From positions 1 to 56,520 of the forward strand of contig CANDNA010000022.1 of the NCBI GenBank assembly GCA_947385955.1: 56,520 nucleotides of DNA, read 5' to 3'. The DNA is from an uncultured Clostridia bacterium (GTDB taxonomy: Bacteria; Bacillota; Clostridia; Lachnospirales; Lachnospiraceae). Under the pieces are notes generated by a model. That model saw only the letters and a list, made by a program, of their open reading frames with translations. It ran no database searches and was not told the DNA's origin. Below, piece after piece: positions 1 through 56,520 of this stretch (position 1 is its first letter; each line of letters starts with the position of its first letter). The translations under genes were made by a program, and so were the position numbers.

Positions 1-571
1 CCTTCCAGGGACTTAACAGGATCAGGGCAGCCGCCAGGTTTTCCGCAATGGGCGCTTTGGCCGTCATTTTCCGATACCCTCTCTTATGAAGGGATTCTCC
101 TGTGGTATCCAGCCCTATCGTCACACAGTCCTTCATCAGAAAGACCCGCAGGGGAAAAGAAGCGCCGTCTTCTTCAAACCATCTGACATGGTAGATGTCC
201 CGCAGCCGTTCTACCATCGCTTTTTTCATAACGGACTGGATGTCCGATGGGCTGAACAGAGCACTCTTTACGCTGGCTGCCTTTGCCACCCAGAATTTTC
301 CGTCTTTTGGTATATAGTCCTCCCAGGGCAGCGCTTTGGTTCCCTGAAACAGCTCTTCAAACGTCCTGGCCGAAAAGCTGCCCACTTTCAGCAAAACTCT
401 TTCTCCCGTTCTCAGACAGATATTGGCGCGTACACAGGCCTCCTCATCCCCGTAAAATGTAACACGGCCGTCCTCTACAGAAGCAATCTCATATCCCAGA
501 TCTGTAATTTCTTTTTTCAGCGGTGCCTCCAGCCCGAAATGGCAGGGCACGATCCATTCAAATTTTCTCAT
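1..571 (-). CDS. THUMP-domain class I SAM-dependent RNA methyltransferase (RlmL/YpsC-like), 3' part missing
   Basis: The reading frame opens at the ATG complementary to 569-571 (MRKFEWIVPCHFGLEAPLKK) and runs off the left edge, so only about 190 N-terminal residues are visible. The N-terminal ferredoxin-like/THUMP pattern is that of Firmicute YpsC/RlmL-type 23S rRNA guanine-N2 methyltransferases: an opening of the type '..PCxxGLE..LKKEI..LG', a central SFSARTFEELFQG segment, and SLHKRGYR near the visible end. In this family the THUMP region presents rRNA to a C-terminal Rossmann methyltransferase domain, which lies outside the window. The next gene upstream on the same strand is the Asn-rich peptide gene at 655-822. 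Family assignment is firm; the exact modified nucleotide is inferred from homologues. Confidence 0.85.
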   Translation of the reverse strand, partial: MRKFEWIVPCHFGLEAPLKKEITDLGYEIASVEDGRVTFYGDEEACVRANICLRTGERVLLKVGSFSARTFEELFQGTKALPWEDYIPKDGKFWVAKAASVKSALFSPSDIQSVMKKAMVERLRDIYHVRWFEEDGASFPLRVFLMKDCVTIGLDTTGESLHKRGYRKMTAKAPIAENLAAALILLSPWK

Positions 572-654
572 ACGTTTATATTACTGGTGGTATATGGGGA
601 GTGTCAAATGATTTTTAAAAAAAGATATGTACCCCGGCACTGCCGGGTCCAGAA

Positions 655-822
655 CTAGAAGTTTTTCTTCTGGTTGTTGTTCTGATTGTTGTTTTTCTGG
701 CTGCTGCCTGTACTGTTGCCTGTGCTGTTAGAGCTGTTGCTGGACTTATCCTGAGACTGATTTGTGCTGTTCTGAAAGTTCTGATTCTGGTTGTTGTTCT
801 GGTTGTAATCGTTTTTAGACAT
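655..822 (-). CDS. Asn/Gln/Ser-rich 55-residue peptide, possible sporulation protein
   Basis: The start is the ATG at 822 (MSKNDYNQNNNQ), because AGGAGG (831-836) sits at ideal spacing; an upstream in-frame TTG at 843 would overlap that site. The product is almost entirely Asn, Gln, Ser, Lys and Thr with no hydrophobic stretch, signal peptide or cysteine, so it is predicted to be disordered and hydrophilic. Upstream, 857-886 resembles a sigma-E type sporulation promoter. I do not recognise a named family. Composition and promoter together suggest a small spore or coat-associated protein, which is inference. The gene ends 84 bases before the methyltransferase gene. Confidence 0.65.
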   Translation of the reverse strand: MSKNDYNQNNNQNQNFQNSTNQSQDKSSNSSNSTGNSTGSSQKNNNQNNNQKKNF

Positions 823-856
823 TTTACATTCCTCCTGATTCAAATTGGTTACGGTG

Positions 857-886
857 TTAGTATGTCATAAATCCACAAAGTTATAC
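857..886 (-). promoter_or_regulatory. Sigma-E/K-like sporulation promoter for the Asn-rich peptide
   Basis: On the minus strand GTATAAC (880-886), a 14-base spacer and ACATACTAA (857-865) are seen. The Bacillus/Clostridium sigma-E consensus is roughly KMATATT-N14-GCATACAMT. The spacing is exact and most bases of the -10 match. The predicted start lies about 25 bases before the ATG at 822. No good sigma-A pair was seen in the same stretch. Confidence 0.4.
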
Positions 887-955
887 CAAAGATCAGAGGA
901 AAAATCTGCCAGTTCCAGGAGTTTAAAAAAATAGGAAAAAAGTATCATTTTCTGC

Positions 956-984
956 TTGCATTTTTCTGGAAGATGAGATATAAT
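956..984 (+). promoter_or_regulatory. Sigma-A promoter of candidate small RNA
   Basis: TTGCAT (956-961), a 17-base spacer and a perfect TATAAT (979-984) are present. Transcription should start near 990-992. No open frame with a ribosome binding site follows before the terminator at 1059-1093. Confidence 0.7.
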
Positions 985-990
985 AGCCTC

Positions 991-1097
991 AACAGATAAA
1001 GAAACACTCCAATTTCTTTATCTGCAACCCTTATATATTAATTATTTATACTCCCCTCAAAACAGCTCATCGGTTCCCCTGATGGGCTGTTTTCCTT
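991..1097 (+). ncRNA. Candidate small RNA with two hairpins and three C-rich single-stranded segments
   Basis: A consensus promoter at 956-984 is followed within a few bases by a perfect 12-bp inverted repeat (993-1004 / 1013-1024, loop CACTCCAA). An AU-rich linker with the unpaired run CTCCCCTC comes next, then a 13-bp terminator hairpin (1059-1071 / 1081-1093, loop GGTTCCCCT) followed by a short T-rich tail. The transcript would be about 105 nt and has no credible reading frame. All three single-stranded segments are C-rich and could pair with Shine-Dalgarno sequences, as the UCCC loops of the Firmicute RNAs RsaE/RoxS do. The terminator is shared with the convergent HAAS operon. I do not recognise a named Rfam family. 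Confidence 0.55.
1059..1093. terminator. Bidirectional terminator between sRNA and HAAS operon
   Basis: AAAACAGCTCATC (1059-1071) pairs with GATGGGCTGTTTT (1081-1093). T-runs on both strands make it usable from either side. The minus-strand gene stops at 1112, 18 bases away. Confidence 0.75.
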
Positions 1098-1111
1098 ATT
1101 TCACAAAGCAG

Positions 1112-1540
1112 TCAATGCCTGCGCCGGAAATACCGTACCAGATAATAAATCACCGCCGCCGGAATGGCAAAGGGGAGTACGGTCACAATCACCAGTCCTA
1201 CAATCTTTATGATAAAAATAAAGAGCAAAAGCAAAACCAGCAGGAGCAGCCAGGCAGGCAGGCGGAAAATCCGACCGAACAGATTGCCTCCGGATGCCGG
1301 TTCTTTGCCTTCCCCTTCGTCCGCATAGACTCTGTCACTCTCTCCTGTGGTATCAATAATGGTCTTTGCCAGCAGCCGGGGATCTCCCAGTCCGCTCAGC
1401 ACCTCTTCTTCACTGCGTCCTTTTTTGATTTCCGCATCAATATAATGTTCATAATACGCCACATTCTCATTGACAACTCTGTGGTTCACTCTGCCGGAAA
1501 GCGCCTTGCGCAGACTTTCCGTAAATTCAAATCTGGTCAT
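1112..1540 (-). CDS. HAAS (DUF1700) domain membrane protein
   Basis: 142 residues starting at ATG 1540 behind AAGGAG. Residues 1-65 show the HAAS/DUF1700 pattern: an N-terminal FxxxLRKAL helix, YYEHYIDAEIKKG, then SEEEVLSGLGDPRLLAKTI. After a charged linker come two close transmembrane segments (about 92-112 and 114-135) and a basic tail YFRRRH. Family members are usually encoded beside PadR regulators and are thought to act in envelope or signalling control; here the partner is the unknown gene at 1552-1941 and no PadR gene is visible. The SD overlaps the end of that gene, so the two are coupled. The shared terminator at 1059-1093 follows. Confidence 0.85.
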   Translation of the reverse strand: MTRFEFTESLRKALSGRVNHRVVNENVAYYEHYIDAEIKKGRSEEEVLSGLGDPRLLAKTIIDTTGESDRVYADEGEGKEPASGGNLFGRIFRLPAWLLLLVLLLLFIFIIKIVGLVIVTVLPFAIPAAVIYYLVRYFRRRH

Positions 1541-1551
1541 CTTCTGGCTCC

Positions 1552-1941
1552 TTATAAATACTTATCCATTCCAAATCCGTCCGACAATCTCTTTTTAAAG
1601 TGCGCCGGATCCCGTTTCATATCCAGCATAGCCTGAAATGCACGCAGTACCATCGCTTCTTTATTGCAGCTCTCTGTATTTTTTCCCGAATCTGCGATCA
1701 GATTATAAATGTCCATTTCAAATACAAACAGATCAATCAGTGTATAGCCTTCCACGGAAACAGTGCCCTGGAAACAATGATGCTCCAGATAATATACCAT
1801 CTCTTCCATCAACGCCTCATCTCCAAGCAGGCCGCTCCAGAGCGTATTCCCCCACTCTGCACTCTCTCCTGCTGCCTGACAAAGCGTCTGCAGCGCCTCA
1901 TACACTTTAATCTTCCTTGCATCATATAAAATATTCGCCAT
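1552..1941 (-). CDS. Hypothetical soluble protein, first gene of the HAAS operon
   Basis: 129 residues from ATG 1941, which has AGGAG about nine bases upstream; an earlier in-frame ATG at 1974 lacks a site. The sequence opens MANILYDARKIKVYEALQTL and is predicted helical and acidic. It has no signal peptide or membrane segment and only three cysteines. I do not recognise a family. It is followed after 11 bases by the HAAS-domain gene, whose SD lies next to this stop, so the two products probably act together. A PadR-like winged helix was considered, but the typical N-terminal pattern is missing. Confidence 0.7.
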   Translation of the reverse strand: MANILYDARKIKVYEALQTLCQAAGESAEWGNTLWSGLLGDEALMEEMVYYLEHHCFQGTVSVEGYTLIDLFVFEMDIYNLIADSGKNTESCNKEAMVLRAFQAMLDMKRDPAHFKKRLSDGFGMDKYL

Positions 1942-2091
1942 CTTTGCCCTGCTCCTTTTCAAAACGGCTTTCATCGTATTTTTTCATTGTATCACATTTT
2001 CCCAGAATATACCATCAGATTCCGGGCTTTCGAAGCCTCTTTGGTATCACTGCTCAGATTCCGGGAAATACTGTTCTTATCTTCCTGAAAT

Positions 2092-2144
2092 TCATCCCGC
2101 ATGGCGTAGTAAACATATTTACTATTTTCCTTTCTGCGGGATGA
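2092..2144. promoter_or_regulatory. Nested inverted repeats upstream of XRE regulator (candidate operator)
   Basis: A perfect 18-bp palindrome, TAGTAAA-CATA-TTTACTA (2107-2124), is enclosed by a perfect 10-bp inverted repeat TCATCCCGCA (2092-2101) / TGCGGGATGA (2135-2144). It lies 56 bases before the XRE start. XRE regulators bind short dyads and often repress their own gene, so an operator role is likely but inferred. An 11-base motif CAGATTCCGGG also occurs twice just upstream (about 2017-2064). Confidence 0.45.
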
Positions 2145-2179
2145 TCTATGCTATGTTAGAAACTGACAGGTGATGGAAA

Positions 2180-2416
2180 ATGGGTTACAGGCTCAGAATA
2201 CGGGATTTACGTGAGGATCATGACAAAACACAACAAAATATCGCTGACATCTTGGGAACCTCACAGACCATGTATGCCCGCTATGAGCGGGGAGCCAGTG
2301 AACTCCCGATCCGTCACCTTATCCGTCTGGCAGAATATTATAATGTCAGCATGGAATATATCGTTGGCCTGACCGACGATAAAACACCATTGCACAGATG
2401 TGACAAACCCCGATAA
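2180..2416 (+). CDS. XRE-family helix-turn-helix regulator
   Basis: 78 residues, starting at ATG 2180 behind AGGTGAT. The Cro/CI-type HTH spans about residues 6-65 (RIRDLREDHDKTQQNIADIL, then TSQTMYARYERG, LPIRHLIRLAEYYNVSMEYI), ending with the usual VGLTDDKTP. It is a single DNA-binding domain with no effector domain, so it probably acts as a dimer on a short dyad; a palindrome lies just upstream. The last codons (KPR-stop) form the left arm of the terminator shared with the convergent glycosyltransferase gene. It may control the six-gene operon opposite it or only itself; the sequence does not decide. Confidence 0.9.
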   Translation: MGYRLRIRDLREDHDKTQQNIADILGTSQTMYARYERGASELPIRHLIRLAEYYNVSMEYIVGLTDDKTPLHRCDKPR

Positions 2417-2436
2417 GCACAGGTTATCGGGGTTTG
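2404..2436. terminator. Bidirectional terminator formed from the last codons of two convergent genes
   Basis: CAAACCCCGATAA (2404-2416) pairs perfectly with TTATCGGGGTTTG (2424-2436) around a 7-base loop. Because of the symmetry each strand reads AAA CCC CGA TAA, so both convergent proteins end in KPR. The XRE stop is 2414-2416 and the glycosyltransferase stop is 2424-2426. Confidence 0.85.
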
Positions 2437-3218
2437 TATGCTCCCAGCAGATTGTTCCATAAAATCTTCAGCAATTCCAGATTTCCCCTGAAAAAACTGA
2501 TTTTGGTAGGTGTTTTTCCGGTCCTGGGATAGGCTCTGGTAACCGGGATCTCACAGGCCCGGTATCCAAGCTGCGTGGCCCGTACCGACAGGTACGCCAA
2601 AAGCTCATACGTCATAAAAATATCCCGCAGCGGTTTTACACGCCGGTCCCTCAGATAGGAGGCGGAATATCCCCGGAATGCATTGGTGGTATCCGTAAAG
2701 TGCTGCCCGGCAGTCAGTGAAATCACCGGCGCATGCAGCAGCCTGACGGATAACAGTCTCAGCCAGGGAGTATGAACCGCCCGTCCTCCCTTTACAAAGC
2801 GGGAACCCTGCACCAGCCCATAGCCCTCCTGCAGCTTTTTGATAAACGCCGGCACATCCTCAATGCTGTCTTTGTTATTTCCGTCTATGGTGATGATACC
2901 CTGATAGCCCCGTTTCAATGCCCACCAGATTCCCATACGAAGCTGTGCCCCCTGTTTCCCCTGACCCAGCTTTACCAGCAGTGTATTCACCTGCAGGCTT
3001 TTCAGCAGCATATCATCCGTACTGCCATCGGAGGAACCACCGTCACAGATCACAATATCCGCATATTCCGATATCCGGCTGCGCATGGCGCGCTCCAGTT
3101 CTTTTCTGATTCTCTTCCCTTCATTGATAACAGGAATCAGCACCACATAATTTTTCTTTTTGGGCGCATATTCTGTACAGACAAAGGAAGGTACGCCTTC
3201 CTGTTTTTCATAGATCAT
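2424..3218 (-). CDS. GT2 family glycosyltransferase (dolichol-phosphate-mannose-synthase-like)
   Basis: 264 residues from ATG 3218, which overlaps the TGA of the isomerase gene (ATGA) and has AAGGAG eight bases upstream; a GTG at 3227 is less well placed. The GT-A fold is clear: YVVLIPVINEGKRI near residue 25, the nucleotide-binding segment VICDGGSSDGSTDD near 60, IITIDGNNKDS near 110 in place of the usual DxD, and GSRFVKGG near 140. No membrane anchor is seen, so it probably uses a nucleotide sugar at the inner face of the membrane. Last gene of the glycan operon; the sugar and acceptor are not predictable. Confidence 0.85.
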   Translation of the reverse strand: MIYEKQEGVPSFVCTEYAPKKKNYVVLIPVINEGKRIRKELERAMRSRISEYADIVICDGGSSDGSTDDMLLKSLQVNTLLVKLGQGKQGAQLRMGIWWALKRGYQGIITIDGNNKDSIEDVPAFIKKLQEGYGLVQGSRFVKGGRAVHTPWLRLLSVRLLHAPVISLTAGQHFTDTTNAFRGYSASYLRDRRVKPLRDIFMTYELLAYLSVRATQLGYRACEIPVTRAYPRTGKTPTKISFFRGNLELLKILWNNLLGAYKPR

Positions 3219-4003
3219 CCAAAGCACTCCTTTATATATGCCATTGCCTCTTCCAGGCTTCCAAGGCTCTTTTGTTTCCCCATTTCAATCGAAACAAATC
3301 CCTGATACCCCTCTGCCTTCAGCAGCTCTGCCAGCTCTCTGTGCAGTCCCCGGGGCCTGACAGGCGCAAGCCCCGGTTCACTGATATGTACATGGCGGAT
3401 CAGATGCACCCGGCCGGACAGAAGCCCGGTCTCCTCTCCGTTTTCCAGCATAGTCCCCACGTCCAGATTCAGGAGAAATCCCGGAGACGCCACCCGTTCA
3501 ATCAGGGAAAAGGCAGACCGGGTATCATTGATATAATTGGTGTGGTAAATCGGAGGATTGGCCTCCATTCCTATCACCGTTCCATGTGCCCTGGCATATT
3601 CCCCCAGCGCTCTGAAAAATCCCACTGCCGCCCCATCCTCAGCGCCTTCCGGAAGGCTGCGATTAGCAGGACAGCCAAACACCAGATTTTTACAGTCCAT
3701 ACTTTCGGCAAAGTCTATGGCCTTTCTGGTATAGGAGCGCAGGATATCCCGCTCTTTCTCACTTCCGAATATCCGCTCCTTCCTTCCATACCAGATAGAC
3801 TGCATGGAAGGAATCAAAAAACCGTAAGTTTCCTCCAGTTCCTGCCGCCATGCTCTGCTGCGCACCGTATCTCCATACGGATCTTCCGGAAAGATTCTGG
3901 TGGGCGCGATCTCCAGCCCTGTAAAACCATACTGCTTCATCAACGCATACGCCGATGCGTCCTCTTCTGCCGTCCAGGCAATATTGGAAACGGACAATTT
4001 CAT
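3215..4003 (-). CDS. Sugar phosphate isomerase/epimerase family TIM-barrel protein
   Basis: 262 residues with the AP-endonuclease-2/xylose-isomerase-like fold: MKLSVSNIAW at the start, GLEIAPTRIF near 30, a strand with GMEANPP near 147, LNLDVGTML near 180, HVHISEP near 208 and FVSIEMG near 240. Conserved Glu, Asp, His and Glu residues at strand ends fit a divalent-metal site. Members interconvert keto and aldo sugars or epimerise them; this one sits inside a glycan operon and could remodel the sugar donor or a released intermediate. It starts three bases after the membrane-protein stop and overlaps the next gene by ATGA, so it is translationally coupled. Confidence 0.8.
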   Translation of the reverse strand: MKLSVSNIAWTAEEDASAYALMKQYGFTGLEIAPTRIFPEDPYGDTVRSRAWRQELEETYGFLIPSMQSIWYGRKERIFGSEKERDILRSYTRKAIDFAESMDCKNLVFGCPANRSLPEGAEDGAAVGFFRALGEYARAHGTVIGMEANPPIYHTNYINDTRSAFSLIERVASPGFLLNLDVGTMLENGEETGLLSGRVHLIRHVHISEPGLAPVRPRGLHRELAELLKAEGYQGFVSIEMGKQKSLGSLEEAMAYIKECFG

Positions 4004-4006
4004 TCC

Positions 4007-6193
4007 TTACACCTCATTTTTTCTTTTTTCCTGTCCTGACCGGATTGCCCACGTCAGTTCCCTGATGACCAGGTAAAGGCAAATCTGTACAAAGCCAAAA
4101 TACCAGAGTACATAGTTCATATGGGTATGCATATGAGAATGGGATTTTGCCAGGACAAACCAGGAAACGGAAGCCGCAAAGCTCAATCCATAAAAGGCCC
4201 AGTCCCTGATAAGCTCCGGACGGGATATTCCTTCCTGCCCCGCTTTGCTGCGGCGCAATAACAATACCCCCGGCAGAAAAGCCAGTACCGGAAACAAGTA
4301 TCCGTCCACTCCTGTCAGGATCTGGGTATCAAAGTGGAAATACGTGACAAATACCTGCCATACAGACGCCTGCAGGGACTCCCACTCCTCCGGCCCGAAC
4401 TCTGACAGTCTGCCTCCTATCGTTCTGTGCAGCACATCCTCCCGCCAGATCGAAGAAAACCCGGCTGCCAGATCGCCTTCTCCCCGCAGCATGGCATGAA
4501 GCGAAATAGCCACTGCGAATCCGGCCAACGCGCCCGCTCCCAGCAGCGCCGCCAGCCCCAAAAGCCGCCTGCTCCGTTCCCGGTCCTTTTGTACAAATGC
4601 CGACACCAGTTCTGCACAGGGAAACAAAACCATTCCCACCATAATCGTGGAAAGATATTCATAGCCGCACAGACTCTTTGCCAGAATCAGCAAAAACGCG
4701 GTAATGCCGCTTATGATACCACTGCCCCGTCTGTCCAGGAACTGCAGCCCCAGCAATCCCGCCAGCATGGGCAGAAACCAGAGAAATTCCACCCAGTACA
4801 GATTCCGGGCAAAATTCACGATCCACGGAGACAACAGAAAAGTCCCGTAAAAGCACCCTGCCAGCAAAAACCCATACCGTCTGGAGATCAGCACTACAAT
4901 TGCCATAAAAACAGCCGCCGCCAGTACGCTGCAGAGAAGCTGCAGCCCTTCCACAGACTCTTCATAGTCCAAAAGCCGGGCCAGATGCCGGAACACAATG
5001 CCCTGCAGGCCATACTGAGACCGATATGCCTCCACATACCCCGGCTGAAACAAAACACCGTTTTCTCCTGCAAACCGGGCCAGGGAAAGAGAGCCGCATC
5101 TGGCGCCGGACAATATCTCATCCGAAGAAAGCCGCAGAATCAGCCAGATGCCATCCTGTTCCGTCCCGGTTATGGAAAAACTCTCCCCGCCGGCAAACGT
5201 GATCCGGCCGCCCTCCCTGCAGACCTTACGGGTATAGGGATTGTCCTCCACGGCAACCGCCGCTTCCGTCAGGGAATATCCGTTCTGATAGGCATCGTCA
5301 TTGCGGCAGTTGATATCCGGATTGTCAATCCATATATTTTCCTTGAGTTCCCCCGATACATCCATATACCGCCCAAGCCCATAGGCAGGAAGCGTTACCT
5401 GGTTCTGCTGCGCCACAATCATACCGGTCACATAAGTCTCGCTGCCCTCTTCAAAATGGGCAAATGCTGTCCGCTCCCGGTAAACCTTTGACGGACTGGT
5501 ATTGACATCTGCCCGTCCAAAGGAATTGAACATAAAATTCCAGGTCAGGACCAGCCCCATACCCCACAGGGTCAGAACCTTTCTCTGTCTGTGAGACTTT
5601 GGATGCCGGATGCAGTCCAGCGCCGCCGCGCACAGCAGCAAAATCCCTGCCGACAGCAGTGCCTTTTCTGCAAAACAAAAGTCAGGTTCCCCGTAAACAT
5701 AGCCGATCAAAAGATCCCCCTCTATGTTTTCACCGGTCAGATAAACCGGAGCGGCCACCAGAAGATAAGGCACCGTTTCACAGCCCTGTTCCCGGATCTC
5801 CAGCGTATACCGCTCCCCTTCCTTTAAAGAAGCGTCCACATACACCGGACACCGGGTACTCGGAACGACTTTTTCCACATTTACTTTTGTTTCGCTGATT
5901 ACCTTCCCTGCCGCATCCGAAACGGAAAAGACCAGAAAACCACTGTTCTCTTCCGGCAGATTGATCATCACAATCTCAAACCCTCTGAAATGCTTCTGTC
6001 TTGGGGAAAATATCTGGACAAACGGCTTATCCGCCAGCTCCGTATACTGTCTCAGTTCTCCCGCTTCCTCATACGCTGTCATATCACAGTAAAATCCATG
6101 AGAAAAAGCATCCAGCGGACCGATCAGCAAAAGCAGCATACCTCCGGCCAGAATCATGGCGACGCTGGCCGCCCATTGTTCTTTTCTTCTCAT
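4007..6193 (-). CDS. Large polytopic membrane protein of glycan operon (possible GT-C type glycosyltransferase)
   Basis: 728 residues. There is one transmembrane helix at about 10-30, then an extracytoplasmic domain (about 35-165), further helices near 178-195 and 208-225, and a second soluble domain (about 230-400). About eight hydrophobic helices follow (roughly 408-715), ending in a basic tail. The alternation of a helix bundle and large outside loops resembles GT-C lipid-linked sugar transferases, but I see no defining motif. A His-rich stretch HSHMHTHM precedes the last helix. The start overlaps the SDR stop by ATGA. It could be the acceptor-side transferase or a transport component; the family is not recognised. 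Confidence 0.7.
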   Translation of the reverse strand: MRRKEQWAASVAMILAGGMLLLLIGPLDAFSHGFYCDMTAYEEAGELRQYTELADKPFVQIFSPRQKHFRGFEIVMINLPEENSGFLVFSVSDAAGKVISETKVNVEKVVPSTRCPVYVDASLKEGERYTLEIREQGCETVPYLLVAAPVYLTGENIEGDLLIGYVYGEPDFCFAEKALLSAGILLLCAAALDCIRHPKSHRQRKVLTLWGMGLVLTWNFMFNSFGRADVNTSPSKVYRERTAFAHFEEGSETYVTGMIVAQQNQVTLPAYGLGRYMDVSGELKENIWIDNPDINCRNDDAYQNGYSLTEAAVAVEDNPYTRKVCREGGRITFAGGESFSITGTEQDGIWLILRLSSDEILSGARCGSLSLARFAGENGVLFQPGYVEAYRSQYGLQGIVFRHLARLLDYEESVEGLQLLCSVLAAAVFMAIVVLISRRYGFLLAGCFYGTFLLSPWIVNFARNLYWVEFLWFLPMLAGLLGLQFLDRRGSGIISGITAFLLILAKSLCGYEYLSTIMVGMVLFPCAELVSAFVQKDRERSRRLLGLAALLGAGALAGFAVAISLHAMLRGEGDLAAGFSSIWREDVLHRTIGGRLSEFGPEEWESLQASVWQVFVTYFHFDTQILTGVDGYLFPVLAFLPGVLLLRRSKAGQEGISRPELIRDWAFYGLSFAASVSWFVLAKSHSHMHTHMNYVLWYFGFVQICLYLVIRELTWAIRSGQEKRKNEV

Positions 6194-7113
6194 TTTCCGT
6201 TATCCTCAGTAAATTTCCTGATGGCTTCCATTACCTCACCCTTGCCGCAGAGATACCCCCCTGCACCGCCATACAGCCTGTCATGAACCGTTCTGTAATC
6301 ATATCTGACCGGCGCTCCTGCCAACTCATTGACAAACGCTTTTCCCGTCAGATATGTATACAGCTCTCCTGCTCCCACCGGCTCTGTGGCCGGGTGCAGA
6401 AGCCTTAGTCCGTTGGCAAGCGCAGTCCGGATATCTTCCCACAGCCGGTCAAGGGGATAAAACTGGTAAATACTCCGGCTGTCCGTAAAATGCAGCGCCG
6501 TAAACCCCAGCGCCTGAAAACGCTCCCGCAGCAGCTTCCTCTCTGCCTCCTCCAGCGCTCTGCACCGGTAAAAGCCATTGTCCTGCAATACATAAAAATC
6601 TTTCAGCGCCGCTTCCTTCCCGGCCAGCTCTCCAAACCGCTCCGCCGGCAGCATGGAAGGGATCACATGCATATAATCAAAGATAAAATTCTTTTTGATC
6701 CCCTTTCCGAACAGGCCCGGCAGACGCACAATCAGCGCATCCGGATACATCTGACGTACCATGCATTCCAGTCGGTATCGGTTCAGGCCATAGGCATGCA
6801 GCCCCGTACAGTCCACCCGGCTTGTTTCATCCACGCCCACAGGTACCAGGAACACATCCACCGTGGAAATCAGCACCACCTTCCCGGGGGCAATTTTACG
6901 AATATTTTCCGCCGCTTCCCTGATCTGTTCCAGATCCTGCTCCGGCGCGTGGTTCGCCAGATATTTTTCTGCTTTCAGCCCCGCATAGACCAGCAGATCC
7001 GGAGCCAGGCCATAGGCCCCGGCAATATCTGTGGAATGAAACCCCAGATCCATCTCTCCCTTTTCATAAATATTGCTGCCTACAAATCCGGTGCAGCCTA
7101 CCAGTATATTCAT
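6190..7113 (-). CDS. NAD(P)-dependent epimerase/dehydratase-like SDR with altered YxxxK motif
   Basis: 307 residues. The dinucleotide-binding motif GCTGFVGSN is at 6-14 and LISTVDVF, corresponding to the catalytic Ser/Thr strand, is at 81-88. The catalytic pair reads YGLNR (Y108, R112) instead of YxxxK, which is unusual for an active extended SDR. LIVRLPGLFGKG near 127 is the typical substrate-domain entry. Homologues epimerise, reduce or dehydrate nucleotide sugars. Here Lys is replaced by Arg, so either activity is retained with Arg or the protein has changed role. It lies between a GT2 gene (10-base gap) and the membrane-protein gene (4-base overlap). Confidence 0.8.
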   Translation of the reverse strand: MNILVGCTGFVGSNIYEKGEMDLGFHSTDIAGAYGLAPDLLVYAGLKAEKYLANHAPEQDLEQIREAAENIRKIAPGKVVLISTVDVFLVPVGVDETSRVDCTGLHAYGLNRYRLECMVRQMYPDALIVRLPGLFGKGIKKNFIFDYMHVIPSMLPAERFGELAGKEAALKDFYVLQDNGFYRCRALEEAERKLLRERFQALGFTALHFTDSRSIYQFYPLDRLWEDIRTALANGLRLLHPATEPVGAGELYTYLTGKAFVNELAGAPVRYDYRTVHDRLYGGAGGYLCGKGEVMEAIRKFTEDNGK

Positions 7114-7123
7114 AACCTTTCTC

Positions 7124-8062
7124 CTATTTTGTCAGTTTTTCAATGCTTTCAAAGCTGTACCGTTTTCGTTTAAAAACCAGATTGACAAGTATCTGAAGAT
7201 ACTTGACTATAATGGTCAATACGGCGAACAGGCCAAAGAAAGCAAACGACAGAAACAATATGGTAGTCGTCCAGCCTTCCACCGGCTTCTGTGTCAGATA
7301 AATCACCAGAGAATAGCCCAGCATAAACAATGCTGTCAGCATCATCATTCCGGTCATCAGCATGGAAAATCCATATCCGGCCTCTGTAAACAGAATCAGC
7401 GAATCCACCGCCAGCCTTCCTCTGTACCGTCTTTCCTTCCTGTCAGCCGCCTTCTGCACATCCTGCACCCTGTAACGAAGATTCCATGTTTTCAGCCCGC
7501 AGCTTGCATAGACTGCTTTTCTGTAGGGAACCGATTGGTTCATACTGCTGACCCGGTTGATGACCCGCCTGCTCAGTATCCGGAAGCTCTCCGTGTCCAT
7601 CTGCTGATAAAAGGAGCCGGAACATCTTTGAAACAAGAGATAAAACAAACGGGATGTCAGCCTCTGTCTCCCCTGTGGAGAAGCGCTGACAATATCATAG
7701 CCCTCCAGGCTTTTCCGATAGATCTTCATGATCTCTTCCGGCGCAAAGTCCAGTACAGTCCCGTCAAATTCCAGCACAAAATCACCGATGGAAAGATCCA
7801 CACCTGCATTCATTGCCGTTTCCAGACCGTGAAAATAACTCATGTTCAAAACGGAAATACTGGTATGACACGCCTCTTTGCTTACGTCCCGGATCACATC
7901 CACGCTGCGATCCTCCGAATGGTCATTGACACAGATGATTTCTGCTTTTTCAAAATTTTCTTCCAGAACGTGAAGGACTGTCTTTAAAAATGTTCCGATC
8001 CGCGTTTCCGCATTATGTACATAAATCACAGCCGATATAAAATTTTTTTCTTTAGTCTCCAT
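7124..8062 (-). CDS. Membrane-anchored GT2 glycosyltransferase
   Basis: 312 residues from ATG 8062, overlapping the FAD gene by 11 bases with GAGG upstream. The N-terminal GT-A domain shows AVIYVHNAETRI near 12, IICVNDHSEDRS near 43 and LEFDGTVLDF (DxD-like) near 97. Two transmembrane helices follow at about 234-256 and 270-292, then a basic tail. This matches the polyprenyl-phosphate glycosyltransferase layout (GtrB/DPM1 type), in which a sugar is loaded on a lipid carrier. Together with the large membrane protein it suggests lipid-linked glycosylation at the envelope. Confidence 0.85.
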   Translation of the reverse strand: METKEKNFISAVIYVHNAETRIGTFLKTVLHVLEENFEKAEIICVNDHSEDRSVDVIRDVSKEACHTSISVLNMSYFHGLETAMNAGVDLSIGDFVLEFDGTVLDFAPEEIMKIYRKSLEGYDIVSASPQGRQRLTSRLFYLLFQRCSGSFYQQMDTESFRILSRRVINRVSSMNQSVPYRKAVYASCGLKTWNLRYRVQDVQKAADRKERRYRGRLAVDSLILFTEAGYGFSMLMTGMMMLTALFMLGYSLVIYLTQKPVEGWTTTILFLSFAFFGLFAVLTIIVKYLQILVNLVFKRKRYSFESIEKLTK

Positions 8063-9194
8063 CACTCAGTACCTCATCCAGGTCATACACCGTATTGATT
8101 TTTCCCGACAGCACACTGACAAAGGCAGGGGCTTTGGAATATTGCCGGATTACAGTAGGCCTGGAGTCATCCAGCTCCGAGCTGGTCAGAATCGGCTTCA
8201 TGGAAAACAGGGAACTGTGGTAAGTAAAGCCGTACTCCTCTTTCAGATACTTTCCGGCCAGTGCCGCCATATACGGAAAAGCGCTTTCCGGCCGGGCCGG
8301 GCAGTCATTGCAATTGGCCAGAAAAGCCGGACTGCACCGGCCGCCGCTTCTTTCCTGACAGGAGAACCGGGGCGTAGACTCATAACTGGTGGAATGGGGC
8401 GTGAAGGTAACGGAAGTCAGAGAATGCAGGCCGGTTTTCCCAAAAGGCATAATGGAAAAGAACGGCCCGTCCATCACCGTAAAGCCATATTTTTTCAGGG
8501 TTTCATTCACTTCACAGAGTATAATCTCACACAGCTCATATTTGATGCCGAAGGGTTCATATCCCAGCAGAGCCAGAATCTGATTTACGGAAGCATACGT
8601 GGCATTCAGCAAAAATCCGCTCCGGAAACGTTCCCCGCTCTCCAGTGTCAGTTCATAGGCATCTGCCAGTTTTCCGATTTCCGCCACCCTGACAGCAAAC
8701 CGCAGCTCCACATGGGGCAGCCCTGCTATCTGCTCCAGCAGATACTCCTTTAAAATCATGGCATCATAGGTATATTCTCTTGTCAGAAATGCACCGTCAC
8801 ACATACCCTCCCGGAAAAACTGTCCCGGATGCAGTTCTTCACAGAAAATACCCGCCGCCTTGCAGAAACTGCGAAACTGGGCTCCGTCCGCCCAGGAAAA
8901 CTCCCGGGAAGTTGCATAGACTTTTCGAAATTCCCGATTGATACAAAAAGCATAATCCCGGTTAAACCGCTCAAAATACCCTGCCGATTTGACGGCCGTG
9001 GAAATGGATCTGGGATAATGATACCCCTGATGCACCCTGGCCTGGTTGATGTAGGTGGCACGGCCAAATGCCTCTGTTCCACACTCCAGGACCAGCACGC
9101 TCTGTCCCCGTTTTCCGCAGAACAGGGCTGCATACAGACCATACAGACCGGCCCCGATGATAATTCTGTCATAGCTTTTTGCTGTCTGTGTCAT
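8052..9194 (-). CDS. FAD-dependent oxidoreductase (DAO-like), first gene of glycan operon
   Basis: 380 residues from ATG 9194, chosen because AGGAA precedes it; an upstream GTG at 9248 lacks a site and overlaps the guaB terminator. The FAD-binding Rossmann motif is IIIGAGLYGLYAALF near residue 12, followed by VLVLECG. The central NQARVHQGYHYPRS segment recalls the FAD-contacting loop of D-amino-acid-oxidase-like enzymes. Cysteines cluster near 300-320 (FSCQE, RCSP, NCNDCP). The substrate is unknown; in a glycan operon it could oxidise a sugar or an amino-sugar intermediate. It is coupled to the following GT2 gene by an 11-base overlap. Transcription could come from read-through of the guaB terminator. 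Confidence 0.8.
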   Translation of the reverse strand: MTQTAKSYDRIIIGAGLYGLYAALFCGKRGQSVLVLECGTEAFGRATYINQARVHQGYHYPRSISTAVKSAGYFERFNRDYAFCINREFRKVYATSREFSWADGAQFRSFCKAAGIFCEELHPGQFFREGMCDGAFLTREYTYDAMILKEYLLEQIAGLPHVELRFAVRVAEIGKLADAYELTLESGERFRSGFLLNATYASVNQILALLGYEPFGIKYELCEIILCEVNETLKKYGFTVMDGPFFSIMPFGKTGLHSLTSVTFTPHSTSYESTPRFSCQERSGGRCSPAFLANCNDCPARPESAFPYMAALAGKYLKEEYGFTYHSSLFSMKPILTSSELDDSRPTVIRQYSKAPAFVSVLSGKINTVYDLDEVLSDGD

Positions 9195-9225
9195 TCGGTT
9201 TCCTGTTCCTTTCCTTATACGCGGC

Positions 9226-9267
9226 AAAAGCCTCCGCAGATGGTTCACCGGTCTGCTGAGGCCCTTT
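9226..9267 (-). terminator. guaB terminator
   Basis: On the minus strand GCCTCAGCAGA (9252-9262) pairs with TCTGCGGAGGC (9230-9240) with one mismatch, followed by TTTTGCC. It lies 19 bases after the guaB stop and before the glycan operon, so some read-through into that operon is possible. Confidence 0.7.
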
Positions 9268-9280
9268 TCCTGTATTTGTT

Positions 9281-10738
<1,458 letters not shown>

Positions 10739-10769
10739 TTATCCTCCTGTCATATGATATATTTTGAAA

Positions 10770-10798
10770 AGTTTATCAGACACATCACGCCTTGTCAA
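10770..10798 (-). promoter_or_regulatory. Sigma-A promoter of guaB
   Basis: On the minus strand TTGACA (10793-10798), a 17-base spacer and TAAACT (10770-10775) are seen; the start is expected near 10763, giving a leader of about 28 bases. No purine or guanine riboswitch is visible. Confidence 0.75.
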
Positions 10799-10814
10799 TG
10801 CAAATCACAGAAAG

Positions 10815-11300
10815 TCAGTTCAGAAACAACTTCCCCGGCGCCGCGCCGTGAAGCGCCCCTGCCAGTCCGTCCTCCCAGTCCAGTATCACCTTCAGTTGTC
10901 CCTCGTAATAAAATACATAGGTCTTTTTTCCGGTCCTGCTGCTGTAATCCTTTACCCTGCAGTTTTTATTCCGGTAACCGTCCAGATGATAAGAATCCTC
11001 CGGCCCTCCGATCTCCATCTTGTCAACCTGATAGTCAGCCTCGGATTTTCTTCTGCTGCGGGCCATGATCCGGTCCACGGTCAGCTCCCGGCACACATAA
11101 CTGTATTCAAATTCGATCCATTCCTGCAGATAGCAGAAATATGCGCCTGCACCGAACAGAAGCGCAGCCGCCAGAAAGAAAACTGTATATGGCATCATAA
11201 TCAGTGAAAATACCGCAAAGATACCGCATACGATCTTCAGTATGGCCGCCGCCATGTTTCTCTTTCTCGCCACCAACACTTCCATAAATGTCTGATCCAT
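10815..11300 (-). CDS. DUF6106-like two-helix membrane protein
   Basis: 161 residues. It begins MDQTFMEVLVARKRN, followed by two hydrophobic segments at about 16-36 and 38-57 and a soluble C-terminal domain rich in charged residues and beta-strand pattern (YQVDKMEIGG, KTYVFYYEGQ, LKVILDW). I associate this pattern with the uncharacterised DUF6106 family of Lachnospiraceae, from memory only. The function is unknown; the C-terminal half could be a small PH-like domain. It lies 90 bases downstream of gatB, beyond a hairpin, and 79 bases upstream of guaB, which has its own promoter. Confidence 0.75.
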   Translation of the reverse strand: MDQTFMEVLVARKRNMAAAILKIVCGIFAVFSLIMMPYTVFFLAAALLFGAGAYFCYLQEWIEFEYSYVCRELTVDRIMARSRRKSEADYQVDKMEIGGPEDSYHLDGYRNKNCRVKDYSSRTGKKTYVFYYEGQLKVILDWEDGLAGALHGAAPGKLFLN

Positions 11301-11356
11301 CTTCCATCACCTTTCACCGTTTCTTTCTATGATAGTACAAAACGCAGGCAGATTCA

Positions 11357-11391
11357 ACAACAGAAAGCATGCCGCAAAAACTTTCTGTTGT
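11357..11391 (-). terminator. Hairpin at the end of gatB
   Basis: ACAACAGAAAG (11357-11367) pairs with CTTTCTGTTGT (11381-11391), directly abutting the gatB stop (11391-11393). There is no clear U-run on the minus side, so it may be a weak terminator or an mRNA 3'-end stabiliser. Confidence 0.5.
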
Positions 11392-12848
11392 CATGCATCA
11401 AATTTTGCCTCTCCCGACAGCAGTTCTCTCAACATCCCGTTGATCAGCGCCGGATCTGCTTTTCCATGCATGGCTTTCATGGTCTGTCCTACCAGAAAAC
11501 CGATGGCTTTTTCCTTCCCGCCCCGGTAATCCTCCACCGATTTGGGATTGTCTTTCAGCACCTGTTTCACTGCCCGGGTAAGTGCATCGGTGTCATGTGT
11601 CATCAAAAGTCCCTTTTCCTGTGCGTAGCGTGCCGGATCCACATCGGTATCAAACATGGCTTCAAACACCTCTTTTGCCGCTGCCCCGTTGATTTCCCGC
11701 CTGTTTGTCATGGCAATCAGTTCTGCCAGATTGGACGGTGTGATCCGGATGTCCTCCGGATCCAGCCCCCGTTCTTTTAACAGACGCATCGCTTCTCCCA
11801 TCAGCCAGTTGGATACTTTTTTCGGCTCCCCGCAAAGAGCCGTGGTTTTTTCAAACAACTCCGCCATCTGCCGTGAACCGGTGAGTATCTCAATATCGTA
11901 ATCGGGAATCTGGTATTCTTCCCGGTATCTGATTTTCTTTTCTGTCTGAAATTCGGGCAGAGCCGCCTTTCTTTCTGCCAGCCATGCTTCACTGATCCGG
12001 ACAGGCGTCAGGTCCGGATCGGGAAAATACCGGTAATCCTGTGCATCCTCCTTGGACCGCATGGCATAGGAACAGCCTCTTTCATCGTCCCACCTTCTGG
12101 TTTCCTGTATCACTGCCTCTCCTGCCTCCAGCAGGTCAATCTGCCTTTCCCGCTCTCCTGCGATGGCTCTGGTGATCGCCCTGAAGGAATTCAGATTTTT
12201 CATTTCCGTCCGGGTGCCGTACGCCTCTCCCGCCTCCCGCACGGACAGATTCACATCCGCCCGCATGGAACCCTCCTGCAGTTTGCAGTCGGAAGCGCCC
12301 AGATACTGAATGATCAGCCGGAGCTTTTCCAGATAAGCGATGACTTCTTCCGCATTTCTCATATCCGGCTCTGAAACAATCTCAATCAGCGGCACGCCCG
12401 ATCGGTTATAGTCCACCAGTGTGCAGCCCTCCCACTCATCATGGATCAGCTTACCTGCATCCTCCTCCATATGGATCTCATGGATGCCCACCTGCTTTGT
12501 CCCGTCCTTTGTTTCGATTTCCACAGAGCCGTTTCTGCAGATCGGCAGATAAAGCTGCGAAATCTGATAATTCTGCGGATTGTCCGGGTAAAAATAATTT
12601 TTCCTGTCAAATTTACAATATCTGGTGATTTCACAGCCGGTGGCCAGGCCTACCGAAACCGCATATTCCAGTACTTTTTCATTCAATACCGGAAGGGAGC
12701 CCGGCATGCCCGTGCAGACGGGACAGGTATGGGTATTGGGTTCCCCGCCAAAGGCAGTGGAACAGCCGCAGAATATCTTGGTCCTGGTAGCAAGCTCCAC
12801 ATGCACTTCCAGGCCGATCACCGTTTCATATTGTTTTTCTTTTCCCAT
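11391..12848 (-). CDS. gatB: Asp-tRNA(Asn)/Glu-tRNA(Gln) amidotransferase subunit B
   Basis: 485 residues, standard length. It binds tRNA and holds the kinase/transamidation site of GatCAB, which turns Asp-tRNA(Asn) and Glu-tRNA(Gln) into Asn- and Gln-tRNA. Diagnostic stretches are YETVIGLEVHVEL at the start, CPVCTGMPGSLPVLN, KFDRKNYFYPDNPQNYQISQ, GIHEIHMEEDAGKL and the C-terminal YqeY-like tail (DNPKSVEDYRGGKEKAIGFL). The metal-binding cysteine pair is at CGCS and CPVC. The start follows the gatA stop by zero bases with GGGAGG inside the gatA end. Last gene of aspS-gatC-gatA-gatB. Confidence 0.97.
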   Translation of the reverse strand: MGKEKQYETVIGLEVHVELATRTKIFCGCSTAFGGEPNTHTCPVCTGMPGSLPVLNEKVLEYAVSVGLATGCEITRYCKFDRKNYFYPDNPQNYQISQLYLPICRNGSVEIETKDGTKQVGIHEIHMEEDAGKLIHDEWEGCTLVDYNRSGVPLIEIVSEPDMRNAEEVIAYLEKLRLIIQYLGASDCKLQEGSMRADVNLSVREAGEAYGTRTEMKNLNSFRAITRAIAGERERQIDLLEAGEAVIQETRRWDDERGCSYAMRSKEDAQDYRYFPDPDLTPVRISEAWLAERKAALPEFQTEKKIRYREEYQIPDYDIEILTGSRQMAELFEKTTALCGEPKKVSNWLMGEAMRLLKERGLDPEDIRITPSNLAELIAMTNRREINGAAAKEVFEAMFDTDVDPARYAQEKGLLMTHDTDALTRAVKQVLKDNPKSVEDYRGGKEKAIGFLVGQTMKAMHGKADPALINGMLRELLSGEAKFDA

Positions 12849-14312
12849 TTATGCTTCCTCCCGGCATGCTGCAAACGCACCTCTTGCCTTTTCATACGCA
12901 AAAGCGGCCCGCAGCAGCTTCTTTTCTTCGAAACAGTTTCCGATCAACTGCATCCCCACAGGCAGCCCGGTATTATCCAGGCCGCAGGGTACTGTAATCC
13001 CCGGCAGTCCTGCCAGGTTGACAGCCACCGTATAAATATCTCCCAGATACATCTTAATGGGATCCTGAAGGCTTTCCCCCAAAAGCGGCGCCGTGGTGGG
13101 AGCCGCCGGCCCCAGTATCAGGTCAAAGGCAGAAAAAGCAGCGTCAAACGCCTGCCTGATCAGCGCCTTGACCCGCAGTGCCTTAAGATAATAGGCATCA
13201 TAATAACCGGAGCTGAGTACAAAAGAACCCAGCATAATCCTTCTCTTTACCTCTTCTCCGAAACCTTCGGAACGGGTCTTTTTATACATTTTATGAAGCC
13301 CTTCCGTTTCCCCGCTGCGATATCCGTATTTGATTCCGTCGAACCGCTCCAGATTGGAGCTGGCCTCCGCCGATGCAATGGTATAATAAGCGGGAATGGC
13401 ATACTGCACCAGATCCAGGTCAAATTCCTCCACTATAGCCCCTCTCTCCCGCAGTACCTCCGCCGCCGCAAGGACGCGTTCTCTTACAGCAGGCGCCAGC
13501 CCTTCTGCAAAATAAGCTCTGGGAATCCCAATCCGCAGCCCTGCTGTATCCCCGGTCAGCGCCGCAGTAAAATCCGTATCTTCACGCGCTATCGAAGTGG
13601 AGTCTTTGGCATCATGGGAGGAAATGACCTCCAGCATCGCGGCGCAGTCTGTGACATCCCGGCACAGCGGCCCGATCTGATCCAGAGAAGAACCATAGGC
13701 AATCAGCCCATAACGGGACACCGTGCCATAGGTGGGCTTCATCCCCACTATCCCGCAGAAAGACGCCGGCTGCCTGATAGAACCGCCTGTATCCGACCCC
13801 AGCGCCATAAAGCATTCCCCGGCCGCCACTGCCGCGGCAGAGCCGCCGGAAGAGCCGCCCGGCACATACGCTTCATTCCACGGATTCCTGGTAGGCCCGA
13901 ACGCGGAAGTCTCTGTGGTGGAACCCATTGCAAATTCATCCATATTGGTTTTCCCGATGATAACAGCCCCGGCCTCCTCCAGTTTTACCACGGCTTCCGC
14001 CGTATAGGAAGGGACAAAATTTCCCAGGATACGGGAGGAGCAGGTGGTGCGCATACCTTTGGTACACAGATTGTCCTTAACGGCTACCGGGACCCCTGCC
14101 AGCGGCCCCGTCAACTCTCCCCGGTCAATTCTTTTCTGTACTTCTTCCGCTCTTTGAAATGCCGCCTCCCGGTCCACCGTCACATAACAGTTCAGGCTTT
14201 CTTCCCGTTTTCCGATCACTTCAAAAACCGCCTGCATGGCTTCCATTGCTGTTGTCTGTTTTTCTTTGATCGCCCTGCCAAGCTCTGCAGCCGTCAGATC
14301 CATTGGTTTCAT
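12849..14312 (-). CDS. gatA: Asp-tRNA(Asn)/Glu-tRNA(Gln) amidotransferase subunit A
   Basis: 487 residues. It is the amidase-signature subunit that releases ammonia from glutamine. The catalytic Ser-cisSer-Lys set is visible: VAVKDNLC (Lys near 80), GGSSGGSAAAVAAG (near 152-165, with the nucleophilic Ser) and LGSDTGGSIRQPASFCGIVG. The C-terminal GLPGITVPCG and GLPVGMQLIG are typical. The start at 14312 (MKPMDLTAAEL) has AGGAGG seven bases upstream, overlapping the end of gatC, so the subunits are made in fixed ratio. Nothing unusual in length or residues. Confidence 0.97.
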   Translation of the reverse strand: MKPMDLTAAELGRAIKEKQTTAMEAMQAVFEVIGKREESLNCYVTVDREAAFQRAEEVQKRIDRGELTGPLAGVPVAVKDNLCTKGMRTTCSSRILGNFVPSYTAEAVVKLEEAGAVIIGKTNMDEFAMGSTTETSAFGPTRNPWNEAYVPGGSSGGSAAAVAAGECFMALGSDTGGSIRQPASFCGIVGMKPTYGTVSRYGLIAYGSSLDQIGPLCRDVTDCAAMLEVISSHDAKDSTSIAREDTDFTAALTGDTAGLRIGIPRAYFAEGLAPAVRERVLAAAEVLRERGAIVEEFDLDLVQYAIPAYYTIASAEASSNLERFDGIKYGYRSGETEGLHKMYKKTRSEGFGEEVKRRIMLGSFVLSSGYYDAYYLKALRVKALIRQAFDAAFSAFDLILGPAAPTTAPLLGESLQDPIKMYLGDIYTVAVNLAGLPGITVPCGLDNTGLPVGMQLIGNCFEEKKLLRAAFAYEKARGAFAACREEA

Positions 14313-14323
14313 ATCTGTCCCTC

Positions 14324-14617
14324 CTACTCAAATGTACGCGGCACCACAAACATACCGTCCTTTTCCTCCGGTGCGTTGGCCAGCAGCGCATCCCGCATAT
14401 CGCCGCCTGTCACCACATCCCTGCGCAGTACATTTTCCACCGAAAACACATGGGACATAGGCTCCACGCCCTCTGTATCCAGTTCATTCAACTGGTCAAT
14501 ATAATCCAGCATCCGGGCCATATCTTTCCGGGCCTGTTTTTTCTCTTCATCAGACAGCTCCAGCTTTGCCAGAATGCCCACATATTCGATTGTTTCTTCT
14601 GAAATGATATTTGCCAT
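14324..14617 (-). CDS. gatC: Asp-tRNA(Asn)/Glu-tRNA(Gln) amidotransferase subunit C
   Basis: 97 residues. The small GatC subunit wraps between GatA and GatB and stabilises GatA. The pattern is typical: an N-terminal helix ending VGILAKLELSDEEKK, then DMARMLDYIDQLNELDTEGVEPMSHV and the C-terminal extended tail with RRDVVTGGDMRDALLANAPE. The start is ATG 14617 behind a GGAGG-rich stretch, 19 bases after the aspS stop, consistent with one transcript. Confidence 0.96.
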   Translation of the reverse strand: MANIISEETIEYVGILAKLELSDEEKKQARKDMARMLDYIDQLNELDTEGVEPMSHVFSVENVLRRDVVTGGDMRDALLANAPEEKDGMFVVPRTFE

Positions 14618-14636
14618 CCTTTTTCCCCCTCCGCTC

Positions 14637-16388
14637 TCAGTCTCTTACCCTGATATGGACTTCCCGAAGCTGCTGTTCCGTAACCTGTCCCGGTGCGCCG
14701 CACATCAAATCCTGTGCATTTCCGTTCATGGGAAATGCAATGACTTCTCTTATATTCTCTTCTCCACGCAGCAGCATAATCATACGGTCAATCCCGGGCG
14801 CCATACCTGCATGAGGCGGAGCCCCGAACTGGAATGCCTGATACAGCGCCCCGAATTTCTCCTGAAGTGTTTTCTCGTCATATCCGGCCAGCGCAAAGGC
14901 TTTTACCATAATATCGATATCATGGTTTCTTACCGCTCCGGAAGAAAGCTCCACGCCATTGCATACAATATCATACTGGTATGCCAGAACAGAAAGCGGA
15001 TCCTGCTCTTCAAGGGCCTTCAGCCCGCCCTGGGGCATGGAGAAAGGATTGTGAGTAAACATAAGCTGTTTTGTCTCCGGATCCCGTTCATACATGGGAA
15101 AATCATTGACATAGCAGAAACGGAATGCATTCGTTTCTGTCAGTCCCAGCCTGCCGCCAAGCTCATTACGGATCTGTCCTGCATAATAATTGGCTCTCTC
15201 TTCCCGGTCCGCAATCAGGAAAAGCGTATCCCCCACAGACAGTCCTGCCAGATCAGCCAGCTCCTGCTTCAGCTCATTTGGGATAAACTTATCAATAGGC
15301 CCTTTATAGGACAGGTCTTTCTCCACTTCCAGATATCCCAGGCCGCCCATCCCCAGAGAAACGGCAAACGCCAGCAGTTTTTCATGAAATCCTTTGGACA
15401 TATCCGCATGTACCCGGATGGCTCTGACACACTTCCCCAGAAAAGGCCGGAACGTGCATTTCTGGAAAAATTCCGTAACATCCATAATTCGCAGAGGGTT
15501 TCTCAGATCCGGCTTATCCGTGCCAAATTCCAGCATTGCCTGCCGGTAACTGAGAACCGGGAAGGGCGCCTGTGTCACAGCGGCTCCTTCCGGCGCAAAC
15601 CGGTCAAACACTGCCGTCAGAATTTCCTCCCCTGCCCGGAACACATCTTCCTGGGTGGCAAAGCTCATCTCAAAATCCAACTGATAAAATTCTCCCGGAG
15701 AGCGGTCTGCCCTGGCATCCTCATCCCGGAAACAGGGGGCAATCTGGAAATATTTATCAAAACCCGACACCATCAAAAGCTGTTTATACTGCTGGGGCGC
15801 CTGTGGCAGTGCATAAAACCGGCCTTTGTATTTTCTGGACGGTACGATATAGTCCCTTGCCCCCTCCGGGGAAGAAGCGCATAAAATCGGGGTCTGGATT
15901 TCCAGAAATCCCATCTCTGTCATCTTTTCCCGCAGATAAGATATCACCTGGGAACGGAATACAATGGCATCCTTTACTTTTGCATTCCGCAGATCCAGAT
16001 AGCGGTATTTCAGACGGACTTCCTCTCTTGTCTCTTTGGAAGTCATCACTTCAAACGGAAGCGGTTTGTATACTTTTCCCAGCACGGTAATCGCCCTGGC
16101 CTCCAGTTCCACTGTTCCTGTGGGAATCCTGGGGTTATAGGTTTCCTCATCCCGCTTCTCCAGAATGCCTGTGACAGAAATGCACATTTCTCTGGTAATG
16201 CCTTCTAACAGTGCAGTGTCCCGGAGCACGACCTGAAGCACCCCGTACATATCCCGCAGATCAAGAAAGGATACGCCGCCATGATCTCTGATGTTTTCTA
16301 CCCAGCCGGCTGCTTTGACTTCTCTGCCGATATCGCTTTCCTGGATGTCCTGGATGGTTACGGTTCTGTAGATGTGTTCTGTTTTCAT
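14637..16388 (-). CDS. aspS: Aspartyl-tRNA synthetase, probably non-discriminating
   Basis: 583 residues, bacterial type. The N-terminal OB-fold anticodon domain includes AAGWVENIRDHGGVSFLDLRD (residues about 26-46). The class II core has motif 2 as FRDEDARADR followed by SPGEFYQLDFEMSF, a GAD insert (about 290-410), and motif 3 as GAPPHAGMAPGIDRMIMLL. Motif 2 carries SPGEF where most bacteria have QPEF. Linkage to gatCAB and the Asn/Glu T-box upstream imply that it also charges tRNA(Asn) with Asp for amidation; this is inferred from context. The start at 16388 has AGAGGAG. The leader upstream is about 730 bases and contains a repeat. Confidence 0.95.
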   Translation of the reverse strand: MKTEHIYRTVTIQDIQESDIGREVKAAGWVENIRDHGGVSFLDLRDMYGVLQVVLRDTALLEGITREMCISVTGILEKRDEETYNPRIPTGTVELEARAITVLGKVYKPLPFEVMTSKETREEVRLKYRYLDLRNAKVKDAIVFRSQVISYLREKMTEMGFLEIQTPILCASSPEGARDYIVPSRKYKGRFYALPQAPQQYKQLLMVSGFDKYFQIAPCFRDEDARADRSPGEFYQLDFEMSFATQEDVFRAGEEILTAVFDRFAPEGAAVTQAPFPVLSYRQAMLEFGTDKPDLRNPLRIMDVTEFFQKCTFRPFLGKCVRAIRVHADMSKGFHEKLLAFAVSLGMGGLGYLEVEKDLSYKGPIDKFIPNELKQELADLAGLSVGDTLFLIADREERANYYAGQIRNELGGRLGLTETNAFRFCYVNDFPMYERDPETKQLMFTHNPFSMPQGGLKALEEQDPLSVLAYQYDIVCNGVELSSGAVRNHDIDIMVKAFALAGYDEKTLQEKFGALYQAFQFGAPPHAGMAPGIDRMIMLLRGEENIREVIAFPMNGNAQDLMCGAPGQVTEQQLREVHIRVRD

Positions 16389-16430
16389 AATAGTCTCCTC
16401 TCTTTTCCGGGGCGCGGATGGATGAGGCGT

Positions 16431-16650
16431 CGGCTCTGGGCCGGTGTCTTCCTGCCGGCTTCGCCTCCCGCGTTCGCTCTGGGCCGATGGGGTCTTGCTG
16501 CCCGAAAAACGGCTTGCCGTTTTCCTCGCTTCCGCAGCCCCTTGCTCGGCTCTGGCCGGTGTCTCCCTGCCAGCTTCGCCTCCCGCGTTCGCTCTGGGCC
16601 GATGGGGTCTTGCTGCTCGAAAAACGGCTTGCCGTTTTCCTCGCTTCCGC
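16431..16650. repeat. Two tandem ~105-bp repeats in the aspS leader
   Basis: 16431-16535 and 16547-16650 are near-identical direct copies (period 116, one indel and a few substitutions). Each contains a GGCTTCGCCTCCCGCG segment and a perfect hairpin AAAACGGC-TT-GCCGTTTT (about 16505-16522 and 16620-16637). Further small hairpins follow: GAATCCTGC-TTT-GCAGGATTC (about 16710-16730) and inverted GCGGCGG segments (about 16735-16776). The open frames crossing this area on both strands look like repeat artefacts. The composition is typical of dispersed intergenic repeats in this bacterial family (from memory). It lies between the T-box terminator and aspS. Confidence 0.8.
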
Positions 16651-16797
16651 GACGTTCGCCGGATGGAAATGCAGCCGCATTTCCGCCCGGCTCACTGTAC
16701 GTGAAAAAGAATCCTGCTTTGCAGGATTCCCCGCCTGCGGCGGATCGCTTTAACGATATATTTCCTCTCCGCCGCAGTGCGATCCCGCCCGGAGGGC

Positions 16798-16843
16798 TTT
16801 TTGTGATATAGGAAATCCGGAGGAATTTCCTATATCACAAAAA
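16798..16843. repeat. 19-bp perfect inverted repeat just past the T-box terminator
   Basis: TTTTGTGATATAGGAAAT-type arms (16798-16816 and 16825-16843) pair perfectly over 19 bp around an 8-base loop CCGGAGGA. One side abuts the T-box terminator run. It could act as a second terminator in either direction, or mark the end of the inserted repeat block at 16431-16797. Confidence 0.7.
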
Positions 16844-17120
16844 AAGTCCCGGAATACAGTGTTGTTGTATTCCGGGACGGGATTTTCTTTGACCCGCGGT
16901 ACCACCCGCTTTGATAAGACGACATTTCTATCAAAATGTGGAACCGCCTTACCCTCTCTTGACACTTAACGCGTGCTACGTATGCCCCTACTGTATCGGT
17001 TCAGGGCATCTGCTCCGGAGTGTTCCCTTTGTTATTTCCCACAAGCGGCGCTCTCAGTCGGTGACGCTGCATTCCTGTCGTTTTCCGTAACAAGAGTCTC
17101 CTTCATCGCATTTTGCTTTG
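16839..17120 (-). promoter_or_regulatory. T-box riboswitch (tRNA(Asn), possibly also tRNA(Glu)) controlling aspS-gatCAB
   Basis: On the minus strand the T-box core GGGTGGTACCGCGG (complement of 16894-16908) is followed by a strong terminator: GTCCCGGAATACA pairs with TGTATTCCGGGAC (16846-16858 / 16866-16878), then a run of seven T. Stem I can be drawn from GGAG...TTGTTA pairing with TAACAA...CTCC. Its specifier bulge holds GGGAACAC, so GAA (Glu) and AAC (Asn) overlap at 17022-17025. A T-box with overlapping Asn/Glu codons on the same operon was described in Clostridium acetobutylicum. Uncharged tRNA should favour antitermination and raise Asn-tRNA synthesis. Confidence 0.9.
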
Positions 17121-17124
17121 TCTG

Positions 17125-20046
17125 TTATACTAGCACAGGATTTTCGGAATTGCAAGATGCTATTTCAATTTCTTTCCCGATCTTTCGCAGTTCCACGCCG
17201 TACAGGGTGCGTATCATGATCTTTTCTTTGCGATGGAATATTACAAATCCGCGGGCAAAGCGTATTTTGTAATCCCTGTCCTCTCCTTTTTTCATCAGGT
17301 GGATCAGATTGACCTGTTTGTATTCTTTTTTCCGGAGGATGGCACATCTTCCGATTTTATGGTAGGTCCCGTTCTCATCTTTTTTGTAAACTTTCACATG
17401 CTCGAATATCAGGCAAAACAGGAGCCATACCAGCCCGCACAGTACCACTGCCATCCAGACGGAATAGAGTGCCGCTTTTTTCCAGTTGATATCCGGTTTC
17501 GCAGGGGATTTCCGTTCCAGGGTTTCCGGCATGGGCAATTCTTCACCCGGTTCCTGTTTTTCGGGAAGTTTTGTTTTCACAGCATGGGGGATCTTCTCTA
17601 TTTCTGTTTCCACCGGTTCGGCAGGCTGTTCCAACAGCCGGATGATCTGCTGCTTCGTGTTTCCTTCTTCCGGATTCTGCCTGACAGGTTCCGGGACGGT
17701 TCCGATTTCCTCATAAGCGGGTGTCTCTGTGAGTATCCCGGCCGTTTCCGGTTCTCCGGCAGGGATTGCGATTGCGGGAAGTTGTATCTGCCCTCTGCCC
17801 CCGCTGTCTTTGCCCTTTTCTCCACTTTGGGTCTGCTCTGCCTTTTTTTCCGGCTCCCGGATGTCATACATAAATGTAAATGTCTCCTTTCTGATATTGC
17901 CCAAACGGTCTTTTACCCAGATCTGACTGGGGCCCTCCTTTTCGATCACCACAACAGGAGAACTGACAAAGGTAGTACCGTCTGTGGAAAAGGCTTCTTC
18001 TGCCAGTCCGCTTCCCTGCGTGCCGTCAGGCTGCAGATCCTCCGCTTCCAGGATGACCTGCATGCTTCCGCCGTACCATTTATCGGGTTTCCTGCAGGTT
18101 ACTTTCGGTGGGGTACGGTCAATATTTTTTACATGGCAGCGAAGTTCTGTCACATTACCTGCCTGATCTCTGACTTTACACAGATAGGTTCCGTTTTCCG
18201 ATATGGCCCGGGTATGATTCTCTTTCCAGAGTTCCGCAATGCTGTCTGTTTCATCGTCCCGCAGAGCAAACTTGCTTTCCTCCTGTTCGCTTTTTTCTTC
18301 CTGAGATTCCTCCTGCTGCTCCGGCTCTTCTGTTTCCCATCGGGCAGCGCCTGCGGTATCCAGCCTACCCCAGAGATATGGCCTGCTGTCCAATCCGGAT
18401 TTGGTATATTGCTGTGTCGCCTCCGCATCGTCTCCTGTCACACGAAGTACCACGCCGGAGGCCGTCCACTGTGTGGTATCCGGTTCAAGCGATACTCTGG
18501 GAGGAAGTTTGTCAATATTGGAGATTTTTGCCGACTCTTCTGTCACCGTTCCGTAAATGTCCCGTATCCGGCAGGTATAAGCGCCATTCTGCGTGACAGT
18601 ACGGGAAAACGTATCGGTCCAGACATCATTCCCGGCCTCATCCTTTTCCCAGGCAACACACAATTCCGGCAGCCCTTCTCCTTCGCTTTCCAGCTCCGCA
18701 GACAGTATCACATCCTGATTGACCGGCCCTGCCGGCTCTGCCCGCAGGACAAAGGATACGGCAGCCCTGCACAGCGTGACGGTCACTCTGCCGCTGCCTG
18801 CATTGACATTGCTTTCTGTCTGTAATGTCTTTTCCCGCTCCCACTGAATCTGAGCAGTATCCCAGAGCCCCGTACTGCCGCCGCCTGCGCTGGCCTCTGT
18901 TTTTTTACCGGGCCGTCCACAGGTACTCATAAGCGTATAACCACCGTCACCGCCCCGTGCCGACAGGATCCTGTTTCCACCGATTTCCACACTGCTGCTG
19001 CCGCCGCTGCCACCGGTTCCTGCCCATGCACAGTGGGCAGGGCCGCCATATTCATTTACGCAGCCTCCCCAGTGGTCCGTATATATGCCTGCCCGGCCGT
19101 CAGGATAACCGCCCGTACCCCCAAATCCGTCATACATATCGTTTGCCTGACCGTTGCCGCCCATGCCGCCGGCCCGGATTTGCAGACACATTCCCTTCTG
19201 CAAAAACACCTGTGATAAAATCCGGTCTCCCTTCGTTGGCGCATAGAGCTGTATGGCTTCCGCCCCCTGGCCGTACTGATTGCTCCGGCCTGCGCTGCCG
19301 TTTGCCGTACCGCCTCCGGCTCCCTCACATGCGATCTCATAAATCCCCGATACGGGAACCGTCCATTCCACTGTACCACCGGTATATTCATAGCGATTGA
19401 CCTGTCCGGCTCCGGGAGCAGAATCAGAAATGCCCAGACTGCTTCTGACAAACGGCGAAGCAGACATAGCCGCCCGTACTGCCACAGGCAGAGAAACGTT
19501 CTCTGCCGTTTCGGCCATTTCTTCTCCCGTCTCTGCTTCCCTTTCCGTCTTTTCTTCCCCGACGTCCTCCGTTTCACTTTCTGTTTCCTCTTCCGCTTCG
19601 ATCTCTGCTTCGCTTTCTGTTTCTTCTTCCTCTTCGGTCTCTGCTTCGCTTTCTGTTTCTTCCTCCGCTTCGATCTCTGCTTCGCTTTCTGTTTCTTCTT
19701 CCTCTTCGGCTTCTGCTTCGCTTTCTGTTTCTTCCTCCGCTTCGATCTCTGCTTCGCTTTCTGTTTCTTCTTCCTCTTCGGCCTCCGTTTCGCTTTCTGT
19801 TTCTTCTTCGGCCTCCGTTTCTTTTTCTGATGCCGCTTCCGGCTCTGTTTCATCTTTCGTATCTTCACTCTGCCTGGGTTCTTCAGCCTTTGTTTCTTCT
19901 AAAATCCTGGGTTTTATTTGCTCCGGCAGTTCTGTGACTGCAGCCGTTTCTTTTGCATAAGACATTTCCCCGAAAAAAGGGTGCAAAAAAGAAACTGCCA
20001 AAACAGCAGCGGACAAAAAAACTGCAATTCTGCCTTGATACTTCAT
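17125..20046 (-). CDS. Membrane-anchored surface protein with Glu-rich repeats and glycine-rich domain
   Basis: 973 residues. A signal peptide (about 1-31, ending near SYA-KE) is followed by a Glu/Thr/Ser-rich region (about 45-185) with a 24-residue repeat of the type IEAEEETESEAE. A glycine-rich domain comes next (about 220-410; TVPVSGIYEIACEGAGGG, AGGMGGNG, GTGGSGGSSSVEIGG), resembling the ALK/LTK-type glycine-rich fold. Two or three Ig-like repeats follow (about 435-760; GAYTCRIRDIYGTV, GTYLCKVRDQAGNV), then a proline-rich stretch, one transmembrane helix near 860-884 and a basic cytoplasmic tail of about 85 residues. The start at 20046 has AGGAGG. The cytoplasmic tail is unusual for a surface adhesin and suggests signalling or anchoring. 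No LPXTG was seen. Confidence 0.85.
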   Translation of the reverse strand: MKYQGRIAVFLSAAVLAVSFLHPFFGEMSYAKETAAVTELPEQIKPRILEETKAEEPRQSEDTKDETEPEAASEKETEAEEETESETEAEEEEETESEAEIEAEEETESEAEAEEEEETESEAEIEAEEETESEAETEEEEETESEAEIEAEEETESETEDVGEEKTEREAETGEEMAETAENVSLPVAVRAAMSASPFVRSSLGISDSAPGAGQVNRYEYTGGTVEWTVPVSGIYEIACEGAGGGTANGSAGRSNQYGQGAEAIQLYAPTKGDRILSQVFLQKGMCLQIRAGGMGGNGQANDMYDGFGGTGGYPDGRAGIYTDHWGGCVNEYGGPAHCAWAGTGGSGGSSSVEIGGNRILSARGGDGGYTLMSTCGRPGKKTEASAGGGSTGLWDTAQIQWEREKTLQTESNVNAGSGRVTVTLCRAAVSFVLRAEPAGPVNQDVILSAELESEGEGLPELCVAWEKDEAGNDVWTDTFSRTVTQNGAYTCRIRDIYGTVTEESAKISNIDKLPPRVSLEPDTTQWTASGVVLRVTGDDAEATQQYTKSGLDSRPYLWGRLDTAGAARWETEEPEQQEESQEEKSEQEESKFALRDDETDSIAELWKENHTRAISENGTYLCKVRDQAGNVTELRCHVKNIDRTPPKVTCRKPDKWYGGSMQVILEAEDLQPDGTQGSGLAEEAFSTDGTTFVSSPVVVIEKEGPSQIWVKDRLGNIRKETFTFMYDIREPEKKAEQTQSGEKGKDSGGRGQIQLPAIAIPAGEPETAGILTETPAYEEIGTVPEPVRQNPEEGNTKQQIIRLLEQPAEPVETEIEKIPHAVKTKLPEKQEPGEELPMPETLERKSPAKPDINWKKAALYSVWMAVVLCGLVWLLFCLIFEHVKVYKKDENGTYHKIGRCAILRKKEYKQVNLIHLMKKGEDRDYKIRFARGFVIFHRKEKIMIRTLYGVELRKIGKEIEIASCNSENPVLV
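17127..17155 (-). promoter_or_regulatory. Sigma-A promoter of the aspS operon, inside the end of the surface-protein gene
   Basis: On the minus strand TTGCAA (17150-17155), a 17-base spacer and TAGTAT (17127-17132) are seen. The -10 lies over the last codons and stop (17125-17127) of the upstream gene. The start would be near 17119, just before T-box stem I. Confidence 0.75.
19567..19815 (-). repeat. 72-bp coding tandem repeat (Glu-rich)
   Basis: About three copies with a 72-base period (markers CGATCT at 19599, 19671, 19743) encode the 24-residue Glu-rich units of the surface protein. Such repeats change copy number easily by slippage, so length variation between strains is expected. Confidence 0.85.
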
Positions 20047-20104
20047 AGAATCCTCCTGTTCTGATCATTTTGGATTTGCTGATTCAGTTTCTGATGGTCT
20101 CGTT

Positions 20105-20118
20105 TTTCCCGGGAAAAT
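20105..20118. promoter_or_regulatory. Palindrome upstream of the surface-protein gene
   Basis: TTTTCCCGGGAAAA is a perfect 14-bp palindrome 59 bases before the ATG at 20046. It could be an operator; no convincing sigma-A promoter was found nearby, so the role is open. Confidence 0.3.
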
Positions 20119-20170
20119 TGTGTGAATGAAAATGTGTGTGACAGGAAATAGTTTCCTGATAGAAAAAAAG

Positions 20171-20204
20171 AAAACAGACACCAGACTTTTCGTTATCTGG
20201 TGTC
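20171..20204 (-). terminator. secA-prfB terminator
   Basis: GACACCAGA (20177-20185) and TCTGGTGTC (20196-20204) form the stem; the minus strand continues TGTTTTCTTTTTTT. It lies 58 bases past the prfB stop. Confidence 0.85.
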
Positions 20205-20261
20205 CTGATTATACAATAGCAGCATATGCCTGTAAATATAAAATTTTTAACCTGCTTTGGC

Positions 20262-21390
20262 CTATTCGCCGTTTTGCGTATCTCCGCCTGCATGAATCCA
20301 TTTCAGATATGCATTGATAAACAGATCCAGCGCACCGTCCATCACCGCATCCACATTGGAGCTTTCTGCCGATGTCCTGTGATCTTTCACCATCGTATAG
20401 GGCTGCATCACATAAGACCGGATCTGATTTCCCCATCCGATTTCTTTGACTTCACCCCGGATGCCGGACAGCTTCTGAGCATTCTCCTCCTGTTTCAGCA
20501 GATACAGCTTGGCTTTCAGCATCTGCATGGCTTTGTCCTTGTTCATATGCTGGCTCCGTTCATTCTGGCACTGCACCACGATACCCGTGGGCAGGTGCGT
20601 GATACGGATCGCCGATGAAGTCTTGTTGATGTGCTGTCCGCCTGCGCCGCTGCTTCGATATGTATCGATACGCAGCTCATCGTCATTGATCTCAATGTCC
20701 AGATCTTCTTCGATATCAGGCATCACATCCAGGGAAACAAACGAGGTCTGCCGTTTTCCCTGCGCATTAAACGGAGAAATCCTGACCAGACGATGGACGC
20801 CTTTCTCGGATTTCAGATACCCATAGGCATTCTCGCCGTTGATCTGAAAGGTTACAGACTTGATCCCTGCTTCTTCTCCGTCCAGATAATCCAGCACTTC
20901 TATGCCGTAGCCCTTTTTCTCCGCCCACCTTGTATACATCCGGTAGAGCATACCGGCCCAGTCGCAGCTCTCTGTACCGCCTGCTCCCGCATTCAGCTTC
21001 AGAATGGCATTGTTTTTATCATATTCCCCGGACAGCAGTGTGCTGATACGGATCCCCTCAAATCTGGCAAGGAAACTGTCCAGCTCCTGTCTGGTTTCGG
21101 ATACAAGCTCCGGGTCCTCCATTTCATACCCCATCTCAATCAGGGTTTCTATATCCTCATACTGAGAGGACAGGGCATCGCAGACTTCCACAATATCTTT
21201 TAAATGTTTCAGTTCTTTCATTTTCTGATTGGAGTAGTCGGGATCGTCCCAGAAACCGGGCGCCTCCATTTCCCGCTCCAACTCTTCGATTCGCTTTCCC
21301 TTGTCAGCCAGGTTAAAGTGAATCCCTCACTTCCGCTAATGGCGTTTCATATGCCTGTAATTCTGATTTCATCTGATCCAGTTCTACCAA
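20262..21390 (-). CDS. prfB: Peptide chain release factor 2, with programmed +1 frameshift
   Basis: About 375 residues after frameshifting. Translation starts at TTG 21390 (AGGTGA seven bases upstream) and reads 25 codons ending ...EVRDSL to an in-frame TAA at 21313-21315; the +1 frame then gives NLADKGKRIEELEREM and the rest of RF2. The slip site is CTT TAA C, preceded by GAGGG. The specificity tripeptide SPF (RISPFNAQGKRQ) and the hydrolytic GGQ motif (RSSGAGGQHINKTSS) are intact. RF2 normally controls its own level through slow reading of UGA at this point; here the stop is UAA, which RF1 also reads. The SD overlaps the secA stop, so the genes form one operon. Confidence 0.95.
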
Positions 21391-21400
21391 TTAACGTCAC

Positions 21401-23965
21401 CTACTTTCTGCCGCAGCACTGTTTATATTTTTTCCCGCTTCCGCAGGGACATGGATCATTGGGATATACCTTTGCCGTTTCCCGCTTCACCGGCCCCTTC
21501 TGTACGGAATCGTCTTTATTGGTTCCTGTTACCTTCGCAACCTGCTCTCTTTCCACCTTCTGTTCTACCCGGACATGGAACAGCAGCTTCACCGTATCCT
21601 CCCGGATACTGTCTGTCATACTGTCAAACATTTCATAACCGCTCAGCTTATATTCCACCAGCGGATCTCTCTGTCCATAGGCCTGCAGACCAATTCCCTG
21701 ACGAAGCTGGTCCATATCATCAATATGATCCATCCAGCGTCTGTCGATCACCTTTAACAGGACGACCCGCTCCAGCTCACGGATGGCTTCCGTTTCCGGA
21801 AACTCGGCTTCTTTGCTTTCATACAGCTTTACGGCTTCTTCCTTAAGCTGATGTTTTAAGCTGTTTTTCTTCAGCTTTTCAATACGGCCCCTGTTGATTA
21901 CCCGCAGAGGGATCACCGGAAGGAGCAGCGTATTTAACTCTGTCATATCCCAGTCATCCGGGTCCGTATCGTCCCCGATACACAGATCCACCGTGTTTTC
22001 CACAATATCCGTAATCATCTTATAGATCACATCCCGCATGCTTTCACCGTTCAGTACACGATGACGCTCTGCATAGATGATCTCCCTCTGCTCGTTCATA
22101 ACCTGGTCATATTCCAGCAGATTTTTACGGATACCGAAGTTATTGCTCTCAATCTTTTTCTGCGCTGTCTCTATGGCGCTGGTCAGTGTCTTGTGTTCGA
22201 TCTCCTGATTCTCAGGAATGCCCAGCGCATTGAACATCTTAATCAGACGTTCCGAACCAAACAGCCGCATCAGATCATCCTCCAGGGAAATATAAAATTT
22301 GGACTCGCCCGGATCCCCCTGACGTCCGCTCCGGCCCCGGAGCTGATTGTCAATACGCCTGGACTCATGACGTTCGGTGCCGATGATCTTCAGGCCGCCG
22401 GCCGCCCTGGATTCCTCATCCAGCTTGATATCCGTACCACGGCCCGCCATATTGGTGGCAATGGTAACTGCACCGTGGATTCCCGCATCCGCAACGATCT
22501 CCGCCTCCAGCTCGTGGAACTTGGCGTTCAGCACTTTATGCTCTATCCCTTCTTTTTTCAGCAGACGGCTCAGTTCTTCCGATGCCTCAATGGTAATCGT
22601 ACCTACCAGCACCGGCTGTCCGGCAGCATGCGCTTCCTTAACCGCCTCCACAATGGCATGCAGCTTTTCTTTTCTCGTTTTGTAAACCGCATCCTGCTGA
22701 TCCACACGCTGTATCGGCTTATTGGTGGGAATCTCAATGACATCCATGCCATAAATATCCCGGAACTCTTTTTCTTCGGTCAGCGCCGTACCGGTCATAC
22801 CGCTCTTTTTTTCGAATTTATTAAAAAAGTTCTGGAAAGTAATCGTTGCCAGAGTCTTGCTTTCCCGTTTTACTTTCACATGCTCTTTTGCTTCAATGGC
22901 CTGATGCAGACCGTCCGAATACCGTCTGCCCGGCATAATACGCCCGGTAAATTCATCTACGATCAGAACCTGATCATCCTTTACCACATAGTCCTGATCC
23001 CGGAACATCAGATTATGGGCACGCAGCGCCAGTATGATATTATGCTGAATTTCCAGATTGTCCGGATCGGCCAGATTTTCTATACTGAAAAACTTTTCTA
23101 CTTTGGAAACACCTTCCGCCGTCAGATTAACCACCTTGTCTTTTTCATTGACAATGAAGTCCCCGCTTTCCTCCTGTTCGATTCCCATAATGGCATCAAT
23201 CTTGGAAAGGTCCTCCACATCTGCTCCCCGGGTCATCTGTCTTGCCAGAATATCGCAGGCTTCGTAGAGCTTTGTGGACTTACCGCTCTGGCCCGAAATA
23301 ATCAGCGGTGTACGCGCTTCGTCAATCAGAACAGAGTCTACCTCGTCTATGATGGCATAATGCAGCTCCCGCAGCACCAACTGTTCTTTGTAAATGACCA
23401 TATTGTCACGCAGATAGTCAAAGCCCAGTTCATTGTTGGTCACATAGGTAATGTCGCATCCATAGGCTTCCCGGCGCTCTTCCGGCTTCATGGAATTCAG
23501 CACCACACCCACTTTCAGGCCCAGAAATTCATGAACCTGTCCCATCCACTCCGCATCGCGCTTTGCCAGATAGTCATTGACCGTAACGACATGTACGCCT
23601 CTTCCGCTCAATGCATTCAAATAGGCGGGAAGGGTGGATACCAGCGTCTTACCTTCACCGGTTTTCATCTCTGCGATACGCCCCTGATGCAGAATAATGC
23701 CGCCGATCAACTGTACCTGGAAATGCTCCATGTTCAGGACACGTCTTGCCGCTTCCCGGACAGCCGCATAGGCTTCCGGAAGCAAATCGTCCAGTGTGGC
23801 GCCCTCACCCAGGCGCTTTTTAAACTCCTGCGTCTTTCCCCGCAGTTCCTCATCGGTAAGGGCCTGCATTTTGGGCCGCAGGGCCTCAATTTCCTCCACC
23901 AGCGGCATGATCCGCTTCAGCTCACGCGCACTGTGCGTTCCAAATATTTTCTGTACTATATTCAT
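21401..23965 (-). CDS. secA: Preprotein translocase motor subunit SecA
   Basis: 854 residues, typical length. It is the ATPase that drives unfolded preproteins through SecYEG. Nucleotide-binding domain 1 has [14 protein letters not shown] (Walker A, near 103) and [17 protein letters not shown]; domain 2 has [12 protein letters not shown] and the arginine-finger region [12 protein letters not shown]. The C-terminal zinc tail [16 protein letters not shown] carries the four cysteine ligands and binds SecB-like partners or phospholipid. The start is [17 protein letters not shown] sigma-A promoter lies at 24077-24105. It is followed by prfB after ten bases. Confidence 0.98.
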
Positions 23966-24331
23966 ACTGGTCCGGCTCCTGTTATTTTCCTTTCCTTACA
24001 TTCCGTTCCAAAACCTCCGCCTGCAAAAGCCGGACAATGCTCACACTGTCCGTCCACCGCTTTGCTGACCTGCTATATTCTAACAGATTTGTTTGAATAA
24101 TTCAACCTTTTGCACCTCTTTCACCGGATAAACAAATGGTTCTTTTGTTTTATCTGTACAATATATCTTTTCAAATTCTCTGGGTATTTATAAGAATGCG
24201 GCTGTGAATTTATATGCCACGGCCTTTGTATGATGAGAAATCCTTTCCATTTTCAGGAAAATCAGAATTGCTTTATATCTACATTCATTAAACTCTATTT
24301 TTCTGTCTGTACACTGAAAACTTAAATCTAT
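23966..24331. other. Intergenic region with secA promoter
   Basis: 366 bases without a gene. The minus strand carries the secA promoter (24077-24105) and a leader of about 105 bases. The rest (24110-24331) is AT-rich and holds the 3' side of the DUF2335 gene without a convincing terminator. Nothing else was recognised. Confidence 0.5.
24077..24105 (-). promoter_or_regulatory. Sigma-A promoter of secA-prfB
   Basis: On the minus strand TTGAAT (24100-24105), a 17-base spacer and TAGAAT (24077-24082). The start would be near 24070. Confidence 0.7.
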
Positions 24332-24808
24332 TTACTCTCTTGCGTCATCGGCATTATCGTTTTTGCGATTTCTTCTTGTGCTTTTAATGGCCGTTGCCGC
24401 AATGGAAGCAACCCCTGTACTGCCCAGTACAGCGCCTGAGATCACCCCTGCACTTTGTGGATATACAATTGCCATCACAATTGCTGCGACAACACATCCG
24501 GCTCCCAGCGTAAATCCCGACATCACACCTAACAAACTATCCCTTGCCTCGGCTTCTATCATCTTCCTTTCCATCGTCTGCCTGTGCTCGGACTGTTTTT
24601 CAGCCATAGTTAAGATTCTGTCTGCAGCACCTGGTAATATTTTTTCATATCCACTGATTATATTGGGAGGAGGAATCGGTCCTCTGAACTCATACTCCGC
24701 TATGACTTGTGCAACAACCTCCCGAACCTCTTTATCATTCAGTCTGGTCAATTCATCTTCCTGTTCCCCTGTAGTTGCTGCATGCTCTTTGGATTGCATT
24801 TCCAACAT
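24332..24808 (-). CDS. DUF2335 family membrane protein
   Basis: 158 residues from ATG 24808, with AAGGAG eleven bases upstream; a GTG at 24820 would overlap that site. The DUF2335 core is evident: EYEFRGPIPPPNIISGYEKI, LPGAADRILTMAEKQSEHR and a pair of transmembrane helices (about 95-117 and 121-141), then a basic, Asn/Asp-rich tail. Its function is not known to me; proteins of this type occur sporadically with a small partner gene, which is also seen here. It overlaps the partner gene by 56 bases in another frame. Local composition is clearly more AT-rich than the flanking secA and ptb genes, suggesting transfer. Confidence 0.85.
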   Translation of the reverse strand: MLEMQSKEHAATTGEQEDELTRLNDKEVREVVAQVIAEYEFRGPIPPPNIISGYEKILPGAADRILTMAEKQSEHRQTMERKMIEAEARDSLLGVMSGFTLGAGCVVAAIVMAIVYPQSAGVISGAVLGSTGVASIAATAIKSTRRNRKNDNADDARE

Positions 24809-24941
24809 TTTCCCAATCACTCCTTAATGAGAAATAATCTTTTCTGTTTCCATTAGAAATATCAGGCCATTCTTTTACTCCGCTGATATCCAGTGCTCTC
24901 ATAAATCCATTTCTGAAATTTCTTTTTATTCTATGCTTCAT
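24753..24941 (-). CDS. Small basic protein paired with DUF2335
   Basis: 62 residues from ATG 24941 (AGGAGAG eight bases upstream), beginning MKHRIKRNFRNGFMRALDISG and containing LRSDWENVGNAIQRA. The layout (basic N-terminus, GFxRALDISG, then DWxxVGxAI) resembles small proteins I recall upstream of other DUF2335 genes, which supports a real pair. The last codons overlap the DUF2335 start in a different frame, indicating coupled translation. No membrane segment or known domain. Function unknown; a toxin/antitoxin or superinfection-type role would be speculation. Confidence 0.65.
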   Translation of the reverse strand: MKHRIKRNFRNGFMRALDISGVKEWPDISNGNRKDYFSLRSDWENVGNAIQRACSNYRGTGR

Positions 24942-25342
24942 CAGATCACTCTCCTGATTAACAATATATTCTGCAAACATATAGGTACAGTCTCATAACT
25001 GTACTTAATACTATGTCACATTCTCCAGAAGATATTGCATAAAATCGCTTTAAATTGTATTATTTGTTATATTAGACCCATTTTAACATGGTTTCTGTTA
25101 AAAAACAACATTCTGCCATCCCGAATACTGACATTATGACTGCCTTCCGAAATACTTTTCATTCCCCGTATTTCTCCCCATCCGAAGGAACTGCGGCTTG
25201 ACCTTTCCCGGCATAAGTGTTATTATTTTAACGAATATTTCTTCCTATTAATTATGGCTGTGTATCGCTGTATTTTATACTGAACATTTCATATTCAGCT
25301 TATAGGGGAACAAAAAATTAAATTTTATAAGAGGTGTGACAA
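24942..25342. other. AT-rich divergent intergenic region
   Basis: 401 bases without a gene. It holds an inverted repeat GTACAGT-CTCATA-ACTGTAC (24985-25004) upstream of the DUF2335 pair, a weak minus-strand promoter-like pair around it, and the ptb promoter (25198-25226) with a leader of about 110 bases. No other structure was found. Confidence 0.5.
25198..25226 (+). promoter_or_regulatory. Sigma-A promoter of ptb-buk
   Basis: TTGACC (25198-25203), a 17-base spacer and TATTAT (25221-25226). The start would be near 25233; the leader of about 110 bases has no recognised riboswitch. Confidence 0.7.
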
Positions 25343-26263
25343 ATGAGCAAAACGTTTGACGAATTGGTATCTAAGGTATCGGCATTCGAAATGAAAAAAG
25401 TATCTGTTGCAGTTGCTCAGGATTCTGCTGTTCTGGAAGCAGTCAGAGCTGCAAAAGACCGTAAAATTGCTGATGCAATCCTGGTAGGGGACAAGGACAA
25501 GATTGAAGCGGTTGCAGCGGAAATCAAAGTGGATATCTCCGATTTCGAAATCATGGATGTCAAAGACGACATCGAAGCCTCCCTGGCTGCCGTAAAACTG
25601 GTGCATGACGGAGTGGCTGATATGTACATGAAGGGACTGATCAGTACAAAGGATTTCTTAAAGAGTGTACTGAACAAAGAAGTGGGCCTGCGTACCGGCA
25701 GCGCACTGTCTCATGTATGCGTATTTGATGTCAAAGGCATTGATCATCTTTTGTTCTTAACGGATGTTGCTTTTATCCCCTATCCCACTCTGGAAGATAA
25801 AGTTAACATCATCAACAATACCCTGCAGATTACCAAAGCATGCGGTATCGAAAATCCCAAGGTGGCGCCTCTTGCCGCAGTAGAAGTGGTAAATCCCAAA
25901 ATGCCGGTTACGGTGGAAGCCGCAGAACTGACACAGATGAACAAAGACGGCAAAATCACCGGATGCATTATTGACGGCCCCCTTTCCCTTGATCTGGCAA
26001 TCGATGCAGAAGCCGCAAAACACAAAGGAGCTACAGACCGTGCGATCCAGGGAGATGCCGATGTCCTTTTATTCCCGGATATCCATGCAGGCAATCTGGT
26101 ATACAAGGCAATGGTACATACAGCGGATCTGGTAAACGGCAATCTGCTTACCGGTACCAAGGCTCCCGTAATCCTGACTTCCCGTTCCGATACCTTCGAA
26201 GTCAAGGTGAACTCACTGGCACTTGGCGCTGTTGTGGCAGAATATATGAAAAACAACCGGTAA
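25343..26263 (+). CDS. ptb: Phosphate butyryltransferase
   Basis: 306 residues, family length. It exchanges CoA of butyryl-CoA for phosphate, giving butyryl-phosphate for the kinase encoded next. The phosphotransacylase fold is clear: VAVAQDSAVLEAVRAAKDR near 23, MYMKGLISTKDFL near 95, GLRTGSALSHVCVFD near 115, TDVAFIPYPTLEDK near 140, IDGPLSLDLA near 210 and LLFPDIHAGNL near 247. The start ATG 25343 follows GAGGTG. The gap to buk is 46 bases and the two share one promoter and terminator. Strong pyrimidine-ending codons hint at high expression. Confidence 0.95.
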   Translation: MSKTFDELVSKVSAFEMKKVSVAVAQDSAVLEAVRAAKDRKIADAILVGDKDKIEAVAAEIKVDISDFEIMDVKDDIEASLAAVKLVHDGVADMYMKGLISTKDFLKSVLNKEVGLRTGSALSHVCVFDVKGIDHLLFLTDVAFIPYPTLEDKVNIINNTLQITKACGIENPKVAPLAAVEVVNPKMPVTVEAAELTQMNKDGKITGCIIDGPLSLDLAIDAEAAKHKGATDRAIQGDADVLLFPDIHAGNLVYKAMVHTADLVNGNLLTGTKAPVILTSRSDTFEVKVNSLALGAVVAEYMKNNR

Positions 26264-26309
26264 ACAATTTTTGTATATCATGCAGACGATGCAGAAATGA
26301 GGTAAAAAT

Positions 26310-27377
26310 ATGGCAATCAAGAGTTTAATTATCAATCCGGGGTCCACTTCCACCAAAATCGGTGTGTTTGAGGACGAAACCCTGTTATTTGAAGAAACCC
26401 TCCGTCACTCCACAGAAGAGATTGCACGCTATGCATCCATCGTGGATCAGAAGGATTTCCGCAAAGATATTATAGTCAGCCTGTTAAAAGAAAAGAACTT
26501 TGACATCCAGTCCCTGCAGGTGGTTGTGGGACGGGGCGGTATGTTAAAGCCGATTTCCGGCGGCACTTACCCGGTTACCGATGCACTCCTGGCAGATCTG
26601 AAAGCCGGTGTGCAGGGGCAGCACGCTTCCAATCTGGGAGGCATCCTTGCCCGTGAAATCGCAGATTCCATCGGAGTACCTTCCTATATCGTAGATCCGG
26701 TAGTGGTAGATGAACTGATGCCCGAGGCACGTTATTCCGGCGTACCGGAACTGCCCAGAGTCAGCATTTTCCATGCGCTGAACCAAAAGGCTGTGGCAAA
26801 ACGCTATGCCAAAGAAACAGGCAAAGCCTATGATTCACTGAATCTGATTGTGGTTCATATGGGCGGCGGCGTTTCCGTAGGCGCCCATAAGTGCGGCCGG
26901 GTCATTGATGTCTTTAACGCTCTGGACGGCGACGGCGCATTCTCCCCGGAACGGGCAGGCGGTGTACCCAGCGGCTCCCTGATCAAGATGTGCTTCTCCG
27001 GAGATTACACACAGGCAGAGGTATACAAAAAAGTAGTCGGGAACGGCGGCTTCAATGCTTATCTGGGAACCAATGATATGCGCGATGTGGATAAGATGGC
27101 TGACGAAGGGGACGAAAAGGCCGTACTGATCCGTGACGCCTTTATTCTCCAGGTGGCAAAGGACATGGGTTCCATGGCCTGCGTACTGGAAGGTAAAGTG
27201 GATCAGATCATTATTACCGGCGGTATCGCCTATGACAAATATGTTGTGGATGCCCTGAAGCAGAAAGCCGGCTGGATTGCTCCCACGACCGTATATCCCG
27301 GCGAAGATGAACTGCTGGCGCTGGCACAGGGTGCGCTTCGTGTGATGAACGGCGAAGAAAAGGCAATGACCTACTGA
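26310..27377 (+). CDS. buk: Butyrate kinase
   Basis: 355 residues. It makes ATP and butyrate from butyryl-phosphate, the last step of the kinase route of butyrate formation. The ASKHA-fold motifs are [17 protein letters not shown] (phosphate 1, near 4), [16 protein letters not shown] near 72, [20 protein letters not shown] near 178 and [12 protein letters not shown] near 300. [16 protein letters not shown] near 207 is typical of butyrate kinases, as opposed to acetate kinases. The bidirectional terminator 27413-27447 follows. With ptb it shows that this organism can form butyrate by substrate-level phosphorylation. Confidence 0.97.
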
Positions 27378-27412
27378 TACGGACAGATTCAGAACTGTAA
27401 CCATAAAATTCC

Positions 27413-27447
27413 ACCGGGCAGTTATCCATGAAAGATAACTGCCCGGT
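27413..27447. terminator. Bidirectional terminator after buk
   Basis: ACCGGGCAGTTATC (27413-27426) pairs perfectly with GATAACTGCCCGGT (27434-27447), followed by TTATTTTATT. The convergent ABC ATPase gene ends 36 bases beyond and probably uses it too. Confidence 0.9.
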
Positions 27448-27482
27448 TTATTTTATTCCAAATTCGTGAAGTCACCCGCCTG

Positions 27483-28154
27483 TCATCTGCCCGTCACCAG
27501 ACGTCCGTCTTTCATCTGCAAAACATGATCCGCCGCTTTGGCCACTTCCGGATTGTGGGTAATCACGATCACCAGGTAGCCTTCCTGATGGGCCAGCTCC
27601 TTTAAGATTTTCACAATATGCGCTTCATTTTCCGAATCCAGATTGCCCGTCGGTTCATCTGCCAGCAATATTTTCCCCTCGGCAGCCAGTGCTCTGGCGA
27701 TGGCCACTCTCTGCTGCTCTCCTCCGCTCATCATTTTGGGGAACTGCTTTCTGATCTTATCCGGCAGCCCCACACGGGTCAGCATCCTGCAGGCACGTTC
27801 TGCCGCCTCTCCTGACCTGATCCCCTTCATTTCCATCGGAAACATAACATTTTCCTGAGCCGTCAGCAACGGGAACAGATGAAAGGACTGATACACCACC
27901 GATGCAATATCCCGCCGGTATCTGTCTCTGGACAGCGTTTTCAGACTCTTTCCCTCTACCAGAATATCCCCGCTGACAGGCAGATCCAGCCCTGCCATCA
28001 AAGACAGCAGGGTACTCTTCCCGCTGCCGGATTCTCCTACAACGGCATACATCCGGGCCTGTTCAAAAGAACAGGACACATGCTTCACCGCTTCTATTGT
28101 CTGGTACTTTGTCTGATAAGAATAACTCACATCTTCCAGTCTCAGTAGTTCCAT
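27483..28154 (-). CDS. ABC transporter ATPase of the RiPP locus (MacB/LolD type)
   Basis: 223 residues. Walker A is GESGSGKST near 40, the Q-loop VVYQSFHLFP is near 87, the signature MSGGEQQRVAIARAL is near 142, and Walker B ILLADEPTGNLD is followed by a H-loop ITHNPEVAK. This is the ATPase type that works with FtsX-like permeases to export peptides or remove them from the membrane. It is the last gene of the cluster, 15 bases after the 409-residue permease. It could also energise the larger permease at 32266-34161, as no second ATPase is present. Confidence 0.95.
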   Translation of the reverse strand: MELLRLEDVSYSYQTKYQTIEAVKHVSCSFEQARMYAVVGESGSGKSTLLSLMAGLDLPVSGDILVEGKSLKTLSRDRYRRDIASVVYQSFHLFPLLTAQENVMFPMEMKGIRSGEAAERACRMLTRVGLPDKIRKQFPKMMSGGEQQRVAIARALAAEGKILLADEPTGNLDSENEAHIVKILKELAHQEGYLVIVITHNPEVAKAADHVLQMKDGRLVTGR

Positions 28155-28169
28155 AATACCTCCCGCCCC

Positions 28170-29399
28170 TCAATCCTGTCTGCACAGCGCCGCCATTACA
28201 CTTCGTCTGCCCATATGCCAGATGGAAACCACCGTGCCTGACAGATAGCAGGACAGAAATATGACTGCCGCCCATCCTGCTGCCTGCGGCTGCGTTTCCA
28301 TACCGGCCAGTGCAAGGATGCTTCCCAGGATACAGGCACAGAGCTGGATCATAGCCGTTTCCAGAAACATCACACCAAAGCACTGCCCTTTTCCCAGCCC
28401 CAATGAACGCATCACCGCATACTCTCCCCGCCTGCTCTGGATCAGCAGATAGGCTGTAATATAGCCGATCACCGCCACAATGGCAAGCACCAGCGGCAGT
28501 CCCGCCTGCATCAGTTCCAGACTTTCCTGCAGACGCTCGGAAACCTGGATAAACATGCTGTCCCTGACTGTAAGCGCATTGCCGTCATACCGGTACTCTG
28601 CCGTAGCCGCCACAGGCAATAATCCTGCCTCTTTCATATCCTGTTTGAATGCATCCAGCTGAAAGGGATCTTTCACCGCAAAAGATGCCGAATCCGCCGT
28701 AAATGGCAGTCCCGCTTCCCGAAATTCCTTCCGCACCGTCTGAAAAGGAAGCAGTACAGAAGGAACAGGCATACTCCCCAGGTACTCCGCCATATCCATA
28801 CAGCCTGTGATCTGATATTCCTGAATCGTCAGTGGTTCAAAGAAAATTTCATGATAGTCCCCATACCGATAATAAAATATGGTCAGCGTCACCACATCCC
28901 CTACCTGCAGTCCGTTGTCCTCAAGTACCATCTGATCTACCACGCATTCCCTTCTGTCAGAACCAAAAAAATCCCGGTCTGCCCCATCCATCCAGGCAAT
29001 TTCCTCTTCTTTCAGCCCCCTGATACCCTGGACAGAGTTGGTTCCTGCTGCAAACTGATTCAGTTTCCCCTCATAATCATCCATAGTAAATGTACCAAAG
29101 CCCAGATAAAGCTGCACAGTAAATACGGCATCTTTTACATAAGGACAATTCTGAATCCTTTCCACTGTTTTCTCCGGAATGGCCAGTCCCGCGTCCAGAC
29201 TCCCGTTCAGATTGCTGACCGTGGCAGTGACAGGCACAGCCCCGGGCAGATCCCGGAGCTGCCGCTGCATACTGTCCATATATCCTGTGTAAATATTCAA
29301 AAGGAGCACCACTGCCAGCCCCACCAGCATACTCAATATGGCTTTATACCGCTGGCGCACCGCATTTCTGCTCCCTGTATGCACATAAAAATACAGCAT
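28170..29399 (-). CDS. FtsX-type ABC transporter permease of the RiPP locus
   Basis: 409 residues from ATG 29399 (GAGGGA upstream). One transmembrane helix near 23-43, a large outside domain (about 45-275), then three helices near 290-312, 338-360 and 370-392. The FtsX-core pattern RRGEYAVMRSLGLGKGQCFGVMFLETAMIQL is at about 315-345. It forms the membrane part of a peptide exporter or immunity pump with the downstream ATPase. A hairpin attenuator (29422-29461) separates it from the precursor gene, which would keep its level below that of the peptide. Confidence 0.9.
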   Translation of the reverse strand: MLYFYVHTGSRNAVRQRYKAILSMLVGLAVVLLLNIYTGYMDSMQRQLRDLPGAVPVTATVSNLNGSLDAGLAIPEKTVERIQNCPYVKDAVFTVQLYLGFGTFTMDDYEGKLNQFAAGTNSVQGIRGLKEEEIAWMDGADRDFFGSDRRECVVDQMVLEDNGLQVGDVVTLTIFYYRYGDYHEIFFEPLTIQEYQITGCMDMAEYLGSMPVPSVLLPFQTVRKEFREAGLPFTADSASFAVKDPFQLDAFKQDMKEAGLLPVAATAEYRYDGNALTVRDSMFIQVSERLQESLELMQAGLPLVLAIVAVIGYITAYLLIQSRRGEYAVMRSLGLGKGQCFGVMFLETAMIQLCACILGSILALAGMETQPQAAGWAAVIFLSCYLSGTVVSIWHMGRRSVMAALCRQD

Positions 29400-29421
29400 A
29401 ATATCCCTCTGAATCCTGCAC

Positions 29422-29461
29422 AACGAAAAAAGGATGGCAGGCCACACCACCCTCTTTCGTT
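29422..29461 (-). terminator. Attenuator between precursor peptide and export genes
   Basis: On the minus strand the core GGGTGG pairs with CCATCC (with one G-U pair), extended by AACGAAA pairing with TTTTTTCGTT, and a T-run follows the core. It lies 11 bases after the peptide stop. Partial termination here would give more precursor than transporter, as in many RiPP operons. Confidence 0.6.
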
Positions 29462-29472
29462 TGCCGGTTTGA

Positions 29473-29598
29473 TCAATGCAATTTGTAAATATTCATATAA
29501 TCATTGGCCGGAACACTTCCGCAGCCTGCACATCCCTTGCAATATACCTGTGCCTTACTGTTTGTGCCTTTGTTTTTCTTGACCAGCTTTTTCTTCAT
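29473..29598 (-). CDS. Cys-containing RiPP precursor peptide (Clo7bot-like)
   Basis: 41 residues from ATG 29598, which has a near-perfect AAGGAGG; an in-frame extension to 29676 lacks a site and reaches into the next gene. The leader is MKKKLVKKNKGTNSKAQ. The core begins VYCKGCAGCGSVPAN, with cysteines C20, C23 and C26 (CxxCxxC), and ends DYMNIYKLH. The Lys-rich leader and Cys-rich core match the Clo7bot-type peptides (TIGR04065, from memory) that accompany CcpM maturases; here only three Cys occur, fewer than usual. It lies directly downstream of the maturase genes. The modified product is unknown; thioether or other Cys links are likely for this enzyme class. Confidence 0.8.
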   Translation of the reverse strand: MKKKLVKKNKGTNSKAQVYCKGCAGCGSVPANDYMNIYKLH

Positions 29599-29679
29599 AC
29601 CAGCACCTCCTTTAAATCTGTATTTTGCTCTCATACATTGCTTCGGCCGCAGCAGATATATAAGTTTGGCAAGCAAATT

Positions 29680-30753
29680 TTATTCCTGTTCCGACAGGCA
29701 GTTGATAATATCCTCTGTCAGACTGTCACAGCTTTTCCCATCGGTGACATCCAGCAGATGCGGATCGTTTTCTTCTTTTATTTTCCTTCTGATAAAGTCC
29801 CGGTCCAGTGTGAGAAATTCCCGCTCTTTCTCAGATACCAGATCTATCGTATCCTGTGTTATGGCTGCCAGATGATAAGCGCCGGGAACGATCTGGTATT
29901 TGTTTTTGATGTCCATGCCGATTTCCTGCACCCTTTTATGCAGATCGGGCTGCCAGGGCAGGCACAGTACCAGATAATCCACGGGCAGCGCTTCTAATAT
30001 CTCATACTGCAGCATACCGTATCCATTGTGATTGTATCGGTTAAAGGGCAACGCCCCGCCGGGTATCCCCGCGATAATCAGTTCCGGTTCTTCCCGTTTC
30101 TCCAGCGCAGCAATCCGGTGATTGTACCGGATGATCTTTTCTGTTTCTCCGATTCCGGGCTGTAACATAAAATCCGGAAACGAATACATACCCAGCATCT
30201 CCGTACCCATGCCGGAGCTTACGGACAACACCCGATAGCCCCGCTTCTGAAATGCCTGCCGCAGCGCAAGCTGCACTTCCAGTTTTTCCGTATTTTCTTC
30301 CAGTCCCATCACAGCCACCACCGGTGTATGGATGTCCATGCAATAGGTAACCGCCCTGCCAGAGGGATCCGGTATCTCTGTATCCACCGGCAGGATGCGC
30401 AAAGTCTCCGGAATCATCCGGACAGCGTTTTCATACGCTTCCGGATCTCTTTTCCTGGTATAGATGATCTGTTTCCCTCCGGCGATTGCCTGCCGCAAAC
30501 GCCTTTCCAGAAGCGCAGGCGGCAGCTTCAAAGTCCCGTCCTCCACAAACCAGACCCCGTCACAACGTTTCAATACGGTTTCATACTCTGTTTCTACTAT
30601 GTACTTTTTGGCTCCGGATACCACTGTATCATTTCCCAGCCCCCATCCCTTTGGGGAAACCAGTCCTGCCAGTTTCCAGTCCGTCAGCATATCCTGATGC
30701 CGTACCACAGCTTCCACGCCTCTGTGATACGGATATATCATAAGCTGTTCCAT
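29680..30753 (-). CDS. Peptide maturation system protein, TIGR04066-like
   Basis: 357 residues. No classical catalytic motif is obvious. The N-terminus (MEQLMIYPYHRGVEAVVRH) and segments such as ETVLKRCDGVWFVEDG, TPVVAVMGLEENTEK and ELIIAGIPGGALPFNRYNH suggest a Rossmann-like nucleotide-binding fold; TEKLEVQLALRQAF recalls a P-loop-neighbour helix. I recognise the overall pattern as the companion of CcpM in clostridial Cys-rich peptide loci (TIGR04066, from memory). Its role there is not established; chaperone, leader-binding or peptide modification are possible. It starts 22 bases after the maturase stop behind GGAGG. Confidence 0.8.
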   Translation of the reverse strand: MEQLMIYPYHRGVEAVVRHQDMLTDWKLAGLVSPKGWGLGNDTVVSGAKKYIVETEYETVLKRCDGVWFVEDGTLKLPPALLERRLRQAIAGGKQIIYTRKRDPEAYENAVRMIPETLRILPVDTEIPDPSGRAVTYCMDIHTPVVAVMGLEENTEKLEVQLALRQAFQKRGYRVLSVSSGMGTEMLGMYSFPDFMLQPGIGETEKIIRYNHRIAALEKREEPELIIAGIPGGALPFNRYNHNGYGMLQYEILEALPVDYLVLCLPWQPDLHKRVQEIGMDIKNKYQIVPGAYHLAAITQDTIDLVSEKEREFLTLDRDFIRRKIKEENDPHLLDVTDGKSCDSLTEDIINCLSEQE

Positions 30754-30775
30754 AGCGCCTCCGTCTGTTTCTTAT

Positions 30776-32218
30776 CTATCCAAAATCATACCCCAGATCC
30801 CGAAGGGTACAATAATCCAGCAAATCATTTTCCACCGACTCTCTCATAAACGCACAGGAGCGTTGAATATACGGCGCAGATATGGTTTCCCCGTCGTCCG
30901 CTCTTGCGATGCAGATATTACAATATCTGTATGCCCAGCAGTCTCTGCACATTTCCCGGGTATACCGTTCCAGATTTAAAAGATTTCCGGCTTTTTCCAG
31001 ATCAATGCCGCTTTCCAGATCCCCCAGTCTGGACGCTTTTGAAGATTCGCTTACCTGCTCACAGGGATAGAAAAATCCGTCTGCACTCAAAAAGAGTTTT
31101 CTCACGCCCGGCAGGCAGGGGCCTCCCCTGTGCCCTCTTTCTGACAGGCATTCCTGCCGTCCCACCCGGCTCATTTCCGCAATCCGTTTGATCTGCCCTG
31201 CATAGTTCTGCAGCATCCTGAACCGGTGATCCTCCTCACAGCCTTCCAGCATGGCAAGATAATGACCTGCGATCCCATATTCATATTCCGCCGGAAAGAC
31301 TTCCCCATATACAGATCTGGTCTTACTGTACATATCGCTGATGATGTTGCAGAGAAGCCGGTTTTCCCGGAACAGTTCTTCACCGGTCATATACTGTTCC
31401 ACTTCGGCAAAGCTGTTCTGCGGATCCAGCACCGTATTGAACCGAATATTGCTGCGGTAAAACTCCGGATACTGTTCCTGTATCTTTCTGATATTCTGTA
31501 TCACAGTCTGATGGGAACCATTCCCGCTGCCGGCAAACTTTCTGTGTCTGTCATGGATTGCTTCCGGGCCGTCCAGACTGATCAGTATGCTGAAATGATT
31601 TTCCACCAGAAAAGGGAGTTTTTCCCCGGTCAGCAGCGTTCCATTGGTGGTAAAATGAAAATCGACCTGCCTTCCTTCCGCTTCCCGCTTCATATCATTC
31701 ACACAGTCCTGTATCAGATCAAATGCAAGTAACGGCTCTCCCCCGTAAAAGCTGATCCCGATCCGCCCTGAATCTCTGGAATGGGCAAGCAGATATTCCA
31801 TTCCCTTTTTTGCCATTTCAAAGGACATCCTCCGGTCTGAATGGGTCCGGTTATGATAGGCGCCGGAGTAAACACAATATTCACAGCGCAGGTTACAGGA
31901 CTGGGTCACCTGTAACACCAGATGAGACATTTTATATTTCAGATAATATTCCAGCAGTTCCGTCAGGGGATGCTCCACGATACGGGTCCGGTTTTCTTTC
32001 AGATACCCCTCTTCCCTGAGCCTGTGCAGAGATTCCCTTCCGCTCTCATCCAGCGGCTTTCCCGCTCTGAAATACTCATACAGCTCATCAGAAATACGTA
32101 AAACCTCATTGGTATTCACATCATATAAGTACTTGTGCCGGGAGGTTTCCATCAAATGGATAAACGGCCCTTCCTCTCCTGTCTGTTTTCGATACGCTTT
32201 TTCCTCATTGTTTCCCAT
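30776..32218 (-). CDS. ccpM: Radical SAM/SPASM Cys-rich peptide maturase (CcpM-like)
   Basis: 480 residues from ATG 32218 (GGAG 12 bases upstream; ATG 32230 is possible). The radical SAM motif CNLRCEYC (CxxxCxxC, near 108-115) binds the SAM-cleaving 4Fe-4S cluster, and YGGEPLLAF follows as the SAM-binding GGE motif. The N-terminal FIHLMETSRHKYLYDVNTNE resembles a leader-recognition region. The C-terminal SPASM domain has many cysteines (CLPG, YPCEQ, CRDCWAYRYCNICIA, SCAFM) for auxiliary clusters. This matches the TIGR04068/CcpM maturases of clostridial Cys-rich peptides. It would install the crosslinks in the peptide at 29473-29598. Confidence 0.9.
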   Translation of the reverse strand: MGNNEEKAYRKQTGEEGPFIHLMETSRHKYLYDVNTNEVLRISDELYEYFRAGKPLDESGRESLHRLREEGYLKENRTRIVEHPLTELLEYYLKYKMSHLVLQVTQSCNLRCEYCVYSGAYHNRTHSDRRMSFEMAKKGMEYLLAHSRDSGRIGISFYGGEPLLAFDLIQDCVNDMKREAEGRQVDFHFTTNGTLLTGEKLPFLVENHFSILISLDGPEAIHDRHRKFAGSGNGSHQTVIQNIRKIQEQYPEFYRSNIRFNTVLDPQNSFAEVEQYMTGEELFRENRLLCNIISDMYSKTRSVYGEVFPAEYEYGIAGHYLAMLEGCEEDHRFRMLQNYAGQIKRIAEMSRVGRQECLSERGHRGGPCLPGVRKLFLSADGFFYPCEQVSESSKASRLGDLESGIDLEKAGNLLNLERYTREMCRDCWAYRYCNICIARADDGETISAPYIQRSCAFMRESVENDLLDYCTLRDLGYDFG

Positions 32219-32233
32219 ACCATATACCATCTC

Positions 32234-32254
32234 CGGCCTGCCGCGGGCAGGCCG
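32234..32254 (-). other. GC-rich hairpin before the maturase gene
   Basis: CGGCCTGCC-GCG-GGCAGGCCG is a perfect 9-bp stem with a 3-base loop, 15 bases before the maturase start and just after the 631-residue permease stop. It has no T-run. It may stabilise or separate the two mRNA segments, or affect initiation. Confidence 0.4.
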
Positions 32255-32265
32255 CCCTGTATTCC

Positions 32266-34161
32266 TTATTCATCACTGCCAAGCAATTCCAGCGGTTCGT
32301 ATCCCATGCTCTTTCCCATCTCCAGCAGGGCTGCTGCCCCTGCCAGCAGGAACATGCCGCCCCCGCACACCAGAGAGACACAGGCGCTTTCCCCGCAGGA
32401 CAATGCCCCTTCTATTTCCGGTTCTTCTTTTTCCGTATTTCCAAGACGGTCATCGCTGTAAGTTCGGTCATATCTGGCAATCTGCATCATCCGTTCCGAT
32501 GCCCTGTCTGTTATGAAGATACTTCCGATGCTTCCTGCCAGGCTTCCCAGCAGGGCGATCAGTAAGATGCCTGACAAAAGGGACACCGTGCATTCCCACT
32601 TTGTCATACCAAGAGAACGTTCTATGGCAATCCGCTTTTTCTGTCTGGCAATCAGCATATGGCAGAAATACAAAAGAAGAAACAATGCCGCCATCACTCC
32701 GGCTGTCAACAGCCCCACCGCTGTCCGTTTCATAGTCTCCAGCCCGCTTTCCAGTCTGGAATATCCTTTGTCATAAAATACAATTTCCACATTGGAAATT
32801 CCTTTTTGATTCCAGGCTTCCATAAAATCTCCGATGCTCCCGTTGGGTATCTGGAACGAAGTCGTATATCCCTTCATCGGCCCCCAGCACATAATATTCT
32901 CTTCATCACCGGCTCCGATGGAGCCTGCAGGCACTATAATTTCATTGTCATGCAGAGTATATCCCGGATCCTGAAATGCGCCCGGCATCAGATCATATAT
33001 CCCGCAGATCGTGTAATCACATTCCCAGAATGTGGGATACGCTTTTCCGTCCGCCCGCAAAAGCCCGATCTCCATACTGATATTATCATGCCATTCCATC
33101 AGTTCATTTTCCATGCCGATACTGGCCGAATCCGCATAATTGGCCGAACGCAGCGGCAAATGTATCGTATCCCCCACTGTCAGGCCATTCCTGACGGCAA
33201 ACCGGCGGGAAATCAGGCAGACCGGTGTTCCCTGGTCATATTCCTCCTGTGTAAATTCCCTTCCTTCTATGATGCAGGCATCTCCCTGATAAAACGGCAT
33301 CATCAGATACAGATCTCCGGTAGGCGTAACCGGCACAGACCAGCAGGACATTTCCCTGGCTTTGGCAAGCTCCATCCAGCGCTTTCCGTCCTCTGACTGC
33401 CAGAAGCCTTCCGTAATCTCCTGTATCCATATATTTTCCCCACCGCTTACAAGCGGCGTGCCGTCTTTTTGGGTCTGTGTTGTAAAAAGCCCTCCGGCAG
33501 GCAGATGCTCATAACGGGTTTCTTCTATCGTCCAGCCATGCCACAGCCACTGCTCCAGGCTCATCACATAGGTTTTATCCGCATAGAGCATTTCCGGATT
33601 CTTATGGAAATGATCACAGTAATAAAACTGTGGCGCGTTAAAACTGTAATAGCTGAACAAAACCTTTTTTAACTCCATCTTAACCGGACCGGAAGGGATA
33701 CAGTCCTCCAGCGGCGAAGCTTCTAAAATCACTGCATTGGACCATCCGGCATTGTCATCCAGTATCTGAAGGTCAGGCACATATGCCGCATAGTAGGGAC
33801 GGCGCTCCGGCCCGCTGAGATACTCCACCCCCTCCAGTTCCAGATCTGAAAGCGTCCGCCAGCTCTCATACACCTGTCTGTTTTCATATACATAGGTTTC
33901 CTTTTCCGCATCCCAGACTGCCTTTTTTTCCACGCCGTCCGGCTTTTGCTCCACAGTGCCTATCGTCCGGAACAGCCCTTCCATCTGCTCTGTATTCTTC
34001 ATACTGATAAACAGCAGATTCCCTCCCACAGAAACCAGCAGAACACAGGCTGAAAAAAGAATCAGAAACAAAAATGTCCTGACCTTTGTCCGCCATAGCT
34101 GTCTCAGACTGTTTCGCACTGTCACATTTCTCCACCCCGGTTTCTCCCTTTTTTTCATCAT
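32266..34161 (-). CDS. Large FtsX-type ABC permease, first gene of the RiPP operon
   Basis: 631 residues. One helix near 28-52, a long extracellular domain (about 55-480) without cysteine clusters, then helices near 487-507, 530-552 and 595-617. The end (RQKKRIAIERSLGMTKWECTVSLLSGILLIALLGSL) is the FtsX core. The start is uncertain: ATG 34161 has no clear SD, whereas GTG 34119 (MRNSLRQLWRTKVRT) has GGAG ten bases upstream. It presumably pairs with the ATPase at 27483-28154. Long-domain permeases of this type often protect the producer against its own peptide. The operon promoter region is shared with the divergent LytTR/kinase pair. Confidence 0.85.
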   Translation of the reverse strand: MMKKREKPGWRNVTVRNSLRQLWRTKVRTFLFLILFSACVLLVSVGGNLLFISMKNTEQMEGLFRTIGTVEQKPDGVEKKAVWDAEKETYVYENRQVYESWRTLSDLELEGVEYLSGPERRPYYAAYVPDLQILDDNAGWSNAVILEASPLEDCIPSGPVKMELKKVLFSYYSFNAPQFYYCDHFHKNPEMLYADKTYVMSLEQWLWHGWTIEETRYEHLPAGGLFTTQTQKDGTPLVSGGENIWIQEITEGFWQSEDGKRWMELAKAREMSCWSVPVTPTGDLYLMMPFYQGDACIIEGREFTQEEYDQGTPVCLISRRFAVRNGLTVGDTIHLPLRSANYADSASIGMENELMEWHDNISMEIGLLRADGKAYPTFWECDYTICGIYDLMPGAFQDPGYTLHDNEIIVPAGSIGAGDEENIMCWGPMKGYTTSFQIPNGSIGDFMEAWNQKGISNVEIVFYDKGYSRLESGLETMKRTAVGLLTAGVMAALFLLLYFCHMLIARQKKRIAIERSLGMTKWECTVSLLSGILLIALLGSLAGSIGSIFITDRASERMMQIARYDRTYSDDRLGNTEKEEPEIEGALSCGESACVSLVCGGGMFLLAGAAALLEMGKSMGYEPLELLGSDE

Positions 34162-34402
34162 ACCAAAGGATTTTTGGTTTTTCCATAACCCCTGTACGAA
34201 ATGACAATTTTCCGTTTGTATGGTCAGGGCAGAGAAAATAAACTGTCATTTTAAAACAGGGGCAGCAGAAAAATGTCAGGTTTCGGTACGGAAACTGTCA
34301 CAAAAATCTCTTCTTTTTTGACATTGTTCTGCTATAATACATTACGTGGACAAAGCAATGCGAACATCCTGTCATTATCAATGAAAAGGAGGGATTGCCG
34401 TT
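34162..34402. promoter_or_regulatory. Divergent control region with repeated TGACAGTTT motifs
   Basis: Four related motifs occur: TGACAATTTTCCG (34202, plus), ATGACAGTTTAT (complement of 34238-34249), GTGACAGTTTCCG (complement of 34289-34301) and TGACATTG (34319, plus). ACAGTTTAT (complement of 34238-34246) fits the LytTR-type half-site consensus [TA][AC][CA]GTTN[AG][TG]. The plus promoter has an extended -10, TGCTATAAT (34330-34338). The LytTR regulator encoded at 34403 may act here on both its own gene and the RiPP operon. Confidence 0.5.
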
Positions 34403-35110
34403 ATGCGTATTGTAATCTGTGACGATGATACGGCAATTACAATGCAGTTAACCGGGTACCTGCAGGAATATTTTCAGGAGCATGGTTTAAAGATGCCCCA
34501 AATCCAGACCTTTCACAGCGGAGAAGAACTGCTCTGCGATTCCGACAGCCAGGACATTGTCTTTCTGGATGTGAAAATGCAGGGAGTCAGCGGAATCCGC
34601 ACCGGCGAACTGGTCAAACGCAGAAACCCGGACAGCATTATTTTTATCATTACTTCCTATCTGGAATATCTGGATGATGCCATGCGTTTCCATGTGTTCC
34701 GTTACCTGACCAAGCCGCTGGACAGGCAGCGCCTGTTCCGCAATCTGAAAGACGCCCTGGCTCTGTATACTTCCTCCTATGCCAGGATTCCCATTGAAAC
34801 CAGGCAGGGTGTGTTTTCTGTCCCTGCCTCTGATATCGTCTGTGTACAGACCCTGGACCGGAAGGTCTGCATCCATACGGTTTCGACAGCCTATGAGTCT
34901 GTTTATAACATACAGCGTTGTGAACAGCTTCTGCATCAAAGCTGTTTCTTCCGTACCCACAGAAGCTACATTGTCAACCTGGAATATGTGACAGATTTCA
35001 ATCACTTTCTGATTCACCTCAGTCTGCCGCCCTTTGAAGCCTACCTCGCACGCAGGAAATACAGTGCATTTCATGACGCGTACCTGTTATTTCTTGAGAG
35101 CAGAACCTGA
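34403..35110 (+). CDS. LytTR-family response regulator (AgrA/ComE type)
   Basis: 235 residues. The receiver domain (1-120) has the acidic pocket DDD at 7-9, the phosphoacceptor D56 in IVFLDVKMQG and the conserved Lys in RYLTKPLD. The LytTR DNA-binding domain (about 133-232) shows IPIETRQGVFSVPASDI, FFRTHRSYIVNLEYV and a C-terminal LARRKYSAFHDAYL. It starts at ATG 34403 behind AAGGAGG and is divergent from the RiPP operon. Members of this group respond to secreted peptides through a GHKL kinase, encoded 18 bases downstream. It probably switches the peptide locus on. Confidence 0.95.
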   Translation: MRIVICDDDTAITMQLTGYLQEYFQEHGLKMPQIQTFHSGEELLCDSDSQDIVFLDVKMQGVSGIRTGELVKRRNPDSIIFIITSYLEYLDDAMRFHVFRYLTKPLDRQRLFRNLKDALALYTSSYARIPIETRQGVFSVPASDIVCVQTLDRKVCIHTVSTAYESVYNIQRCEQLLHQSCFFRTHRSYIVNLEYVTDFNHFLIHLSLPPFEAYLARRKYSAFHDAYLLFLESRT

Positions 35111-35128
35111 ACAACGGAGAAACGACAA

Positions 35129-36253
35129 ATGGCAGCCAGTATATTTTATTGTATAATTTATCTGACAGAAGCAAGTATTTTCAGGTATTACTGCAAAAAA
35201 ATGTTTGTTTCCAGACTTTCTGCATGGGCAGAAAATGCAGTATTTGCCCTGGCTTACGGATTGCTCTTCTTTTTTTCTTTTTTACAATGGATCCGGCCGG
35301 ATACTCTGGCCCTTTTATCCGTTAATTTCCTGCTGTTATTCTGTCTCTATGACATCCGGCCTGCCCGCGCCGCTTTTCATGCCGCCATTGCCACAATGAT
35401 CATGGGGCTTTGCGAGCTGTCCGTCATGGGGGTCTTTTTCCGACTGGTACGGGTAAATTTTTGCTTTTCCTTACGGAAATTTACCGTCCTGGGGGCGGAC
35501 AGTCATATACTGCTGATACTGTCCGGCAATCTGGTGATCTGGCTTCTTTATCTTCATATGCAGAATAAAAACGAAGTCTTTGTGCAGATGCAGCACAGGC
35601 TGCAGAAAGAAAAAGTCTGTGCCAGCTATTACCGGATGCTGTTGGAGCAAAAGGAGAATCAGGGCATCCTGCTCCATGACATCAAAGGGCATCTCCAGTC
35701 CATTGCCATTCTCAACGAACACAAAGAGCCGGATAAAGTCACTGCCTACATTGAAAGACTGCTGCAGGGCTTTGCACTGCAGGATTCTGTACAAATCTGC
35801 GGCAATGAGCTTTTAAATGCCATCCTATGCGGCTGCAGGCAGCGATGCCGGGAACATGGGATCACCTTCCAGACCGATGTCCGCAGCGGCGCCGCGGATT
35901 TTCTGGAAGAGGACGAACTGACTTCCCTGTTCTGCAATCTGCTGGACAATGCCTTTGCCGCCGCCTGCGGACAGACAAATGCTTACATCCGTTTAAATAT
36001 AACCCTCAGACCGGGTACAGCCCTTGCCGTTATCACCCTGATCAACTCCTGTCAGGCAGACCCTTTTACTCCTCAGGGCCGCCTCATTTCTCATAAACCA
36101 GAAAGCCACAGGCATGGCTTCGGGCTGAAAAGCATCCGCCGGATCGTTAAGAAATACCGGGGCCATATGCAGATCTATTACTGTGACAGGGATCACAGCT
36201 TTCATACTGTCATCACCATGCAGGCAGAGATTGAAAAATTCCCCGCAGAATGA
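35129..36253 (+). CDS. AgrC-like sensor histidine kinase (GHKL family)
   Basis: 374 residues. The N-terminal sensor has about five hydrophobic helices (roughly 5-20, 38-55, 62-78, 84-108 and 125-143) and short loops, with no large outside domain, as in peptide-sensing AgrC/ComD. The dimerisation helix has H183 in LLHDIKGHLQSI. The catalytic domain shows the N-box NLLDNAFAAA near 278 and the G-box HGFGLKSIRRIV near 340. It phosphorylates the LytTR regulator encoded just upstream. The signal is probably the product of the adjacent RiPP locus or a degraded form of it; this is inference from gene order. Confidence 0.93.
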   Translation: MAASIFYCIIYLTEASIFRYYCKKMFVSRLSAWAENAVFALAYGLLFFFSFLQWIRPDTLALLSVNFLLLFCLYDIRPARAAFHAAIATMIMGLCELSVMGVFFRLVRVNFCFSLRKFTVLGADSHILLILSGNLVIWLLYLHMQNKNEVFVQMQHRLQKEKVCASYYRMLLEQKENQGILLHDIKGHLQSIAILNEHKEPDKVTAYIERLLQGFALQDSVQICGNELLNAILCGCRQRCREHGITFQTDVRSGAADFLEEDELTSLFCNLLDNAFAAACGQTNAYIRLNITLRPGTALAVITLINSCQADPFTPQGRLISHKPESHRHGFGLKSIRRIVKKYRGHMQIYYCDRDHSFHTVITMQAEIEKFPAE

Positions 36254-36259
36254 TAAAAT
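36231..36259 (+). promoter_or_regulatory. Sigma-A promoter of the binding protein/chemoreceptor pair
   Basis: TTGAAA (36231-36236), a 17-base spacer and TAAAAT (36254-36259). It overlaps the last codons of the kinase gene (stop 36251-36253), so the following pair can be expressed on its own. Confidence 0.6.
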
Positions 36260-36340
36260 AACACAGACATATTTCTACATAAGTCCGCCGGGAATATGGC
36301 AGCAGCCGATTCCCACAGACACAGATATCGGGGGTTTTTT

Positions 36341-37624
36341 ATGAAAGCAAAAACAGGAATCGGAATTGCCGCCGCCATACTGTCGGCGGTGTTGGCAGGC
36401 TGTGCAGGTCCGGAAAATGATCTCAGGGAGACAGGGAGCACAGCACAAAGCAGCGGAGCGTTGTCCCTGGAAGAACAACTGGCGGCAGATTCAGGAGAAG
36501 TGAAACTGCTGGTCTGGGGCGCCGAAGAAGATCAGGCACTGCTGGAACAGATCATTGACGGATTTTCAAAAGAGTATCAAGGCCGGGCCGAATTTCAGAT
36601 TACCCTGGCAGTGCAGAGTGAATCCGGATGTAAGGATACCCTGATGGGGGATCTGGAAGCAGGTGCAGATGTATTTGCCTTTGCCGACGACCAGTTAAAC
36701 ACTCTGGTGGCAGCCGGAGCGCTGGAACCCATCCCACATCCCGACCGGATCCGCTCTGCCAGCCTGGAAGGCGCTGTGGAAGCCGCCTCTGTGGACGGTA
36801 CATTGTATGCCTATCCCCTGACCGCAGACAATGGCTATTTTCTATATTATAACAGACAATACATAACCGAGTCGGACGCCTCATCTCTGGACAGCATCCT
36901 GGAGGCAGCAGCCGCTCATCACAAAAAATTTGCGATGGACTGGTCCTCAGGCTGGTATGTCTATTCCTTTTTCGGCAATACCGGGCTGGAAGTGGGGCTG
37001 AATGAAGATGGCATTACCAATTACTGTACCTGGAATCAGACCGGAAGCGCTGCCAGCGGCACAGAGGTGGCGCAGGCCATGCTGGAAATAGCGGCAAGTC
37101 CCGGCTTTTTAAACACAGACGACGGAGGGTTTCTGCGCGGTGTCCAAAACGGCTCTGTCATTGCCGGTGTCAGCGGCGTCTGGAACGCCGTTGCAGTGGA
37201 AGAAGCCTGGGGAAATCAGTATGCGGCAGCCAAACTGCCCACCTATACCTGTGGGAACAAACAGATTCAGATGGCTTCTTTTTCAGGCTATAAACTGATC
37301 GGCGTCAACGCTTATTCAGAGCATCCTGCCTGGTCCGCCCTTCTTGCAGAATGGATCAGCAATGAATCCAACCAGCAGCTTCGCTTTACGCTGCGGGGCC
37401 AGGGGCCTTCCAACATCAAAGCCTCTCAGTCTGCAGCCGTACAGGATTCCCCGGCTATTGCCGCCCTCCTTGCCCAGTCGGAATATTCCTGTCTGCAGAG
37501 GATTGGCGGTAATTACTGGGATCCGGTGTCGGAATTTGCAGGCACGCTGGCCGACGGCAACCCGGACCAGATCGGGCTGCAGGAGCTGCTTGACACAATG
37601 ACAGAAGGAATTACCGCCCCGTAA
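36341..37624 (+). CDS. Orphan extracellular solute-binding lipoprotein
   Basis: 427 residues from ATG 36341; an earlier in-frame start at 36296 would put charged residues before the signal peptide. The lipoprotein signal is MKAKTGIGIAAAILSAVLAGC, with the lipidated Cys at 21. The mature part resembles the maltose-type (cluster D) binding proteins: VKLLVWGAEEDQALLEQI, GADVFAFADDQLNTLVAAGAL, ADNGYFLYYNR and a C-terminal LGANPYSE-like region. No permease or ATPase gene is nearby; instead a chemoreceptor gene follows after 25 bases. That suggests it feeds a sugar signal to the receptor rather than, or as well as, transport. The ligand is unknown. Confidence 0.9.
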   Translation: MKAKTGIGIAAAILSAVLAGCAGPENDLRETGSTAQSSGALSLEEQLAADSGEVKLLVWGAEEDQALLEQIIDGFSKEYQGRAEFQITLAVQSESGCKDTLMGDLEAGADVFAFADDQLNTLVAAGALEPIPHPDRIRSASLEGAVEAASVDGTLYAYPLTADNGYFLYYNRQYITESDASSLDSILEAAAAHHKKFAMDWSSGWYVYSFFGNTGLEVGLNEDGITNYCTWNQTGSAASGTEVAQAMLEIAASPGFLNTDDGGFLRGVQNGSVIAGVSGVWNAVAVEEAWGNQYAAAKLPTYTCGNKQIQMASFSGYKLIGVNAYSEHPAWSALLAEWISNESNQQLRFTLRGQGPSNIKASQSAAVQDSPAIAALLAQSEYSCLQRIGGNYWDPVSEFAGTLADGNPDQIGLQELLDTMTEGITAP

Positions 37625-37649
37625 ACGCACCGCCTGAAAGGACACCGAA

Positions 37650-39242
37650 ATGAAGAAAAATCACAGCATAAGTTTAAAATACAGTTTGATTCTGCCCATC
37701 GTTCTGCTGGGTATTGTCGCTCTGATTTCCAATATTCTGGCCGTTGCCAATATCAGAAATGTAAACGCCAATGCATCGAACATTGCCGACAACTATATGA
37801 ACGGTCAGACCCGGCTGGCTGAAATCCGCCAGTCCACTATGGATCTCCACAAAATGGCCCTCTCCCATATTGTTGCCACAGATTACCGTACGATGATCAC
37901 TCTGGTCACTCAGATCAAGGAAGAAGAAGCCAGACTGGACCAGATGCTTGCAGAGTATCAGGATTATGTGACGCCTGAGGATATGGCCACCTATGAAACA
38001 CTGCTGTCCGATTATGACAGCTTCAAACATGCACTGGTATTTCTTGTATGCGCCAGCGCAGCAAGCAAAACCCAGGACGCCTATGCCTTTGCCAACGGAG
38101 ATGTGGCCGCCTGCGGAGAAGCGATGGAGCAGGACATCAATGCACTGCATATTTCCATCCATGAGCAGACTGCCCGGGCCAGATCACAGCTTTCCTCTGT
38201 TTATATTGGTTCTATGCTGATTGGAGCCGCTTCCACCCTGATCTGTATCCTCCTGGTACTGACTGCTGTTTCTGTGATTCTGAGACATGTGGTAAAGCCG
38301 CTGAAAAATATCATCAATGCGATTCAGAAAAGTTCCGGCCGCATTGACAATCTGGTGGGAGAAGTCCTGAAACGTACCCGGACTTCCAGTGAAAGCGCCC
38401 TGGATCTGTCGGCTCTGGCCCAGGAACTGACTGCCGCCATGCAGGGTGTGACAGAGCATGCCTCCCACATCAACAACAGCACTGCTGACATTCAGGAAGA
38501 TGTCAATGACATGACCGGTGAATGCGGCGCCATCACCGCCTATTCCACCGCCATGCGCACACGGGCCGACCGGATGGAGCATTCTGCCCGGCTCAGCATG
38601 GAAACCACCGGCAATAAGACGGCAGAAATCCTGAGCACTCTGGAAGAAGCCATCCGTCAGAGCAAAAGTGTGGACCGGATCAACAGCCTGACTGATGATA
38701 TCCTGGGTATCTCCGACCAGACTACCCTGATCGCCTTAAACGCCTCTCTGGAAGCTGCAAGAGCCGGGGCTGCCGGCAAAGGATTTTCGGTTGTGGCCAA
38801 TGAAGTACGCCAGCTGGCCGATTCCAGCCGGGAAACTGCAAACCGGATCCAGGAAATCAATGAGGTCGTTATCGGCGCCGTATACAACCTTTCCGAACAT
38901 GCCCAGAATATGGTAAATTACATAAATGAAACCATTCTGACCAAATTTCAGACATTTGTGGAGGCAGGTATGCAGTACAAGCAGGATGCTGTCTACATCG
39001 AACAGGCAATGGATGAATTTAATCAAAAAACCGTCCGGCTGCAAAATTCCATGACAGAGATTGCCAATGACATCGGTATGATTACCCATGCCATTGACAA
39101 CAGCGCTTCCGGCATTGCGGGCGTGGCTCACAGTACTCAGAGCCTGGTAGCTGATATGGAGGATATTACCGGCCGTATGGATACCAACCAGGAAATTGTA
39201 AATCAGCTCAAACAGGAAACAACTGCTTTTGACAATCTGTAA
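37650..39242 (+). CDS. Methyl-accepting chemotaxis protein with 4-helix-bundle sensor
   Basis: 530 residues. The N-terminal transmembrane helix (about 12-35) is followed by a periplasm-side helical bundle (about 36-185, 4HB-like), a second helix near 190-212 and a HAMP-like linker (HVVKPLKNIINAIQK). The signalling hairpin (about 255-528) has the conserved tip ISDQTTLIALNASLEAARAG and GKGFSVVANEVRQLADSSRET. It should control a CheA kinase encoded elsewhere; no chemotaxis or flagellar gene is in this window. The gene is paired with the binding lipoprotein gene upstream, so indirect ligand sensing is likely. The stop is followed at once by a 22-bp perfect palindrome. Confidence 0.93.
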   Translation: MKKNHSISLKYSLILPIVLLGIVALISNILAVANIRNVNANASNIADNYMNGQTRLAEIRQSTMDLHKMALSHIVATDYRTMITLVTQIKEEEARLDQMLAEYQDYVTPEDMATYETLLSDYDSFKHALVFLVCASAASKTQDAYAFANGDVAACGEAMEQDINALHISIHEQTARARSQLSSVYIGSMLIGAASTLICILLVLTAVSVILRHVVKPLKNIINAIQKSSGRIDNLVGEVLKRTRTSSESALDLSALAQELTAAMQGVTEHASHINNSTADIQEDVNDMTGECGAITAYSTAMRTRADRMEHSARLSMETTGNKTAEILSTLEEAIRQSKSVDRINSLTDDILGISDQTTLIALNASLEAARAGAAGKGFSVVANEVRQLADSSRETANRIQEINEVVIGAVYNLSEHAQNMVNYINETILTKFQTFVEAGMQYKQDAVYIEQAMDEFNQKTVRLQNSMTEIANDIGMITHAIDNSASGIAGVAHSTQSLVADMEDITGRMDTNQEIVNQLKQETTAFDNL

Positions 39243-39246
39243 AAAG

Positions 39247-39302
39247 TGTACAGAAAGCGCCCCATACACCCTTTTCAGGATGTATGGGGCGCTTTCTGTA
39301 CA
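39247..39302. terminator. 22-bp perfect palindrome shared by convergent genes
   Basis: TGTACAGAAAGCGCCCCATACA (39247-39268) pairs perfectly with its complement at 39281-39302 around a 12-base loop. The minus-strand LuxR gene stops inside the loop (39275-39277), so the right arm encodes its last eight residues. A T-run (CTTTTT) follows only on the minus strand. It probably terminates both genes. Confidence 0.75.
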
Positions 39303-39898
39303 GCCTCTTTCAGTGCTTCCCGTTTCTGTATCCCGGTTTTTTCAAAAATATGGGAAATATGCTTTTTGACCGTAGTCTCCGAAATCACCAGTTCCTGGGC
39401 AATCTCCCGATTGGAGCGGCCGTTTATGACCAGCAGTGCAATTTCTGCTTCCCGGTTTGTCAGCCCGGCAGCCATGCATTCCTGCATCGTAATCTCCGCC
39501 TCCGGCTTTTCGGCTGTTTTTTCGGATGTTTCCTGCCCCTCCTCCTGATCCGCTCTTTCCAGGATCATTCTGATACAGAAAGCATACAGCATAGGACGGA
39601 AGCACATTGCCAGATCCGGCAAAAGCCCTTCATATTCTCCGGCATCGGACAGTCTGATAAATACCAGCAAAAACACCTGAATCAGTCCTGCATCAATGGA
39701 TTTACTGCCAAAAACGGAGAAAAATTCTTCTTTTTCCATTCCCCTCCGGCAAAAAGGCAGTGTCAGCAAAAAGGTGCCGGCAAGCAGCGATAAAAAGCTC
39801 CTTACATCCAAAAGCTGTCTGATTTCAAATGCTGTCACAAAAGAAAGCAACAGCAAATACAGAAGCAGATACACGATTGTCTGCCCTCTTCTCTTCAT
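39275..39898 (-). CDS. Membrane-bound LuxR-type HTH regulator
   Basis: 207 residues. The N-terminal half has about four hydrophobic helices (roughly 8-28, 32-50, 70-84 and 95-112), then an acidic linker (about 115-140), then a LuxR/NarL HTH (about 143-200): LTNREAEIALLVINGRSNREIAQELVISETTVKKHISHIFEKTG. A DNA-binding domain tethered directly to the membrane is unusual in this family; such proteins may read a membrane signal and be released or act in place. It is co-directional with the MotA-like gene 14 bases upstream. The last codons (QKAPHTS) lie in the terminator hairpin. The target genes are unknown. Confidence 0.85.
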   Translation of the reverse strand: MKRRGQTIVYLLLYLLLLSFVTAFEIRQLLDVRSFLSLLAGTFLLTLPFCRRGMEKEEFFSVFGSKSIDAGLIQVFLLVFIRLSDAGEYEGLLPDLAMCFRPMLYAFCIRMILERADQEEGQETSEKTAEKPEAEITMQECMAAGLTNREAEIALLVINGRSNREIAQELVISETTVKKHISHIFEKTGIQKREALKEAVQKAPHTS

Positions 39899-39911
39899 AT
39901 ACCGCCGCTCC

Positions 39912-40379
39912 TCATTCCTCTGTCACTTCTCTCAGCCGTACCCGCAGTTTTGCCTCCAGAGGCAGTAGCACCAGCGCTATGGCCAGCGCATAGAGCGGTG
40001 TCAGCAGCGCCACCGCCAGCATAGGTCCCAACAGCAGCGGATCATCCATATTAGCCAGAATCAGGACAACGGAAAAAAGGAAACTGAATGCGCCGCCTGC
40101 CAGAGATACCCTTCTCGCCAGGCACACCGCCTCAATGGCGCGGGAAATCTCCCCGGCAGACACCCCGCCTTCCCTTTCCCGTCTGCTTCTGACTGCCAGA
40201 CGCAGCGCATTGTTAAAGTCTTTCAGAAGCCCTGCACTGAACAGCAGAGTCACATCAAATAATAAGATCGTCAGTGCACTGGGGAAATCCAGAAAATAAA
40301 TCAGCCCGCTCCCGCCTGCGGTGGTAAACAGCAGAAACCAGGAAACCAGTACCACTCCCAACACAGAAAAAAAATACAT
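39912..40379 (-). CDS. Distant MotA/TolQ/ExbB-like membrane protein
   Basis: 155 residues from ATG 40379, with GGAGG seven bases upstream; the ATG at 40385 is too close. Four hydrophobic segments (about 4-22, 26-46, 92-110 and 114-138) and a C-terminal LLGPMLAVALLTPLYALAIA-type pair of helices ending LPLEAKLR resemble the last two helices of MotA. The large cytoplasmic torque loop of MotA is short here and no MotB-like partner is seen. It could be a stator-like or channel protein that works with the tethered LuxR protein encoded next. The match is weak and by eye. Confidence 0.6.
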   Translation of the reverse strand: MYFFSVLGVVLVSWFLLFTTAGGSGLIYFLDFPSALTILLFDVTLLFSAGLLKDFNNALRLAVRSRREREGGVSAGEISRAIEAVCLARRVSLAGGAFSFLFSVVLILANMDDPLLLGPMLAVALLTPLYALAIALVLLPLEAKLRVRLREVTEE

Positions 40380-40492
40380 TTGCATACCTCCATTTCATTG
40401 TATCGCTGCCCTGTTGTTACTTCACCTCCATTATAGTAACAGACACCCTGCTTCGCCATACTCCTTCGGAAGTATTTCCGGTAGTATCTTTT

Positions 40493-40999
40493 TCATTCCC
40501 ATGCATCATCCGGCCCGCCGAACATAATCCGGCAGATCCTCTTTCCGGCTCCGGTCCGGAAAATGCTGTGATACGTATGCTGTATTGTTTCCCTGTCACA
40601 GCCATCTTCAAACAGATTCACCAGAAAGTCTGCCTCCAGCAAAATCTGATGGTCCCGCTCTTTTACATCTGTATAAGTGTGATGGTGTCCCACCAGCCAG
40701 GATACCCGTTCTGTAACATCCCTGTCATATCCCAATGCTGTCAGCAGCTTCTCTGCTTCCGGCATTCCTTCCTGTTCCTGTAACTTTCCGCTGCAGCTCC
40801 CATACCGTTCCTCTGCCGGCCTGATACCGATATCATGTACGATCGCCGCCGTTTCCAGAATGAACTGCTCCCCGGCGCTCAGCCCCTCTTCCTCTCCGAT
40901 CAGTCTGGCAAACTGGTATACCTTCAACATATGCTGTATCCTTTTCGGATCGCCCCCATCATGGGCAAACATAGCCTGCAGCAACCTGTTCTGTTTCAT
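40493..40999 (-). CDS. HD-domain phosphohydrolase
   Basis: 168 residues from ATG 40999 (MKQNRLLQAMFAHD), preceded by AAGGGAAAG; the frame is open further upstream but lacks a start with a site. The HD motif is complete: H in QHMLKVYQFARLIG, HD in ETAAIVHDIGI, H in WLVGHHHTY and D in LLEADFLVN. It probably hydrolyses a phosphate ester or nucleotide with a divalent metal; the substrate is not evident. It overlaps the preceding small gene by ATGA, so the two are coupled. A small hairpin (near 40456-40473) follows. Confidence 0.9.
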   Translation of the reverse strand: MKQNRLLQAMFAHDGGDPKRIQHMLKVYQFARLIGEEEGLSAGEQFILETAAIVHDIGIRPAEERYGSCSGKLQEQEGMPEAEKLLTALGYDRDVTERVSWLVGHHHTYTDVKERDHQILLEADFLVNLFEDGCDRETIQHTYHSIFRTGAGKRICRIMFGGPDDAWE

Positions 41000-41283
41000 T
41001 TCTTTCCCTTTCTGCACATTATCAGCCAAATCCCCAGAACCAGCAGGAAAACAATACCTGCCGCTCCTATCCCAAAGGAATATAAGTCTCCCACTTTTCC
41101 GGCCAGAAAAACAGAGGTAGGTCCGTCCGCACCTCCGATCACGGAAACGGATACGGCGCATTTTCTGTTCCATTTTAAAGCTCTATAAATCACGGCGCCC
41201 ACAAGCCCTGCGGCAACGATCAGAAACAATGCAGCCGCACCATGACCGGAGGGCATCTTCTGCCTGTTTTTTTCTGATTTCAT
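40996..41283 (-). CDS. Two-helix protein with the GGADGPTS motif of Na+-decarboxylase beta subunits
   Basis: 95 residues from ATG 41283 (AAAGGAG eight bases upstream); an in-frame GTG at 41301 is less well placed. Helices lie at about 17-37 and 69-89. Between them, SVSVIGGADGPTSVFLAGKVG matches the conserved ADGPT segment of oxaloacetate/methylmalonyl-CoA decarboxylase beta subunits (OadB), where it lies in the Na+-translocating core; the remaining nine or so helices are absent. It is an independent small protein rather than a fragment, given its own start, stop and coupling to neighbours. Function unknown. The AKR gene stops 14 bases upstream. Confidence 0.75.
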   Translation of the reverse strand: MKSEKNRQKMPSGHGAAALFLIVAAGLVGAVIYRALKWNRKCAVSVSVIGGADGPTSVFLAGKVGDLYSFGIGAAGIVFLLVLGIWLIMCRKGKK

Positions 41284-41297
41284 CCCCTCTTCTCCTT

Positions 41298-42335
41298 TCA
41301 CTCCGTGGTTTCCACACTGACTTCACCTGCCAGTACCCGCTTATAATCCTCATAGTTTTTCTCCAGAAGGGCCGGCGTATCCAGTTCATAGGGGCACTTG
41401 CTCCTGCACTGATTGCAATGCAGGCAGTTTTCGATCTGTTTCATCTTTTCCTGTACTTCCGGAGTCAACTGGAGCTGTGACGGTGAACGGCGCAGAAGCA
41501 GTGACATTCTGGCGCAATTGTTGATCTCGATACCGGCAGGACAGGGCATACAATACCCGCAGCCCCGACAGAACTCTCCGCTCAGTTCCTTCCGGTCCCG
41601 CTCAATCAGACTGCTGATTTCTTCTGTCATAGCCGGAGGATTCTCAATATAGGAAATAAATTCATCCAGCTCCTGTTCCCGCTGCACACCCCAGATGGGC
41701 AGTACGTTGTCATACCGGGCCAGAAAGGCATAAGCCGCTGCCGAATCGGTAATCAGCCCGCCGGACAGGGCCTTCATCGCAATAAAGCCCATATGATTTT
41801 CTTTGCAGGCATCCACAAGAGAACGTTCTTTTTCTCCGCTCAGATAACAGAACGGAAACTGCAGTGTTTCATACAGACCGGAAGCAATCGCCTCCTTCGC
41901 TACCGACAGACGGTGATTGGTAATGCCGATATGCCTTACCATCCCTTTCTCCTTTGCTTCCAGCATGGCCTCATACAGACCGCTGCCATCTCCCGGCACC
42001 GGACAAAAAGCCGGGTTATGAAACTGGTACAGATCCACATACTCTGTCCGCAGATTGTGAAGGGAGGTTCCCAGATCCTTCCAAAAGCCCTCTGCCGTCA
42101 CTGCACCGGTCTTGGTGGCAAGATATACCTTTTCCCGCATCCCTGCAAAGGCTTCTCCCACCTTTTCCTCGCTGTCCGTATAAAATCTGGCCGTATCAAA
42201 AAAAGTGATGCCTGCATCATATGCCTTACGGAGCAGCCGCACCGCGGCTGCTGTGGAAATACGCTGAATCGGCAGCGCCCCGAAACCGTTTTTGTTCACC
42301 GTAATACCGGTCCTTCCAAGTGTTACTGTTTCCAT
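41298..42335 (-). CDS. Aldo/keto reductase with C-terminal 4Fe-4S domain
   Basis: 345 residues. The TIM-barrel AKR part (1-240) has the catalytic Asp/Tyr region FFDTARFYTDSEEKVG, the Lys in YLATKTGAV and the His in DLYQFHNP. The C-terminus has two cysteine motifs: CRGCGYCMPCPAGI (near 255) and CLHCNQCRSKCPYEL (near 308), which fit 4Fe-4S clusters. This fusion is common in anaerobes and would take electrons from ferredoxin or pass them on, rather than only use NADPH. The substrate is unknown. Transcription continues into the small GGADGPTS gene. Confidence 0.93.
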   Translation of the reverse strand: METVTLGRTGITVNKNGFGALPIQRISTAAAVRLLRKAYDAGITFFDTARFYTDSEEKVGEAFAGMREKVYLATKTGAVTAEGFWKDLGTSLHNLRTEYVDLYQFHNPAFCPVPGDGSGLYEAMLEAKEKGMVRHIGITNHRLSVAKEAIASGLYETLQFPFCYLSGEKERSLVDACKENHMGFIAMKALSGGLITDSAAAYAFLARYDNVLPIWGVQREQELDEFISYIENPPAMTEEISSLIERDRKELSGEFCRGCGYCMPCPAGIEINNCARMSLLLRRSPSQLQLTPEVQEKMKQIENCLHCNQCRSKCPYELDTPALLEKNYEDYKRVLAGEVSVETTE

Positions 42336-42371
42336 CCTTATCCCTCCTGTGCGATGATAAGCTCCGCCGTT

Positions 42372-42899
42372 TTAACCTACCGGCAGGCTGTAATTTTCAA
42401 TATCCAGATATCTGCCGAATTTCATCCCCACTTCCCGGATGGTTCCGCAATATGTAAAACCAAATTTTTCATGCAGACAGGTACTGGCCTCGTTCCCGGC
42501 AGTAATGACAGAAACCACCAGATGAGTCCGCTCATCCCTGCGGGCCTCTTCCAGAATCCGTTCCATCAATGCTGCGGCAGCGCCCTGCCTTCTGTATTCC
42601 TTTCCAATATAAACAGAAAGCTCCACCGTACTGCAATAGGCTTCTTTCTCCCGATAGGGTGAAAGACTGGCATAACCTGCAATTTTTCCCGGACGCAGCC
42701 CTGTTCCCTGCTCACTGTCATCCTCCCTTTCCACCACATACAGAGGATGATTTTCCTTATTGTGCATAACGAACCACTGCTGCCATTCTTCAAAAGTCCT
42801 GGGCCGCAGATCCAGTGTGGCAATCCCATGCAGCACTTCCTCATTATAGATATCCAGCAATGCCCGGATATCTTCCTCCCGCGCTTTTCTGACTCGCAT
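42372..42899 (-). CDS. GNAT N-acetyltransferase (phosphinothricin-acetyltransferase-like)
   Basis: 175 residues from ATG 42899 (MRVRKAREEDIRALLDIYNE), with AAAGG six bases upstream; ATG 42905 abuts the site. The GNAT motifs are clear: VELSVYIGKEYRRQGAAAAL (motif A, acetyl-CoA pyrophosphate loop) near 92 and VSVITAGNEASTCLHEKFGF near 130. The N-terminal DIYNEEVLHGIATLD is typical of PAT/Bar-like enzymes, which acetylate phosphinothricin or methionine sulfoximine; the natural substrate is often an amino-acid analogue. The gap to the AKR gene is 36 bases. Confidence 0.9.
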   Translation of the reverse strand: MRVRKAREEDIRALLDIYNEEVLHGIATLDLRPRTFEEWQQWFVMHNKENHPLYVVEREDDSEQGTGLRPGKIAGYASLSPYREKEAYCSTVELSVYIGKEYRRQGAAAALMERILEEARRDERTHLVVSVITAGNEASTCLHEKFGFTYCGTIREVGMKFGRYLDIENYSLPVG

Positions 42900-42948
42900 A
42901 CCCATCCTTTCCGGCAGACCATTCTGCCGCTCTTTTCGTATTTTCCTG

Positions 42949-43692
42949 CTATCTTCCCTGCCTTTTCATGCCCTCTTTCATAATGGGGCTGATTTTCTTA
43001 TAAATCAGCAGGGTAATCACCGATACCAGACCGCCCTTTAACAGATTCAGCGGCGCCACCGCCAGAATCACAAGGCTGGTCACACTGTGGATCGACGGGT
43101 TGATCTCCGTCCCCATCGCGATGATCTCCTCCATAGGCATATGAAACATCTGTGCAAATTTGGGCAGAAGATAAACGGCATTGAAAGCCGTCCCGAACAC
43201 AGTCATACAAAGCGTACCCGCCAGCATGGCAATGATGGCATTCTTCCGTGTTTTATGTAAGAGATACACCGCAGATGCAGGCAGAAGATAACTGCATCCG
43301 ATCACAAAATTGGCCAGCTCTCCCACAAATGCCGTTGTACTGGGCTTGAACAGAATCTTTAAAATCACCTTGCAAAATTCGATCAATACGCCCGCCACCG
43401 GCCCGAAAGCAAATGTTCCTACCAGCGCCGGCAGCTCGCTGAGATCCAGACCATAAAAAGGCGGTGCAAAAGGCACCGGCATTTCCAACACCATCAGCAC
43501 TGCCGCGATTGCTGCAAACATACCGCAGACCGCCACCTTTCTGGTATTTAAAATCCGTTCCCGGCTCCCCTTCCTTTTCCCGGATGCCTTTTCCATCAGA
43601 TATGAAATCAGTACCAATATCACTACAATCACAATAAACTGTAACAGAAACACTGCATTATCCATAACAGACTGCAGCAACGTCTTTTCCAT
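42949..43692 (-). CDS. ribU: ECF transporter S component, RibU-like (riboflavin)
   Basis: 247 residues from ATG 43692 (AAGGAG eight bases upstream); the frame is open back to 43914 but overlaps the leader and promoter. About six hydrophobic helices. The RibU pattern is visible: APPFYGLDLSELPALVGTFAFGPVAGVLIEFCKVI near 80-115 and GELANFVIGCSYLLPAS near 125. It binds a vitamin and hands it to an EcfAA'T module encoded elsewhere. Riboflavin is the most likely substrate, from the pattern only. The leader is structured but no FMN riboswitch core was seen. Confidence 0.8.
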   Translation of the reverse strand: MEKTLLQSVMDNAVFLLQFIVIVVILVLISYLMEKASGKRKGSRERILNTRKVAVCGMFAAIAAVLMVLEMPVPFAPPFYGLDLSELPALVGTFAFGPVAGVLIEFCKVILKILFKPSTTAFVGELANFVIGCSYLLPASAVYLLHKTRKNAIIAMLAGTLCMTVFGTAFNAVYLLPKFAQMFHMPMEEIIAMGTEINPSIHSVTSLVILAVAPLNLLKGGLVSVITLLIYKKISPIMKEGMKRQGR

Positions 43693-43845
43693 GCTGTATT
43701 CTCCTTCTTTACTGTTTTGTTTTCCTTTTTCACTTGCAAAGCCGCGCTTTCGCGCTCCTTTGTCCGCTTCCACCGGACCTTTGCCCGTTAATGCCGCAGG
43801 AAAAACAAATGTCTGCTTTGCAGCCGCTTGTTTTTCCTTTGCGGC
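43693..43845 (-). promoter_or_regulatory. Structured leader of the RibU-like gene
   Basis: The ~147-base leader has a hairpin GGAAAAACAA (complement of 43828-43837) / TTGTTTTTCC (complement of 43799-43808) enclosing CTGC-AAA-GCAG, then GTCCG...CGGAC and GCGCGAAAGCGC. No FMN (RFN) consensus is visible. It may be a cis-regulatory RNA or a copy of a dispersed hairpin repeat. Confidence 0.45.
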
Positions 43846-43846
43846 T

Positions 43847-43875
43847 ATTATATCATGTCTGCCTGTCTGCAACAA
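43847..43875 (-). promoter_or_regulatory. Sigma-A promoter of the RibU-like gene
   Basis: On the minus strand TTGTTG (43870-43875), a 17-base spacer and a perfect TATAAT (43847-43852). Start near 43840. Confidence 0.65.
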
Positions 43876-43910
43876 CCAGTTTCCCCATGTGTCCCAAAGC
43901 GGCTCCTCTC

Positions 43911-44828
43911 TCAACGCCCCGGATGCATTTTCCTGTATCTCAGCGGAGACAGGCCATAATATTTCCGAAATGTTTCGCAGTAATAGCTGGTTCCGCCAAA
44001 TCCATATTCACAGGCAATCTCCGTAATACAGGTATCCGAATCCAGTAAGGCAGTAAGGCTTTTTCGAAGGCGGAGTTTGGTAAGATAGGAAATGGGGGTA
44101 TCACACAAATATTTTTTAAACAGCAGGGAGCATTTACTCTTACAGCAGGCCCCTGCAGATGCAATCTCTTCCAGTGTCATATGCTTTTTAAAATGCTCTT
44201 CCACATACACGAGCATATGCCGCAGAGAAGTGAGTTCTGCGGATTCCTGTTTCCTGCCCGGCCGCGCTGCAGGAAGGTTCTGATACAGTCTCTTCATGAT
44301 TGCAAAAAAGGCTTCTGTCACTTCAAAATATGACACTCCTGTCATGTCCGTGCCGTCCTCTCCGTTTTCGCAAAAATCATAAATTCGATCCAGCCTTTCC
44401 AGAATCTCAGTCTGCCAGCCCTCACGACCCAGCGTCACATACGGGCAGGAGGGGTTTTCTGTAATATGCTCCACATAATTCTGGTAAAACCATTCATTTC
44501 CCCCAAGCAGCTCCGGCGACAGTATAATGCAGAGAAACTCGCATTCCTCCCGGATCCTGGAAAATCCGTGGTGCAGTTGTCTGCTGTTGACCACAATGCC
44601 GCTCTGTTCTGACAATTCAATCAGTTCCCCGTTCACATGATAACTCATCTTTCCTTTTTTAACAGAAATGAACTCCAGGTCCGTATGCCAGTGGCTGATG
44701 GCAGCATAGTCCGGATAGCAGGACAATCTCTCATATCGGGCATAGGCAGGAAACAGCGGATTGTGATAAGCAACCGTTTCCGAGGAGTCCGGATGAAACG
44801 AGGAACAGTATTTTTTATGTTCGTTCAT
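43911..44828 (-). CDS. AraC-family transcriptional regulator
   Basis: 305 residues. The N-terminal cupin-like effector domain (about 25-130) includes HWHTDLEFISVKKGKMSYHVNG and SRQLHHGFS. The C-terminal double HTH (about 205-303) shows MTLEEIASAGACCKSKCSLLFKKYL, DTPISYLTKLRLRKSLTALL and CITEIACEYGFGGTSYYCETFRKYYGLSP. The first recognition helix region is unusually Cys-rich (ACCKSKC). It is divergent from the MATE exporter and acetyltransferase genes with interleaved promoters, so it most likely controls them in response to a small molecule they handle. Confidence 0.93.
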   Translation of the reverse strand: MNEHKKYCSSFHPDSSETVAYHNPLFPAYARYERLSCYPDYAAISHWHTDLEFISVKKGKMSYHVNGELIELSEQSGIVVNSRQLHHGFSRIREECEFLCIILSPELLGGNEWFYQNYVEHITENPSCPYVTLGREGWQTEILERLDRIYDFCENGEDGTDMTGVSYFEVTEAFFAIMKRLYQNLPAARPGRKQESAELTSLRHMLVYVEEHFKKHMTLEEIASAGACCKSKCSLLFKKYLCDTPISYLTKLRLRKSLTALLDSDTCITEIACEYGFGGTSYYCETFRKYYGLSPLRYRKMHPGR

Positions 44829-44861
44829 ATGTTTCTTCCTTTAAAAGAATATTGTTATATA

Positions 44862-44904
44862 ATTATAAGCTATTTTGAAAGAATTTCAAGGAAATATCTG
44901 TTAT
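44862..44904. promoter_or_regulatory. Interleaved divergent promoters of the AraC and MATE genes
   Basis: The palindrome TTGAAA-GAA-TTTCAA (44875-44889) supplies both -35 boxes. Plus: TTGAAA (44875-44880), 18-base spacer, TGTTAT (44899-44904). Minus: TTGAAA (complement of 44884-44889), 16-base spacer, TATAAT (complement of 44862-44867). Polymerase can occupy only one at a time. Confidence 0.6.
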
Positions 44905-44937
44905 TGTTATCCTATGAAACCCCAAAGGAGGAGTGTT

Positions 44938-46290
44938 ATGAAAAAAAGAGAAACCCTGAAAGGGGAAATCATCCGGCTGACACTGCCCATCGCATTTCAG
45001 CAGTTTATGCTTGCACTTGTGGCAGCAACGGATGCGGTTATGCTGGGGCGGCTCCATCAGGACGCTATGGCAGCGGTCTCACTGGCCACCCAGGTCACAT
45101 TTGTATTCAACCTGTTTATGACTGCATTTCTCATCGGCGAAAACATGTTTGTGGCACAATATTATGGCAGACGGGATATGGACAATATTTCAAACGTATT
45201 TCATCTGGTTCTTTCCGTTTCCTGCATGGCGGCAGTCCTGTTCTCGCTATCCACAGTTCTGTTCCCGGAACTGCTGATGAAATTTCTGACCAACGAACCA
45301 GAACTGATCACGCTGGGCAGTGAATATCTGAAAGTAATCGGTATTTCCTATCTGTTTTCTGCCATCGCTCAGGTGTCTATGGCAGTGATGAAAAACTGCG
45401 GTGCAGTAACAGTCAGCACAATCATCAGTACCATCACTGTCTTGTTAAATATCCTGCTCAATGCTATATTTATTTTCGGATGGTTCAAAATACCTGCCAT
45501 GAAGATTCAGGGAGCGGCATGGGCCACTGTGGCGGCAACCGCCGTACAGACGCTATGGAGTATTTTCTATATGATAAAACATATGGACTGGCTGAAAATC
45601 CGGCTGTCTGTCCCAAATCAGGAACTGGTCAGACGATTCTTTCGTAAGACGGTCCCGGTTCTTGCCAATGAACTGATCTGGAGCGGAGGTTTTACGATGT
45701 ATTCCGTGATCATGGGACATCTGGGAAGCGATGCGGTGGCCGCCAACGGCATTGCCAACATTTCCAAAAATCTGATCGTATGCCTGTGTCTTGGTCTGGG
45801 AAATGCCGGAAGCATCCTGGTGGGAAACCGGCTGGGTGCAGACCGCTTTGAAGAGGCAAAGCAGGCCGGCAGTGTCCTGACAAAAGTATCTGCCATATGC
45901 GGCGCACTGTCCGGCCTTTTCCTGCTGGCGCTGTCTCCACTGGTGATCCGCATGGTAAATCTGACACCAACGGCAAAAGACTGTCTGCAGGGAATGTTTC
46001 TGATCTGCTCCTGTTATCTGACCGGTAAATCCATCAACAGTATGACGATAGGCGGTATCTTCCCGGCCGGAGGAGATGCAAAATTCGGACTGCTCTGCGA
46101 CATTGTGACACTGTGGTGCATTACCATCCCCGTCGGATGTCTGTGCGCTTTTGTCTGGAAGCTGCCGGTACTTACCGTCTACTTCATCCTGAATCTGGAT
46201 GAACTTATAAAACTGCCGGCGGTCTACCGGCATTACAAAGCCTATGGATGGCTGAAAAATCTTACAATCGGAGGAATACAACATGAGTAA
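44938..46290 (+). CDS. MATE-family efflux transporter
   Basis: 450 residues from ATG 44938 (AGGAGG nearby; an earlier ATG at 44875 lies in the promoter). About 12 hydrophobic helices in two similar halves. Typical segments: GEIIRLTLPIAFQQFMLALVAATDAVMLGRL at the start, FNLFMTAFLIGENMFVAQYYGRRD near 60, and ELIWSGGFTMYSVIMGHLGSDAVAANGIA at the opening of the second half. It exports cationic drugs or metabolites in exchange for Na+ or H+. It overlaps the acetyltransferase gene by 8 bases, which suggests that modification and export of one compound are linked. Confidence 0.95.
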   Translation: MKKRETLKGEIIRLTLPIAFQQFMLALVAATDAVMLGRLHQDAMAAVSLATQVTFVFNLFMTAFLIGENMFVAQYYGRRDMDNISNVFHLVLSVSCMAAVLFSLSTVLFPELLMKFLTNEPELITLGSEYLKVIGISYLFSAIAQVSMAVMKNCGAVTVSTIISTITVLLNILLNAIFIFGWFKIPAMKIQGAAWATVAATAVQTLWSIFYMIKHMDWLKIRLSVPNQELVRRFFRKTVPVLANELIWSGGFTMYSVIMGHLGSDAVAANGIANISKNLIVCLCLGLGNAGSILVGNRLGADRFEEAKQAGSVLTKVSAICGALSGLFLLALSPLVIRMVNLTPTAKDCLQGMFLICSCYLTGKSINSMTIGGIFPAGGDAKFGLLCDIVTLWCITIPVGCLCAFVWKLPVLTVYFILNLDELIKLPAVYRHYKAYGWLKNLTIGGIQHE

Positions 46291-46903
46291 TATGAAAGAA
46301 AAAATGCATACCGGAGAACTTTATCTGCCGGGGGATGAAGCCATTATAAAAGAACAGGTAGTCTATCAGGATAAACTGTGTGAATACAATCTGACAAAAC
46401 CGTCAGAATCGGAAAAAAGAGCCGCCATGTTAAAAGAGATGCTGGGAGACTGCGGGGAAGGCGTATATATTGAAGCGCCCTTTTATGCCAATTTCGGCGG
46501 ACATCACTGCCATTTCGGAACTATGGTCTACGCAAACTATCATCTGACCTGTGTGGACGATACCCATATCTATGTGGGAGACTATACCATGTTCGGGCCC
46601 AATGTAACCATTGCCACTGCCGGCCATCCCATTCTGCCCGGCCTGCGACAGCAGGGCTACCAGTATAACATGCCGGTTCACATCGGCAAAAACTGCTGGA
46701 TCGGTGCGGGCGCCATCATTATGCCGGGCGTTACCATCGGAGATCATACCGTAATCGGCGCAGGGAGCATTGTCACAAAGGATATCCCTGCAAATGTGGT
46801 GGCAGTGGGAAATCCCTGCCGGGTACTGCGTGAAATCAGCGGTCACGATGACGCTTATTACTTTAAAGACCGGAAAATCCCTGATACTCTCCTGCAGCAG
46901 TAA
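46283..46903 (+). CDS. Sugar O-acetyltransferase (maltose/galactoside acetyltransferase type)
   Basis: 206 residues, near the usual length of LacA/Maa proteins. The N-terminal helical Mac domain (MHTGELYLPGDEAIIKEQ) is followed by the left-handed beta-helix of hexapeptide repeats: FGGHHCHFGTMVYANYHLTCVDDTHIYVGDYTMFGPNVTIATAGHP, then HIGKNCWIGAGAIIMPGVTIGDHTVIGAGSIVTKDIPANVVAVGNPCRV. The catalytic His is in TAGHP near 115. It acetylates a sugar hydroxyl with acetyl-CoA, often as detoxification, which fits its coupling to a MATE exporter. Start at ATG 46283 inside the MATE end, with GGAGG eight bases upstream. Confidence 0.94.
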   Translation: MSNMKEKMHTGELYLPGDEAIIKEQVVYQDKLCEYNLTKPSESEKRAAMLKEMLGDCGEGVYIEAPFYANFGGHHCHFGTMVYANYHLTCVDDTHIYVGDYTMFGPNVTIATAGHPILPGLRQQGYQYNMPVHIGKNCWIGAGAIIMPGVTIGDHTVIGAGSIVTKDIPANVVAVGNPCRVLREISGHDDAYYFKDRKIPDTLLQQ

Positions 46904-46911
46904 AAAATACA

Positions 46912-46943
46912 GGGGCACAGTCAGCCGTTGCTGTGCCCCATTT
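46912..46943. terminator. Bidirectional terminator between acetyltransferase and tex
   Basis: GGGGCACAG (46912-46920) pairs with CTGTGCCCC (46931-46939), followed by ATTTTAC. The tex stop lies 29 bases beyond on the other strand. Confidence 0.8.
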
Positions 46944-46967
46944 TACTTATATCCTGCAGTCCGCTTT

Positions 46968-49334
46968 TTATTGTTTTTTTCCGTTCTTTTCCGCTTTGAT
47001 CTTCATTGTCAGCCCGATCCGCTTTTTCGGCACATCCACCGAAAGCACCTGTACTTCCACAATATCCCCCACCCGGACTGCCTCCAGCGGGTGTTTGATA
47101 AAACGGTCCGTAATCTGAGAAATATGAACCAGTCCGTCCTGATGGACTCCGATGTCCACAAATACACCAAAGTCAATTACATTGCGGACGGTCCCTTTCA
47201 GGATCATGCCCGGTTTCAGATCCTTCATATCCAAAACGTCACTTCTCAGAATCGGAGCAGGCATATCATCCCTGGGATCCCTGGCAGGCTTTTCCAACTC
47301 CTTCAGGATATCCGTCAGGGTCAGTTCTCCGATCCCCAGTTCGGCTGCCAGCTTCTTTTTATCTCCCGCACGACGCTCCAGATCCCCCATACGATTGTGA
47401 TCTCCGGATGTACCGGCGCTCTTTTTCTCTTCCCGGCCGCTCTCCGGTGTAACGCCTCCCATAGCCGCTGCCAGGGCCTTTCCCATAGCGGTGCTGGTGT
47501 TGCGGATGACAAACTGGTTTTTTTTCGGCCTTTTCTCCGTTTCCTTCTTTGCGGGTCTGGCTTTGCCTTTTTCCGCAGCCGCTTTTTTCTGTGCCTCTCT
47601 CACATCCGCCATCGTAAGCCCCAGTTTGTCCAGCAGCTTTTCTGCCGCCTCATAGGATTCCGGATGGACGCTTGTGGCATCCAATGGATTGTCCCCGCCC
47701 AAAATCCGCAAAAATCCTGCACACTGCTCAAAGGCCTTCGGCCCCAGCTTGGCCACCTTCAAAAGCTGCCTGCGGTTGGTAAATCTTCCGTTTGTTTCCC
47801 GATACTCCACAATATTCCTGGCAATGGTTTTGGAAATGCCCGATATGTAGGACAGTAAGGGAGCCGATGCCGTATTCAAGTCCACGCCAACCCGGTTCAC
47901 ACAGTCCTCCACCACGCCGCCCAGAGCTTCTCCCAGCTTTTTCTGGTTCATGTCATGCTGATACTGCCCCACGCCAATGGACTTGGGATCAATTTTCACC
48001 AGTTCCGCCAGAGGGTCCTGCAGACGCCTTGCTATGGAAGCGGCGCTTCTCTGTCCCACATCAAATTCAGGGAACTCTTCCGTTGCCAGCTTGCTGGCCG
48101 AATATACAGAAGCCCCGGCTTCATTGACAATCACATACTGAACCGGCCTCTCCAGCTCCTTTAACAGTTCCACAATCACCTGTTCCGACTCACGGGAAGC
48201 CGTTCCGTTTCCGACGGAAATCAAATCCACCTGATATCTGGCAATCAGCTTTTTCAGCTCTGTCTTGGCCTGCTCCACCTTATTCTGGGGTGCAGTAGGA
48301 TAAATCACCTTCGTATCCAGGACTTTTCCCGTAGCATCCACCACTGCCAGTTTACAGCCGGTACGAAATGCAGGGTCCCATCCCAACACTGTCTTTCCCG
48401 CAATCGGAGGCTGCAAAAGAAGCTGTTCCAGATTTTTACCAAATACTGTAATGGCTCCATCCTCCGCCTTTTCTGTCAGCTCATTGCGGATATCCCGTTC
48501 AATGGCCGGCGCAATCAGACGGTCATAACTGTCGGCGATGGTTTCCTTCAGAACAGGTCCGGTCACTGCATTTTCTTTCGTAATCACCTGCTTTTCCAGA
48601 AACCGGAGAATCCGCTCCACCGGCGCCTCCACCTTTACATTCAGAAACTTCTCATTCTCGCCCCGGTTCAGCGCCAGTACCCGGTGGCCTGCGGCTCCAC
48701 TCACCGGCTCCTCATATGCATAGTACATTTCATAAACGCTTTCCGCCTTTTCGTCCCTGGCGGTACTGGTCAGTTTTCCTTCCTCAAATGTCACCTTACG
48801 GATATAAGCCCGGTACTGTGCATCATCAGAAATACTTTCGGCAATAATATCTTCTGCGCCCTGTAATGCCTCCTCCGGGGTCTTTACCCCTTTTTCCTCA
48901 TCCACGTAAGCCGCAGCGGCCTCCAGCACAGGCCCGGTCAGAGTCTGTTCCAAAAGCAGCTCTGCCAGCGGCAAAAGTCCTTTTTCTTTCGCCACGCTGG
49001 CCCTGGTCTTTCGCTTGGGACGATACGGGCGATACAGATCCTCTACCGCCACCAGGGTTTCCGCTGCCGCAATTTTTTCCCGCAGCTCATCCGTCAGTTT
49101 TCCCTGTTCCTCAATGCTGCCCAGTACCTGTGTTTTTTTCTCTTCCAGATTCCTCAGATAAGAAAGTCTCTCATGAAGGCTGCGCAATACCTCATCATTC
49201 AGAGCGCCGGTGGCCTCCTTCCGGTATCTGGAAATAAAAGGAATCGTATTTCCCTCATCAATCAGGGAAACCGCTGCTTCCACCTGCCACTTCTCTACCT
49301 TCAGTTCCTCTTTCAGTTTTCCTATAATATCCAT
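46968..49334 (-). CDS. tex: Tex-family S1 RNA-binding protein
   Basis: 788 residues from ATG 49334 (AAAGGAG eight bases upstream); the frame is open to 49415 without a site. The Tex layout is complete: an N-terminal helical domain (RYRKEATGALNDEVLR), the YqgF-like RNase H fold (VLGWDPAFRTGCKLAVVD near 345), helix-hairpin-helix repeats (GVDLNTASAPLLSYISGISKTIARNIVEYR near 525) and a C-terminal S1 domain (GMILKGTVRNVIDFGVFVDIGVHQDGLVHIS near 700). A Lys/Glu-rich linker of about 100 residues between HhH and S1 is longer than usual. It binds nucleic acid and affects transcription; its exact role in Clostridia is not settled. Confidence 0.95.
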   Translation of the reverse strand: MDIIGKLKEELKVEKWQVEAAVSLIDEGNTIPFISRYRKEATGALNDEVLRSLHERLSYLRNLEEKKTQVLGSIEEQGKLTDELREKIAAAETLVAVEDLYRPYRPKRKTRASVAKEKGLLPLAELLLEQTLTGPVLEAAAAYVDEEKGVKTPEEALQGAEDIIAESISDDAQYRAYIRKVTFEEGKLTSTARDEKAESVYEMYYAYEEPVSGAAGHRVLALNRGENEKFLNVKVEAPVERILRFLEKQVITKENAVTGPVLKETIADSYDRLIAPAIERDIRNELTEKAEDGAITVFGKNLEQLLLQPPIAGKTVLGWDPAFRTGCKLAVVDATGKVLDTKVIYPTAPQNKVEQAKTELKKLIARYQVDLISVGNGTASRESEQVIVELLKELERPVQYVIVNEAGASVYSASKLATEEFPEFDVGQRSAASIARRLQDPLAELVKIDPKSIGVGQYQHDMNQKKLGEALGGVVEDCVNRVGVDLNTASAPLLSYISGISKTIARNIVEYRETNGRFTNRRQLLKVAKLGPKAFEQCAGFLRILGGDNPLDATSVHPESYEAAEKLLDKLGLTMADVREAQKKAAAEKGKARPAKKETEKRPKKNQFVIRNTSTAMGKALAAAMGGVTPESGREEKKSAGTSGDHNRMGDLERRAGDKKKLAAELGIGELTLTDILKELEKPARDPRDDMPAPILRSDVLDMKDLKPGMILKGTVRNVIDFGVFVDIGVHQDGLVHISQITDRFIKHPLEAVRVGDIVEVQVLSVDVPKKRIGLTMKIKAEKNGKKQ

Positions 49335-49492
49335 AACGATAACTCCTTTACATACTTTCCCATTATACTGGAAAGCGGTGGAGAATTGCAAGCAAAAGCC
49401 GCCGCAGATTTTCATTTGAAATATTCCGCAGGAAGTGTTACTATATCTGTAGATTGTAATATCATTTACTTATCAACCAAGGGAGTATACAG

Positions 49493-50050
49493 ATGGATTT
49501 CCAAAATAACCCTCAAAGCCAGGCTCCGGACCAACTGCCGGATCAGACCGGTCAGACCGGGAATACACCTGCCGGCAATGCCCCTGAGAATACACAGAAC
49601 AGCATCCCCGGCAGTTTTCAGAATAACCTCCAAAACAGCATGAACGGATATTTCCCAAACGGCTTCCCCGGACAGCATCCTGCCAATCTGCCCATATATG
49701 TGCAGCCTGCAGGACAGACAGATAATATGATGGCAAAAGCTGCTATGATTACGGGTATTATCAGTGCAGTGTCTCTTGTTTTTATATTGCTGTTTCCTTT
49801 TACCCCTTTTGTACTGGGCAGTGTCAGCATCGTACTGGCCATGCTTTCCAGAGGCAGCGGCAAACGGCTTTCCTCTCATGCAAAGACTGGGCTGATCACT
49901 TCCGCCTGCAGTATCGGCGCCGTTTTTCTGGTGATTATCCTGATCTCCGTCCTGCTGTTTACATCAGAAACATTTATCGAAGAATTTAACCGGACTTACG
50001 AAGATTATTATGGTGAGTCCTTTGATGATTTTTATGAATATTATAATTGA
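49493..50050 (+). CDS. DUF4190-like membrane protein with disordered N-terminus
   Basis: 185 residues. The first ~75 residues are rich in Pro, Asn, Gln and Gly (TGNTPAGNAPENTQN, FPNGFPGQHPANLP), predicted disordered. Two hydrophobic helices follow at about 80-107 and 130-153, enclosing LAMLSRGSGKRLSSHAKTGLI, a pattern of DUF4190-type proteins. The acidic, Tyr-rich tail (YEDYYGESFDDFYEYYN) is notable. Start at ATG 49493; upstream AAGGGAG. Function unknown. It begins a run of four plus-strand genes of envelope or unknown type. Confidence 0.8.
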   Translation: MDFQNNPQSQAPDQLPDQTGQTGNTPAGNAPENTQNSIPGSFQNNLQNSMNGYFPNGFPGQHPANLPIYVQPAGQTDNMMAKAAMITGIISAVSLVFILLFPFTPFVLGSVSIVLAMLSRGSGKRLSSHAKTGLITSACSIGAVFLVIILISVLLFTSETFIEEFNRTYEDYYGESFDDFYEYYN

Positions 50051-50089
50051 CCACAGGTATCAGTGCAACGTTTTGAATGAGGTGATTTT

Positions 50090-50542
50090 ATGACAATCAA
50101 CGGAATCGGAAACAATCAGGCTGCAACAGGCCCGGCAATGAACGCCGGCGCGTCCCAGGCCAAATCCCCCGGACGTAAATCTTCTCCTGCAGAATGCGAA
50201 ACCTGTAAAAACCGGAAATACCAGGACGGCTCCGATGAAATGGTTTCTTTTAAATCCGCAGCCCATATTTCCCCCAACGCATCCGGCAGCCGGGTCAGAG
50301 CCCATGAGCAGGAGCATGTAAACAACGCCTTTAAAAAGGCATCCATGAAAAACGGAAAGGTCATTTCCGCTTCTGTGTCTATCCGGACCAATGTCTGCCC
50401 GGAATGCGGCCGCACGTATGTTTCCGGCGGGGAAACCAATACGCAGATCAAATATTTTAACGAAGAGAATCCCTATCAGAAAGGGAAAAAAACAGCGGAT
50501 TCCGCTGTCTATTCCGGCATGCATGTCAATATTGCCGGCTAA
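50090..50542 (+). CDS. SprA-related putative metalloprotease with HEQEH motif
   Basis: 150 residues. Key elements: CETCKNRKYQDGSDE near 36-50, MVSFKSAAHISPNASGSRVRAHEQEHV near 51-77 with an HExxH zinc signature (HEQEH), and CPECGRTYVSGGETNTQI near 103-120 with a second Cys pair. This spacing is that of the SprA-related proteins with a zinc-ribbon-like Cys pair plus HExxH, some of which are annotated as putative metallopeptidases (from memory). No signal peptide. Start at ATG 50090 (GAGGTGA). The substrate and role are unknown; it is short, so it may be a minimal protease or only a zinc-binding protein. Confidence 0.75.
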   Translation: MTINGIGNNQAATGPAMNAGASQAKSPGRKSSPAECETCKNRKYQDGSDEMVSFKSAAHISPNASGSRVRAHEQEHVNNAFKKASMKNGKVISASVSIRTNVCPECGRTYVSGGETNTQIKYFNEENPYQKGKKTADSAVYSGMHVNIAG

Positions 50543-50566
50543 AAGTAAGAAATGGAGACCGGCTTT

Positions 50567-51289
50567 ATGAACAACAAATTATCCATCGCACAGTTGAAAT
50601 CAATTTCCAGAGGGCAGCTTCTGGGAAAATACGGTATTGCCATCGGCGCCACCGTTTCTGCCAATGTGATTATCATGATAGCTTCGATGCTCTGTTCTTT
50701 CCTGACCGATCAGAGCACACTGGCAGGCCAGGGAATTGCCTTTCTGATTACCTTTATTCTGGATCTTCTGTCCGGTATTTTTATATTGGGGCTGACCCGC
50801 TTTTTTCTGCATCTTGCCTGTGATCGTCCTTATCGTATCACAGATATTTTTTATGGCTTTCGTTCCCATACCGACAAAGCGCTTGCTGTCCGTTTCTTTG
50901 TTCTGACAATGCAGCTCCTTGTCCTGTCTCCCTGTCTTTTGTGTGCTATATTTTACAGAATCAAAGAAACTTCCACACTGTTTCTGTTAACCTGTATTAC
51001 AATGGTAATCGGTGGTATTCTTTACACGTATATCAGCCTGCTGTATTCACAGGCATATTATATTATGCTGGATTTTCCCGGTTACTCCACAAGACAGATT
51101 ATGTCAACAAGCAGGCGCGTTATGAAAGGAAGCAAGGCACGGTTTTTCTATATGGAAATCACCCTGCTCCCCTATTATCTGCTGGGCCTGCTTTCCTGCG
51201 GGATTGCTTTCTTCTGGGTGGCGCCCTATGTGCAAATGATCTGCACAAACTTTTATCTGGATCTGATGCACAGAGAATACACAGTATAA
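50567..51289 (+). CDS. DUF975 family membrane protein
   Basis: 240 residues from ATG 50567 (GGAG nine bases upstream). Opening MNNKLSIAQLKSISRGQLLGKYG is typical of DUF975, followed by about six hydrophobic helices. The long central loop has ITDIFYGFRSHTDKALAVRFF and the region SQAYYIMLDFPGYSTRQIMSTSRRVMKGSKARFFYM near 170-205 is the most conserved part of the family. Function unknown. It starts 24 bases after the HEQEH gene, so the two may be one transcript. Confidence 0.88.
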   Translation: MNNKLSIAQLKSISRGQLLGKYGIAIGATVSANVIIMIASMLCSFLTDQSTLAGQGIAFLITFILDLLSGIFILGLTRFFLHLACDRPYRITDIFYGFRSHTDKALAVRFFVLTMQLLVLSPCLLCAIFYRIKETSTLFLLTCITMVIGGILYTYISLLYSQAYYIMLDFPGYSTRQIMSTSRRVMKGSKARFFYMEITLLPYYLLGLLSCGIAFFWVAPYVQMICTNFYLDLMHREYTV

Positions 51290-51309
51290 AAAAAGAAGGA
51301 GTCCAAACT

Positions 51310-51765
51310 ATGTCCGGTATTTTTGACGAAGGCAGAATGTTGCAGATTTTGGGGGATTGTACTCCGGAAGGAGAGACACTTTATGCAGGTATACACGGTA
51401 TCACGCTGCAAATCAACCAGAAAAAAACATCCAGATTCGATGTATACATCGGCATTACCAGCCATTATCTGATTGTTGCCGAATGTGAAGAGCGTAACTA
51501 TTTAAATGCGTTTTATCATATTCCCGATCTGAGAAAAACCGTAGCGGAAGATATCGGTACCTGTTTCCCATTGACCGAAATCCGGGCATGCAGTATCAAA
51601 AACGCCATCATGGGCGCTGTCAACTGTCTGATTACATTAAAAAACGGCAGCTTTCTCAAACTCCAACTGCCAAAACGGGGCGGGCTCGGAAACGGCATGC
51701 CGCATCATGCACAGTACCGGGACAGAATTATAGAAACGCTGGCCGGCTTACCCTGTGATCATTAG
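51310..51765 (+). CDS. Hypothetical protein, PH-like fold possible
   Basis: 151 residues from ATG 51310 (AAGGAG eight bases upstream); the frame continues far upstream but that part overlaps the DUF975 gene. The sequence is beta-rich (YAGIHGITLQINQKK, FDVYIGITSHYLIVAECEERNY, AVNCLITLKNGSFLKLQLP), which would fit a bacterial PH-like domain. No signal peptide or membrane helix. I do not recognise a family. It is the last of the four-gene run and shares the terminator 51782-51814 with dapL. Confidence 0.7.
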   Translation: MSGIFDEGRMLQILGDCTPEGETLYAGIHGITLQINQKKTSRFDVYIGITSHYLIVAECEERNYLNAFYHIPDLRKTVAEDIGTCFPLTEIRACSIKNAIMGAVNCLITLKNGSFLKLQLPKRGGLGNGMPHHAQYRDRIIETLAGLPCDH

Positions 51766-51781
51766 TCCAAAACTGTGATCC

Positions 51782-51814
51782 GGTTCAGGCAGTCTGAAAA
51801 CAGATGCCTGAACC
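51782..51814. terminator. Bidirectional terminator between the hypothetical gene and dapL
   Basis: GGTTCAGGCA (51782-51791) pairs with TGCCTGAACC (51805-51814); inner TCTG-AAAA-CAGA extends the stem. AAAACC flanks one side. Distances to the two stops are 17 and 28 bases. Confidence 0.8.
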
Positions 51815-51841
51815 AAAACCATCTATCCACTCTGCAGCAAA

Positions 51842-53065
51842 TCAGCAGCCGGATAAATTCCGGATTCTGTCAATTGCCTCCACTGTATTTTCATAGCTTC
51901 CAAACGCTGTCAGGCGGAAATAGCCTTCCCCGCTGGGTCCGAAACCGGAACCGGGAGTTCCCACCACATTGGCCTGCTCCAACAGATAATCAAAAAATTC
52001 CCAGCTTGTCATATTCCCCGGCGTTTTCAGCCAGATATAGGGTGCATTCACACCGCCGGAAACTGTATATCCTGCCGCTTTCAGCCCTTCCAGAATATAG
52101 TTTGCATTGTTCATATAGTAAGCAACCTGTTTTTGTAACTGAGCTTTACCTTCTTCGGAATACACTGCTTCTCCGGCCCGCTGTACGATATAGGGCGCAC
52201 CATTATACTTGGTACCGTGGCGTCTTGCCCACAGCCCATGCAGAGCCACATCTCCCACCTTCAGATCCTTCGGCACGACCGTATATCCCAGACGCACTCC
52301 GGTAAAACCGGCATTTTTGGAAAATGAATGCAGTTCAATGGCACAGGTCCTTGCTCCCTGGCATTCATAAATGCTGTGAGGGACACCCTCCTGAGAGATA
52401 TATGCCTCATAGGCCGCATCATAAATAATGACAGCACCCACCCGGTTGGCATAGTCCACCCATTCCTGCAGGCGGCTCCTGGTAATGGTGGAACCGGTGG
52501 GATTGTTGGGGAAACACAGATAGATCAGGTCAGGTGTCTTGCCGGGCAGCTCCGGTGCAAAATCTGTTTCCGCTGTACAGGGCATATAGATGACATCACT
52601 CCAGGTTTCTGTTTCCGCCTGATAAGTGCCTGTCCTGCCTGCCATCACATTGGTATCCACATATACCGGATACACCGGATCACATACGGCGATCTTATTG
52701 TCTGTACTGAAAATTTCCTGGATATTGCCGGAATCACATTTGGCGCCGTCCGATACAAAGATCTCATCTGCCCCAATGTCACATCCTCTTGCCCGATAAT
52801 CATTTTCCGCAATGGCATTGCGCAGAAATTCATATCCCAAATCCGGCGCATATCCTCTGAAAGTAGCGGCATCCGCCATCTCATCCACCGCACTGTGCAG
52901 GGCGGAAATGATAGCCGGCGCCAACGGCTGTGTCACATCTCCGATTCCCAGACGGATTATCTTTTTATCCGGATTCGCCGCTGCAAAAGCATTGACCTTT
53001 TTCCCAATGGTGGAAAACAGATAGCTGCCGGGCAGCTTCAAATAATTATCATTTACTTTAGCCAT
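51842..53065 (-). CDS. dapL: LL-diaminopimelate aminotransferase
   Basis: 407 residues. It makes LL-diaminopimelate in one step from tetrahydrodipicolinate and glutamate, replacing the succinylase or acetylase routes to lysine and peptidoglycan. The fold-type I aminotransferase motifs are clear: [15 protein letters not shown] near 38, [14 protein letters not shown] near 103 (DapL signature), [11 protein letters not shown] near 189 and [15 protein letters not shown] near 250, with the PLP Lys. The start has AGAGGAG. It lies 88 bases downstream of dapF and probably shares its transcript. The C-terminal [15 protein letters not shown] is normal. Confidence 0.96.
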
Positions 53066-53153
53066 AATAATCTCCTCTCACCAAATCTCCTTCTGCCTGA
53101 CCGTATGTGCTCTTGTCAATCGAAGGTATCTTTTATGAACCAGTGTATCATCT

Positions 53154-53999
53154 TTAAATTCCGGCGTCAATTTCTCCTTCGAACACGGTCACTGCAGGAC
53201 CGGTCATATAAATATGTCCGGTGGATTCCTCCCATTCAATCAAAATAGCCCCTCCCGGCACCTGTACGGTTACCGTTCTGTCTGTCAGGCCATTCAGGAC
53301 ACAGGCCGTTACCGCAGCACAGCATCCCGTACCGCAGGCAAGTGTCTCGCCTGCCCCCCGTTCCCAGACGCGCATCTCTATCGTTTTCCGGTCTATTACA
53401 CGGACAAATTCTGTGTTGATCCGTTTGGGAAATCTCTCATGCTGTTCAAAATAAGGCCCTGTCTCTTCCAGCGGCAAGTCCTTCACATTTTCCGCAAATA
53501 CAACAGCATGGGGATTGCCCATCGAAACACAGGTCATCCGCCAGGTTTTTCCCTGCACCAGGATTTCTTCGTCGATTACCTGCTCTCCTGCAGCCAGCAC
53601 GGGAATCTTCCGGGCCGTCAGCTCCGGCTGCCCCATATCCACTCTGGCAGACACAACGATGCCCCCTTCTGTCTGGAGCAGGATATGCTTCACCTCTCCG
53701 GCACTGATAATATCCAACGCTGTCTTGTCCGTCAAACCCTTATCATACACAAACTTCGCCACACAGCGAATGCCGTTTCCACACATTTCTCCCCGGCTTC
53801 CGTCTGCATTGAACATTTCCATCTCAAAATCGGCTTCTCCGGATGGATTGATAAAAATAACGCCGTCTCCGCCGATTCCGAAATGCCGGTCACTCAGTTT
53901 CCTTACCAGCTCCGGTTTTTTCTCCTGCGGCACATGCTCGTTCCTGCCGTCGACATAGATATAGTCATTGCCGCAGCCGTGCATTTTTGTAAATTTCAT
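53154..53999 (-). CDS. dapF: Diaminopimelate epimerase
   Basis: 281 residues. It converts LL- to meso-diaminopimelate for lysine and cell wall synthesis, using a Cys pair without cofactor. Both catalytic cysteines are present: MCGNGIRCVAKF near 72 and LACGTGCCAAVTAC near 219. FTKMHGCGNDYIYVDG at the start and AGGEQVIDEE-like turns are typical. The start at 53999 (GGAAGGG upstream) is supported. Gene order dapF-dapL makes a compact two-gene lysine/peptidoglycan unit; other lysine genes are not in the window. Confidence 0.97.
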   Translation of the reverse strand: MKFTKMHGCGNDYIYVDGRNEHVPQEKKPELVRKLSDRHFGIGGDGVIFINPSGEADFEMEMFNADGSRGEMCGNGIRCVAKFVYDKGLTDKTALDIISAGEVKHILLQTEGGIVVSARVDMGQPELTARKIPVLAAGEQVIDEEILVQGKTWRMTCVSMGNPHAVVFAENVKDLPLEETGPYFEQHERFPKRINTEFVRVIDRKTIEMRVWERGAGETLACGTGCCAAVTACVLNGLTDRTVTVQVPGGAILIEWEESTGHIYMTGPAVTVFEGEIDAGI

Positions 54000-54077
54000 T
54001 ACTATCCCTTCCGTTCTTACATTTAACTTTATATGATATCTTTACTATACCTCACCGCCGGCTTTTGCAAAAGAGTA

Positions 54078-54111
54078 AAAAATGCCGGTTTCCATGCAGA
54101 TCCTGCCGGGC
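54078..54111 (-). terminator. Probable terminator after the ANTAR gene
   Basis: On the minus strand GCCCGG and CCGGC form a short imperfect stem around a 17-base loop, followed by ATTTTTTAC, at the ANTAR stop (54112). Weak stem, but a good T-run. Confidence 0.45.
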
Positions 54112-54657
54112 TTACCGCATCATGGACAATATCATCTCCGCCGTTTCCGTCATATTGGTGCCGGTATCCATACTGGATTTCTGTATGTACCGATGCGCCT
54201 CTTCTTCCGTCATATGGTTCCGTTCCATCAAAAGTTCTTTGGCTTCCCGGATCAGCGCCTGCTCCCCGCCGCTCCTCTTTTTGGGTATGGTTTTTCGTTT
54301 CCGACGCCGCCTTTCTATGGTCTGGACCATCATATCCACTGTATCAATCAGCTCATGGACTTTTAATGGCATGGCAACAGACAGGCAGCCGCTTCCCGCA
54401 CATTCTTCCAGTACATGCTCCGATGCCATCAAAAGCAGTTCAAACCCTTCCGGAAGATTGTCTGCAAGTTCCGAATACATCATATCCGGCAGGCGGACAC
54501 CGCACAGGACAATGCCCTCATGCAGCCCGTCTGCATGGCTGACTGCCTGCGCCCCGGTAGAACAGACCGCTGTTACCGAATGTCCGCTGCGTACCAGCAC
54601 ACTTTTCAGTTTTCTGGCATCTTCGATTTTGGGAAACGCTATGATTATGCCTGTCAA
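54112..54657 (-). CDS. ANTAR-domain response regulator, likely RNA-binding antiterminator
   Basis: 181 residues from TTG 54657, with GGGAGG eight bases upstream; the GTG at 54666 abuts that site. The N-terminal pseudo-receiver (about 1-115) has GIIIAFPKIEDARKLKSVL, VLCGVRLPDMM and LLMASEH; the phosphoacceptor position seems degenerate. A basic coiled linker (RRRRKRKTIPKK) leads to the ANTAR helices (about 135-181): ALIREAKELLMERNHMTEEEAHRYIQ. ANTAR proteins bind hairpins in leader RNAs and block termination. It is in one operon with glnA, whose leader contains a strong terminator, so it probably controls its own operon in response to nitrogen status. Confidence 0.9.
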   Translation of the reverse strand: MTGIIIAFPKIEDARKLKSVLVRSGHSVTAVCSTGAQAVSHADGLHEGIVLCGVRLPDMMYSELADNLPEGFELLLMASEHVLEECAGSGCLSVAMPLKVHELIDTVDMMVQTIERRRRKRKTIPKKRSGGEQALIREAKELLMERNHMTEEEAHRYIQKSSMDTGTNMTETAEMILSMMR

Positions 54658-54708
54658 CGGGTCCACCTCCCTTTTCGCCTTATCTTGCGGCGGATTTTTT
54701 CTTCTGAT

Positions 54709-56040
54709 TTAATACCGGTTCAGATACTGCTCCAGCTCCCACGCACTGACCTGGGCTTTATAGGCATTCCACTCCTGTATTTTCAATTTCCTGTATTTCT
54801 CACAGGCATATTCTCCCAGGGCCTCTCTGACCAGTAAATCCCGTTCCATCTCATGTATGGCCTCGATCAAAGTACCAGGTATTTCTTCCGTCTGCGCTTC
54901 CCCGCATTTCCCATCAGCGATTTTGTCCGCTCTCTCATCCATGCACTCAGGCGGCATGATCTGATGCTTCATCCCATCCAGCCCGGCCCGCAGGCAAAGG
55001 GCCAGCGCCAGATAAGGATTGGCTGCTGAATCCGGAGAACGCAGTTCGATCCGCTTTCCTTTTCCCTTGCCCTGGCGAATCCGGATCACCGGGCTGGTAT
55101 GCCAGGTCCCCCATCCGATGTGCACCGGCGCTTCATAGCCGGACACAAGCCTTTTATAAGAATTGACAATCGGATTGGTTACTGCTGTCATTCCTTTCGC
55201 ATGTTTCAGCAGACCGCCGATAAAATAAAGAGCTTCCCTGCTCAGACCGCAGATACCGCTTTCCTCCTCAAAGATATTCTTTCCGTCCCGCAGAAGCGAC
55301 ATATGAAGATGCATACCGGAACCGTCCACACCGTATTTGGGCTTGGGCATAAAGGTGGCATGCAGACCATGCCGTTTTGCCAGTGTCTTAACCGCCAGTT
55401 TAAAAGTCATAATATTGTCGGCTGTCCGCAGCGCCTCATCATATCGGAAATCAATCTCATGCTGTGCCGGAGCCGATTCATGATGAGAGGCTTCGATTTC
55501 AAATCCCATCTCCTCCAGCGTCAGCACAATATCCCGTCTGGCGTTTTCCCCCAGATCCAGCGGACTCATATCAAAATACCCCGCCTGTTCATGCGTCAGT
55601 GTGGTAGGCAGCCCGTTTTCATCACAATGGAACAGGAAAAATTCACATTCCGGCCCCACTTCAAACCAGAGTCCCTGCTGCTTTGCTTCTGCCAGCGCCT
55701 GTTTCAGAATATACCGGGGGTCTGCCGGAAAAGGCGTACCGTCAGCATAGTGCAGATCACAGATCAGCCTTGCCACCTTCCCCTGCTGAGGCCTCCAGGG
55801 AAAAATCGCAAAAGTATTATAATCCGGATGCAGGTACAGATCTGCTTCCCCCGCATTCGCCAGCCCTTCCACGGCAGACGCATCAAAAGAACACTGATTG
55901 TCAAGCGCTTTCTCCAACTGGCTTACCGTCACCGCCACATTTTTAAAATTTCCCAGGATATCCGTAAACTGCAGCCGGATAAACTCCACATCCTCATCCC
56001 GTACCATCCTGATAATATCTTCCCGCGTATAATTGTTCAT
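54709..56040 (-). CDS. glnA: Glutamine synthetase, type I
   Basis: 443 residues, the short (GSI-alpha) form typical of Firmicutes. It makes glutamine from glutamate, ammonia and ATP. Motifs: the N-terminal domain VEFIRLQFTDILGNFKNVAV with SFDASAVEGLA, the catalytic domain with GPECEFFLFH near 133, the signature ESAPAQHEIDFRYDEA near 190 and ATFMPKPKYGVDGSGMHLHMSL near 240, and RSPDSAANPYLALALCL near 335. No adenylylation Tyr motif (NLYDLP) is seen. The start at 56040 has AGAAAGGAAAAG upstream. A leader of about 180 bases carries a terminator; the ANTAR gene follows after 51 bases. Confidence 0.97.
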   Translation of the reverse strand: MNNYTREDIIRMVRDEDVEFIRLQFTDILGNFKNVAVTVSQLEKALDNQCSFDASAVEGLANAGEADLYLHPDYNTFAIFPWRPQQGKVARLICDLHYADGTPFPADPRYILKQALAEAKQQGLWFEVGPECEFFLFHCDENGLPTTLTHEQAGYFDMSPLDLGENARRDIVLTLEEMGFEIEASHHESAPAQHEIDFRYDEALRTADNIMTFKLAVKTLAKRHGLHATFMPKPKYGVDGSGMHLHMSLLRDGKNIFEEESGICGLSREALYFIGGLLKHAKGMTAVTNPIVNSYKRLVSGYEAPVHIGWGTWHTSPVIRIRQGKGKGKRIELRSPDSAANPYLALALCLRAGLDGMKHQIMPPECMDERADKIADGKCGEAQTEEIPGTLIEAIHEMERDLLVREALGEYACEKYRKLKIQEWNAYKAQVSAWELEQYLNRY

Positions 56041-56178
56041 ATGCTTTTCCTTTCTCTTCCTGATTGCATATTATCTGTTTTATCATAACCCGTTTTCATG
56101 ACACAGATTCCTGTTCTGCATGGTTCTGTATCAACAGGAAAGCGATCTGCTTTACAACAGCAAGAGCTTCCTGTGAAA

Positions 56179-56215
56179 TAAAAAAGACATCCCTACCTTA
56201 TGTAAGAACGTCTTT
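56179..56215 (-). terminator. Intrinsic terminator in the glnA leader
   Basis: On the minus strand AAAGACGTTCTTAC (56202-56215) pairs over 14 bp, with some G-U pairs, with GTAGGGATGTCTTT (56183-56196) around a 5-base loop, followed by TTTTTTAT. It lies only about ten bases after the predicted start and ~140 bases before the ATG, so glnA must be expressed by passing it. Confidence 0.75.
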
Positions 56216-56227
56216 GTCCTATGTGAT

Positions 56228-56257
56228 ATCATAACAGGAGGTTCCTGATTTTGTCAA
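56228..56257 (-). promoter_or_regulatory. Sigma-A promoter of glnA
   Basis: On the minus strand TTGACA (56252-56257), an 18-base spacer and TATGAT (56228-56233). Start near 56221. Confidence 0.65.
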
Positions 56258-56297
56258 TACTGGCTACTGCCCAAAACAAACCATATTTCCGTCTCCC

Positions 56298-56520
56298 GCA
56301 TACCTTCCCGCCGGACTCGTCACTACCTCGTCAGGTGTCCAGGCATCGCTCACGGGCTTCGCCCTATACAAATCCCCGGATGAAAATCAGGCTGCCGGCC
56401 CGCTCGCCTCCACTCCGCCGTGCTCCGCTCAGGAGCCTCCGCTCCTTGCACAGCATACCTTCCCACCGGACTCGTCACTACCTCGTCAGGTGTCCAGGCA
56501 TCGCTCACGGGCTTCGCCCT
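56298..56520. repeat. Direct repeat with 155-base period, continuing past the window
   Basis: 56298-56365 and 56453-56520 are 68-base copies with one difference (CCCGCCGG / CCCACCGG). Both contain ACTCGTCACTACCTCGTCAG and end GGGCTTCGCCCT, a small hairpin. The second copy touches the window edge, so more copies probably follow. Composition resembles the GC-rich repeat at 16431-16650. Confidence 0.8.

Follow-up and report, generated by a model that had tools for sequence, protein, structure and literature searches.

Results

A divergent gene block missing from a genus mate

The window, a stretch of 56,520 nucleotides, carries a RiPP operon transcribed from the minus strand in the order FtsX1, CcpM, TIGR04066, precursor, FtsX2 and ATPase, and a LytTR regulator gene followed by a GHKL kinase gene on the plus strand, divergent from the operon. 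The gaps from FtsX1 to the ATPase are, in transcription order, 35, 22, 81, 22 and 15 bp, so the pattern is that of a single operon. Every feature in the gene map of an earlier note on this DNA was found in place. The features are as follows.

27369..36460, no strand: block lacking homology at the same site in the genus mate G403 (local alignments)
27483..28154, minus strand: LolD/MacB-like ABC ATPase, 223 aa (PF00005)
28170..29450, minus strand: FtsX/MacB-type permease 2 (FtsX2), 426 aa, GTG start (PF12704 + PF02687)
29473..29598, minus strand: RiPP precursor, 41 aa, Cys at 20, 23 and 26 (CKGCAGC), leader MKKKLVKKNKGTNSKAQVY
29680..30753, minus strand: TIGR04066 peptide-maturation protein, 357 aa
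30776..32230, minus strand: CcpM radical SAM/SPASM maturase, 484 aa (TIGR04068)
32266..34161, minus strand: FtsX/MacB-type permease 1 (FtsX1), 631 aa, large extracytoplasmic domain (PF02687)
34202..34300, no strand: candidate LytTR operator, AAAHTGTCA at 34202 (-), 34240 (+), 34270 (+) and 34292 (+)
34333..34338, plus strand: putative TATAAT element ahead of LytTR, read from the sequence, without a matching -35 (CTTCTT)
34403..35110, plus strand: LytTR response regulator (PF00072 + PF04397)
35129..36253, plus strand: GHKL histidine kinase, 374 aa, shortened sensor, four predicted TM segments (PF14501)

Operon and LytTR/kinase pair together make up a single block of ~9 kb, which a genus mate lacks. 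Homology to this mate, G403, ends at 27368 and restarts at 36461, and the site spans 271 bp there compared with 9092 bp here; the block ends are the stopping points of local alignments and not exact joints. The block adjoins ptb-buk, and in G403 butyrate kinase lies directly beside SBP with no block between them. The G403 assembly is 68% complete and is the sole genus mate with this adjacency; the others carry different genes at the corresponding place. None of the seven genus regions carrying butyrate kinase had block genes after it, one of them (L071) covering only ~0.7 kb on that side. Promoter and terminator scans were uninformative (15 sites vs 11.0 in shuffles and 13 vs 10.3, respectively), and RNA folding of the TIGR04066-precursor gap gave a z of 0.02.

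Two maturation proteins of curated families

CcpM scored 548.3 bits against NCBIfam TIGR04068 (cut-off 500) and covered positions 1-462 of the 462 in the profile, which bears out the earlier description of the maturase as CcpM-type. Its radical SAM motif, CNLRCEYC, lies at residues 112-119, and C-terminal cysteines are found at 372, 390, 428, 431, 437, 440 and 459; the last spacing is CX2C, whereas the SPASM-type motif ends in CX3C. The nearest CcpM in the tree, from locus L038 (genome G118), is 43% identical (support 96/92), and a search of the genome contigs with CcpM returned one weak locus (28% identity). A CcpM-like gene (39%) also lies on an Enterococcus plasmid, where an IS6 transposase gene adjoins it.

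The TIGR04066 protein, also named in the earlier note, scored 250.2 bits over profile positions 1-361, above the curated cut-off of 200, and retains the four invariant and the four near-invariant family positions. Among the 35 CcpM entries compared (omitting a gene divided between L043 and L044, as well as the weaker of two L102 matches, of 157 bits), TIGR04066 is a gene of its own in 30 and is fused to CcpM in two more (L049, L107). Faint matches among relatives hint that it may be a DUF1611-like P-loop protein: 3 of 26 members match DUF1611 (PF07755) at E<=0.1, the best reaching 22.9 bits (L038) against a gathering score of 25. The window's own protein gave no DUF1611 match at this threshold, and unrelated families match single TIGR04066 members at E 0.0003 and 0.0005. 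A PDB profile search gave a designed protein as its best match (E 0.34), a DUF1611 search at E<=1e-40 was positive in 0 of 56 genomes from the order, and an AlphaFold model made without an alignment had a mean pLDDT of 34.

A short three-cysteine precursor

Beside CcpM lies a peptide with an MKKxLxKK-type leader followed by a Cys-rich core, its ribosome-binding site (AAAGGAGGTG) located 5 bases upstream of the ATG. A leader profile built from 24 precursors of other loci, with the window's own left out, gave its open frame (67 codons, counted from an upstream start) a modest 8.3 bits. Higher scores came from 3 of 1000 shuffled versions of the 41-aa peptide and from one other of the 643 ORFs in the window. 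Because of the ribosome-binding site and the leader-profile score, we consider the precursor to be more than a chance ORF. The comparison set began with 35 listed small ORFs, four of which were judged non-precursors (L035 17736, L040 7184, L044 2211 and L098 1129), leaving 31; 25 were used, namely the 24 of the profile and the window's. Also left out of the profile were the near-copies L042 8103 and L101, two of the three L107 peptides, and both peptides of L053, the CcpM of which is divergent and below the cut-off.

NCBIfam TIGR04065 gave the L035 precursor 36.2 bits, above its curated cut-off of 26, and had no match to the window precursor at E<=1; since the profile finds the one and misses the other, we treat the window peptide as a precursor that would work like this family, not counted as a member. 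The label Clo7bot-like holds for the leader pattern of Clo7bot/CLI_3235 but not for the family profile. As for the short three-Cys core, which the earlier note singled out as worth studying, the peptide is the shortest of the 31 retained across CcpM loci, but three cysteines also occur in L040 and in both L053 peptides.

An FtsX/ATPase transporter in place of the usual partners

The 35 CcpM entries include an ACP-related protein (TIGR04069) in 26, an S8 peptidase in 21 and an MsbA-type exporter in 23, and absences in several (L099, L100, L105 and L107 among them) weigh little because of short contigs or contig ends. None of the three was found in positions 20001-45000 of the window, and the best TIGR04069 match in the organism's own genome, 47 bits on another contig, is below the cut-off of 70. 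The proposal that the peptide has its own export is unsupported given that all three are missing, the peptidase and exporter being common in the family. To our knowledge, MacB/LolCDE-type FtsX transporters are not generally cytoplasm-to-outside exporters, and we rejected FtsX export as a demonstrated fact.

FtsX1 and FtsX2 each have four predicted TM segments (FtsX1 by hydropathy), and the best NCBIfam match of the ATPase is LolD, under the LolD cut-off. Kin of FtsX1 occur in two other genus genomes at 39-47% identity, neither with a TIGR04066 match, and a viral scan with FtsX1 found none. A single conserved CcpM-FtsX lineage was considered and rejected: the FtsX label needs five changes on the CcpM tree against a shuffled mean of 6.5, and 43 of 500 shuffles were as low as five.

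A divergent regulator pair and its shared promoter

Six kinases used for comparison are 58-67 aa longer than the one in the window, most of the difference falling in the sensor, and the histidine box here reads HDIKxHLQSI vs HE[YF]KN in five compared AgrB-linked kinases. The LytTR regulator is 52% identical to that of locus L120 and 20-25% identical to seven near other CcpM genes; the closest kinase relative found in 10 genus genomes and among the compared AgrB-linked kinases, also at L120, lies away from any CcpM-cluster gene. AgrB had no match in the window or its contig (C22), and the organism's own genome has five matches, on contigs C1, C14 and C17. The term AgrAC-like thus fits the GHKL and LytTR classes but not the lack of AgrB, the shorter sensor or the different histidine box; judged by sequence, the kinase appears only loosely AgrC-like. 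A plain Agr system was rejected, there being no AgrB and a kinase of another subtype.

Proximity to AgrB does occur among other CcpM clusters: 6 of 25 genomes show it vs 0.40 expected, at a 10-kb limit chosen after the loci had been seen; G321 and G583 carry near-copies, and removing G583 leaves 5 of 24 (P 1.2e-5). The refuting outcome named in the earlier note, that precursor and kinase are not kept together in related genomes, applies in part: no other CcpM locus examined had a kinase of the window's type, whereas some had a different, AgrB-linked type. That related CcpM clusters lie near AgrB well above chance offers a rule, open to testing, for the conditions under which such bacteria produce the peptides.

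A spaced AAAHTGTCA pair occurs at two overlapping sites in the genome, both in the shared promoter, against 0 for a control pattern, the pattern having been derived from the same promoter region that was later used in the search. Together with the presence of both genes in the same block at this site, the unique repeat pair supports the claim that LytTR and the kinase are a linked pair. The promoter of L120 has no such repeats, and the candidate operator therefore may not belong to this regulator subtype. The TATAAT element without a -35, which the promoter scan does not list, would resemble activator-dependent promoters.

Discussion

The locus is a genuine cluster of a known RiPP family, in which the genes that normally serve export, cleavage and quorum signalling are missing and another transporter and sensor take their place. 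We observe its gene content, the family membership of its two maturation proteins, the absence of the block from a genus mate and the uniqueness of the repeats; the functions that we attach to them are inferred throughout. Our best explanation, to which we give a probability of roughly 55%, is a pared-down CcpM-type Cys-rich RiPP cluster, put together from three modules in one ~9-kb block, that works in the following way. Through the repeats at 34202-34300, LytTR and the kinase would switch on both their own promoter and the operon on the opposite strand. CcpM, with TIGR04066, would bind the leader (MKKKLVKK...) and, judging from its family, introduce cross-links, thioether or similar, that start from C20, C23 and C26. 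Enzymes encoded elsewhere would remove the leader and release the peptide; no protease or cytoplasmic exporter was found within the block. FtsX1, FtsX2 and the ATPase would shield the producer by lifting the peptide from the membrane, and may pass this load to the kinase. By analogy, we favour a narrow-spectrum bacteriocin as the most likely product, because a Paenibacillus CcpM/TIGR04066/TIGR04069 cluster gives one (PMC10731318). A more specific, self-contained circuit, in which a quorum-type kinase that lost part of its membrane ligand-sensing domain reads FtsX load and TIGR04066 is a P-loop partner of CcpM, seems a long shot. The transporter genes wrap the maturation genes, and in such a load-reading circuit the FtsX transporter would protect the producer and TIGR04066 would act on the peptide.

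One may postulate that the mature RiPP is a signal and not a weapon, leaving the cell, being sensed by the kinase and switching on its own operon. The kinase and regulator are missing from G403 together with the operon and share with it a promoter region containing unique repeats, and the excess of related CcpM clusters near AgrB points the same way. We nevertheless regard this as unlikely: the kinase is shortened chiefly in its sensor, the expected ligand in AgrB-linked clusters is the AgrD peptide and not the RiPP, and a CcpM-family product is antimicrobial (PMC10731318).

It appears quite improbable that the transporter and the LytTR/kinase pair constitute a free-standing genus module for peptide resistance into which precursor, CcpM and TIGR04066 were inserted without functional integration. 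Contiguous sets of FtsX2, ATPase and FtsX1 do exist in genus mates that have neither CcpM nor TIGR04066 (L066, L067), and the LytTR/kinase relative at L120 is separate from FtsX sets; however, 0 of 9 other genus genomes combine a relative of FtsX1 with a close relative of the kinase, so no such module is seen, and precursor, TIGR04066 and CcpM are embedded in the operon, whose intergenic gaps measure 15-81 bp. Finally, we think it very unlikely that the cluster is decaying, its ACP-related protein, S8 peptidase, exporter and AgrB already lost and production of a mature peptide at an end. The lack of all three common partners, the sub-threshold TIGR04069 match in the own genome and the shortest precursor of the 31 would be in keeping with decay, but all ORFs are open, the radical SAM motif and C-terminal cysteines are intact, the conserved TIGR04066 positions are retained and a strong ribosome-binding site precedes the precursor.

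Genome annotation gives CcpM systems a name, but descriptions of them are few. As the locus is near the smallest set seen (precursor, CcpM and TIGR04066), it lends itself well to testing the role of TIGR04066 and whether the ACP-related protein is needed.

Comparison with known systems

The window resembles the CcpM/CLI_3235 ('Clo7bot') system in its adjacent CcpM and TIGR04066 genes, both above cut-offs, and in a short precursor with an MKKxLxKK leader and Cys core. It differs in lacking TIGR04069, an S8 peptidase and an MsbA-type exporter, in a precursor missed by TIGR04065, and in FtsX/ATPase genes that flank the maturation genes. With Agr quorum systems (AgrB, AgrD, AgrC and AgrA) it shares a GHKL kinase and LytTR regulator, but it has no AgrB match, another histidine box and a shorter sensor. 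BceAB/MacB-type (type VII) ABC transporters combine an FtsX permease with a large outer domain, a separate ATPase and a neighbouring two-component system, and Bce-type kinases have two TM segments. The window shares the large-outer-domain FtsX, separate ATPase and adjacent two-component system, a resemblance in likely working only; unlike these systems, it has two unequal FtsX subunits and a GHKL kinase not of the two-TM Bce type.

SacP23 of Paenibacillus polymyxa #23 is a CcpM/TIGR04066/TIGR04069 cluster giving a bacteriocin, and it yields an antimicrobial once moved to B. subtilis (PMC10731318). SacP23 has in common with the window a precursor, a TIGR04068 maturase and a TIGR04066 protein; its precursor is 61 aa long compared with 41 aa here, and, unlike the window, it also encodes TIGR04069, a subtilase and a six-TM ABC transporter protein (PMC10731318). 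The sister CcpM locus, L038, keeps the S8 peptidase and ACP-related protein, has a 309-aa ABC ORF matching the MsbA profile and a precursor of 57 aa, and is without LytTR/kinase in its 15 kb; like the window, it carries an FtsX permease and a similar leader.

Layout of the locus and family membership of its genes

The window is contig C22 of a 3.16-Mb genome, probably that of a gut-type clostridium akin to the Lachnospiraceae, and the block of about 9 kb considered here is arranged as follows.

Left of the block: phosphate butyryltransferase and butyrate kinase
Minus strand, intergenic gaps of 15-81 bp: FtsX1 - CcpM - TIGR04066 - precursor - FtsX2 - ATPase
Plus strand, starting from the 241-bp intergenic region common to the minus-strand genes: LytTR regulator, then GHKL kinase
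Right of the block: solute-binding protein and chemotaxis receptor

Profile searches confirmed two genes claimed in the earlier note: the CcpM-type radical SAM/SPASM maturase scored 548.3 bits against TIGR04068 (cut-off 500), and the TIGR04066-like peptide-maturation protein scored 250.2 bits (cut-off 200). The proposed Clo7bot-like precursor held up in part; the 41-aa peptide has no match at E<=1 to TIGR04065, the CLI_3235/Clo7bot precursor model, but its leader is common to small peptides near other CcpM genes, and with a profile built without the window peptide its frame ranks second among the 643 open reading frames of the window, 3 of 1000 shuffles scoring higher. The stretch AAAGGAGGTG lies five bases ahead of its start. 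CLI_3235 precursors are common in Clostridia according to the accessible part of PMC7343975, and CcpM is not named in the accessible part of PMC8326336, a review of thioether RiPPs. TIGR04068 matches over the cut-off occurred in 13 of 397 genomes sampled at family level, 9 of 392 at order level and 3 of 398 at phylum level, in draws that overlap and include the genome studied here.

Comparison of CcpM clusters

We compared 35 CcpM genes from the fetched regions, window included, counting partner features within about 9.5 kb. Partner families were identified on region L035 and found elsewhere by profiles grown from it; there, the acyl-carrier-related protein (ACP) scores 80.8 bits to TIGR04069 (cut-off 70), the S8 peptidase 50 bits in Pfam (cut-off 21.8), and the ABC protein is MsbA-like while falling under NCBI's MsbA cut-off. 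A separate TIGR04066 gene was present in 30 of the 35 cases, TIGR04069 in 26, an MsbA-type exporter in 23, an S8 peptidase in 21 and FtsX in seven, including L053, where the match is weak. ACP, S8 peptidase and MsbA-type exporter are all absent within this distance in three cases. One is the window, another is L039, whose contig also carries a further CcpM locus with a fuller set (L040), and the third is L105, a contig of 6 kb. The claim that the locus carries its own export is therefore unsupported.

TIGR04066 is fused to CcpM in one open frame in L049:8506-10686 (726 aa) and L107:3096-5603 (835 aa), which suggests that they function as partners. Members of the family have a short IYPY motif at the N-terminus and a central block resembling a worn P-loop. 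DUF1611_C is matched by 3 of 26 members (best 6.4e-5 and 22.9 bits in the CcpM locus L038, cut-off 25) and DapB_N by two (best 0.022); this likeness is weak, because the window protein matches neither and unrelated families match single members at 0.0003 and 0.0005. With hhalign, 113 columns of the central block aligned to the C-terminal part of CcpM-cluster S8 peptidases (probability 95.9; E 5.5e-9 for one comparison, with a set including the divergent L053 protein). The peptidases at L035:7261-8691, L047:13679-15133 and L053:10757-12427 seem to carry a TIGR04066-like C-terminal region.

In the CcpM tree the window maturase pairs with that of L038 (support 96/92; 43% identity). FtsX is scattered over this tree (5 changes), and CcpM clusters have therefore probably recruited it more than once. 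Separately, the Enterococcus raffinosus plasmid pHG52 has a CcpM-like gene (L123, 8971-10281; 39% identity), directly followed downstream by an IS6 transposase gene; in its gene table, itself incomplete, neither a TIGR04066 protein nor an ABC transporter is named next to the CcpM-like gene. Elsewhere in the genome studied here (contig C13, L121:3623-11652), an ACP-like gene that scores 47 bits against TIGR04069 is flanked by genes for a choloylglycine-hydrolase-family protein and an MsbA-like transporter; MBOAT and GDSL acyl enzymes are encoded upstream. This may be a separate pathway for acyl modification.

Origin of the block and its transporter

In the genus mate G403 the solute-binding protein gene directly follows butyrate kinase; homology to the window ends at 27368 and restarts at 36461, with 271 bp in G403 versus 9092 in the window. 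Butyrate kinase is also present in six further regions from the genus, where no block gene comes after it and other genes or the contig end stand there instead. These comparisons thus indicate that at this site the RiPP operon and the LytTR/kinase pair are gained or lost as a unit. In the genus mate G381, genes matching window positions 39275-40385 lie near butyrate kinase, and the solute-binding protein/receptor match lies elsewhere.

TIGR04066 was found in one of 10 genus genomes, that of the window, and FtsX1 kin occur in two others (47, 46 and 39% identity). FtsX2, FtsX1 and the ATPase are contiguous in L066 and L067; next to them stands a RelA/SpoT-domain gene in one case and the gene for a sigma-70-like factor in the other, and neither stretch has a CcpM or TIGR04066 match. 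The transporter therefore seems to be of a kind native to the genus, which the maturation genes have split in the window. The L067 set (4625-6789, genus mate G401) is a related transporter in a different context, preceded by the genes for the sigma-70-like factor and a radical SAM protein.

The LytTR/kinase pair and its promoter region

The description of the sensor pair as AgrAC-like fits insofar as a GHKL kinase accompanies a LytTR regulator, but the window has no AgrB match (five lie elsewhere in the genome), and the kinase is shorter (374 aa, 4 TM predicted by hydropathy) than six compared kinases (432-441 aa, 6-7 TM; one with 10, calls overlapping). Its histidine box, HDIKGHLQSI, is similar to HDIKKHLQSI in L120, not to the HE[YF]KN box of five compared kinases near other CcpM genes. 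L120, in G381, holds the closest relative found among the 10 genus genomes searched (LytTR 264 bits, kinase 235 bits); of 13 seed proteins from CcpM clusters and the window, only these two match in its 19 kb. The window LytTR is 52% identical to that of L120 and 20-25% identical to seven LytTRs near other CcpM genes.

In 6 of 25 genomes a CcpM gene has AgrB within 10 kb, versus 0.40 expected (P 1.1e-6); leaving out G583, which carries a near-copy of the G321 locus, gives 5 of 24 (P 1.2e-5). AgrB-GHKL-LytTR systems occur near the CcpM clusters of L034/L035, L037, L041, L042, L051 and L101; we read a small frame overlapping the AgrB end in L042 as AgrD-like. At G268:C6:53777-57800, an AgrB match and a CcpM fragment (319 bits, 277-aa frame) are some 3 kb apart. 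In the accessible literature on CcpM, and on AgrB or LytTR with radical SAM or RiPP, we found no report of a CcpM-Agr link; the accessible part of PMC10301443 offers a precedent from Clostridium acetobutylicum, a RiPP-synthetase-like gene under Agr control.

Four copies of AAA[ACT]TGTCA occur in the 241-bp intergenic region and none elsewhere in the window. Three copies of a 9-mer were reached in 27 of 200 shuffles of this region, thus are not rare, and the pattern was derived from the region itself; the stronger argument is therefore genome-wide uniqueness, as the spaced pair occurs at 2 places, both in this promoter region and sharing one copy, against 0 for a reversed control pattern. ACAGTT is the core of AgrA-type LytTR sites; the complement of the repeat, TGACAGTTT, contains it in only two of the four copies. 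The promoter of the L120 pair has none of these repeats. A TATAAT at 34333 has no -35 element, which would fit an activated promoter.

Comparison with known systems

The best reading of the locus is a pared-down CcpM cluster. Its product would be a short cross-linked peptide and, judging from SacP23, which a Paenibacillus polymyxa CcpM-family cluster makes (PMC10731318, accessible part), probably a bacteriocin; the LytTR/kinase pair borne on the block would control the cluster, and the recruited FtsX transporter would give protection. The sister locus L038, in genome G118, likewise has an FtsX permease but, unlike the window, retains S8 peptidase and ACP. The locus may be regarded as a variant of an already known type of CcpM cluster.
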